A stretch of 41,816 nucleotides of DNA from Magnetococcales bacterium WMHbinv6 (GTDB lineage Bacteria; Pseudomonadota; Magnetococcia; Magnetococcales; Magnetaquicoccaceae), in contig PDZV01000036.1 of assembly GCA_002753135.1 (NCBI GenBank), positions 1 through 41,816 on the forward strand, in the 5' to 3' direction. This document shows, piece after piece, positions 1 to 41,816 of this stretch. Made by a program: the position numbers and the translations under genes. Positions within the stretch are counted from its first letter, which is position 1, and the number at the start of each line of letters is the position of its first letter. The notes beneath the pieces were generated by a model, which did no database searches, was not told the origin of the DNA, and was given only the letters and a program-made list of their open reading frames with translations.

Positions 1-2
1 AT

Positions 3-3000
3 CTGGATGGTTTGGGTGCGGTCAGTTATCAGTGGCAGGTTTCCTCGGACGGGATCAGCGGCTGGAGTGGTATTGCCGGGGCCAACAGCACCTCTTTTAC
101 CGTTACCCAGGCCGAAACCGGCCACTATCTGCGGGTGTTGGCCAGCTATACCGATCTGTTGGGTACGCCAGAAAGCGTGACCAGTGCTGTGACCGCCATT
201 GTGGTCAATGTCAACGATCTGCCCACCGGTACGGTGACGGTGGCCGGTACCATTGCCCAATACAGCACCCTGACTGCCAGCAACACTCTGGCCGACCTGG
301 ATGGTTTAGGCACGGTCAGTTATCAGTGGCAGGTATCCAGTGATGGCGTGAGCGGCTGGAGCAATCTGGTATCTGGCAGCAGCTACACCTTGACCCAGGC
401 GGAAGTGGGCAAATACCTGCATGTAGTGGCCAGCTATAGCGATCAATGGGGGATGACTGAGAGTGTCACCAGCAGCGCCACGACAGTGATCGCCAATATC
501 AACGATGCGCCCTCAGGTGCAGCCACCCTCTCTGGCACGACAGCGCAATACAGCACCCTGACCGCCGGCAACAGCTTGACCGACCTGGACGGCATGGGCA
601 CAGTCAGCTACCAATGGCAGGTTTCCACTGACGGGGTAAGCGGCTGGAGCAACCTGGCCACCGGCAGCAGTTATACCTTGACCCAGGCCGAGGTGGGCAA
701 ATATCTGCACGTGGTGGCGAGTTATACCGATCTGTTGGGGGGCAGTGAGAGCGTTACCAGTGCTGCCAGCACGGTGGTTGCCAATGTCAACGATGCGCCA
801 GGGGGAGCAGTGAGTATTGCGGGCACGGCGGCTCAATACAGCACTCTGTCCGCCAGCCATACACTGACCGACTTGGATGGCATGGGCACAGTCAGCTACC
901 AATGGCAAATTTCCGCTGATGGTGTGAGTGGTTGGAGCAATCTGGCCACCGGTAGCAGTTACACCTTGACCCAGGCCGAGGTGGGCAAATATCTGCATGT
1001 GGTAGCCAGCTATACCGATCTGTTGGGCGGCAATGAGAGCGTGAGCAGTGCCAGCACGGCGGTAGTAGCCAACGTGAATGACGCACCGGTTGGCACGGCC
1101 ACCATTGCTGGCGCTGCAGTGCAGTACAGTACCTTGACCGCCAGCAACAGTTTGACCGACCTGGATGGCTTAGGCACGGTCAGTTATCGATGGCAGCTTT
1201 CCAATGATGGCGTGAGCGGTTGGAGCAACCTGGCAACTGGCAACAGTTATACCTTGACCCAGGCAGAGGTGGGCAAATATCTGCATGTGGTGGCCAGTTA
1301 TACCGATCTGTTGGGTGGCAACGAGAGTGTGACCGGTGCCGTTACGGCGCAGGTTGCCAACGTCAATGATGCACCCGGCGGCATTGTTACCCTTACCGGT
1401 ACGAGCGCACAAAACAGCACGCTGACTGCCAGCAACAGCCTGACCGACCTGGATGGCATAGGTACGGTCAGCTATCAGTGGCAGGTATCCAACGATGGGG
1501 TGAGTGGTTGGAGCAATCTGGCCACCGGCAGCAGTTACACCCTGACCCAGGCCGAGGTGGGTAAATATCTGCATGTGGTGGCCAGCTATACCGATCAACT
1601 GAGCGCCAATGAGAGTGTGACCAGTGCCGTTACGGCGGTGGTTGCCAATGTCAATGATCTTCCCAGCGGTACAGTGACCATTACCGGTTCGGCAACGCAG
1701 GGGGTGGCCTTGTCCATCAGCAACACACTGGCCGATGTGGATGGTTTGGGCAGTCTCAGTTATCAGTGGCAACTTTCTGCTGACGGGATCAGCGGCTGGA
1801 GCAATGTCAGCGCTGCTACCAGCGCCACCTTCACGCCGACCTTGGCCCAATTGGGCAGCTATCTGCGTGTGACAGTCAGCTATACCGATCTGTTGGGCAG
1901 CGCGGAGAGTGTGAGCAGTAATCCGACAGGGGCAGTTTTGGTGGGCAGCCAACTCAATTTGTCCGCTTTGGATGGTTTACACGGTTTTCGTATCGACGGT
2001 GCGGCGGCAGGGGATCAATCGGGATGGTCAGTCAGTTCTGCGGGTGATGTCAACGGCGATGGGTTTGATGATCTGCTGATCGGCGCACCGTTTGTGGCCA
2101 CCAATGGTACCCACAGTGGTGCCGGGTATGTACTCTTTGGTAAAGCATCCGCTTTTTCTTCCAGTATCAATTTATCATCACTGACCGGCAGCAACGGCTT
2201 TCGACTGGATGGCATCAACGATGGCGGTTATGTCGGTTCGTTTGTCAGTGCCGCTGGAGATGTCAACGGCGATGGTTTTGCCGACCTGATCATCGGTGCC
2301 CCAGCGGCAACGCCAAACGGAACCAATAGTGGTGCCGCCTATGTGGTGTTCGGCAAGGCGTCGGGATTTGCCTCTGCCATCGCCTTGGGCAGCTTAAGCG
2401 GTACGGATGGTTTTGTGATAAAAGGGGTCAACACCGGTAACTTTGCCGGACGATCAGTCGCCGCTGCCGATGTCAACGGCGATGGTTTTACCGATATGAT
2501 CGTCGGAGCTTCCAATGCCGGTGTGGGTTATGTGGTTTATGGCAAGGCGTCGGGTTTTGCTGCTTCGCTCCAACTCTCCAGCTTGAATGGCAGCGATGGT
2601 TTCAAGTGGTTCGGAGATGCTGGCACCATGGCCGGTCGGACGGTCAGCAGCGCCGGGGATCTCAATGGTGACGGTTATGAAGATCTGCTGATCGGTGCCT
2701 ATTGGGATAATCCGGGTGGTGTGAGCCATGCGGGCTCTGCCTATGTGGTCTTCGGCAAGTCGTCGGCATTTGCAGCCACCTCCTACCTTTCTACTCTGGA
2801 TGGCAGCAACGGTTTTCGTTTGAACGGGGTGTCAGCCAACGATTTGACAACCCGCTCCGTGCAGTCTGTTGGAGATGTCAACGGTGATGGTATCGACGAC
2901 ATTGTCATCGGAGCCCCCTATTCGGATGCCAATGGACATGCCGATGCCGGTGTCAGCTATGTCGTTTTTGGTCATACCACCGCTTTTGCATCGGTCGTCA

Positions 3001-6000
3001 GTCTGGGGAGTCTGAATGGCAGTGATGGTTTTCGTATGAACGGTGTCGGAGCGGGTGATTCGGTTGGTTGGGCGGTTGGTTCAGCGGGCGACTTTAATGG
3101 CGACGGCTATAACGATCTGCTGCTCGGAGCGCCGCGTTCGGCCAACAGCGGCGTCCACAGTGGTACCAGTTATCTGCTTTTTGGTCATGCTGGAGCTTTT
3201 GCCTCGGCCATCGATCTGAGCAGTCTGGATGGACAAAGCGGTTTCCGAATCGATGGGCTCAGTGATGGTGGTTATGCTGGCATGTTTGTCAATGCGGCGG
3301 GTGATCTCAATGGTGATGGTTTCAGTGACCTGATCATCGGGGCCGCCACAGCCAGCCCGAATGGCGGCTCAAGTGGTGCCAGTTATGTGATCTATGGCAA
3401 TGCAATGGGGGTAACCTCTGTTCGTGTCGGATCAGCAACCGGTAGCAGCAGCGCCGAACAGTTTATCGGTGGCAACGGTAACGATGCCATGAACGGTGGC
3501 GGTGGTGCCGATGTGTTCCATGGCGGGGCAGGCAACGATAGCATCGTGGTGACGGATACCTCGTTCCAGTTGGCCGATGGCGGCAGCGGCAGCGATACGC
3601 TCAGTTTTTCCGGGACAGGATTATCCATTACGCTGAGTTCTTTGCGTGGTCATATCCAGGGCATTGAAACCCTCGACATGACCGGCAGCGGCAACAATAC
3701 CCTGACCTTGACCGCTCTTGATGTACTCAATCTTTCCGACAGCGGCAATACCCTGACCATTGAGGGTAATGGCGGGGATGTGGTCAATGCCGGTGGCGGC
3801 TGGATTGATGGCGGGATTTCTGGCGCATACCACGTCTATACCCAAGGTCAGGCCACATTACATGTGGCGACGGCGGTTACCACGATCGCTCCAGCAAGCG
3901 TCATGGCTCTCTCTTCCTTGAACGGCAGCAACGGCTTCCAAATGGTTGGGGTGATGGCAGCCGACTTGTCAGGTCGGTCGGTCAGTTCGGCAGGCGATAT
4001 CAATGGCGATGGATTTGACGATCTTTTGATCGGTGCCCCGGCGTTTCATAGCGGAACCCCAGGTTCAGCATACGTTGTATTCGGCGGATCAACAGCTTTT
4101 TCAGCGCAAATCAATCTCACGTCACTCAACGGCAGCAACGGTTTTCGTCTGGTCGGTGTCACGGCATCGGATTATGCGGGTATTGCTGTGAATACGGCAG
4201 GTGATATCAACGGTGATGGATTGGCGGATATGATCGTGGGTGCCTACTATGCGGATCCAAATGGCTCCACATCGGGAGCAAGTTACGTGATCTTTGGCCA
4301 AACGAGCGCTTTTGCACCCACGCTCAATCTCTCCTCTCTGGATGGTGTGAACGGTTTTCGTCTTAATGGCGTTGCCGCCAATGATCGGAGTGGTTGGTAT
4401 GTCAGTGATGCAGGCGATCTCAACGGTGATGGTTTGGCTGATATTGTCATCGGAGCCCAATTTGCTGATCCGGGCGGTTTGAGCAATGCGGGTTCTGCCT
4501 ATGTTCTGTTTGGCAAAAACAGCGGATATGCATCGGCAATCAACCTTTCCAGTCTGGATGGCAACAGCGGCTTCCGCTTGGATGGTGCAGCGTCAAGTGC
4601 TGTTCTTGGTTCCGACGTTGCGTCCGCAGGGGATGTCAACGGCGACGGTTTGGACGATCTGATTGTTGGTGCTTCTGGTTCGACAGGTGCCAGCTATCTC
4701 CTCTTTGGCTCCGCATCGGGATTTGCGTCGACGATTAATGTCACCAGTTTGAATGGTTCGAACGGTTTTCGCATCAGCGGTTCAGGTGGTACCTTTGGCA
4801 ATGCAGTCTATGGTGCAGGTGATGTCAACGGGGATGGTTTTGCCGACCTGCTGGTCGGGGCACCTTCCGTGAACTCGACTGGTTCCGTCTATGTGGTTTT
4901 TGGCCACGCAACCAGTTTTGCCTCTGATTTGAACGTCAGCAGTCTGGATGGCAGTAACGGTTTTCGGATCGATGGCAAACCGTTCAATGATAATTTTGGT
5001 ATGTCTGTTGGTATGGCCGACCTCAACGGGGACGGTTTTACCGATATTCTGGTGGGGGCCGTCAACAATGGTTCCGCGTTTGTTCTCTTTGGCCATTCTG
5101 GTGCCTTTTCCTCCCAGATGACCCCCTGGTCAACCATCAATGGTGTCAATGGCTTTCGTTTGGATAGCGCCGCCTCGAACTATCAACTCGGAGAGTCGAT
5201 CAACTCGGCAGGGGATGTCAACGGCGATGGTATCGCTGATTTGATTGTCGGTGCCAAGGCTGCGCACGCTAATGGATTAACCAATTCCGGTTCCAGCTAT
5301 GTAGTGTTCGGCAGTAATTCTACCGGGGCGATCACCTTCCTGGGCAGTGGCGGCAACGATTTCCTCAATGCCGGCACCTCGGCTGCGGAAAGTTTTGCCG
5401 CCGGTAACGGCAACGATTCCATGATCGGAGGTGGTGGGGCGGACGTATTTTATGGCGGGGCGGGCAGCGATACCATCATTGTTCCAAACACCGGCTTCCA
5501 ACTGGTTGATGGTGGCAGCGGGAGCGATACGCTCAGTTTTTCTGGGACAGGATTGTCGATCAATCTGAGCAGCTTGCGCGGTCGCATTCAGGGGATCGAA
5601 ACCATCGATATCACCGGCAGCGGCAACAATAGCCTGACCATCACCGCCCTGGATCTGCGTAATCTTTCCGATACCGGCAACACCCTGACCGTGGAAGGTA
5701 ATGCCGGTGATTGCGTGATCTATGGCAGTGGTTGGAGTGATGGCGGGATTGTGGCTGGCTATCATGTTTACACGCAAGGTCAGGCCACGTTGCGGGTGGC
5801 AACCGCTGTTGGTACGTATGCTTCCGGTCTCTTTCTCGCCGGCGATGGTTCAGGCGGTGGCGGTGCTGGAGGTAACCAGAATGTCACCAGTGGCAGTTCC
5901 GGGGGTATCGGGGGTGGAGACGCCGATACCCTGAACGGAACCCCTCTGAATGATGTCCTTTTTGGCGACGGTTCGGGTGGTGGTGGTGGGGACTATTTTT

Positions 6001-8027
6001 ATGGTTCAGGGGCCAATGGCGGTGCCGGAGGTGGCGGTAGCGATACCCTTAACGGGGGTGCCGGCAATGATATTCTCTTTGGGGATGGCTTCAAGGGTGG
6101 CACCGGCTATAACGACAACCTGGCCAGCGGCTCCGGTGGTGCCGGAGGTTTGGGTGGCGGTGGTGGCGGCGGTGGTATGGGTGGTGTAAATGGTGGCGCT
6201 CCGGCGCAACCCGGTCAGCCCGGTGGTGCCGGTGGTATCGGTGCCGGGGGTGGGGGTGGTGGGGCACCTTTGATCTATTCGATGGCCGCCGGAGTTGGTG
6301 GTGCCGGAGGGGTGGGAGGAGGTAGTGCCGGTACAACCGGTACAACTGGCAATGCTTCGGTAGCTGGAACCGGTGGTACGGGTGGAGCCTCCGTGTTGGG
6401 TACTCTGGGCGGTGCCGGGGCCATTGGCGGCGATTCCAATCCCTCCTATTCTTATTATTCCGGCGGTGGTGCCGGCGGTGGTGCCGGTCTGAATGCCGGA
6501 TCGGGTGGTGTGGGGGGGCGTGGCGGCAGCTACACCTCTGGTTCACCGACTGCCGGTGCTGCTGGGGATACCCAGGTGGTCTCCATCACGGATACGAACA
6601 GCACCATCTATAACTATGTCTACGCCCAACTGGCCAATATTTTCACCAGCACGCCGGGTACCAGCTTCGGCTATGGTGCCGGTGCCGATACCCTGAACGG
6701 GGGCGGTGGCTCCGACCATCTGTTTGGTTTGGGTGGCAACGATACCTTTCTCTTTGAATTGACCGATGCCGGCAGTGCCGACAGCGATACCATCTGGGAT
6801 TTCGACAAAAACAGTGAAGCCGATAAACTGAAATTGACCATCAACGGTACCACCTTGGACAGCACAGCGGTCAATGCCCTGATTGCCGCGCAAACCAGCA
6901 GTGGCTCTGACCGCAACCTCATTTTTACCGACAACAGTGGTCACCAGGTTACCATTGTGGTGAAAAATATTGGCCGCAACCTGGCGGCAACCGATTTTTG
7001 CGCCCAGGGGGCCGGTGATCCGCTGGTGATCGATCTGGATGGCAATGGAGTGCAACTCTCCTCCAAAGAAACAGATCCGGTCGCCTTTGACATGAACGGC
7101 GATGGCCACAAAGAGGTGACCGGCTGGATGCAGGGGGGAGATGGCCTTGTGGTCTGGGATCAGAACGGCAACGGCCAAATTGACGACATCCACGAGGTGA
7201 TTTCTGAACAGTTCACCCCCGGTGTCTACGGCAGTCTGCAAGCCTTGGCCACCCTGGACAGCAACCAGGACGGCATTTTGGATGCTCTGGATGCTGCCTA
7301 CCAGCAGTTGCGGGTGTGGGTCGACCTGGACCATAACGGCATTGCCATCGCCTTGGAGTTGCATCGCTTGGCCGACTTGCAGATTGTCAGTTTGGGGTTG
7401 AGTCTGGATAGCAGCCAGGCGGCAACGCTGCACGGCAACCTGATCAACGGTTATGCTGAGGCCACCTATGCCGATGGACATGTCACTCAGATGGCTGAAG
7501 TGCAGTTTGGCTATGAAACCGTGGCAGCGTTACCTGAGCAACTGCCCGCTGTCCATAGCGGGGAGAGTCTCGCTGTGGATGAGAGCCAACAGCCGTTGAC
7601 GCCGTTGCTTGCGTGGCAGGGTGTCGCACGCCAGCAAGAGGGTGATCGCCTGCATCTTCTTGATCATAGCGACAGCCTGAATCTGGACCAATTGCTGGCA
7701 GATAACCCCTCTTTGGCTGCCACCCGTACCGTTGATCTGCGCAATGGCGGTGCGGATAGGCTCAGTATCCAGGATTTTCTTGAGGTGAGTGGCAACTCCG
7801 ATCCTTTGTTGATCCAGGGGGAGGCTGGGAATGTGGTCGCTATTCAACAGGCAATGGATCATCTGTTGGCCAGCAATCGTACCCAGGAGATCCAGGGCAC
7901 AGCCACCAGCACGGATGCCCAGGAGCAGACCATGATCGACTCCCACAGCTATACGGCATTCCAAAGCGTGGATGCCTTGCATACCGTATTGGTCGAATCG
8001 GAGGTGGTATTGAACTGGATGCGTTGA
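3..8027 (+). CDS. Giant repetitive RTX/FG-GAP adhesin, 5' end missing
   Basis: The frame is open from the first bases of the window, so the start and any N-terminal domains lie outside; at least 2674 residues are seen. The order is: seven about 96-residue Ig-like repeats (nt 21-1940, core VSYQWQVS...ASYTDLLG...NVNDAP); seven FG-GAP repeats with DVNGDGxxDLLIGAP calcium loops (about nt 1950-3415); RTX nonapeptides (GGAGND, nt 3468-3560) and a beta-rich segment; then a second copy of that whole FG-GAP/RTX module (about nt 3903-5820). After these come a glycine-rich tract (nt 5850-6590) with embedded DTLNGGAGND units, a last RTX block (nt 6670-6800), an EF-hand-like segment rich in DLDGNG and DQNGNGQ (nt 7012-7200), and an unassigned C-terminus. 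Such proteins are usually exported by type I secretion and act at the cell surface in attachment; calcium should fold the RTX and FG-GAP parts. No secretion genes are in view. Function is inferred from domains only. Confidence 0.9.
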   Translation: MDGLGAVSYQWQVSSDGISGWSGIAGANSTSFTVTQAETGHYLRVLASYTDLLGTPESVTSAVTAIVVNVNDLPTGTVTVAGTIAQYSTLTASNTLADLDGLGTVSYQWQVSSDGVSGWSNLVSGSSYTLTQAEVGKYLHVVASYSDQWGMTESVTSSATTVIANINDAPSGAATLSGTTAQYSTLTAGNSLTDLDGMGTVSYQWQVSTDGVSGWSNLATGSSYTLTQAEVGKYLHVVASYTDLLGGSESVTSAASTVVANVNDAPGGAVSIAGTAAQYSTLSASHTLTDLDGMGTVSYQWQISADGVSGWSNLATGSSYTLTQAEVGKYLHVVASYTDLLGGNESVSSASTAVVANVNDAPVGTATIAGAAVQYSTLTASNSLTDLDGLGTVSYRWQLSNDGVSGWSNLATGNSYTLTQAEVGKYLHVVASYTDLLGGNESVTGAVTAQVANVNDAPGGIVTLTGTSAQNSTLTASNSLTDLDGIGTVSYQWQVSNDGVSGWSNLATGSSYTLTQAEVGKYLHVVASYTDQLSANESVTSAVTAVVANVNDLPSGTVTITGSATQGVALSISNTLADVDGLGSLSYQWQLSADGISGWSNVSAATSATFTPTLAQLGSYLRVTVSYTDLLGSAESVSSNPTGAVLVGSQLNLSALDGLHGFRIDGAAAGDQSGWSVSSAGDVNGDGFDDLLIGAPFVATNGTHSGAGYVLFGKASAFSSSINLSSLTGSNGFRLDGINDGGYVGSFVSAAGDVNGDGFADLIIGAPAATPNGTNSGAAYVVFGKASGFASAIALGSLSGTDGFVIKGVNTGNFAGRSVAAADVNGDGFTDMIVGASNAGVGYVVYGKASGFAASLQLSSLNGSDGFKWFGDAGTMAGRTVSSAGDLNGDGYEDLLIGAYWDNPGGVSHAGSAYVVFGKSSAFAATSYLSTLDGSNGFRLNGVSANDLTTRSVQSVGDVNGDGIDDIVIGAPYSDANGHADAGVSYVVFGHTTAFASVVSLGSLNGSDGFRMNGVGAGDSVGWAVGSAGDFNGDGYNDLLLGAPRSANSGVHSGTSYLLFGHAGAFASAIDLSSLDGQSGFRIDGLSDGGYAGMFVNAAGDLNGDGFSDLIIGAATASPNGGSSGASYVIYGNAMGVTSVRVGSATGSSSAEQFIGGNGNDAMNGGGGADVFHGGAGNDSIVVTDTSFQLADGGSGSDTLSFSGTGLSITLSSLRGHIQGIETLDMTGSGNNTLTLTALDVLNLSDSGNTLTIEGNGGDVVNAGGGWIDGGISGAYHVYTQGQATLHVATAVTTIAPASVMALSSLNGSNGFQMVGVMAADLSGRSVSSAGDINGDGFDDLLIGAPAFHSGTPGSAYVVFGGSTAFSAQINLTSLNGSNGFRLVGVTASDYAGIAVNTAGDINGDGLADMIVGAYYADPNGSTSGASYVIFGQTSAFAPTLNLSSLDGVNGFRLNGVAANDRSGWYVSDAGDLNGDGLADIVIGAQFADPGGLSNAGSAYVLFGKNSGYASAINLSSLDGNSGFRLDGAASSAVLGSDVASAGDVNGDGLDDLIVGASGSTGASYLLFGSASGFASTINVTSLNGSNGFRISGSGGTFGNAVYGAGDVNGDGFADLLVGAPSVNSTGSVYVVFGHATSFASDLNVSSLDGSNGFRIDGKPFNDNFGMSVGMADLNGDGFTDILVGAVNNGSAFVLFGHSGAFSSQMTPWSTINGVNGFRLDSAASNYQLGESINSAGDVNGDGIADLIVGAKAAHANGLTNSGSSYVVFGSNSTGAITFLGSGGNDFLNAGTSAAESFAAGNGNDSMIGGGGADVFYGGAGSDTIIVPNTGFQLVDGGSGSDTLSFSGTGLSINLSSLRGRIQGIETIDITGSGNNSLTITALDLRNLSDTGNTLTVEGNAGDCVIYGSGWSDGGIVAGYHVYTQGQATLRVATAVGTYASGLFLAGDGSGGGGAGGNQNVTSGSSGGIGGGDADTLNGTPLNDVLFGDGSGGGGGDYFYGSGANGGAGGGGSDTLNGGAGNDILFGDGFKGGTGYNDNLASGSGGAGGLGGGGGGGGMGGVNGGAPAQPGQPGGAGGIGAGGGGGGAPLIYSMAAGVGGAGGVGGGSAGTTGTTGNASVAGTGGTGGASVLGTLGGAGAIGGDSNPSYSYYSGGGAGGGAGLNAGSGGVGGRGGSYTSGSPTAGAAGDTQVVSITDTNSTIYNYVYAQLANIFTSTPGTSFGYGAGADTLNGGGGSDHLFGLGGNDTFLFELTDAGSADSDTIWDFDKNSEADKLKLTINGTTLDSTAVNALIAAQTSSGSDRNLIFTDNSGHQVTIVVKNIGRNLAATDFCAQGAGDPLVIDLDGNGVQLSSKETDPVAFDMNGDGHKEVTGWMQGGDGLVVWDQNGNGQIDDIHEVISEQFTPGVYGSLQALATLDSNQDGILDALDAAYQQLRVWVDLDHNGIAIALELHRLADLQIVSLGLSLDSSQAATLHGNLINGYAEATYADGHVTQMAEVQFGYETVAALPEQLPAVHSGESLAVDESQQPLTPLLAWQGVARQQEGDRLHLLDHSDSLNLDQLLADNPSLAATRTVDLRNGGADRLSIQDFLEVSGNSDPLLIQGEAGNVVAIQQAMDHLLASNRTQEIQGTATSTDAQEQTMIDSHSYTAFQSVDALHTVLVESEVVLNWMR
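21..1940 (+). repeat. Seven-copy tandem repeat inside the adhesin gene
   Basis: The GTCAG(T/C)TAYCAGTGGCA motif recurs at nt 21, 315, 603, 891, 1179, 1467 and 1755. The period is 294 bp once and then exactly 288 bp (96 codons) five times. Copies 2-6 are highly similar at DNA level, for example the stretch encoding TLTQAEVGKYLHVVASYTD. The frame is preserved throughout, so copy number can change by recombination without breaking the protein. The array continues upstream, since the window opens inside a unit. Confidence 0.9.
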
Positions 8028-8134
8028 TCGCGGTTGAATACGTGTTATCGCCAGTTAACGCTGCGCTTTTTTCCTTTCTTGTGGCCGGCAGGGAAGCCTG
8101 ATCGGAGCAATCTCGATCAATGGGTCGGTTTTGC

Positions 8135-8189
8135 TTGCTTTTGTATGCGTTGTCCCTATAATGGTCGGCGGCTGCAGATGAGTGCCGCC
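8135..8189 (+). promoter_or_regulatory. Likely promoter of cheY with a start-site hairpin
   Basis: A perfect TATAAT lies at 8157-8162. A weak -35 (TTGCTT, 8135-8140) sits 16 bp upstream. The predicted start falls on a small hairpin, GGCGGC (8167-8172) pairing with GCCGCC (8184-8189) across an 11-nt loop. The leader to the cheY start would be about 135 nt. I saw no convincing terminator for the adhesin gene in the rest of the 8028-8304 gap. Confidence 0.4.
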
Positions 8190-8304
8190 TGAGTGCGGGC
8201 CTTTTTGTCGGCTGTATTTCCTCAGCAATGGGGGTGTAATCGATCGGACCTCACAGTCGCAAAGTGCTGGCGACTATGGACTGGAAATAGGAGCAAGGAG
8301 AGTA

Positions 8305-8670
8305 ATGGCCAAAACAATCATGACCGTAGATGACTCTTCCAGCGTCAGACAGATGGTTGGTTTGACCCTGAAAGGGGAAGGCTATCAAGTGGTGGAAGCT
8401 GTTGATGGCAAGGATGCCCTGGCCAAAGTCAGTGGGGCAACCATCGATATGGTAATTACCGACTTGAATATGCCCAATATGGACGGGATTACCTTGATTC
8501 GCGAGTTGCGCAAACTGCCTGCATTCAAATTTACCCCGATCGTCATGTTGACTACCGAGTCACAAGCAGAACGCAAGCAGGAAGGCAAAGATGCCGGAGC
8601 AACCGGTTGGATCGTCAAGCCGTTCAAACCGGAACAGTTGATCGGCGTGATCAAAAAAGTGCTTGGATAA
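8305..8670 (+). CDS. cheY: CheY-like single-domain response regulator
   Basis: This 121-residue receiver domain has no output domain. It has the acidic pair D9-D10 (TVDDSS), phosphoacceptor D53 (ITDLNMPNMDG), a T83/T84 switch position and K105 (WIVKPFKP). These are the full catalytic set, so it should accept phosphate, normally from CheA, and act on the flagellar motor or a pathway partner. The ATG at 8305 is chosen because AAGGAG ends 4 nt upstream and the receiver fold begins at once (MAKTIMTVDD); an in-frame extension to 8182 adds 41 residues with no domain. A CheR methyltransferase follows, which supports a chemotaxis role. No kinase or receptor is in view. Confidence 0.92.
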   Translation: MAKTIMTVDDSSSVRQMVGLTLKGEGYQVVEAVDGKDALAKVSGATIDMVITDLNMPNMDGITLIRELRKLPAFKFTPIVMLTTESQAERKQEGKDAGATGWIVKPFKPEQLIGVIKKVLG

Positions 8671-8757
8671 TCCTGTCACGGATGACAGTGGGCGCTCATG
8701 GGATTATTTCGTGGCAATGGGTTTCACTTGCACTCTCTGAATAGGGGAGCAAAGCAC

Positions 8758-9633
8758 GTGCGTGCCAAAAAACATCAGGAACATGCTTCTGGGATTTCTG
8801 ATGCGGATTTTAAGCGATTAAGTGAATTTGTTCACTTGCAGTGCGGTGTGAAGCTGCCTCCTGCCAAGCGGAGTCTGCTTGCGGAGATGATTCAGGACCG
8901 CTTGCGTCTGCATGGTCGCCACTCTTTCAATGAGTATCTCGACTGGCTGCTGGGCAGTGGCCATCCCACGGAAGAGTTGATCCAATTTGTCGATCTGGCC
9001 ACCAACACAGAGACCGAATTTTTTCATCAAGCCGACCATTTTGAATATTTGGTGCAGACGGTTTTGCCGGAGTTGATCAAAATAACCGGTGCCGGTATTT
9101 CGCGCGATTTCATGATTTGGAGTGCCGGATGTGCCACCGGCGAAGAGGCCTATACCCTGGCGATGGTGTTGCAGGAGTTTGCCGATCATTATCCCGGCAT
9201 CCCTTTTCGGGCCAAGGTGTTGGCCACCGATATTTCCGATCGGGTATTGGCCACCGCCAACGAAGCCATCTACAGCGCGGAAAAGGTTGCACCGATCTCT
9301 TTGGATATGAAGAAAAAATATCTGTTAAAAAGCAGGGATCCCAACCGTCAACTGGTGCGGGTGGTGCCCGAACTGCGAGAGATGGTCAAATTTCGCCGCT
9401 TGAATATTCTGGACAACGATTTTGGCCTGCGCGAACGGATGGATATCATCTTTTGTCGCAACCGGATCACCCATTTCAACCGTCCCACCCAAGAAAAATT
9501 GATCAACAATTTTTGTCGCAATTTGTCACCGGGTGGCTATCTTTTTCTGGGTCCAACGGAGAGCTTGCAGCACTTAAAGGTTCCTGTCGTGCAAGCGGCC
9601 CCCTCCATCTATCGCATGCCTTTGACGGCATAA
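8758..9633 (+). CDS. cheR: CheR-type chemotaxis protein methyltransferase
   Basis: A CheR-family enzyme transfers methyl groups from S-adenosylmethionine to glutamates of chemoreceptors, setting adaptation in chemotaxis. The N-terminal helical CheR_N part (ISDADFKRLSEFVHLQCGV) precedes the Rossmann methyltransferase with the SAM loop SAGCATGEEAYTLAM. The usual acidic and FCRN motifs (ATDIS, DIIFCRNRITHF) are present, and it ends with the typical GGYLFLGPTESL. I place the start at GTG 8758 (291 residues) because AGGGGAG lies 8 nt upstream. An ATG at 8698 would add 20 residues but has no ribosome binding site. It sits directly after cheY and is probably cotranscribed. The stop is 18 bp from the stop of the convergent cyclase gene. 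Confidence 0.9.
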   Translation: MRAKKHQEHASGISDADFKRLSEFVHLQCGVKLPPAKRSLLAEMIQDRLRLHGRHSFNEYLDWLLGSGHPTEELIQFVDLATNTETEFFHQADHFEYLVQTVLPELIKITGAGISRDFMIWSAGCATGEEAYTLAMVLQEFADHYPGIPFRAKVLATDISDRVLATANEAIYSAEKVAPISLDMKKKYLLKSRDPNRQLVRVVPELREMVKFRRLNILDNDFGLRERMDIIFCRNRITHFNRPTQEKLINNFCRNLSPGGYLFLGPTESLQHLKVPVVQAAPSIYRMPLTA

Positions 9634-9651
9634 CAGCCTGTTACCATCAAT

Positions 9652-11403
9652 TCAAGGTGCCTGCTCTTCCGACCAATCCAGATCATGGATGCAGAAGCCG
9701 TTGCGGCCCCGCTTTTTGATGCGATACATCGCCATATCGGCGCTGCTGAGCAGTTCATCGGAATCGCTGCCGTGGTCCGGGTAAAAAGCGATACCGATGG
9801 AGGCACCAACTCTGACCGTATGCTCTTCCCAGGGGATGGGTTGTGAGACCCGTTGCACAATTTTGCCAGCCACCAACTCAGCCGCTTCCGGATTGGGCAA
9901 ATCGGTGAGGATAACGGCAAATTCATCGCCACCCATCCGTGCCACCAGGTCGGAGGCACGCAGACATTCGCGAATCCGTTGGGTGGAGATGACCAACACC
10001 CGGTCACCGGCAGCATGCCCCAGCGTATCGTTGACCTGCTTGAAATGGTCCAGATCAACCAGCATCACTGCCAACCGCTCTTTATCCCGCGCAGCCAGTA
10101 CCAGGGAACGGGCCAGATGTTCGGCAAAAAGCACCCGGTTGGGTAGGGCGGTCAACAGATCGTGATGGGCCAAATGTTGCAGACGCTCTTCCATTTTCTT
10201 CCGTTCCAACACCCCGGCCAGAGTGTTGGCAATGCTGGTCAGAAAGGCAACCTCCTCCGCATTTTCTTTGTGGTCTGGCGTAAGATAGAGCGTCATGACC
10301 CCCAGCACAGTCCCACGGGAAAGAATCGGCACACAGTAATGACCATGCGGCTGCATCCCTTCGTAACGTCCGCTGTGGATCGGATCCTTGTCCAGGGCAT
10401 GGATGATTTTTCCCTCCTGGGCCGTTTTGCCGCAGAGACAAAACCCCAAAGGAATTTGGGCACATCCCTGCACAACCGCTGCAGACAAACCATGTGAGGC
10501 GATCAGGTTTAATTTACCCTCCTCTGGATCAATCAGGAAGATGGCTCCCTTATTTTCCAGACGAAGATAGGGTACGGTCATGATGATATGCAGGGCCACT
10601 TCCAGTTGTCGCTGCAAAGAGAGTGGCTCCAGGGAACTTTCCAACAGGGCATTCAAAGCGAGTCGAGCCGCCTGGGCACGCACGTCACGTTCTTCCAGCA
10701 ACAAAAGGTCACTCCCCATTCGCTGCATGGTATGCAGCAAGGCACCGACCTCATCACGGGGAATGTCGGCAATACGGGCACGCAGATTGCCAGAAGCAAT
10801 CTCTTTGGCAAAGGCCATGCCCATTTGCAGCGAAGACAAAATGGAGCGGGTGATGATCCAGACCAGCAGGGCGGAAATGAGAATGGTCAGCGTGATCAGT
10901 ACGGTATGTGTTTTTTCACTGCGCTGCAGATGGTCCATATGCAGAGAACTCAAATCGTTCCAGCGTGTCTTGAGGAGTTGATGCAGTTCTCGGGCGGGAG
11001 GGATCAGTTTGCTTTCTACGAGGGCGAATTGCTCTGGATAGGTGAGGTTAGGCAAATCCAATAGTTGATGCACATGCTCCAGATAATCATGTAACTGATC
11101 GTGAACCAGTTGCCAATACGGTCTTTCGTTAAAAAAGGCTTTGCTGCCCATCTCCTGGACCAACAGATCCAGATGTTCCATCGCCACCTGAGTTTTTTGC
11201 AACCAGGCGGGGTCGTGGCGGAGCAGAAAATTTTTTTCGTGGCGACGGGCTTCCAGAAGGATTTCCTGCATTTGGGCGACGGTGTCACGGTTTTTTTCGA
11301 GTTTTGCTTGAGTTTGCGTGTTTTGCCAGGACAGGGAAGTCAACAGAAGCGTCAGCCCCACAATTGCACCAAAGCCCAGACCGAGTTTATGGTGGATATA
11401 CAT
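9652..11403 (-). CDS. Membrane diguanylate cyclase with HAMP-GAF-GGDEF
   Basis: Predicted to make cyclic di-GMP from two GTP in response to a periplasmic or cytoplasmic cue. The 583-residue layout is: transmembrane segment near residues 7-27, a periplasmic helical sensor of about 165 residues, a second transmembrane segment near 195-215, a HAMP linker, a GAF domain (about 275-415) and a C-terminal GGDEF domain. The signature is intact (G491-G492-D493-E494-F495). An RxxD inhibitory site (R482-D485) lies five residues before it, so product feedback is expected. No EAL domain is present. The ATG at 11403 is preferred over an upstream TTG because it opens just before the first membrane helix, although its ribosome binding site is distant. 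The PilZ protein at 18.2-18.5 kb could be a receptor for its product. Confidence 0.9.
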   Translation of the reverse strand: MYIHHKLGLGFGAIVGLTLLLTSLSWQNTQTQAKLEKNRDTVAQMQEILLEARRHEKNFLLRHDPAWLQKTQVAMEHLDLLVQEMGSKAFFNERPYWQLVHDQLHDYLEHVHQLLDLPNLTYPEQFALVESKLIPPARELHQLLKTRWNDLSSLHMDHLQRSEKTHTVLITLTILISALLVWIITRSILSSLQMGMAFAKEIASGNLRARIADIPRDEVGALLHTMQRMGSDLLLLEERDVRAQAARLALNALLESSLEPLSLQRQLEVALHIIMTVPYLRLENKGAIFLIDPEEGKLNLIASHGLSAAVVQGCAQIPLGFCLCGKTAQEGKIIHALDKDPIHSGRYEGMQPHGHYCVPILSRGTVLGVMTLYLTPDHKENAEEVAFLTSIANTLAGVLERKKMEERLQHLAHHDLLTALPNRVLFAEHLARSLVLAARDKERLAVMLVDLDHFKQVNDTLGHAAGDRVLVISTQRIRECLRASDLVARMGGDEFAVILTDLPNPEAAELVAGKIVQRVSQPIPWEEHTVRVGASIGIAFYPDHGSDSDELLSSADMAMYRIKKRGRNGFCIHDLDWSEEQAP

Positions 11404-11541
11404 GAGTGGACCGTATTGTCTCCTGTAGTTGCTGCGAAACAGTTGCCGCAAATCGACAAATTGCTAATTTCGCAATAAATCTAACCTAACAGGTAAATCT
11501 AGCATTGTTGCTGAATTTTCGCAATCGATTTTTTCTCAATT

Positions 11542-12054
11542 TCAATATCGCGCCAACGGTTTGCTGTTGGCCAATCTTTCGGAGAGCATAAAATTGACCA
11601 TCAAACAGAACCCGCCCAACAGGACCAGGAGAAAACCACCACCCATGGAGGGGGTGCGTTCCAGCACGGCTTCGTTGGCTTGTTGCGGGTTGACATAGAC
11701 CCGAACCGGCTTGCCAAGTGGATAGCGTTGCAAAATTTTTTCAGCAAACTCCTGAAAAAAGAAGCTTTGATCGGTGAGACCAAACTCCACCCGTTCGCCC
11801 AGGTAGCGTTGACGGTCTAGCACATATTCGTATTTGACCGCAGTCTGATAGAAAAACTGCATACGGTCCGTTTGTTGGTTGTCGCTTTTGATATAGCCGG
11901 AAGAGAAGATTTTACCTTCCACCAACAGCCAGTTTTGACTTTGTATCGTCTGCGAAAAAGGATAGAGGCCGGTCAAACAGAGAACAATGCCGATGACAGT
12001 CAAAAACAGGCGGATAATGGGGCGCCAGCGAATACGCTTTGCCAACAATTGCAT
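11542..12054 (-). CDS. DUF3592-type small membrane protein
   Basis: A 170-residue protein with one hydrophobic helix near the N-terminus (IIRLFLTVIGIVLCLTGLYPF) and one near the C-terminus (GGGFLLVLLGGFCLMVNFML), flanking an extracytoplasmic beta-rich domain. The segment VKYEYVLDRQRYLGERV and the RVYVNPQQANEAVLE stretch match the DUF3592 pattern. That family has no known biochemical role. The start is fixed by GGGAGGT four bases before the ATG at 12054; reading further upstream adds residues with no domain. It lies 138 bp upstream of the cyclase gene on the same strand and could share a transcript with it. Confidence 0.75.
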   Translation of the reverse strand: MQLLAKRIRWRPIIRLFLTVIGIVLCLTGLYPFSQTIQSQNWLLVEGKIFSSGYIKSDNQQTDRMQFFYQTAVKYEYVLDRQRYLGERVEFGLTDQSFFFQEFAEKILQRYPLGKPVRVYVNPQQANEAVLERTPSMGGGFLLVLLGGFCLMVNFMLSERLANSKPLARY

Positions 12055-12221
12055 CGTACCTCCCAAACGTGAAAGAGGATTTGCCGGAAACAACTTCAAC
12101 CATGGCGGTGCCGACAGTTTTAAACCTGATTTGTGCAAAGGGTACCAGCGGATTGGGCCGGACCAGGATAGATCTTTCAACACGGTTACGAGACTCCTGC
12201 TGGGGGGATCCGTTTTCAAGA

Positions 12222-12275
12222 ACATTTATTATATAATGATTTTATTATATAACAGAATTATAATATAATGTTTTG
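12222..12275. promoter_or_regulatory. Extreme AT tract with direct repeats in a divergent promoter region
   Basis: Almost no G or C occurs here. TTTATTATATAA is repeated exactly at 12225-12236 and 12241-12252 (16-bp period), followed by ATTATAATATAAT at 12257-12269. It lies between the divergent DUF3592 gene (start 12054) and the redox operon (start 12535), so it probably holds promoter or UP-element sequence, or a site for a nucleoid protein. Several TATAAT-like boxes overlap on both strands, so no single promoter can be chosen. Confidence 0.4.
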
Positions 12276-12470
12276 CTGATATTTATATTTCCTGCTGCGA
12301 AATTTTGCAAAAAGCCTCTTCTCAACCACATGCTATGGATAGTAAACATAAACCAGATCCATTGTACATAATTTTTTTTGCAGTGCAGCAAGATTTTTCT
12401 TGTATCTTGTGTAGGGGGATGCCAATATGTTTCCACATTAGCCAATGGCTTTATTAGGGCCGAATGAGAA

Positions 12471-12519
12471 CGGGCCCTGGGGTATTTTGATGCCCGCTGC
12501 AAGGCGGGCAGGATTTTTT
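12471..12519 (+). promoter_or_regulatory. Attenuator-like hairpin in the leader of the redox operon
   Basis: TGCCCGC (12491-12497) pairs with GCGGGCA (12504-12510) across a 6-nt loop and is followed by six T (12514-12519), resembling an intrinsic terminator 16 nt before the first start codon. An upstream CGGGC (12471-12475) could instead pair with GCCCG (12492-12496) and would disrupt it. This gives a possible terminator/antiterminator switch. No leader peptide or known riboswitch was recognised. Confidence 0.35.
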
Positions 12520-12534
12520 ATCGAGGTGGTGATC

Positions 12535-14340
12535 ATGCTCGACACACAAGCCAAACCCGGCAGCGGTGCAGCTCAGGTCAATGATCCGGAGAACTGTACC
12601 CACTGTTCGGATGATTCGCGTGACATAGGCTGGGTACGGCAAAACGTACCCTGTCAAAATGCCTGTCCGGCGGGAACCAACGTACCGGCCTATATTCGCA
12701 GCATTGCGCAAGGACGCCATGGTGAAGCCTATGAAATCAATCGAGAAGCCAACGTCTTGCCAGGAGTGTTGGGTCGCATCTGCGCCCGCCCTTGCGAAGA
12801 TGCCTGCCGGCATGGTTGGCCAGGAAACGGAGAACCGGTCAGTATCTGCCATCTGAAACGGTCGGCGGCTGACATGAAAGATGCAGGCCATCGTATCACG
12901 GAACGACTCTTTGCGCCCACAGGAAAGCGGGTCGCCGTGGTGGGTGCCGGACCAGCTGGCGTTGCCGCAGCCCATGATTTGGCTCTGCTCGGTCATGATG
13001 TGGTGATTTTTGAGAAAGAAGAGTTGCCGGGTGGCATGTTGCGCTACGGCATTCCTGAATTTCGCCTGCCGCGCAACATTCTGGAAATTGAGCTGCATAA
13101 TGCCCTGCGCGTCGGGGTACAGCTGCGTACCGCTACCCCGGTCGGGGTTGGCAAAGGGGCGGTGCGGGTCTCCACCCTGCTGGCCGACTTTGATGCCGTG
13201 CTGCTCAGTACCGGCTGTATGGCTCCGACGCTGCTGCCGCTCAAAGGCGTTGCCGAAAATCAGGATGTGACCCAGATCAGTCAGGATGTGGAATACGGGC
13301 TCAATTTTCTCACCGAACTGCACCGCGGGCAGAACAAACGGGTCGGGCGTCGGGTGGCGGTGGTCGGGGCCGGTTTCACCGCCCTCGACTGCGCCCGGGT
13401 TGCCCGTCGCCTTGGTGGCATGGATGTCACCATCCATCTGCGCACCAGCGAAGAGTATATTCCGGTCACCAAAGAGGAACTATTTGAGACCAAACGGGAA
13501 GGGATTCGCATCAAAGGTTTGCGTACCCCGGTGGGATTGCAGCTGGATGGCAACGGACGGCTTACCGGCGTGGAGTTTGTGCAGAACCGTTTGGGCGGAT
13601 GGCGTGAAGGCGGTCGCCGTCTGGCGATTCCGATTGAAGGTTCCGAATTTGTCGAACCGTGCGACACCCTGATCATCGCCATCGGTCAACGTACCGTCAA
13701 CGATTTTCTCGACGTGCGGGTGGAAGTGAACCGTTCCGGGACCGTGCGCGTGGCAGAAAACGGCATGACCTCGGTGCCGGGTCTGTTTGCAGCCGGTGAC
13801 TATGTGCGCGGGGCCTCGACAGCGATTGAGGCCATCGGCCACGGGCGCACCATTGCCGATAAGCTGGATAGCTGGCTGGTCGGCAGAAAACGTCATTTGG
13901 CGGTGCAAATGGAGCCGGTGGCCGCACCATTGCGGGAACGCTCTTTTGACTTTATTGCCCGCCAGCATATGCCGACCACGCCATTGGCCGAACGGCCTTT
14001 GACCCGCGAAGTGGAGTGCGGCTATAACCGCGACCTGGCGGCAGAAGAGGCCAAACGCTGCTATTTGTGCGATTTGCGCTATCAGATCAATGTGGATCGT
14101 TGCATCTATTGCCGGGCCTGCATCGAAGTGGCACCGCGCAATTGTATCAAACTGGTGCAGGATGTGGCGATTCAGGAAGATGGCAGCTACGGGACCCTGC
14201 AGGAGACCAAAGAGTGGAACCGGGTGGCCGCCATCTGGATCGATAATAATGAGTGCATTCGTTGCGGTGCCTGTTTCAAAGTGTGTCCTGTAGCCTGCAT
14301 CTCCATTACTCGCAATAAACTTGTTACGGTGGAGGGGTAA
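12535..14340 (+). CDS. GltD-like FAD oxidoreductase with N- and C-terminal iron-sulfur domains
   Basis: A 601-residue relative of the glutamate synthase small subunit. The N-terminal Fe-S domain has cysteines in NVPCQNACPAGTNVP and RICARPCEDACRHG. The FAD-binding site is VAVVGAGPAGVAAAHD (about residue 138) with PGGMLRYGIPEFRLP. A second nucleotide site, VAVVGAGFTALDCARVA (about residue 276), probably binds NAD(P)H. A C-terminal ferredoxin domain carries two four-cysteine clusters, CIYCRACIEVAPRNC and CIRCGACFKVCPVAC. It likely moves electrons between NAD(P)H and ferredoxin or the KorAB enzyme encoded downstream. The ATG at 12535 has GAGGTGG 5 nt upstream. The gene ends 4 bp before the next one, so the two are coexpressed. 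The electron direction is not decidable from sequence. Confidence 0.88.
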   Translation: MLDTQAKPGSGAAQVNDPENCTHCSDDSRDIGWVRQNVPCQNACPAGTNVPAYIRSIAQGRHGEAYEINREANVLPGVLGRICARPCEDACRHGWPGNGEPVSICHLKRSAADMKDAGHRITERLFAPTGKRVAVVGAGPAGVAAAHDLALLGHDVVIFEKEELPGGMLRYGIPEFRLPRNILEIELHNALRVGVQLRTATPVGVGKGAVRVSTLLADFDAVLLSTGCMAPTLLPLKGVAENQDVTQISQDVEYGLNFLTELHRGQNKRVGRRVAVVGAGFTALDCARVARRLGGMDVTIHLRTSEEYIPVTKEELFETKREGIRIKGLRTPVGLQLDGNGRLTGVEFVQNRLGGWREGGRRLAIPIEGSEFVEPCDTLIIAIGQRTVNDFLDVRVEVNRSGTVRVAENGMTSVPGLFAAGDYVRGASTAIEAIGHGRTIADKLDSWLVGRKRHLAVQMEPVAAPLRERSFDFIARQHMPTTPLAERPLTREVECGYNRDLAAEEAKRCYLCDLRYQINVDRCIYCRACIEVAPRNCIKLVQDVAIQEDGSYGTLQETKEWNRVAAIWIDNNECIRCGACFKVCPVACISITRNKLVTVEG

Positions 14341-14344
14341 CATC

Positions 14345-15409
14345 ATGGTTGCTCAAGTCTCATCTTCTGCCTCGGCTCCCCACCGTTATGTGATCATCGG
14401 CAATGGGGTTGCAGGCAACCAGGCGGCTGAAGGGTTGCGTGATCGCGATCCGCAAGGCCAAATCACCATCATCACCAACAGTCGCATGCTGTTTTATAAC
14501 CGCTATCTGCTGCCGGAACTGTTCCGTGAGCATAAAGACTGGCGTGCGCTTCTCGCCCATCCTGCCGAACATTACGAAAAACGCCGTATTCGGGTGTTGC
14601 GGGATTGTTGGGTTACCTCGGTCGATTCGCGCAAGCGGCAGGTGATGTTGGCCCATAACGAAGCCATCTCTTACGACACCCTGTTGGTGGCGACCGGCGG
14701 GCGTCCCTATCTGCCGGAAGAGTTGGCAGAGTGTCGTCGTCTGATCCACCCGTTCGGCAGCTACGAAAATGCTCTCGCGGTGCGCAAAGCCCTGCCGGAA
14801 AATGGCTCGGTGGTGATGCTGGGGGGCGATATGATCGGTTTGGATCTGGCCCGCACCTTGTTGGAGCGCAATTTTCGGGTAGTCCTGGTCACCCATGAAA
14901 ACAGCTTCTGGCCCCATCAACCGGTAGGCGACGAGCGGACAAAATTTTTAGCCATCCTGGAAAAAATGGGCATCGAAGTGGTGGATGGTGAGGCCCAGGG
15001 CGGCGTGGTGGCCATCGAAAAGGGGGCCTCCGGTCTGCCGGATCGTCGGGTTCGATTCCGCCAGGGTGGGGATATTTATGGCGATATTGTGATGTCGTTC
15101 TACGGTCTGCAACCTCTGGTGGAGTTCATGATGGGGTCGGGGACCGATATCGAACGGGGTCTGTTGGTCGGCACCAATCTGCGCACCAGCGATCCGCATA
15201 TCTATGCGGCGGGCGATGTCTGCCAGATCTGGTCAGAAAAAGACAATGTGTACCGTTTCTATTACGGTCATCGTAACGTGCGCGCCATGGGCGCGGTGGC
15301 AGCTCTCAATATGACGGGTGGCAATGAACACTTCTCCACAACCCAAGACGAGGCGCTCTTCCAGAACGAGCAAGGACACATCGATTCGCCCTTCTGGGCC
15401 TACGACTGA
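14345..15409 (+). CDS. FAD-dependent pyridine nucleotide-disulfide-type oxidoreductase
   Basis: A 354-residue flavoprotein of the NirB-N-terminal/rubredoxin-reductase type. The FAD loop is YVIIGNGVAGNQAAEGL near the N-terminus. The hydrophobic strand plus GG of the second Rossmann domain is SVVMLGGDMIGLDLA, and the FAD-ribityl motif is HIYAAGDVCQ near residue 300. No redox-active CxxC is seen, so disulfide chemistry is unlikely. It presumably transfers electrons between NAD(P)H and a ferredoxin-like acceptor. GGAGGG is 8 nt before the ATG at 14345. Only 4 bp separate it from the preceding Fe-S flavoprotein and about 50 bp from korA, so the pair looks like dedicated redox partners of the 2-oxoacid oxidoreductase. 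Confidence 0.85.
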   Translation: MVAQVSSSASAPHRYVIIGNGVAGNQAAEGLRDRDPQGQITIITNSRMLFYNRYLLPELFREHKDWRALLAHPAEHYEKRRIRVLRDCWVTSVDSRKRQVMLAHNEAISYDTLLVATGGRPYLPEELAECRRLIHPFGSYENALAVRKALPENGSVVMLGGDMIGLDLARTLLERNFRVVLVTHENSFWPHQPVGDERTKFLAILEKMGIEVVDGEAQGGVVAIEKGASGLPDRRVRFRQGGDIYGDIVMSFYGLQPLVEFMMGSGTDIERGLLVGTNLRTSDPHIYAAGDVCQIWSEKDNVYRFYYGHRNVRAMGAVAALNMTGGNEHFSTTQDEALFQNEQGHIDSPFWAYD

Positions 15410-15461
15410 GTCCGTGGCAGTCGGCCAATCCAACCCGGTTATTCCCGATGGGAGCATGGTC

Positions 15462-17240
15462 ATGAATAGCACCGATATCCAAATTGCTTTATGCGGTTCC
15501 GCCGGTGACGGAACCATCGCTGCCGGCGATATTCTTCGTAACGCGGTTGCCGCCTTGGGTTACCGGGTCATCTGTTTTGATGTCTATCCCCCGGAAATTC
15601 GTGGTTTCGGCAAATGTATCTCGCGGGTGCGGATCACCACCGAACAAACCTATGCCTTGAAACGCCAGTCCGATCTGCTGATCTCTCTGGATGACAGCCA
15701 CGCCATTCCGCACGCCGGAGAGGTGCGTACCGACGGGGCCATCATCTATGAGTCAAAACCGGTTGGTCACTGCCCGGAAGGGAGCCACATGAGCAGCCAT
15801 ATTCTGCCAGGTCAGATACCCTACGGTATCCCCTTGCGCGAATTGGCCGAAAAAGCCACCGGTGGTGCCCGATCCCGCAATTTGGTGGTTTTGGGGGTGA
15901 TTGCCGGTTTGTTGGGCTTTTCTCCCGTGCCGTTCCAAAAGATTATCGAGAAAAAATTTGCCAAACAGGGCCCCGCTGTTGTCAGTCGCAACCAGGCCGG
16001 TTTTCAGTCCGGCTATGATGTGGGGGTCAACACCTTTAAGCTGGATAACGTCTTCTGCGTACCTCAGGAGAGCAACCCAGCCGCAGGCAAGGTGGTGATG
16101 TTAAGCGGCAATGCGGCGGTGGTGCAGGGGTGCATGGATGCCGAGTTGGATACCTTTTTTGGTTATCCGATTACCCCGGCCACCACCATCATGGAACGGT
16201 TGGCGACCGCCATGCCGAAACGGGGGCGTCGCCTGTTGCAAACGGAAGATGAAATTTCCGCCATTGCCGCCACCATCGGAGCCGGTTATACCGGGGCTCG
16301 TTCGGCCACGGCCACCTCTGGGCCCGGCCTGGCTTTGATGGCAGAAATGTTGGGTTTGGCCACCATGGCGGAAATTCCCTGTGTGATTTTTGTCTCGCAA
16401 CGGGGAGGTCCCTCTACCGGTATGCCCACCAAAACCGAACAATCGGATCTCAACGCCGCCTTGTATGGTTCACCAGGGGATTCACAACGCATCGTTATCG
16501 CCCCTACCAATGTGGAAGGGTGTTACCGTTGTGCAGGCAAAGCGTTCGAGATGTCGGAACAGTATCAAACGCCGGTGATTGTGCTGTTGGATCTCTATCT
16601 TTCCAACCGCTACGAGACGGTGACCTTGACCGAATCGGGGCCTCCGTTCACCCTCAACGCCAACAAACCTTTGCGCCGTTTAGAGGCGGGTGAAAGCTAT
16701 CAGCGTTATGCTTTTACCGAGGATGGTGTCAGCCCGCGGGCAGTGCCCGGTGATAGCGGTTGCATGCATGTGGTGACCGGTTTGGAACACAACACCCTGG
16801 GGCGGCCCAACGATTCGGAAGAGATCCATACCGCCATGAGCCGCAAACGGCACGATAAACTGTTGGCCGCCTTGCACCATCCGGATTTTACCGTGACCAA
16901 GCGGATTGGTCACAGCGGACGGATCAAAGTGGGTATTCTGGCCTGGGGTTCCACCTTTGGCGAATGTTTGGAGGCCATGTTCATGGCCCATGCCGAGGGC
17001 ATCTCCTGTGCTTCGATGAAGGTGGTGATGTTGTCACCCTTCCCTGTCGAGGCGGTAACGCAGTTCATGGATGATTGCGATCAGGTGTTGGTGCCGGAAG
17101 TCAATTATGAAGGACAATTTGCCCAGTTGTTGCAAGGTATTCTGGCCCGGCCTGTGGTGCGTTTGAGCCGGGTGCCGGGTTCGCCGATGCCGGTTGAGTT
17201 GATTTTGAGTGAAATTCGTCGCCTGGCTGGTGTTGTGTAA
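15462..17240 (+). CDS. korA: 2-oxoacid:ferredoxin oxidoreductase, gamma-alpha fusion subunit
   Basis: This family (2-oxoglutarate or related 2-oxoacid:ferredoxin oxidoreductase) catalyses reversible decarboxylation to an acyl-CoA with ferredoxin as electron carrier. Residues 1 to about 190 form the gamma domain (IQIALCGSAGDGTIAAGDIL, FDVYPPEIRGFGK). The rest is the alpha subunit with the signature GYPITPATTIME and TSGPGLALMAE, followed by the transketolase-C-like end (IKVGILAWGSTFGE, VLVPEVNYEGQ). The 592-residue length fits the fused class. ATG 15462 is preferred because GGGAG ends 7 nt upstream; ATG 15456 is too close to it. Substrate preference (2-oxoglutarate rather than pyruvate) is inferred from family resemblance, and a role in reductive TCA carbon fixation is possible but unproven. 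Confidence 0.85.
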   Translation: MNSTDIQIALCGSAGDGTIAAGDILRNAVAALGYRVICFDVYPPEIRGFGKCISRVRITTEQTYALKRQSDLLISLDDSHAIPHAGEVRTDGAIIYESKPVGHCPEGSHMSSHILPGQIPYGIPLRELAEKATGGARSRNLVVLGVIAGLLGFSPVPFQKIIEKKFAKQGPAVVSRNQAGFQSGYDVGVNTFKLDNVFCVPQESNPAAGKVVMLSGNAAVVQGCMDAELDTFFGYPITPATTIMERLATAMPKRGRRLLQTEDEISAIAATIGAGYTGARSATATSGPGLALMAEMLGLATMAEIPCVIFVSQRGGPSTGMPTKTEQSDLNAALYGSPGDSQRIVIAPTNVEGCYRCAGKAFEMSEQYQTPVIVLLDLYLSNRYETVTLTESGPPFTLNANKPLRRLEAGESYQRYAFTEDGVSPRAVPGDSGCMHVVTGLEHNTLGRPNDSEEIHTAMSRKRHDKLLAALHHPDFTVTKRIGHSGRIKVGILAWGSTFGECLEAMFMAHAEGISCASMKVVMLSPFPVEAVTQFMDDCDQVLVPEVNYEGQFAQLLQGILARPVVRLSRVPGSPMPVELILSEIRRLAGVV

Positions 17241-17278
17241 ACCCGTACCTCATGACCTTTACGGTGGGAGTCACTCTC

Positions 17279-18151
17279 ATGACGTTGATGGAAAAACATG
17301 TTTTTGTAGATGAAAAGTTGCAAGAGGTGCGGGAGAGCGGGCGTCTGGAATACCGTTCCCGCTCGTTGCCGACCTGGTGTCCGGGATGCGGCTATTTTGC
17401 CATTGTTGAGGGGTTGACCCACGCCTGCAACACCATGGGTATTGCGGCTGATCAGGCGGTCGTGGTTTCGGGCATTGGTTGTTCGTCGCGCTTTCCTTTT
17501 TTTGTCAACCTGTTTGGTTTTCATACGCGAAACGGTCGTGTTTTGCCGGTAGCGACTGGCATCAAGACGGCCAACGACAAGTTGACGGTGATTGGTGTCG
17601 GTGGCGATGGTGACGGTTTTGCCATCGGTGGCGGCCATATTGCCCATGCGGCCAAACGCAATGTGGATATTACCTATCTGCTGTTTGATAACGGCATTTA
17701 CGGTTTGACCAAGGGCCAGGCCTCCCCCTTGTCGGCGATTGGTCTGCGCACCTCCACCACCCCGTTTGAAAACCCGGAACGGCCCTTGAATCCGTTGATG
17801 ATGTTATTGTCCTATGGTGCCAGTTGGGTAGGACAGGCCTATGCCGGGCAACCGGACCATCTGCGTGAGATGATCACCCAGGCCATTGCCCACCGAGGCT
17901 TTTCCTATCTGCACATTTTGAGTCCCTGTGTCACCTTTGACAAAACGAGCAAGACCTACACCAATCTCTCCATGAAGGTGCGCAAGCTGCCCGCCAAGCA
18001 TGACACCAGCAATTTGATGGAGGCGATGCAACAGGCGCAGGATCTGGATAATCCGGCAGTTGGCCTCTATTACCAACAATTCCGCCCGACCTTGTCGGAC
18101 ACTTTCGATCAGGTGATTGCCTTGTCGGCTGGGGAGGGCAGGGGGGCATAA
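17279..18151 (+). CDS. korB: 2-oxoacid:ferredoxin oxidoreductase beta subunit
   Basis: The 290-residue beta subunit binds thiamine diphosphate and an Fe-S cluster and pairs with KorA. Visible motifs are the cluster-proximal PTWCPGCGYFAI, the conserved SGIGCSSR, the Mg-TPP region GVGGDGDGFAIGGGH and the stretch LLFDNGIYGLTKGQASP, which is diagnostic of beta subunits. The C-terminus is short, as in 2-oxoglutarate-type KorB. GGGAG lies 8 nt before the ATG at 17279; the upstream in-frame ATG at 17252 lacks a ribosome binding site. The gene follows korA by 38 bp and is the last of the operon, closed by a clear terminator. Confidence 0.88.
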   Translation: MTLMEKHVFVDEKLQEVRESGRLEYRSRSLPTWCPGCGYFAIVEGLTHACNTMGIAADQAVVVSGIGCSSRFPFFVNLFGFHTRNGRVLPVATGIKTANDKLTVIGVGGDGDGFAIGGGHIAHAAKRNVDITYLLFDNGIYGLTKGQASPLSAIGLRTSTTPFENPERPLNPLMMLLSYGASWVGQAYAGQPDHLREMITQAIAHRGFSYLHILSPCVTFDKTSKTYTNLSMKVRKLPAKHDTSNLMEAMQQAQDLDNPAVGLYYQQFRPTLSDTFDQVIALSAGEGRGA

Positions 18152-18177
18152 CTTTCTTTTTTTCAGCGCCGCACCAT

Positions 18178-18209
18178 CCGGGGAGGTTTGCAACTCCCCG
18201 GCATTTTTT
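18178..18209 (+). terminator. Rho-independent terminator of the redox operon
   Basis: CCGGGGAG (18178-18185) pairs perfectly with CTCCCCGG (18194-18201) over an 8-nt loop and is followed by CA and six T. It lies 26 bp after the korB stop. On the minus strand no T-run follows the stem, so it should not stop the convergent PilZ gene. Confidence 0.85.
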
Positions 18210-18218
18210 CTTACTTGC

Positions 18219-18524
18219 TCAATCCATCTTAGCCAACACCACCAAACCGCAGCGCATACCAAAGCCGGAATCCTGGCAATAGACTACTTCACACTCATAG
18301 TGTCCTTTGTAGCGGGTTACATTCAATTGCAGGAGGCAGCTCTTTTTCGCCATGAGCTGATGCGGAGCCATGATGCCGAAGCCATGGATACGGCACGGAT
18401 CGCTATCCAGCGACACATCCAGAACATCGACGGTATAGCTGCTGGTGCCCACAGTCAGAGTCCCTTCTTCCAAAACCTGTTCGCGTTGATAGCGGCGTTG
18501 TTGTTTGGCGTCCTGAATGGTCAT
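18219..18524 (-). CDS. Small PilZ-domain protein, probable c-di-GMP receptor
   Basis: The 101-residue protein is essentially one PilZ-like domain. The N-terminal arginine-rich QQRRYQRE fits the RxxxR ligand motif. DVSLDSDPCRIHGFGI fits the second motif (D-x-S-x-x-G) with an unusual insertion before the glycine. PilZ domains bind cyclic di-GMP and adjust motility, adhesion or exopolysaccharide machinery. It stands alone, convergent with korB, and the GGDEF protein at 9.7-11.4 kb could supply its ligand. The ATG at 18524 has a modest GGGGAA upstream. The stretched second motif leaves some doubt about ligand binding. Confidence 0.65.
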   Translation of the reverse strand: MTIQDAKQQRRYQREQVLEEGTLTVGTSSYTVDVLDVSLDSDPCRIHGFGIMAPHQLMAKKSCLLQLNVTRYKGHYECEVVYCQDSGFGMRCGLVVLAKMD

Positions 18525-18784
18525 GGCGGTTTCCCCGGTTGTGGTTCATTGGCGATTGACTCTTGGAGATACAGTAATCTGAAAAGGGTGTGCGTCGCAA
18601 GATTTGGCTCACCCAAAGGCATGCTGGCTATGATATTGTGTAGGATAGACAAATATGTTGCATGGTCAGTAACAACGCGTCGCCATTCAACACATTGAGA
18701 AGGAGCAACACAAGAAAATTCACAAATTGCAAAATTTGCCGCAACAAACAACCTAAAGATCCTGCAATCGATCAAAGTTTACTG

Positions 18785-18813
18785 TTGACAAGTTCAAAGT
18801 TTCATTTCATTAT
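18785..18813 (+). promoter_or_regulatory. Candidate promoter in the 18525-19108 gap
   Basis: A consensus TTGACA (18785-18790) is followed after 17 bp by CATTAT (18808-18813), four of six matches to the -10 box. It would give a leader of about 290 nt to the AT-rich gene at 19109. The rest of the 584-bp gap turns AT-rich from about 18650 on and shows no RNA gene, terminator or coding frame that I can support. Confidence 0.35.
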
Positions 18814-19108
18814 TAATACAACTAATAGGATCCAGAGCGTCATCCTTCGGGCGAACTCATCAATGAGATTGTGAATGCAGGATGTTGACTATGCAGGAGT
18901 TTCAACCGGAATCTGCCGTTTTTCTGTGCAGAACAGCAAAATATTAATGGTATCACGCTAACTTGGCAGAACCAAATCCATGTCTGCAAAGGATGCAACG
19001 GCTGTGTTTTTTATTGCTATGGTGCAAAAATACATTTCATGTTGATTGCCTAAAATGGCTGGAACTGCAACATTGATAAGATTGTTGATTTCAGAAAAGG
19101 GCATGTAA

Positions 19109-22100
19109 ATGGACAAATTGGAATTTGTAGATAACGTGTACAGAAAAAAAGAACACAATTACCATAATGCTTTTAGCAGTTCAAGTCAGAAAAAAGCAGT
19201 GGAGATATTGTGCAGGCTTCACAAACTAACTGAAATATACAGTATTTATCCAGAACGTCTAGCATATATAAGTATTGGAGGATCCAACGGCGCAGAGCTA
19301 TTGCACATATTGCAACAATCACCGATTAAATATGGTATTCTTATTGAGCATAATAATACAGCTGCAAATCAAGCAGTTGCAGATTTTACCCTTTTACAAG
19401 CAGATAACAAAATTAAAAACAAATCACTTATTGTAAAAATTGGTGATGCTGTTGAACTGCTTAATGAAGTAATTGACTTGTTGGAAAAATTAAAATCAGA
19501 TAATAAAATAGATGGTATAGTTGTTAGCGCAATGGCCGTAATCCATGAACTGTATACCAGATCGCAGCAATTTCACTTGATTGAATATGTGGCAAAATTG
19601 GCCAATAAATGGGAAACATTCATCTTGTTTGCGCGAGAGCCGTGTAAACAGATTAACTGGCCAGAAAAAGTAACTATCGAATTTCCTACAATTTGTTCAT
19701 CATCGCTGTCTTCACTGGCAAAGCATATTAATAATAATTTCTCTCAATCTTTTGGCGATGGCAGATCGAGATGGATTTCTCCACATAGCCTGGAGCTTAA
19801 TTCTGACCTTGCTGTCGAAATGTTACACAAAATTTTTTATTTGCAAGATTTTCAACACGAAATGGAGGAAAGGCTGACAACAATTGATCCAATTGTTTTT
19901 GCTTCTGAAATACAATATTATATTAAACTTACAGACGTGAACGTTGAAAGGTATAACACAGATAGTTTTATTGCTCACTATAACAACTACAAAGTTAAGG
20001 CGTCTGCAGGCGGCAAACTATTATGCAAGCCGCTTTGCTTTTTTTGGGTTACTGCAATCAAAATTCCTGATAGAAGCGTCGAGTTGTTAAATAACTATCT
20101 GTTACAAGATTCAAAGTGGGTGATTGATTCAAAAATAAATATGCTTGAAAAAGAAAGAGAAAATTATAAAAGGATAATTGATAATTACAGAACATATAGA
20201 ATGAATTATCTTTCACTGTTAAGTGTACGAAAAATAAAAGGGATTTCATTAAATTCAAATGTATTTACTTTTGATTCTGATGGTTTGTTTTGTGGCATTA
20301 ATCCGAATGTTGTTTATTTAGACGGTGATAACTCTTTATTGGAAGGAGTAGTAACAATGACCAATCATTTGATCAATCTGATTCACACAATTTCTGAGCA
20401 GTGGCTGAGCCATCCTATTTTGCTTGAAATTGCAAATCAGCAAATTGAAACAATGAGTCAAAAATTGTTTGGATTGATAGATGACAGAGGATACTCTTTG
20501 CATGATAAGCGTGAAATAAATATTCTGATAAGTATGTTGTTTCGTCCTGAATTGAAAAAATTAAGAGCAACCAGTATCCAATCATCAGATGAAAAGTTTG
20601 TTAATTACAAGATTTATTGGGACGACCATGATCTAAAATTTTCTAAATATAATGAAGATTTTATCAAAAAATCTGGGAGCTTGTTGGAGCGCATCTATTT
20701 ATGCGATGATGTCATTACATGTGTTATTGATGAGTGGTTTATAACTGCGATAGCATATTTGTCTCAAGTATCCAATATGAGCAATTACCATATGTATGTT
20801 ACAGAGATAAACAATAAAGATGACATTTCAAGATCTATAAGTGATTTTGGGATATATACCTACGAAAATAATGATGGAAAAGAGTCTCATTATGTGTTGG
20901 ACGCCCCAATTGATGTTAACAAAAACAGTAGAGAATTATGTATTGTGCTGCACGCTGCTGCAACAAAAAAATTTGATGATATTTTTATTAGCACTATTGG
21001 CAATTGTCATAAAAGAGTTGACCTGTTAAAAAGTTCAAGTTTGTATAGTGATTTACAGCTCGAGATATCCTCTTCTCGAGGTAAAATAAATGATTTGTTT
21101 AAAGGGAACATACTGCTGAGAAACCTAATACCAATAAATAATGATATAAACTTTAGCAGTGCAAAAAAAGGCTTTGTCAGAAAACATGAAACAGAGTATG
21201 CAAAAATTGTTTCAGGATATATAAATCTGAAATATAATGGTATGCCTTCTGCAATAATTTATGTAGGTGATACATATAAAAATGATGGAGGTGTTATCCG
21301 TAATCTCCAAAAATTGGGGTATACCGTCTATGGGTTCATATGTGACACATCATTGGCAGAGAAATATGTCAATGAAAATGGAAAATCAGTATTTGTGCCA
21401 TTCTGGTTTAATGATATACTTTTCAGTAACAACTGGGTTGATCTTGTTCAATTTACCAAAGCTGTGTTTGGTTTAATTGGGTCAAATCCTGTAGCGATAT
21501 TTGATATTGATCAAACTCTATGGGCTGCAAAAGGGATTAATGAAAAGCCAATCAAATCAACTCGTATCAGTGCTATTTATCAACTTATGGGTGAGATTGT
21601 AGATAAAGAACATCAAGAATATGCTTATCGTATGGATAAGGCGAGAGATACATATCAATTATTGTGTGACAGCAGTTACATTGAAATGACTCTTGATAAT
21701 GAGGATTACAAATCAATAATTGCTATAATTATCGCCCTTGATTTGCAAAGGTATACAAGAAAGCCATTGTCTTCTGAAGAGGATTTAGAGTTCAATCTAT
21801 CTCAATATAAAGCAAGATACAAAGGTTCAGATGGTATCTTACACCTTCTGACAGAGGCCGAAAACGCTGCCATGTCAAAAAAATTCAGGGAATTTGCTGA
21901 AAAAAGAATCAATGGGGATAAACTGAGAGATATGCTTTACTCATTACGGGAAAATATTTTGGATCAAAAACCTGCACCTTTTACTGAGTTTAGAGCAAAA
22001 GAGTTTGAAAATGCGTATGAAATGGCTCTTAACACGCTTGAGCGTAATAAATTAGAAAATATTCTTACAATTAATCGCACTACCTGGGATTTTGCGCAGT

Positions 22101-22234
22101 TTTTGCTTAATAATAATATACCGTTGATGGCGCTTTCAGATAGACCAGATGAGGCAACCTATATTGATTATAACAAGTCGTTATTGAACGTCGACATGTT
22201 GATCCATGGGTATCCAATTTTAAGTTTGTTGTAG
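19109..22234 (+). CDS. Orphan 1041-residue protein: methyltransferase-like N-terminus, HAD-like C-terminus
   Basis: I do not recognise the whole protein. Residues about 50-145 resemble a class I methyltransferase fold: a glycine loop AYISIGGSNGAELL, an acidic strand end YGILIEHN, then LIVKIGDAVELL and DGIVVSAMAVIHEL. The large middle (about 150-690) has no motif I can name. Residues from about 790 carry a HAD-type motif I, AIFDIDQTL (D799, D801), and a possible motif II, LMALSDRP, near 1010; the chain ends soon after, so the HAD core looks short. Base composition is roughly one third G+C, far below both sides, which points to horizontal transfer. AGGG precedes the ATG by about 7 nt, and ATGTAA sits immediately in front of the start. 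No partner gene is adjacent. A nucleic-acid or nucleotide modifying role, perhaps in defence, is speculation. Confidence 0.8.
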   Translation: MDKLEFVDNVYRKKEHNYHNAFSSSSQKKAVEILCRLHKLTEIYSIYPERLAYISIGGSNGAELLHILQQSPIKYGILIEHNNTAANQAVADFTLLQADNKIKNKSLIVKIGDAVELLNEVIDLLEKLKSDNKIDGIVVSAMAVIHELYTRSQQFHLIEYVAKLANKWETFILFAREPCKQINWPEKVTIEFPTICSSSLSSLAKHINNNFSQSFGDGRSRWISPHSLELNSDLAVEMLHKIFYLQDFQHEMEERLTTIDPIVFASEIQYYIKLTDVNVERYNTDSFIAHYNNYKVKASAGGKLLCKPLCFFWVTAIKIPDRSVELLNNYLLQDSKWVIDSKINMLEKERENYKRIIDNYRTYRMNYLSLLSVRKIKGISLNSNVFTFDSDGLFCGINPNVVYLDGDNSLLEGVVTMTNHLINLIHTISEQWLSHPILLEIANQQIETMSQKLFGLIDDRGYSLHDKREINILISMLFRPELKKLRATSIQSSDEKFVNYKIYWDDHDLKFSKYNEDFIKKSGSLLERIYLCDDVITCVIDEWFITAIAYLSQVSNMSNYHMYVTEINNKDDISRSISDFGIYTYENNDGKESHYVLDAPIDVNKNSRELCIVLHAAATKKFDDIFISTIGNCHKRVDLLKSSSLYSDLQLEISSSRGKINDLFKGNILLRNLIPINNDINFSSAKKGFVRKHETEYAKIVSGYINLKYNGMPSAIIYVGDTYKNDGGVIRNLQKLGYTVYGFICDTSLAEKYVNENGKSVFVPFWFNDILFSNNWVDLVQFTKAVFGLIGSNPVAIFDIDQTLWAAKGINEKPIKSTRISAIYQLMGEIVDKEHQEYAYRMDKARDTYQLLCDSSYIEMTLDNEDYKSIIAIIIALDLQRYTRKPLSSEEDLEFNLSQYKARYKGSDGILHLLTEAENAAMSKKFREFAEKRINGDKLRDMLYSLRENILDQKPAPFTEFRAKEFENAYEMALNTLERNKLENILTINRTTWDFAQFLLNNNIPLMALSDRPDEATYIDYNKSLLNVDMLIHGYPILSLL

Positions 22235-22274
22235 GGTTGCTTCTGAAGAAAATTTACCACAATCAAAGCGATGC

Positions 22275-22317
22275 CAATTAAATTTACAGGGATAGCCATG
22301 CCCTGTATATTTAATTG
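22275..22317 (+). terminator. Long hairpin after the AT-rich gene
   Basis: A 17-bp arm (22275-22291) pairs with 22301-22317 with one mismatch around a 9-nt loop. The arms read CAATTAAATTTACAGGG and CCCTGTATATTTAATTG. It lies 40 bp after the stop. No long T-run follows, so it may be a processing or protection hairpin, a factor-assisted terminator, or the trace of a mobile element. Confidence 0.5.
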
Positions 22318-22949
22318 TGCAGGCAATAATCAATATATGATACCTCGTTACTGCCGGTTAACTGTTGCCCAATAATCAACCTTGCACATGCTCTGCCTCA
22401 GACAATAACGCCAGTTCTGCCGCCGCGTCGGCACAGCCTCGGCCATTGTGCAGATGAATCGACAAGATGACCGCATCTCGAATGAAAAATGGCGGATGAA
22501 CCATTCATCCTGCCCGACGTAACGGATCAGAGAAGCAACCTTCACCGTTCTCTCCCCCTGCTTCTTGCCGGGCTCTCGGGTTGTTGTCCGCAATTTTCTG
22601 TTTCCAGACAACTGTGAGTGAGACGGCAGAAATCGGCTTTGTTCGATGTGTCACGGCAAAGGATTGTCATGCAAAAATATCAATAATTCCCAATGGACAG
22701 CCATTATCGTATGGTAGCTTTTGATGCACAATCGTTGGTGCTTTGCAAGTGTATTTATTTTGCGAATTGTTTGTTTTTGTAACTCCATGGGTTGGCAAAT
22801 TTTGCGGTAAAATGGTCCCCGAAAGCCATTGACAGAGAGGTGTTCCGGTCGCATTCTTTCCGGCTTTACAAGTCGAAACGCTGTTTGTCGTCGTGCAATC
22901 AGCTGCCGGTATAACGCCCGTACACGCTTTTCCGTAGAGGGGAGAATGT
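22318..22949. other. Gap with no gene I can support
   Basis: Both strands were read. On the minus strand a frame at 22348-22611 (87 codons) has unconvincing composition. Two shorter overlapping frames there (about 22480-22613 and 22351-22480) look slightly more protein-like, for example [19 protein letters not shown], and meet at a TGAATG. This may be a decayed gene. No tRNA, repeat or clear promoter was found. Composition returns to the moderate G+C level of the flanks at about 22350. Confidence 0.4.
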
Positions 22950-23216
22950 ATGGAAAAAAGTAAATTCCTCAGGTCAAGCCAAGCCGTAATGGATTCGGTG
23001 GATGATCAGCTGCGAAAATCTCATCCGCCTGAGGTTAAAGAGACCTATTTTCGCTTATGTTCGCAAGGGTTCAGCGACCAGGATGCCCGTCAACTGATCG
23101 GCAAGGCGGTGGCCAACGAGTCGTTCATGATTTTGGTGCATCACGACGTGTTCGATTTGGCACGTTATATTGCCACGCTGCGCAATCTTCCCCGTTTGCC
23201 CTTGAGCCATGCCTGA
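22950..23216 (+). CDS. Conserved-looking 88-residue hypothetical protein
   Basis: A small soluble, probably helical protein. The pattern HPPEVKETYFRLCSQGFSDQ, then DARQLIGKAVANE and DLARYIATLRNLPRLP, resembles a group of about 90-residue proteins of unknown function with a PEVxxTxxRL...A..LI motif and a C-terminal RY..L..LP. GAGGGGAG lies 6 nt before the ATG, which makes translation likely. It has no operon partner: the next plus-strand gene is over 200 bp away. No function can be assigned. Confidence 0.6.
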   Translation: MEKSKFLRSSQAVMDSVDDQLRKSHPPEVKETYFRLCSQGFSDQDARQLIGKAVANESFMILVHHDVFDLARYIATLRNLPRLPLSHA

Positions 23217-23448
23217 GTTGCAGGTTTGGAAGGAGTGATCAGAGATCTCACGCCAAAAGTCCCTGTTTGTCTCGTGCGGTGCGTCGGATCTGCAGCGCCG
23301 TTGCCGTTCGTGTTTTTTCTTGGCGGAAAATTTTCCTGCATGATTACCTTCCGCTGCCGGCATTCTCTTTTTTCACCCGACAATTGCGACTTTTTCTGCC
23401 GTCTTATCTTGCAGCAGGTTTCACCATCAGGATGCGAAGGCAGATGTC

Positions 23449-23640
23449 ATGATGAAAATTTCCTCTCCTTTTCGGCAGGATTGGTCCGCAGAGATTGCGC
23501 ATATCGCCAAAACAGTTGAACAAATTGCCTGGCAAAACTGGCTTGCTGTCAATAGCCCTGCCAATAAGGCCATTTTTCTTGCCGCACGTCGGGCACGACT
23601 CCGGGCAGTGCATGATTGGCGTCTGGCGCTGCAACAATAA
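23449..23640 (+). CDS. Possible 63-residue protein
   Basis: A short frame, MMKISSPFRQDWSAEIAHIA onward, ending in a basic helical segment (AARRARLRAVHDWRLAL). Two successive ATG codons (23449, 23452) follow an AAGG about 10 nt upstream. The composition is protein-like, with tryptophans and alternating hydrophobic residues, but there is no family I recognise. It lies 42 bp from the end of the convergent lysR gene. It could be a chance frame. Confidence 0.4.
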   Translation: MMKISSPFRQDWSAEIAHIAKTVEQIAWQNWLAVNSPANKAIFLAARRARLRAVHDWRLALQQ

Positions 23641-23682
23641 GCAAGCCGCCATGCCGGACAAACACGCTGACCATGGAGACGG

Positions 23683-24573
23683 CTAAAATAGTGCCTTGAA
23701 ACGGTCTGCCAATAAATCGATGCAGGCTCTCACCTTCAAGGAAAGATGCTTTTGTTGCGGATAAACGGCATGCAAGGCTGTTTCAGGCAAAGGATGCTCA
23801 GGCAGCAAAGCGATCAAGTGGCCTGCCTGTAAATCTTCTGCGATCAAGAATGAGGGTAAAATGGCCAGGCCAAGACCCTGCAAGGCGGCAATGCGGATGG
23901 TGTCGCCATTATTGACGCGCAGACGATTCAAAGGATGGTTGGCAAAATATTCCGGGTCGAAAGGTTGCCATTGGGTCGCTACGGTTCTGGTCAGAGCATA
24001 GACCAGGCAGGAGTGGTGGCGCAGTTGATCCACATGGCTTGGTTGACCATGTTGTTGCAAATAGTGTGGTGCGGCACATAAAACCAGGCGGATCGGTGCC
24101 AAACGGCGGGCAATCAGCGAGGGATCTGCCAGTTGTCCGATGCGCACGGCCATATCAAATCCCTCTTCAATCAAATCCACATGGCGGTCGTTGACCGACA
24201 GATCGATACGAATACGCGGATACATGCTGAGAAAATCACTCAGCACCGGTGCCAAGTGACGATGGGCAAAGGAGATCGGGGCGCTGATGCGCAGCAGGCC
24301 GGATGGCTCCCGCCGCATGGCGGCCAAAGCCTCTTCGGCCTCTTGCAGGTCATGCAGAATTCGTCGGCAACTCTCCAGATGTTGTGCCCCTTCCAGAGTC
24401 AGTTGCACCTGTCGGGTGGTCCGTTGCAACAGGCGGGTCTGCAAACTCTCTTCCAACTGGCCAATCTGTTTGCTCACCAGCGCCTTGGAAATGCCCAAAC
24501 GACGGGCGGCAGCGGAAAAACTGCCCTCTTCCGCTACCCGAATAAATGTTTGCATGGCTTGTAAGCGATCCAT
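23683..24573 (-). CDS. LysR-family transcriptional regulator
   Basis: A 296-residue LysR-type regulator of the CrgA/DhcR-like branch. The N-terminal winged helix (MDRLQAMQTFIRVAEEGSFS, AARRLGISKALVSKQIGQLE) is followed by the linker helix and a substrate-binding domain opening with GLLRISAPISFAHRHLAPVL. The length is standard. It is divergent from the YceI remnant and the nitroreductase gene; LysR regulators often control the divergent neighbour, so the nitroreductase is its likely target. An operator-like palindrome lies 17 bp upstream of its start codon. Confidence 0.92.
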   Translation of the reverse strand: MDRLQAMQTFIRVAEEGSFSAAARRLGISKALVSKQIGQLEESLQTRLLQRTTRQVQLTLEGAQHLESCRRILHDLQEAEEALAAMRREPSGLLRISAPISFAHRHLAPVLSDFLSMYPRIRIDLSVNDRHVDLIEEGFDMAVRIGQLADPSLIARRLAPIRLVLCAAPHYLQQHGQPSHVDQLRHHSCLVYALTRTVATQWQPFDPEYFANHPLNRLRVNNGDTIRIAALQGLGLAILPSFLIAEDLQAGHLIALLPEHPLPETALHAVYPQQKHLSLKVRACIDLLADRFKALF

Positions 24574-24590
24574 GGTCCAATCCTGGCTTG

Positions 24591-24643
24591 ATTGTCAACA
24601 AATATTGAACAATCTAATCACAATAATCTATATTGTCAATAAT
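24591..24643. promoter_or_regulatory. Divergent promoter and LysR-type operator region
   Basis: A 23-bp dyad ATTGTCAA...TTGAACAAT occupies 24591-24613, and a related half ATTGTCAATAAT occurs at 24632-24643. A plus-strand promoter overlaps: TTGAAC (24605-24610), 18 bp, then TATATT (24629-24634). The layout suits autorepression of lysR and control of the rightward genes. Confidence 0.5.
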
Positions 24644-24751
24644 TATCAGTGAATGTATGCTGCCTGGCACATAACGGCCTGCTGATGGCAGCTGTTTGTT
24701 ACCGAAGATCAAACGGAATTCTTTGCTTGGCAAGGTTATCAGGAGAAGGCA

Positions 24752-24972
24752 ATGAGCAAAATGATTGTGCGCAGGGGTATTATTGGGGCATGATTCATCG
24801 GATTGGGCAGCGGCCCGGAATCGGCGGTGGTGCCGATCCCTGGGGTGGTTATCGCAGAGGGTATGCAGGGCAATTACGCATTAAACGAGCAGATTATGGC
24901 ATCAGCTACAACCTGGGTCCCGCAGCCGAAGAGATGGAGTTGGGGCTCTATATTGAAGGTATTCGTCAATAG
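24752..24972 (+). pseudogene. YceI-family protein remnant with internal deletion
   Basis: The beginning and end of a YceI-like gene survive without the middle. AGGAG precedes ATG 24752, which opens MSKMIVRRGIIGA, a plausible signal-peptide start, but hits TGA at 24791-24793. Further on, in another frame (about 24826-24972), ADPWGGYRRGYAGQLRIKRA and then DYGISYNLGPAAEEMEL...EGIRQ match the conserved C-terminal 45 or so residues of YceI lipid-binding proteins. About 120 residues of the usual 190 are gone. It sits between the LysR-type operator and the nitroreductase gene, so the promoter probably now serves the latter. Confidence 0.65.
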
Positions 24973-24998
24973 CTGTTCTCTGACAAAGGAGAAGAACA

Positions 24999-25607
24999 AT
25001 GGATATCATTACGGCGATTGAAAGCCGTCGGGCGGTCAAAAAATTTGATCCGCACCATCGGATAACGGAAGCGGAGTTGCAGCGCTTGATCGGTCTGGCC
25101 ATGCTGTCGCCCACCGCATTCAATATTCAGCACTGGCGGTTTGTCGCCGTACAGGATCCCGCTTTGCGGCAACAAATACGTGCCGTTGCCTGGGATCAGG
25201 CGCAGGTGACCGATGCCTCCGTGCTTTTGCTCCTCTGTGCCGACCGCAATGCCTGGTGCAAAGAGCCGCACCGCTATTGGCGCAACGCGCCACAAGCGGT
25301 GCAGGATTTTATTGTTCCGGCCATCGCACACTACTACCAGGGACGGGAACAGGTACAACGCGACGAAGTGATGCGTTCCTGTGGCATTGCTGCGCAAACA
25401 CTGATGTTGGCCGCGCAGGCAATGGGCTATGAGAGCTGCCCGATGGATGGATTTGATTTTGCAGAGGTGGCTCGACTCATCCGTTTGCCAGAAGATCATG
25501 AAATCGTCATGTTTGTCGCCGTGGGCAAGGGGGCGCAACCGGCCATGCCGCGCGGAGGACAACTGGCCATCGAGGAAGTTTTGATCCGTGATCGTTTTCC
25601 CGGTTAA
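24999..25607 (+). CDS. Nitroreductase-family FMN oxidoreductase
   Basis: A 202-residue member of the nitroreductase fold. The N-terminal FMN phosphate-binding segment is IESRRAVKKFDP, followed by AMLSPTAFNIQHWRFVAVQD. The central RSCGIAAQTLMLAAQAMGYESCPMDG and the C-terminal VAVGKGA close the domain. Such enzymes use NAD(P)H to reduce nitroaromatics, quinones or flavins; the physiological substrate is unknown. AAGGAG lies 9 nt before the ATG. It is downstream of the YceI remnant and divergent from lysR, so it probably answers to that regulator. Confidence 0.9.
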   Translation: MDIITAIESRRAVKKFDPHHRITEAELQRLIGLAMLSPTAFNIQHWRFVAVQDPALRQQIRAVAWDQAQVTDASVLLLLCADRNAWCKEPHRYWRNAPQAVQDFIVPAIAHYYQGREQVQRDEVMRSCGIAAQTLMLAAQAMGYESCPMDGFDFAEVARLIRLPEDHEIVMFVAVGKGAQPAMPRGGQLAIEEVLIRDRFPG

Positions 25608-25660
25608 TGGTGTTGGCAATTGCGGCTGAGACGGCGGGGGTCAGGGTGGCTTATGAGGTG

Positions 25661-26464
25661 CTAACGATCCCCCTTCTCCGCCAGCCAGTTTCCGATCAGA
25701 TGGCACACCGTTGCGGCCTTTTCCAGAAAAAAAAGGTGGTCGGTCTCGGCAATCACCTGCAGTTCGGCCTGAGGGATGGATTGTGCCAACAGTTGGGCAT
25801 TGGCCACAGGAACCAGAAGATCCTGATCGGCAGAGAGCAGCAAAGTCGGACAGTGAATCTCTGCCAAGGGTTGCGGTAGCCGCAAAAAGTCGGCTACCGC
25901 GTCATATTGCAGCAACACCTGATCTCTCTCTTCCTGGTGCTGCAGGCGCTGGCGTAACACCTCAGCAAACACCGTCGGATACCGTTCCTGCAATACGGGA
26001 CAAATTTGTGGCGACAGGGCAGCCCGGATGCGCGTTTCGGCATCCAGGCGATAAATGGCCTCTATCTGTTCCCGGGTCATGAGCGGAAAAAGTGGTTGAA
26101 ATTTTTCTCCCCCGGAGCTGGTGCAGAGCATAACCAGGCTGTTTACCCGTTGAGGGGCGATATTTACCAAACGCTGAGCAATAAATCCGCCCATGCTCAG
26201 ACCAATCACGCTGCATCGGTCTATGGCCAGGTGATCCAGTAAATGGAGCGCATCCTGCGCCAGATCATCGATGGTGTAGGGGGTCGTCGCCGGAGGGGAG
26301 CGCCCCATGCCACGATTTTCTGGAAGAAGAAAGCGATAGCTGTCGTGCAACGGTTCCAGCCAGCTGCGAAACATCCAGTTGGCAGAAGCAAAGCCGGACA
26401 GGCAAAGGATTACCTCTTCTCCACGGCCAAACTCATCCCAAACCGGTAACCGGGGCCTACCCAT
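25661..26464 (-). CDS. Alpha/beta hydrolase
   Basis: A 267-residue alpha/beta hydrolase-fold enzyme. The nucleophile elbow is GLSMGG with S90. The probable acid is D213 or D215 in LLLSADQDLLVP, and the histidine is H243 in ETDHLFF, giving a complete triad. The oxyanion region reads CLSGFASANWMF. There is no signal peptide. It resembles small esterases or enol-lactonase-type hydrolases; the substrate cannot be told. Its start lies 12 bp after the stop of the AraC gene on the same strand, so the two form an operon. Confidence 0.88.
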   Translation of the reverse strand: MGRPRLPVWDEFGRGEEVILCLSGFASANWMFRSWLEPLHDSYRFLLPENRGMGRSPPATTPYTIDDLAQDALHLLDHLAIDRCSVIGLSMGGFIAQRLVNIAPQRVNSLVMLCTSSGGEKFQPLFPLMTREQIEAIYRLDAETRIRAALSPQICPVLQERYPTVFAEVLRQRLQHQEERDQVLLQYDAVADFLRLPQPLAEIHCPTLLLSADQDLLVPVANAQLLAQSIPQAELQVIAETDHLFFLEKAATVCHLIGNWLAEKGDR

Positions 26465-26476
26465 TGCCGATCTCTT

Positions 26477-27550
26477 TCATGTGCTGACTCCTTTGCGTAA
26501 CCGCGCCGGTGGTATTCCGAAGTAGCGGGTGAAGGCCAGGGTAAAATTATTGACATGCAGATAGCCAAGATCAAAAGCAATTTCTTTGATCGGGCGATTG
26601 CTGTTTTGCAGTTGGGTAAAGGCCTGTTTCATCTTCCACTCGGCAAACCATTCAAAGAGAGTTGTGCCGTGGTGTTGTCGGAACAGATCATTGAGCTTGC
26701 GTGGGGTGACCCCCAGATGCCGGGATAACTCTTCCAGGGATGGTACAGAGTGCGGAGAGTGGGTTAAACGTTGGCAGGCCTCTTCCAACAGTCGACGCTC
26801 TTTGCCATCATGGGTGCCTGTCGCGGGCAATCTGTCCCTTGCAAGCAGTTGCAGCCACTCTACCAGCAATTCCATTACTTTGCAGCGCAAAAAAAGCCGG
26901 TAATAGGGATCCTGTTTACCAGCATGAACAATTTCCAGACTGATACGTTGCAGCGCGTCGGTCAATGTGTGCTGCCACAGCAACGGCGCATCGCCCCCTT
27001 CCATAAAAGCCTCCAGCATGGCCGGCAGGGGCATGTCATCCAACAAGGTACGCAGTCCGTCACGGGTGATCAGTACATTGAGATGACGCATTCGACCGGG
27101 GTGCAAAATAATTTGTGTTGCAATTTCAGGCTCATGCACCAAACCGAGGTGACCTGCTTGCAGATGCCACGCTTCTGCTTGCGAGGGTAGAAGCATGCGA
27201 TCTTCACCGTTAAGCATGATGCGTAAACAGAGCATGGGCTCATGAATCACCGCCAGATTTAAACTTTTTTCTGCGGTGAAATGGGCAAGACCATCAATTT
27301 CCAGAACCAGGACACCATGGCAGACATTGTGAATGAAAAAATTTTCCCGTACCAGATCGGGTGTCTCTGGGTGATTATCCGGGGAGGAAGGCGGTTGGGC
27401 GAGCCATAACGGGTCTCTCTGCTGGCCAGAAGGCAGCAATCTGGATTCAGTTTCACGCTGCCTTTTGCCATGCACTGGTCGCCAAAGATGGCGTTCGTGC
27501 AGACGGCGCATTTGCTGTTCTTCGAGCGGTTTTGTCTCTTGTGCCATCAT
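26477..27550 (-). CDS. AraC-family transcriptional regulator
   Basis: A 357-residue regulator with a C-terminal double helix-turn-helix: LEELSRHLGVTPRKLNDLFR for the first and PIKEIAFDLGYLHVNNFTLAF with YFGIPPARLRKG for the second. The N-terminal 230 residues form a sensing domain with no recognised ligand motif. The layout resembles siderophore-type (PchR-like) AraC regulators. ATG 27550 is used because GGAG lies 6 nt upstream; the frame continues 49 codons further with a cysteine-rich, unlikely sequence. It probably controls its own operon with the downstream hydrolase. The 271 bp before it show no clear promoter. Confidence 0.88.
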   Translation of the reverse strand: MMAQETKPLEEQQMRRLHERHLWRPVHGKRQRETESRLLPSGQQRDPLWLAQPPSSPDNHPETPDLVRENFFIHNVCHGVLVLEIDGLAHFTAEKSLNLAVIHEPMLCLRIMLNGEDRMLLPSQAEAWHLQAGHLGLVHEPEIATQIILHPGRMRHLNVLITRDGLRTLLDDMPLPAMLEAFMEGGDAPLLWQHTLTDALQRISLEIVHAGKQDPYYRLFLRCKVMELLVEWLQLLARDRLPATGTHDGKERRLLEEACQRLTHSPHSVPSLEELSRHLGVTPRKLNDLFRQHHGTTLFEWFAEWKMKQAFTQLQNSNRPIKEIAFDLGYLHVNNFTLAFTRYFGIPPARLRKGVST

Positions 27551-27821
27551 GGTTGCTCCGCAACACTCTGCAAGCGGTGCAACCGTTGACTGGCAACAGC
27601 AAACCAAAAAAGAGATTGCCTCTGCTGAGGAAAGCACGTGGCAGGCAGGGAAGGAGAAAAGACGGGAAAGGGGAACTGTGCCATGGCCACACTCCACCGG
27701 AACGGTCGGAAAGAGAACCTACCATCCAGAGGAGTGTAGCGGGTGGCGTCAGCAATTGCTACGATATTTATGACTGATTCTTGTTCTTGGTTGCAACAGC
27801 AGGTGTTGGCAACGACAAGTA

Positions 27822-28346
27822 TCAGCTTTCACTGCTGATCATAATGTGGCATCCCATAATTTGTCGCAACGCCGACAACAACTCCGTGTGCAACCGTTCC
27901 TGTCCGGCTTGCATGCCAAAAAGGACCAATACCCCTTGAACGCTCAGGTGGCTGGCCAGTTGACGCAGTAATGGTGCAAAACGAGCAATATTTTTACTAT
28001 GCAGAGTGTCGACGCCAATCTGAACCTGGCTGGCAACCCCGGAGGTCACAATACTGACCGATTGTAAATTTTGCCGTTTAACCAAACGGTTGAGCAAATC
28101 CTGCAACCCTTCCCGTTGTCCATCCAATACCAACAATTGCACATCGGCCTGGATGGCAAAGCAAATGGTCTGAAAGTCACGAATCCGTGAATCGATCACC
28201 ATGACATGGCGGACTTCCACTGTCTCTTTCGAGGAGAGGTGGGCGGTTTGCACAGATGGCAAGAGGTATCGGCTTTCCAGCAACAAACGCAACTCCTTGG
28301 CCAGAAGGTCCATACGTCCTTCCTGTTTACGATCAGTACTTACCAT
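27822..28346 (-). CDS. Free-standing DUF4347-like protein lacking the usual His and Cys
   Basis: A 174-residue protein aligning with DUF4347, a domain normally found at the N-terminus of giant cadherin/RTX-type adhesins. The shared order is VMVIDSRIRDFQTICFAIQA, VQLLVLDGQREGLQDLLNRL, the strand LQSVSIVTSGVASQVQIG and VLVLFGMQAG. In the family, as I recall it, the third block carries a His (SHG) and the fourth a Cys (YGC); here they read TSG and FGM, so any caspase-like dyad is lost. GGGGAGG lies 6 nt before ATG 28346, next to a CCCC/GGGG mini-hairpin (28356-28367) that may cover the ribosome binding site. A non-enzymatic, perhaps binding, role is inferred. Confidence 0.65.
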   Translation of the reverse strand: MVSTDRKQEGRMDLLAKELRLLLESRYLLPSVQTAHLSSKETVEVRHVMVIDSRIRDFQTICFAIQADVQLLVLDGQREGLQDLLNRLVKRQNLQSVSIVTSGVASQVQIGVDTLHSKNIARFAPLLRQLASHLSVQGVLVLFGMQAGQERLHTELLSALRQIMGCHIMISSES

Positions 28347-28385
28347 AGACTTCCTCCCCTTGTGGGGTATCAAGACAGAAGAGAG

Positions 28386-28408
28386 CGCCATCAGTCCAGG
28401 ATTGAAAC
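28386..28408 (+). repeat. CRISPR-repeat-like fragment upstream of the cas operon
   Basis: CGCCAT (28386-28391), a 7-nt spacer and GGATTGAAAC (28399-28408) reproduce two blocks of the array repeat, which has CGCCAT, 5 nt, GGATTGAAAC. The last 8 nt equal the crRNA 5' handle. It is on the same strand as the operon, about 375 nt before its first gene. It may be a degenerate solitary repeat or a chance match. Confidence 0.35.
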
Positions 28409-28460
28409 ATGTACCAGTAGAGAAGCCAAGCGTATGGTTTCTATGCGCAACGGATATTTT

Positions 28461-28766
28461 CTATGGGTAATGGACCCTTTCTGCAGAAGGTGAAGATTTT
28501 GTTTTACCCAAGCGTTCGGCGATGTTAACCAGGTGATGATTGCGTTCCAGCATGCCTTGTCGTCCTGCCTTGGCCAATTGACGACTAAAATTGGTTTTAC
28601 CGTTGCGCCCAAGCGGATTGCCCCAACGATCGGGTGTCTTGCCCCCGGTTGCCTGGAAACGGTAATATTCAGGATTAGCTATTTGAACAATTACTGTCCA
28701 TCTGGCCGCAATCTGGCCGCGATTGCTAACGCAGCCTTTTTGCAATACCGTTACCTTACGTTCCAT
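28461..28766 (-). CDS. Possible 101-residue protein divergent from the cas operon
   Basis: An open frame with protein-like content, for example IANPEYYRFQATGGKTPDRW and SRQLAKAGRQGMLERNHHLV, rich in basic residues. I do not recognise the family. It fills most of the 438-bp gap between the DUF4347 gene and the cas operon. Against it: no ribosome binding site precedes ATG 28766, and its start lies only 18 bp from that of the first cas gene, leaving no room for divergent promoters. It may be a relic, or start further in. Confidence 0.35.
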   Translation of the reverse strand: MERKVTVLQKGCVSNRGQIAARWTVIVQIANPEYYRFQATGGKTPDRWGNPLGRNGKTNFSRQLAKAGRQGMLERNHHLVNIAERLGKTKSSPSAERVHYP

Positions 28767-28784
28767 AACTGTCGGAGGAAGCGT

Positions 28785-29909
28785 ATGTCATCAGGAAAAC
28801 CCTCTTCTTGTCATCTGATCGTGGTAACTGGCCTGACTCCTCAGGTGATCACCGAGGCTTTGTATGCCCTGCAAATCCAGGAGGGTTGCTCGGTACAGCG
28901 GATCTCCGTGTTGACAACTCCAGAAGGATCTGAGGCTGTGCAGAATGCCCTGATGTTGACCCGCGAATCCCCCCTGGAGCGGTTTTGTCATGATTATGGC
29001 ATCGCCCGGCGTTCCATCCTGTTTGATCAGCAGAGTGTCTACCGGATTTGGCCCAGTCGAAGTGTGGAAAGCAGTCTGGAACCGGCATCTCTGGATCATT
29101 TGATGACGTGGCTGGCCAAGTGGTGTGCTCTGGACAAACCACCCGTGGTAGCCTGCGTGGCAGGAGGGCGGAAAGACATGGCCGTTCTGTTTGCCCAAAT
29201 TTTCAGTCTGTTGGCCAGGAAGGAAGATCGTCTGGTCCATTTGTTGATTCCACCTATCTTTGAGAATTTGGCTGAATTTTTTTATCCACCGCCCCAACCG
29301 GCCACGTTGACGGTACATCGGGCGGGCGGAGTCATTTTTCTCAACAGCACAGATGCGCACGTGGAACTGATGGAGATCCCGTTGATACGTTTGCGATCCT
29401 TGGTGGATGAGGAAACCCTGACTGGGGTAATTCCCTTGACGATTGCCCAGCAACGGGTACAACATAAATTGGACGATATGGATTTGACTGTTCGCTTGGT
29501 TGTCTCGTCTCGCGCCGTTTTGCACCGGGGACATGAAGAAATTTTACCACCAAAGGAGTTCAGCTTACTGCTCTTCTTTGCGCGGGCCCGCCTGCAGGGT
29601 TGGGGGGAAGGCGGTTGGATTGCCGGAATTCGTTTGGATGATCCGTATCTGTTGTCCAACCTGGAACAGGCTTATCAGGAGGTAACTTCCGGGAATCTTT
29701 TTGGCAGCGGGGAGTCCTGGGCTACGAAAGACCGGAATGGCAAAATTGTTTTTGAGGAGTTGAAGGTGAAAGTGGTGCATGCCATTTCCAAAATCAAGAA
29801 CCGACTGGGCAGTACACATCCGGGGCGGGTGCAATCCCGCAAAGGACGTGGAGGGCAACAGTACGGTTTGATGTTGGACTCTGATCAAATTGTTATCGAA
29901 GAAGGTTGA
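28785..29909 (+). CDS. NE0113-family CARF protein (CRISPR ring nuclease Csm6-type)
   Basis: A 374-residue protein of the Cas_NE0113 family found with type III systems. The N-terminal CARF-like domain has HLIVVTGLTPQVITEALYAL at residues 10-29 and the diagnostic VAGGRKDMAVLFAQ (A126-D131). This family is expected to bind and probably cleave cyclic oligoadenylate, damping the alarm made by Cas10. A C-terminal part from about 270 looks like a helical or winged-helix extension ending in a basic stretch. No HEPN RxxxxH motif was seen. GGAGG is 6 nt before ATG 28785; upstream in-frame codons have an unlikely composition. It is the first gene of the cas operon, and its stop overlaps the cas10 start by one base. 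Confidence 0.8.
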   Translation: MSSGKPSSCHLIVVTGLTPQVITEALYALQIQEGCSVQRISVLTTPEGSEAVQNALMLTRESPLERFCHDYGIARRSILFDQQSVYRIWPSRSVESSLEPASLDHLMTWLAKWCALDKPPVVACVAGGRKDMAVLFAQIFSLLARKEDRLVHLLIPPIFENLAEFFYPPPQPATLTVHRAGGVIFLNSTDAHVELMEIPLIRLRSLVDEETLTGVIPLTIAQQRVQHKLDDMDLTVRLVVSSRAVLHRGHEEILPPKEFSLLLFFARARLQGWGEGGWIAGIRLDDPYLLSNLEQAYQEVTSGNLFGSGESWATKDRNGKIVFEELKVKVVHAISKIKNRLGSTHPGRVQSRKGRGGQQYGLMLDSDQIVIEEG

Positions 29910-32473
29910 TGGGTATGGAAAACGACTCTTTGCTGGATGCCTCCTGCCGGGTCGCCTTGGCGGCCATGCTGCATGATTTGGGAAAATTTGCCGAGCGAGC
30001 TGATTTGCCATTGCCGGACAGGGAGGGCAACGAGGCAACCTATTGTCCCTCTTTTAACGGGCGAATTTCTCACCGGCATGCGGCTTGGACGGCCCGTTCA
30101 ATCGATGAGATTGAGCAATTTTTGCCATCGATTCGGCAGGGTGCCACCCAGCCGTTCAGCAGCCAGGGCGATGCGCGCAAGGATGACTCCCTGATCAATG
30201 GTGCGGCCATGCACCACAAACCGGAGACTCCCTTGCAGCGGATTATTGCCGTGGCGGATCGCCTGGCGTCTGGTTTCGAGCGGGACACCTTTGAAAGGTA
30301 CAACCAGGCCCAGGAAGGGGTGGTAGAGAAGGGACGCACGCTCCATGCTCGCCAGATCCGTATGTGGCCGTTGCTGGAGCGGTTGCGGTTATCCGAGAAG
30401 GACAGAAAAGTGACACCGGTAGTACCAGAGCATCGTTTGCCGTTGCTGCCGATGGCGCCGCAGACACTCTTTCCGGCAAAGTTGCCGGAGGAGAGCGATG
30501 CGCAAGCGCGACAAGCCTATGCGCAGTTGTGGAACCAATTCCGGGATGGCCTGCAACGAATTTCCCACCGTGATCACTGGCCTCTATGGCTGGATCATTT
30601 CGACAGTTGGTGGCTGAGTTGCACCCATGCCATCCCTTCGGCCACGGTGACTTTTCGGGATAGACATTTTCAGTCTATTCCTCCAGATGTCTCTCTTTAT
30701 GACCATTGCAAAGCAACGGCGGCTTTGGGGGTGGCATTGTGGCGTCATCATGTCGCCTGTGGCACGCTGGATTCCTCGTTTTCCGGTTCCGGCTGGCAAG
30801 AGCCTGGGAACGAGGCAGAGTTCTTCCTGATTCAGGGCGATTTTTTGGGCATCCAGAACTTTTTGTTTTCCGGTATGACTGCCCAACGTGCAGCACGCCT
30901 GTTACGGGGCAAATCGTTCTCAGTCTCTCTGATGTGCGAACTGGCGGCTTTGGCGGTACTGGAGGCCTTTGAACTGCCCTGTACCAGTCAGGTGCTCAAT
31001 GCGGCTGGCAAGTTTCAGATTGTGGCTCCCAATCTGCCGGATGCTGAAGAGCGTCTGCAACGGGTTCGGCAATGCATGGATGAGTGGTTTCTTCAGCACA
31101 CTTTTGGGCAGTTGGGTATTGTGTTGGCCGGCTCCAGAGCCGGACGAGAGGAGTTCAGCCAGGGCCAGTTTTCCCGTTTGATGGCCCGGTTGAAACAGGA
31201 TTTGGAACAGCAAAAGCGGCAGCAATTTTCGTTATGTGAACGCACTGAAGCCGTGCTGTGGTCGGAGATTTCCTATGACACGGGTGCCTGTTCGGCATGC
31301 GAGCGGGCCCCGGCGGTGGTGGTGGAGGAAGATCGCTGCCTGTGCCGCGTGTGCCATGACCAGCAGCATATGGGACAAATGCTGATCAAGCAGGGGGAGC
31401 GTCTGGTGGTCAGTCGGGAGGTGGTCAACGCTGACACCTTGCAGTTGGACTATTTTGGTTACCGGGTGACCCTGATCAGGGAAGCGGATCTGCCGAATCG
31501 TGGTCGTCAGGCGTGGGTACGATTGTGGGATTTGTCACCACCCGGTCCAGCAGGGAATCAGCCCGACTGGCACGGAGTGGCCCAGCGGAGGATCAATACC
31601 TATGTGCCGTTGCAAGGCGAGCAGGTTGTGGAGTTCGAACAACTGGCAGCCCTTGCCGTCAGTGACGATGCCGGGCAAGCCAAAGGGGTGGCCGCTTTGG
31701 GCGTACTCAAAGGGGATGTGGATAATCTGGGTCGTTTCTTTGCGGAGTTGCCTGAGCCGACCTTTGCCCGCATGGCCACGCTCAGTCGTCAACTGCATGC
31801 CTTCTTTGCCTTGTGGCTACCCTGGTATTGCGCACACCATTTCCCTCAAACCTACACGGTTTTTGCCGGGGGAGATGACTTTTTTTTGATCGGGCCGTGG
31901 AACCGGCAGATAGATCTGGCTGGAGAGATGAGTCGGGCCTTGCGGCGCTATGCGGGCGGCAACCCGGAGTTGCATTTTTCCGCAGGGCTGACCATGACCA
32001 AGCCGGGCGTGCCGGTGACCACTTTGTCCGACATGGCGGAGGAGGCACTGTATCAGGCCAAGCAGAGGAATGGGAAGGATGCGATCACCTGTTGGGATCG
32101 TACCGTATCCTGGTCACGATTTGATCAACTGCAGGAGAGAAGTCGATCCCTGCAGGATTTGCTGGTGGAACTGCTTGAGCAGTACAAACTGCCCATCAGT
32201 ACCGCTTATTTATATGGTTTGCTACACCTGTGCGAAAAGGCTGAACAGTCGGAAACATGCCCACGAGAAGCGATTTGGCATGCCTGGTTTGTCTACCGCA
32301 CCTGGCGCATGGTGGTGGATCGACTGCATCGGGAAGCGGACAAAAAAGCGGTCAGTCAGCGGCTGGCTCAGGAGATCGGCAGCCAGATTCGGGAGTACAA
32401 AAACGATTACAAGATTGCTCTGTTCACCTGCCTTTATCAGAGAAGGCACTATCGGAAGAAGGATGAGGTATGA
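29909..32473 (+). CDS. csm1: Cas10/Csm1, large subunit of the type III-A effector
   Basis: The 854-residue signature protein of type III-A. The N-terminal HD nuclease motif is intact (LHDLGKF, H22-D23) with further histidines in ISHRHAAW and AAMHHKP. A four-cysteine zinc site lies at C461-x2-C464 and C479-x2-C482. The second palm domain carries GVLKGDVDNLGRFF and an intact cyclase motif GGDD (G654-D657). On target RNA binding it should cut single-stranded DNA through HD and make cyclic oligoadenylates through the palm. The start overlaps the preceding stop as TGATG. ATG 29915, two codons later, has better spacing from GAAGG and is equally possible. The stop overlaps csm2 by 4 nt. Confidence 0.95.
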   Translation: MGMENDSLLDASCRVALAAMLHDLGKFAERADLPLPDREGNEATYCPSFNGRISHRHAAWTARSIDEIEQFLPSIRQGATQPFSSQGDARKDDSLINGAAMHHKPETPLQRIIAVADRLASGFERDTFERYNQAQEGVVEKGRTLHARQIRMWPLLERLRLSEKDRKVTPVVPEHRLPLLPMAPQTLFPAKLPEESDAQARQAYAQLWNQFRDGLQRISHRDHWPLWLDHFDSWWLSCTHAIPSATVTFRDRHFQSIPPDVSLYDHCKATAALGVALWRHHVACGTLDSSFSGSGWQEPGNEAEFFLIQGDFLGIQNFLFSGMTAQRAARLLRGKSFSVSLMCELAALAVLEAFELPCTSQVLNAAGKFQIVAPNLPDAEERLQRVRQCMDEWFLQHTFGQLGIVLAGSRAGREEFSQGQFSRLMARLKQDLEQQKRQQFSLCERTEAVLWSEISYDTGACSACERAPAVVVEEDRCLCRVCHDQQHMGQMLIKQGERLVVSREVVNADTLQLDYFGYRVTLIREADLPNRGRQAWVRLWDLSPPGPAGNQPDWHGVAQRRINTYVPLQGEQVVEFEQLAALAVSDDAGQAKGVAALGVLKGDVDNLGRFFAELPEPTFARMATLSRQLHAFFALWLPWYCAHHFPQTYTVFAGGDDFFLIGPWNRQIDLAGEMSRALRRYAGGNPELHFSAGLTMTKPGVPVTTLSDMAEEALYQAKQRNGKDAITCWDRTVSWSRFDQLQERSRSLQDLLVELLEQYKLPISTAYLYGLLHLCEKAEQSETCPREAIWHAWFVYRTWRMVVDRLHREADKKAVSQRLAQEIGSQIREYKNDYKIALFTCLYQRRHYRKKDEV

Positions 32474-32955
32474 CACAAACAATTCAAAAAAGAACCGGTT
32501 TCAATCCATCCCCTCCCCGAGATGGTTTTGGCGGAGCAACACCGCCGCCGGCGGATAGACAGTGGTTGGATGCCGTAAAATTTTCCAAACCCTTGGACAG
32601 TGCCTTATTTGACGAAATTGCTCAGAAGGTGGCACGACGGGTGGCCATGGACGGGAGCAGGCCTAAAGCATCCAACAAACCCACTCAGATTCGCCGCTTT
32701 TATGATGAAATCTGTCTGTGGGCGGAGAAGATCGACGAAGATGAGGAAAAATTCAAGAAGTATGAGCCTCTGATCCGGATGATCAACGCCAAGGCGGCCT
32801 ATGCCTTGGGGCGTAACAAATTGGTGGATCAGGATTTTGCTGATTTGCTCCGGCATGGTTTGCGTCAGGTGGATTCTGCGGAGAAGCTGGCTGATTTCAA
32901 GCTGTTCATGGAAGCATTCATGGGTTTCTACAAACATGAACGTCCCAAGGACTGA
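32470..32955 (+). CDS. csm2: Csm2 small subunit
   Basis: The 161-residue, largely helical small subunit that lines the target-RNA groove of the Csm complex. The diagnostic segment is KPTQIRRFYDEICLWAEKI, with the conserved basic and helical continuation INAKAAYALGRNKLVDQDFA and a C-terminal FKLFMEAFMGFYKH. A proline- and glycine-rich N-terminal tail of about 30 residues is probably disordered. Its ATG overlaps the cas10 stop (ATGA), which indicates translational coupling and helps stoichiometry. Confidence 0.9.
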   Translation: MTQTIQKRTGFNPSPPRDGFGGATPPPADRQWLDAVKFSKPLDSALFDEIAQKVARRVAMDGSRPKASNKPTQIRRFYDEICLWAEKIDEDEEKFKKYEPLIRMINAKAAYALGRNKLVDQDFADLLRHGLRQVDSAEKLADFKLFMEAFMGFYKHERPKD

Positions 32956-32977
32956 CAACTGAACGAAGGATATGACG

Positions 32978-33682
32978 ATGCGTTTGATCAATATTTTGCC
33001 TATTCATGGCAGCTTGACCCTCCTTACCGGCCTGCATATCGGCACCGGCAATACCGAGATGCATATCGGCGGATCGGACAATCCGGTGATCCGTCATCCG
33101 CACAGCAACGAACCGTATATTCCCGGCAGCAGCCTGAAAGGGAAGATTCGCAGCCTGCTGGAGTGGCGGGCCGGACTGGCAGCGGTCAATGGTGGCAAGC
33201 CGATGGGATACGGCAGTCTGGCCGGGTTGCCTGCTGACCAGCAAGCAGAGGCGATACAGATTCTCAAGTTGTTCGGCGTCTCAGACCAGCTGAACGAGGA
33301 GACGGCCAAGGAGATCGGTCCGAGCCGCCTGTCGTTTCGGGACAGTTTTCTCAATCCGGCATGGACGAACAAGATCAAGGGGAAAAATCTTCAGCTGGTC
33401 GAGGTGAAGATGGAAAACACCATCGACCGGGTGAAAGGGGTGGCCGAACATCCCCGCAACACCGAGCGGGTGCCGTCAGGTGCGGAGTTTGATTTCACGC
33501 TGGCGGTCAAGGAACTGGATAAGGACGCAGGGGAAGGGTTGCTGGATCTGGTCCTGATCGGCTTGAAGCTGTTGGAGATGGACAGCCTGGGTGGTTCCGG
33601 GTCGCGGGGGTATGGACAGATCCGCTGGCAATTGGCCGACCCCGCTCTGGATACCCGCTTGCGCCAGATCAAACCGTGGTAG
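32978..33682 (+). CDS. csm3: Csm3 backbone subunit and target-RNA nuclease
   Basis: The RAMP protein that forms the repeated backbone along the crRNA and cuts target RNA every six bases. The 234-residue length is typical. Visible are GSLTLLTGLHIGTGNTEMHI, then IGGSDNPVIR with D34 in the place of the catalytic aspartate (D33 in the Streptococcus thermophilus protein). The glycine loop YIPGSSLKGKIRSLLE and a C-terminal GGSGSRGYGQIRW follow. ATG 32978 is chosen because AAGGA lies 7 nt upstream; ATG 32972 is one base from it. It follows csm2 by 22 bp. Confidence 0.95.
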   Translation: MRLINILPIHGSLTLLTGLHIGTGNTEMHIGGSDNPVIRHPHSNEPYIPGSSLKGKIRSLLEWRAGLAAVNGGKPMGYGSLAGLPADQQAEAIQILKLFGVSDQLNEETAKEIGPSRLSFRDSFLNPAWTNKIKGKNLQLVEVKMENTIDRVKGVAEHPRNTERVPSGAEFDFTLAVKELDKDAGEGLLDLVLIGLKLLEMDSLGGSGSRGYGQIRWQLADPALDTRLRQIKPW

Positions 33683-33699
33683 GCCAAGCGGGAGCAGCC

Positions 33700-34659
33700 A
33701 TGAAAAGCCTGCGAGTCACACTTCGTCCCGTCACGGCGTTCATCACGCCGCTGCATGGCGATACCCTTTTTGGACAGTTGTGTTGGGCTCTGCGCCATCG
33801 CCTTGGGGAGGCGTGGCTGGAGCAGGCCCTGAACGGCTATGGCCAGGGCCAGCCTTTTCTGGTGGTGTCGGACGCTTTCCCTGCCGGCTATTGGCCCCGT
33901 CCCGCTTTGCCCCCCCTGCCGGGGAGTGTGCATGACAAGGTGGCCAAAAAAAAGGTCTGGTTACCCCGTCAGGAGTGGCGAAAGCCGTTGCAGGCGTGGC
34001 TGTCGGACAGTTGCAACGAACAGGAGGCCTTTGGTCTGGAAAAGGAGAAGAGACCACCTTTGCGACCTCTGCCGCGCAGCCGCAACAGCATCAATCGGAT
34101 CTCCGGCACGACCGGTGAAGAGGGCTTTGCTCCCTATTCTCTGGAGCAGATTTGGTTTCCCGTGGGGAGCCGCCTGGAGGTGTGGTTGCTGCACGATGAA
34201 CGGGTAGAGACAGCGCAGGTGCGGCAGGCTCTCTGGGATGTGGGGCAGAGCGGTTTTGGCAAAAAGGCCAGCAGCGGCATGGGTTATTTCGAATTGCTGG
34301 AGGAGCCACAGGAAGAGTCTCTGCCTGCCCATCAGGGAAGCAATAGCTGGTTGAGTCTGGGATTCTGTCTGCCGCATGGGGGAGAATGGGATGCCAAACA
34401 CAGTTTTTATCAGGTGTTTACCCGATTCGGGCGGCATGGCGGTCAGGCGGCGCTCACCGGGCAGCCTTTCAAAAAACCGCTCCTTCTGACCCGGGCGGGC
34501 GGGCTGTTCAGCCCGAGGCAATTCCAGCCAAGGCAGTGGATTGGCCAGGGGATCGGGGGCGATGGCCTGCTCTCCCGTTGCATACCGGAAACCGTACAAC
34601 AAGGCTATGCCCCGGTGGTGGGGCTGCTGGTGGATTGGGAGTCTTTCAACCATGGCTGA
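33700..34659 (+). CDS. csm4: Csm4, crRNA 5'-handle-binding RAMP subunit
   Basis: A 319-residue Csm4 that links Cas10 to the Csm3 backbone and grips the crRNA 5' handle. The N-terminal RAMP strand VTLRPVTAFITPLHGDTLFG and LCWALRHRLGE are typical, as are the middle RSRNSINRISGTT and the glycine-rich GFGKKASSGMGYFELLE. GGGAG lies 6 nt before ATG 33700, and a frame start at 33676 lacks support. Its last 8 bases overlap the csm5 start. Confidence 0.9.
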   Translation: MKSLRVTLRPVTAFITPLHGDTLFGQLCWALRHRLGEAWLEQALNGYGQGQPFLVVSDAFPAGYWPRPALPPLPGSVHDKVAKKKVWLPRQEWRKPLQAWLSDSCNEQEAFGLEKEKRPPLRPLPRSRNSINRISGTTGEEGFAPYSLEQIWFPVGSRLEVWLLHDERVETAQVRQALWDVGQSGFGKKASSGMGYFELLEEPQEESLPAHQGSNSWLSLGFCLPHGGEWDAKHSFYQVFTRFGRHGGQAALTGQPFKKPLLLTRAGGLFSPRQFQPRQWIGQGIGGDGLLSRCIPETVQQGYAPVVGLLVDWESFNHG

Positions 34660-36256
34660 ACGCTTTCTGGAACATTATGATCTGCTGATTTCCACCCTTT
34701 CCCCGATCCATATAGGGTGCGGACAGGATTATGATCCGACCTGTTACATCATGGATGGGGAGATGTGTTACATCTTTGATCCCATTGATGCGCTGCAGAG
34801 CGACGAGGATCGTCAGGAACTGTTGAACATTATCGAACATATTCAGAATGGGGAGGATGTTCGGCAGGTACAGCGATTTTTCCATACTCGCCGCGACCGA
34901 TTGATGCCCGGATACCGTCGGCGGGTCTTCACCGGTCCGGGCATACAAAAATTCTACGATGAAAAAATCGGGGCGATGGGCAGCAAAAATCGTTTGCATA
35001 TTGAACGCATGACCAGCCTGATGGTGGAAGATCGCCCATCTGTGCCGGGCAGTTCATTAAAAGGGGCGATTCGAACAGCCTTGTTGGACACACTGCATGG
35101 TGGCAAGCCTCTGGCCAACCCCAGGGAGGCGGAAGAGGGAAAGTCTTGGAAAGAACTGGCCCCGTTGGGCAGCACCCTGGCCCAGGCATTGCCAAGTGAT
35201 TTTTCTCTGGATCCGATGCGGTTGCTGCGGTTTTCCGACATTACCCCCCTGCAGGATGGAGAGAGCGGCGAGGTCTGTTTTGCGGTCAACCGCAAAAAGA
35301 ATGGCGCAGTGGGACGCGGACCTTACCAGATTTTAGAGTGCTTGAGTCCGATGAGTCTGGAACGGCTGCAAGGGTCGTACAGCTTTCTGGATCCGCACCA
35401 GGCGCGTGCCAAGGCGGACAAACTGCCCGCCGAATCACTCTGGTGGGGGCGGGTCGAACTGGCCGAGCGGTGCAACCGCTTTTATCGGGAGCAGTTGCAC
35501 AGGGAGTTGGAACAGATGGCGTCGGTTTTGTCAGCCGATTGGGTAACAACCGTTGCCGCTTCGCTGGCGGGTGGTGGTTTGCGCCGGTTGCTGGAGAGCA
35601 ATCAAGCCTTTCTGCTGCGGATTGGTCGGCACAGTGGCGCGGAGGCCGTTACATTGAACGGTGCCAGAAGGATTCGCATCAAGAAAAAGGAGGGGCACCA
35701 TTGGATGGATCAGCCCACCACCATCTGGCTGGCGGCCAACCGGGATACCCGTCAGGAGTATGATCTGATGCCGTTCGGCTGGGTGCTGGTTGAGTTCAAC
35801 CATCCGGGGCGGCGTCCATTGGCGGAAACAGCGCCGGAGTTGGTGGCGTTGGCCCAGCAGTTCAGGAGTCGGGAGAGCGAGCGGCTGCACAAATCGGATG
35901 CGCAACTGCGACAGTTGCGGCAGAAACGCCAGCAGGAGCTGGAACAGACTGCTATGTTGGCCCGTCGCCGTGCGGAGGAAGAGGAGGCCAGACAGGCCCG
36001 GGAAAAGCATCTCTCTTCCATGAGTGATCAGGTTCGGGCGCTCGTTCTTTTCCAGGAAAAAATTGCATCGGCCATCCCCCAACCTGTCAGTGGCCAGTTG
36101 TGGCAGTTGGCCCAAAACTTGGTCAAGGAGTCCGCCGGATGGGCGGTGGAAGATCGGCAATCCTTGGTACGGGTGATCCGCGATGTGCTGCCCGGCAAAC
36201 TTAAGGGGGTTGCACCCAAAAAAATCCAGGAGTTGTTGGATCGGATACCCGCATGA
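34652..36256 (+). CDS. csm5: Csm5, with an unusually long coiled-coil C-terminus
   Basis: The RAMP subunit at the crRNA 3' end, involved in crRNA maturation. The N-terminus LISTLSPIHIGCGQDYDPTC and the glycine loop SVPGSSLKGAIRTALLDTL are typical of Csm5. At 534 residues it is longer than the usual 350-450. Residues about 405-458 form a highly charged predicted coiled coil (LRQLRQKRQQELEQTAMLAR onward) followed by a helical C-terminal domain ending APKKIQELLDRIPA. This extension might recruit another protein or RNase. ATG 34652 overlaps csm4 by 8 nt and has GGGAG about 10 nt upstream. Confidence 0.88.
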   Translation: MAERFLEHYDLLISTLSPIHIGCGQDYDPTCYIMDGEMCYIFDPIDALQSDEDRQELLNIIEHIQNGEDVRQVQRFFHTRRDRLMPGYRRRVFTGPGIQKFYDEKIGAMGSKNRLHIERMTSLMVEDRPSVPGSSLKGAIRTALLDTLHGGKPLANPREAEEGKSWKELAPLGSTLAQALPSDFSLDPMRLLRFSDITPLQDGESGEVCFAVNRKKNGAVGRGPYQILECLSPMSLERLQGSYSFLDPHQARAKADKLPAESLWWGRVELAERCNRFYREQLHRELEQMASVLSADWVTTVAASLAGGGLRRLLESNQAFLLRIGRHSGAEAVTLNGARRIRIKKKEGHHWMDQPTTIWLAANRDTRQEYDLMPFGWVLVEFNHPGRRPLAETAPELVALAQQFRSRESERLHKSDAQLRQLRQKRQQELEQTAMLARRRAEEEEARQAREKHLSSMSDQVRALVLFQEKIASAIPQPVSGQLWQLAQNLVKESAGWAVEDRQSLVRVIRDVLPGKLKGVAPKKIQELLDRIPA

Positions 36257-37203
36257 GTGCTCAGCAACTGTTCCCCTTCCCGGTGGCCCGATACCGGTTG
36301 GTTTTTCAGGTTGAGCGGGCCATTCGTCTGCCTGAATATGCCGGATCGTGGCTGCGAGGGATTTTCGGGGCCGCCTTGCGGCGGATCACCTGTCTGACTG
36401 GCGAGCCGCGCTGCGATGGTTGCATGCTGCTACGGCGTTGCCCCTATTCGATACTCTTTGCTGCGCCTCCCCCTCCGGGGGAACATGTGGTACAGAGTTT
36501 CGCCAACATACCCAATCCCTATGTGATTGAACCACCTCCCTGGGGGGAACGCGACTTTCCAGAAGGGGCTGAGTTGCTCTTTCATCTGGTTCTGGTGGGA
36601 CGGGCGCGACTGCAACTGGCTCTGGTAATTCTGGCCTGGCAGCAGGCTCTGGCCCGCCGGGTCGGTGCAACGGAGGGGGCCGCTCGGCTCGCCGCAGTTT
36701 GGCAGATCCAGGCTGATGGCAGTGAACTACTGGTTTTTGATTCTGAATCGGGGAATTTGGTCGAACACCATCCCTGGCTGGAACCACCGATCGAACTGCC
36801 GGAGAGTGCATCGTGCACCCTGCATCTGCTGACCCCTTTGCGCATCCAGCAGCAGGGAAAACCGTTGCGGGGACGGCAACTGACAGCCAGGGATCTGCTG
36901 ATTGCCCTGGCCAGACGCATCAGCCTGCTGGCCGAGTTTCACGCCGACTGGCATCTGGCCCTTCCCTTTACCGAACTTTCCCGCCAGGCGGAAGAGGTTA
37001 CGGTGAGCGGCCATTTGTCGTGGCGGGACTGGACCCGCTGGTCTTGCCGCCAGGAGCAGGAGATGGTGCTGGGAGGAGTGGTAGGGCATTGGAGCCTACA
37101 TGGTGATCTGGCTCCCTTTTGGGATCTTCTCTACCTGGGACAGTGGCTGCATGCGGGCAAGAATGCCACCTTCGGTCTGGGACACTACCGATTGCAGGTG
37201 TGA
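36253..37203 (+). CDS. cas6: Cas6 pre-crRNA endoribonuclease
   Basis: A 316-residue Cas6/RAMP endoribonuclease that should cut each repeat 8 nt before the spacer, giving the ATTGAAAC handle. The N-terminus YRLVFQVERAIRLPEYAGSW with LRGIFGAALRR is typical of the DUF2276-like Cas6 group. A cysteine set (CLTGEPRCDGCMLLRRCPY) may bind a metal. The C-terminal glycine-rich strand LHAGKNATFGLGHYRLQV is the usual RNA-binding end. A catalytic histidine cannot be fixed by eye. Its ATG overlaps the csm5 stop by 4 nt (ATGA). Confidence 0.9.
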   Translation: MSAQQLFPFPVARYRLVFQVERAIRLPEYAGSWLRGIFGAALRRITCLTGEPRCDGCMLLRRCPYSILFAAPPPPGEHVVQSFANIPNPYVIEPPPWGERDFPEGAELLFHLVLVGRARLQLALVILAWQQALARRVGATEGAARLAAVWQIQADGSELLVFDSESGNLVEHHPWLEPPIELPESASCTLHLLTPLRIQQQGKPLRGRQLTARDLLIALARRISLLAEFHADWHLALPFTELSRQAEEVTVSGHLSWRDWTRWSCRQEQEMVLGGVVGHWSLHGDLAPFWDLLYLGQWLHAGKNATFGLGHYRLQV

Positions 37204-37208
37204 TGGCT

Positions 37209-37520
37209 ATGACGACCTATATTGTCAGCCGACATGCCGGTGCCCTGGCATGGCTTGAGGCTCAGGGCGTTGTCGCCGATTGTCAGGTGGAACATCTGGA
37301 GCCGGAACGGATTCAGCCGGGGGATTGCGTGATTGGCATCCTGCCGATAAATCTGGCAGCCCAGGTTTGTGCCCGGGGTGGACGCTATCTGCATCTGGCC
37401 ATGCATCTACCAAGGGAGTGGCGTGGTCGCGAGTTGTCCATGGAGGAGATGATGTGCTGCCATGTCCAGTTGGCTGAATTTGACATTCAAACCCGCACAA
37501 CCAGGGAGCCCTGTGCATGA
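37209..37520 (+). CDS. csx16: Csx16-family CRISPR accessory protein
   Basis: A 103-residue protein of the Csx16 (VVA1548) family. Conserved blocks are MTTYIVSRHAGALAWLEAQG, PGDCVIGILPINLAAQVCAR and GRYLHLAMHLPREWRGRELS. These proteins occur only with type III systems and have been proposed to act on cyclic oligoadenylates as ring nucleases. Two ATGs are in frame; 37209 has AGGTG at 8 nt and matches the family N-terminus, while 37203 overlaps the cas6 stop. It overlaps the downstream CARF-HEPN gene by 4 nt, so the presumed alarm effector and its presumed off-switch are translated together. Confidence 0.85.
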   Translation: MTTYIVSRHAGALAWLEAQGVVADCQVEHLEPERIQPGDCVIGILPINLAAQVCARGGRYLHLAMHLPREWRGRELSMEEMMCCHVQLAEFDIQTRTTREPCA

Positions 37521-38704
37521 GTCATCTGTTGATCAGTTTTTTGGGAAGGGCCAGCCGGGAGGTGGGCAGTGGCTATCACCGGGCCACCTATCGTTTTGCC
37601 GATGGCCAGGAGGTGATCACCCCTTTTTTTGGTTTGGCTCTGGCGAATCAACTGCAGCCGAAACGTCTGGTATTGCTGGGCACCGCTTCCAGCATGTGGG
37701 ATGTCCTGTTTGATGAGTTGGACCCGGACAACGCCCATGAAACGATTCGATTGGAGTTGCTGGAGGCGATTGATGCGCAGCGGGTGGAGCAGCCGCTACT
37801 GGATCGTCTCTCAGAGGTGATGCGCCTGCAGACATCTCGCGACTGCACCTTGTTGCTGATCCCTTTTGGACGGGATTCACAGGAGCAGACCGCCATTTTG
37901 CGCACTCTGGCCGAGCAGGTACAGCAAGGTGATCAAGTGGACATGGATCTCACCCATGGATTTCGCCATTTGCCGATGCTGGGGCTGTTAAGTGCGCTCT
38001 ATTTGCGCACGGTTCGACAGGCTGTGGTGCGAGGGCTCTTTTATGGTGCCCTGCAGATGGCTGAAGCGGGAGCGACCCCGGTACTCCGTCTGGATGGGCT
38101 ATTGGAGATTGCCGACTGGATCAGTGCGGTGGACCGATACGATCAGTGCGGCGACTATGGAGTGTTTGCACCCCTGCTGCAGCGGCTGGAGCAGGCGTCG
38201 GAGCCGGTTGCTGACCTGCAAGAGGCAGCCTTTCATGAACGGATCAACGATGTCAGCCAAGCCCGGAACAAATTGCTCAATTTTTACAGGTGGCTTAAGG
38301 ACACGCCCTTATCGGTGACAGCGGAGTTATTCCGCGCCACCCTTCAGGAGAGAATCCACTGGTGTCGGGCCCTGGATCGGGCCACTCGGGAGGCCCATCT
38401 GGCCAGACAGTATTTCCGGCAGCGGGACTATTTGCGTTCGACCATTTTTGCTTTCGAGTCTCAGGTTACTCGGGAGATGAGCAATAAGCGGTTGGGTGAT
38501 CCTGGCAATTTCTCCGAGCGGGAAAAGGTGGCCAAGGAGATGCGCGAAAAGAACTCCGCGTTTCAATTTTTGAATCATCTGCGTAATACACTGGCGCATG
38601 GTTTGAAAGAGGCTAGTGAGCAGGTAAAAAAGGCGATGGCTTCGGAGCAGGTGTTGCGACAGAGTCTGGACCAATTATTGAAGGGCCCTGATGGTCGGGG
38701 TTGA
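37517..38704 (+). CDS. TM1812-family CARF-HEPN ribonuclease (Csx1-like)
   Basis: A 395-residue effector of the TM1812 family. The N-terminal CARF domain (LISFLGRASREVGSGYHRAT, then VDMDLTHGFRHLPMLGLLSA at residues 141-160) should bind cyclic oligoadenylate made by Cas10. The C-terminal helical HEPN domain holds RNTLAH (R356 and H361), the RxxxxH active site of a metal-independent RNase. Activation would cause nonspecific RNA cleavage and growth arrest during infection. A classical Csm6 is absent, so this is the likely effector. The start overlaps csx16 (ATGA), and cas1 follows after 5 bp. Confidence 0.88.
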   Translation: MSHLLISFLGRASREVGSGYHRATYRFADGQEVITPFFGLALANQLQPKRLVLLGTASSMWDVLFDELDPDNAHETIRLELLEAIDAQRVEQPLLDRLSEVMRLQTSRDCTLLLIPFGRDSQEQTAILRTLAEQVQQGDQVDMDLTHGFRHLPMLGLLSALYLRTVRQAVVRGLFYGALQMAEAGATPVLRLDGLLEIADWISAVDRYDQCGDYGVFAPLLQRLEQASEPVADLQEAAFHERINDVSQARNKLLNFYRWLKDTPLSVTAELFRATLQERIHWCRALDRATREAHLARQYFRQRDYLRSTIFAFESQVTREMSNKRLGDPGNFSEREKVAKEMREKNSAFQFLNHLRNTLAHGLKEASEQVKKAMASEQVLRQSLDQLLKGPDGRG

Positions 38705-38709
38705 ATTCC

Positions 38710-39759
38710 ATGCCAGTGTTGTTTGTGACCGAACAGGGGAGTGTTTTGCGTTGGGCGATGTCCAGCATGGTAGTAACCAAGGATGGCGAAGCCGGGACAG
38801 GACATGTGGCCCGTACAGTGTTGCTGTCGGTTGAACCGCACCGTCTGGAGATGGTGGGGCTGGTGGGTCGAGTACATATGACTCTGGATGCATTACATGC
38901 CTGTCTGGAACGGGGGATCGGTGTGGCATGGTTTGCCTGGAACGGTCGATTGCTGGGGCGGGTAGTGCCACCGATGGCCCGCTGTGGTGATCTGCGACTG
39001 TTGCAATACCGGGCGGCGATGGATGAGGGGATGGCCCTGTTGCTGGCATGGCAGGTGATGGAGGGAAAGTTGGCCAACGCGGCAGCGGTGTTGCGGGGTA
39101 TTCAGGCCAACTATGCGGGTTTGACCCAGGTTGCGGAGGCTATACGCGCCTTGACGGAGTTGCGCACCCGGATTGCAGAATGCCAGACGTTGCCCCAACT
39201 GTTGGGGTGGGAGGGCCATGCGGCGGCCAGTTATTTTGCGGCCTATGCGGCAGGGTTCCGGGGTGTTTTGAGTTTTTCTGGGCGTCAGAGGCGTCCGCCG
39301 CCGGATCCGGTGAATGCAGTGCTTTCGTTTGGATATGTGCTGTTGGGCAATCTGATTGGTGCGGTTCTGGAGGGACGAGGTTTCGACCCTGCGGTGGGGT
39401 TTTATCACGCGGTGCGTTCCGGCAGGGCCAGTCTGGCTCTGGATCTATTGGAGGAGTTCCGCCATCCGGTGGTGGACCGGTTTGCCCTGCGAACGATCAA
39501 TCTGAAGATCCTGCGACCAGAGATGTTCGAGCCGGATCCCGATCAGTCGGGCGGGGTGCGTTTGACCGCACCAGGTTTGAAGATCTTTTTCCGTGCCTGG
39601 GGAGAGCATCTGGATCGACCGATTGCCGATGCCGAATCATCGAGCGAGTCGGGAGGGTTGCTATTGACGCCGATGCAGTTGCTGCGGAGGCAGGTGGATC
39701 GGCTGGCGTTCAGTTTGCGGCATGGAGAGCCCTATCGGCCATTTTTGTTGCGTGGGTGA
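38710..39759 (+). CDS. cas1: Cas1 integrase
   Basis: The 349-residue integrase that, with Cas2, inserts new spacers at the leader end. The N-terminal beta domain is short (MPVLFVTEQGSVLRW). The catalytic helical domain has E168 (GWEGHAAASYFAAY), H233 (AVGFYHAVRSG) and D245/E248 (LALDLLEEFR), the complete metal site. There is no fused reverse transcriptase and no Cas4 in the locus. ATG 38710 follows GGGG by about 10 nt; a TTG at 38701 is less likely. The stop overlaps the cas2 GTG by 4 nt. Confidence 0.93.
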   Translation: MPVLFVTEQGSVLRWAMSSMVVTKDGEAGTGHVARTVLLSVEPHRLEMVGLVGRVHMTLDALHACLERGIGVAWFAWNGRLLGRVVPPMARCGDLRLLQYRAAMDEGMALLLAWQVMEGKLANAAAVLRGIQANYAGLTQVAEAIRALTELRTRIAECQTLPQLLGWEGHAAASYFAAYAAGFRGVLSFSGRQRRPPPDPVNAVLSFGYVLLGNLIGAVLEGRGFDPAVGFYHAVRSGRASLALDLLEEFRHPVVDRFALRTINLKILRPEMFEPDPDQSGGVRLTAPGLKIFFRAWGEHLDRPIADAESSSESGGLLLTPMQLLRRQVDRLAFSLRHGEPYRPFLLRG

Positions 39760-40055
39760 CTGGGGTGGGTCCGTGCATTCGATATGCAGTCTGTTATGAT
39801 GTGCTCAACAATCGTCGTCGTCGACTGCTCTCGGCCATGTTGGATGGCTACGGCAGCCGGGTCCAGAAGAGTATTTTCGAGGTGGTTCTGGACCGGAAGC
39901 TCTTTGACAAAATGGTCAGTGAAATCCATACCCACATCTCCTCGGAACAGGATCGGGTATTGATTTATCCTCTGTGTGCCAACTGTGCCGAAAAGGTGCA
40001 TCGTTTGGGGTGCAGCGATCCGGCCCCGGGGGAGGAGACGGTCTTTGTGGTTTAA
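39756..40055 (+). CDS. cas2: Cas2, with GTG start overlapping cas1
   Basis: The 99-residue Cas2 homodimer scaffold of the acquisition complex. Typical features are CIRYAVCYDVLNNRRRRLLS with the conserved D in the first strand, YGSRVQKSIFEVVL and DRVLIYPLCANCAEKVHRLG. No ATG exists in the correct region; I use GTG 39756, whose GTGA overlaps the cas1 stop exactly as other junctions in this operon do. GTG 39765 is an alternative. It is the last cas gene and is followed by the array leader. Confidence 0.88.
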   Translation: MTGVGPCIRYAVCYDVLNNRRRRLLSAMLDGYGSRVQKSIFEVVLDRKLFDKMVSEIHTHISSEQDRVLIYPLCANCAEKVHRLGCSDPAPGEETVFVV

Positions 40056-40320
40056 GTCCGGGCAGAGTTGGAGTTGTTTGGCCGATAGTGCGGTCCTGGA
40101 GCCGTCTCGGCGAGGGCAGTTGGCAGAGAGGTAGGATTGTCTATCGTAACCGGTACGGGGCCCCCAGCAGGCACCGGTTACGACAGCACCAACACAAGGA
40201 TTAGGGAGTGTTTTTTGATGACGTCGCTGCAGAAATTGGTGCCTAGATCGCTGTCCGAGGAGGTGGTTACGGAAAAGGTACAATTTATCCTTGTCAGATC
40301 AGTGTAGTATACGCTAGGCT
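40056..40320 (+). promoter_or_regulatory. CRISPR leader with an inverted repeat
   Basis: The 265 bp between cas2 and the first repeat should hold the array promoter and the integration-guiding sequence. CGTAACCGGT (40145-40154) and ACCGGTTACG (40173-40182) form a perfect 10-bp inverted repeat with an 18-nt gap; no T-run follows, so it is not a standard terminator. A TACAAT box (40279-40284) about 36 nt before the first repeat is a weak -10 candidate with no clear -35. No coding frame is supported here. Confidence 0.6.
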
Positions 40321-41714
40321 CATCGATCACATGCCCCGCCATTAAGGGGATTGAAACGTTTGTCAAAAGATTGCTGGTATTCGGCATAAGTAATCCATCG
40401 ATCACATGCCCCGCCATTAAGGGGATTGAAACCGAAAAAATCGCGGTTTATTCGCTGTCCGCTTGGCAACCATCGATCACATGCCCCGCCATTAAGGGGA
40501 TTGAAACTTGCAACAAATGCCTTCTGCTGAATAGAGATTATAGAGCCATCGATCACATGCCCCGCCATTAAGGGGATTGAAACCTAACATATGACCAACC
40601 TTCCCGCTCTGGCTATCGCGCATCGATCACATGCCCCGCCATTAAGGGGATTGAAACTCAACCTCATTCTTCCCATCGTTCCACTCGCATTTTTCATCGA
40701 TCACATGCCCCGCCATTAAGGGGATTGAAACCCAACTTTTTCGCCCAACAAAGTTACATAAGAAGTTCCGCCATCGATCACATGCCCCGCCATTAAGGGG
40801 ATTGAAACCTGCGAAAGTGTGATCCGATTACAGGTCGGCAAAGTCTTCTCATCGATCACATGCCCCGCCATTAAGGGGATTGAAACATAACGTGATCCGC
40901 TCATTTTTTAACCTCCAAAAGCCATACATCGATCACATGCCCCGCCATTAAGGGGATTGAAACCTTATCCTGGCGCTTGCTGTCCGGGTCCCAAAATACC
41001 GTCATCGATCACATGCCCCGCCATTAAGGGGATTGAAACTCATCTGGATCGGCATTGAAAAAATCCTCGCTCAAATCATTCATCGATCACATGCCCCGCC
41101 ATTAAGGGGATTGAAACCTTTGGTATTGGGTAGCTGCGGTAGCGGGGTTATACCCTTGCATCGATCACATGCCCCGCCATTAAGGGGATTGAAACTGCCA
41201 GAAAATCTTCTTCTGTCGGAATGGCTACTCGCCTTCATCGATCACATGCCCCGCCATTAAGGGGATTGAAACAATCATGATTTTTCCTTTCTGTGATCTT
41301 CCGGCAAGTAGCCATCGATCACATGCCCCGCCATTAAGGGGATTGAAACCTGGCAAGTAGCAAGCTACTTGCCCGATTTTGAGCAAACATCGATCACATG
41401 CCCCGCCATTAAGGGGATTGAAACATGAGATTGCCAGTGACCAGGGAATTCAGCGACTCCAGCCATCGAGCACATGCCCCGCCATTAAGGGGATTGAAAC
41501 CTTTCAAATTTTCCCGCGAATCAATCCAAAATTTTGCGGACATCGATCACATGCCCCGCCATTAAGGGGATTGAAACAAGATCTGCCACAGACTGAAGAC
41601 GTTTCCGCTCCTCTCCATCGATCACATGCCCCGCCATTAAGGGGATTGAAACTACTAAATAAATCCCACAGTTGTGCGGTTACACCGCTTCATCGATCAC
41701 ATGCCCCGCCATTA
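40321..41714 (+). CRISPR. Type III-A array: 18 full repeats, 18 spacers, one cut repeat
   Basis: The 37-nt repeat begins CATCGATCACATGCCCCGCC and ends AAGGGGATTGAAAC. CCCC and GGGG form a short stem just before the 8-nt handle ATTGAAAC. Full repeats start at 40321, 40396, 40471, 40547, 40621, 40695, 40772, 40850, 40927, 41003, 41081, 41159, 41236, 41313, 41388, 41464, 41541 and 41616; spacers are 37-41 nt. Repeat 16 has T to G at position 7; the others look identical. The nineteenth repeat (41691-41714) stops after 24 nt at CCATTA, where foreign sequence begins. Handle orientation and the adjacent cas2 put the leader on the left and transcription on the plus strand. Confidence 0.98.
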
Positions 41715-41816
41715 CTAATCCGTGCATTGGATAGCCGACATATGCTATCATGCTCCTCATGGACACAAACTCAACCGACGGACGCAAACTCACGCACAAA
41801 ACCCTGGAAGAAATCC
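41715..41816 (+). mobile_element. Left end of an IS630-family element inserted in a CRISPR repeat
   Basis: Sequence unrelated to the array starts immediately after the TA at repeat positions 23-24 (41713-41714), the target dinucleotide that IS630/Tc1-type elements duplicate. About 35-45 nt of end sequence (starting CTAATCCGTGCATTGG) precede a transposase start. The right end and the second TA are outside the window, so the boundary is inferred from one side. Confidence 0.7.
41759..41816 (+). CDS. IS630-family transposase, N-terminal fragment
   Basis: Only 19 codons are visible, MDTNSTDGRKLTHKTLEEI, and the frame runs off the window. The DGRKL-HKTLEEI opening is characteristic of IS630 transposases, where it leads into the N-terminal helix-turn-helix that binds the terminal repeats; the DDE catalytic part would follow. 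An in-frame ATG at 41750 adds three residues. No good ribosome binding site is seen at either start. Transcription would run away from the array, in the same direction as the cas operon. Confidence 0.7.
   Translation, partial: MDTNSTDGRKLTHKTLEEI

Follow-up and report, generated by a model that had tools for sequence, protein, structure and literature searches.

The type III-A CRISPR array at the right-hand edge of the window (the whole stretch of DNA analysed here, 41,816 nt, which is the entire contig C20) is broken in its 19th repeat by an insertion sequence of the IS630 family, and conserved gene order identifies a second contig, C16, as the putative far side of this element. On C16 the element is followed by an IS4-like remnant and not by the missing part of the repeat. 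On balance, we think it likely that two direct copies of the element recombined and deleted the segment between them, including any distal part of the array. The assembly (G000) is a draft of 80 contigs and 3.84 Mb with a completeness of 96%, and the window ends where it does because contig C20 breaks inside a multicopy element. The features on which the argument draws are listed below, with the cas locus and its genes assigned by Pfam and PADLOC.

25661-26464, minus strand: abhydrolase gene, recognized by synteny; in relatives it adjoins the ligase gene that now ends C16
28533-40055, plus strand: type III-A cas locus, composed of the following eleven genes
28533-29909, plus strand: CARF protein
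29906-32473, plus strand: cas10/csm1
32470-32955, plus strand: csm2
32972-33682, plus strand: csm3
33676-34659, plus strand: csm4
34541-36256, plus strand: csm5
36253-37203, plus strand: cas6
37119-37520, plus strand: Cas_VVA1548
37517-38704, plus strand: Csx1/Csm6-like CARF-HEPN protein
38701-39759, plus strand: cas1
about 39780-40055, plus strand: cas2
40057-40320, plus strand: leader side of the array, between cas2 and repeat 1 (from sequence)
40321-41690, plus strand: CRISPR array, 18 full repeats CATCGATCACATGCCCCGCCATTAAGGGGATTGAAAC and 18 spacers of 37-41 nt (repeat search and spacer list)
41691-41714, plus strand: truncated repeat 19, 24 of 37 nt, identical to the consensus (sequence, repeat alignment and fold)
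41715-41816, plus strand: left end of the IS630-family element, truncated at the contig edge; terminal inverted repeat CTAATCCGTGCATTGGATAGCCGACAT...
41759-41816, plus strand: start of the transposase gene, first 19 codons, MDTNSTDGRKLTHKTLEEI... (translation)

The locus belongs to type III-A, as PADLOC and Pfam find cas10/csm1 together with csm2 to csm5 beside the array. It encodes two distinct CARF proteins, a CARF5/Csx1-like protein at its front (28533-29909) and a CARF-HEPN protein next to cas1 (37517-38704). Judging from the orientation of the repeats and the position of cas1-cas2, the region at 40057-40320 is the presumptive leader. The full repeats are 37 nt each, the first starting at 40321 and the last ending at 41652, and 17 of the 18 are identical, the remaining one carrying a single T-to-G change at 41470. 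Spacer 18 (41653-41690) leads into repeat 19, which, as the earlier note had described, agrees with the others for 24 nt (41691-41714) and then breaks after ...CCATTA. The break falls at positions 23-24 of the repeat unit, its sole TA, which belongs to the loop of a CCCC/GGGG hairpin; the 5′ strand of the stem is kept, and the 3′ strand GGGG and the ATTGAAAC handle are gone. Because each repeat has only one TA, a TA-specific element entering a repeat must land there, and since repeats account for 19 of the array's 50 TAs, the use of a repeat as insertion site is unremarkable. A comparison of the array with phage genomes gave no match. Near-identical CRISPR repeats (GCCCCGCCTTTAAGGGGATTGAGAC and GCCCCGCCTTAAAGGGGATTGAAAC) are present on contigs C45 and C46 of G036 and on C149 of G020, which represent other families of the order, and were not found in the other searched genomes of the same genus.

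The sequence at 41715-41816 recurs at contig ends, on C29, C32 and C6, with the same first base in every case and directly after TA, which fixes the boundary at 41715 independently of the array. The ATG of the transposase gene lies at 41759, 45 nt past the break, and the gene reads rightwards like the array. On C32 the N-terminus of the protein can be read to 51 aa and is 92% identical over 50 aa to a 347-aa transposase of G001, a genome of the same genus. The G001 enzyme is encoded by a complete cousin of the element (L127, 1454-2557; 1,104 nt) with TA on both sides, scores 233 bits against NF033545 (transpos_IS630, cut-off 100 bits) and also matches PF13358 (DDE_3). Another cousin is present in the Magnetococcales metagenome-assembled genome HA3dbin1, in which seven contigs carry the left end, all after TA. 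In the terminal inverted repeats, the two ends of the element agree over 24 of the first 27 positions in G000 and over 25 of 34 in G001. These data confirm the family and the TA target that the earlier note had proposed from the break after TA and the transposase start within 45 nt of it. Transposase family, terminal inverted repeats and target site are all alike in the element and the IS630-family insertion sequences described by NF033545, and no difference was found; we regard it as an ordinary, probably unnamed, member from the Magnetococcales. Promoters and terminators were looked for in the array and in the G001 element, and the signals on the relevant strand did not exceed the level expected of shuffled sequence. 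At C6:1-119 two left ends stand in tandem, 31 nt of the first being followed by TA and the second; the insertion of a copy into another one, at a TA of its left inverted repeat, would produce this arrangement. A shortened relative on contig C61 of G036 (14662-14790; L128), in which the start and the end of the transposase gene are seemingly joined in a 78-aa frame, is perhaps a MITE-like derivative.

Six right ends of the element are found in the assembly, at the edges of C16, C18, C54, C58, C66 and C24, and these contigs encode a transposase C-terminus (SLQRVPEKIAGFFRHPETLYAAHINVG) that resembles the one in G001, with the stop codon inside the right inverted repeat. Five of the six abut TA; the one on C24 (100-117; L080) abuts AA, pointing to an end that is irregular or has since mutated. 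None of the six continues into AGGGGATTGAAAC, the remainder of the repeat. The unequal numbers of right ends (six) and left ends (four) in G000 imply that some junctions are absent from the assembly. Pairing of left and right ends by joined reading frames yielded no frame that clearly crosses any junction, so that the ends are paired by gene order only.

In G006 and G009 the ortholog of the abhydrolase gene is directly followed by a divergent acyl-CoA ligase gene, whose ortholog in the present genome ends contig C16, and the two genes are adjacent and divergent in G001, G003, G006, G008 and G009. When the ligase of G006 was used as query against the present genome (E <= 1e-30), the sole match was C16:126850-128316 (72% identity). 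About 420 nt past this gene, C16 carries a right end of the element and then stops, and the end is oriented such that the order C20, element, C16 restores the ancestral arrangement, with the CRISPR-Cas locus as an addition between the abhydrolase and ligase genes. The two contigs would thus be joined through a single element in repeat 19, a link made by gene order alone. In the window, an AraC-type regulator and a DUF4347 protein are encoded at 26477-28391, between the abhydrolase gene and the cas locus; they are missing from this place in the five relatives with the abhydrolase-ligase adjacency and may have arrived with the CRISPR island or separately. A homolog of the DUF4347 protein is found in G004:C434 (61% identity).

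On C16, the DNA next to the right end of the element begins with TA-AAGAAACC (in a longer reading, TA-AAGAAACCTTACC...), and over its first 293 nt this flank agrees with an IS4-like element of G006 at 288 positions (98%). The same site in G006 reads GGTGTATGGT-TA-ACGAAACC and is free of the IS630 element, from which it follows that the right end on C16 stems from a separate insertion, into IS4-like DNA. As the left end on C20 lies in repeat 19 and the right end on C16 in IS4-like DNA, two insertions are needed; a single insertion plus a deletion with a fortuitous end at a TA is a less likely alternative. The name IS4-like is tentative (no Pfam match and a weak NCBIfam match of 15 bits, E 0.009), and the identity to the G006 copy is firm as a sequence match. 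A stretch on C16, TAAAGAAAC, was considered as a degenerate repeat remainder on account of a shared GAAAC and rejected, since the flank is the 5′ region of the G006 IS4-like element. A motif of about 42 nt, 93-95% alike among C56:39-81, C16:252-294, C67:8-49, C58:24989-25030 and C74:48514-48556 and thus also present within the C16 flank, has weaker copies in related genomes and looks like a small dispersed repeat.

The far half of the repeat was also sought across the genome. AGGGGATTGAAAC has 18 exact matches in the 3.84-Mb assembly, all in the known array, and allowing one mismatch added scattered single sites only; the left half of the repeat, within one mismatch, and the full repeat are likewise confined to the known array in this genome. 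On the IS4-like side, no left end of the element follows the native flank TATGGTTA anywhere in the assembly, and the DNA that once lay between the repeat 19 site and the IS4-like site is absent from it. The junction between a right end and the repeat remainder would read GCACTGATTAGTAAGGGGATTGAAAC, and that between the IS4-like tip and a left end GTGTATGGTTACTAATCCGTGC. Neither the predicted far junction nor the repeat was found among viral contigs, a weak test, as records of the own genome may be excluded there. The expectation of the earlier note that the element would be followed by TA, AGGGGATTGAAAC and more spacers was therefore not borne out in the assembly or at C16, the sole far side within reach, with the proviso that a short segment may have escaped assembly.

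The following history would account for these findings. An IS630-family element of about 1.1 kb, pointing the same way as the array, would have entered repeat 19 in its hairpin loop. A second copy with this orientation would have entered the IS4-like element, which lay between the distal array end and the acyl-CoA ligase gene now found on C16. By homologous recombination between these two direct copies, the whole intervening segment would then have been lost, together with any distal repeats and spacers in it, and the outcome would be a single element that joins half a repeat to the IS4-like remnant. Recombination between copies is favoured because it is the simplest account of two insertions and a missing segment, and the older end of the array has probably been lost.

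The main competing explanation is that the array was split and not shortened, in which case the element would be followed by AGGGGATTGAAAC, more spacers, a trailer, a second copy in the IS4-like remnant and finally C16, with the short segment between the copies left unassembled or unbinned. After a simple insertion, the second half of the repeat must indeed still exist beyond the element; the assembly seems to lack contigs of less than about 2.7 kb (the smallest seen is 2,697 nt), and the uneven counts of left and right ends point to missing junctions. Moreover, since the right end on C16 is an independent insertion, the two-copy arrangement must once have existed, and an unassembled segment would also explain both missing flanks. 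However, neither a repeat remainder nor a further repeat unit is present in the assembly, and both copies would have had to persist at a short distance without recombining, so that we regard a split array as possible and somewhat doubtful. A truly bipartite array, whose distal spacers survive on the far side of the element and are read from the promoter of the transposase gene, appears unlikely to us; with the stop codon within the right inverted repeat and no room for a terminator, transcription of the element could run on into the distal half repeat and the spacers behind it.

Two further readings would do without a second insertion or without any insertion. Aberrant transposition of a single copy in repeat 19 could have caused an adjacent deletion that took away the distal array and whose far end happened to fall in the IS4-like remnant, and the AA next to the right end on C24 indicates that irregular ends do occur. 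The flank on C16 nevertheless starts with TA and the same site in G006 has TA, as for a true insertion, whereas a random end would give TA in about 1 of 16 cases, which makes such a deletion very unlikely. Terminal CRISPR repeats are often degenerate and the assembly is a draft, so a natural degenerate repeat or a chimeric contig also has to be weighed; the break, however, coincides to the base with the element end seen on three other contigs, always after TA, and either origin is hardly credible; the earlier note had likewise dismissed a degenerate last repeat.

If two copies recombined as proposed, neither the leader side nor any of the 18 proximal repeats was touched, and the acquisition of spacers and most crRNAs should be unaffected. 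In terms of processing by Cas6, spacer 18 would be left without a 3′ processing site. The crRNAs of type III systems are trimmed at their 3′ end, and given this trimming spacer 18 may still be usable.

That insertion sequences enter CRISPR repeats is already known, and the event is an ordinary one. In Mycobacterium tuberculosis, a repeat is split by IS6110, and recombination between two copies later removes the intervening spacers (PMC7708916). As in the case described here, the element in the M. tuberculosis complex lies in a direct repeat, in the orientation of an array that is located beside csm genes of type III-A. In contrast to the TA-targeting IS630 element, IS6110 duplicates 3 or 5 bp (PMC7708916), and whereas both repeat halves and distal spacers are seen in many M. 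tuberculosis isolates, the proximal half alone is seen here. Mobile elements also break CRISPR-Cas loci when natural insertions inactivate cas genes (PMC10359306); those insertions strike the cas genes and disable defence, whereas here the old end of the array is affected and the cas genes and newest spacers are spared. The locus thus adds, beside M. tuberculosis, a further type III-A case with an unrelated element to a general principle that is already known. In draft genomes, the visible extent of an array can reflect insertion sequences and assembly breaks, and a multicopy insertion sequence can cut off the old end of an array while sparing the leader, the adaptation genes and the recent spacers.
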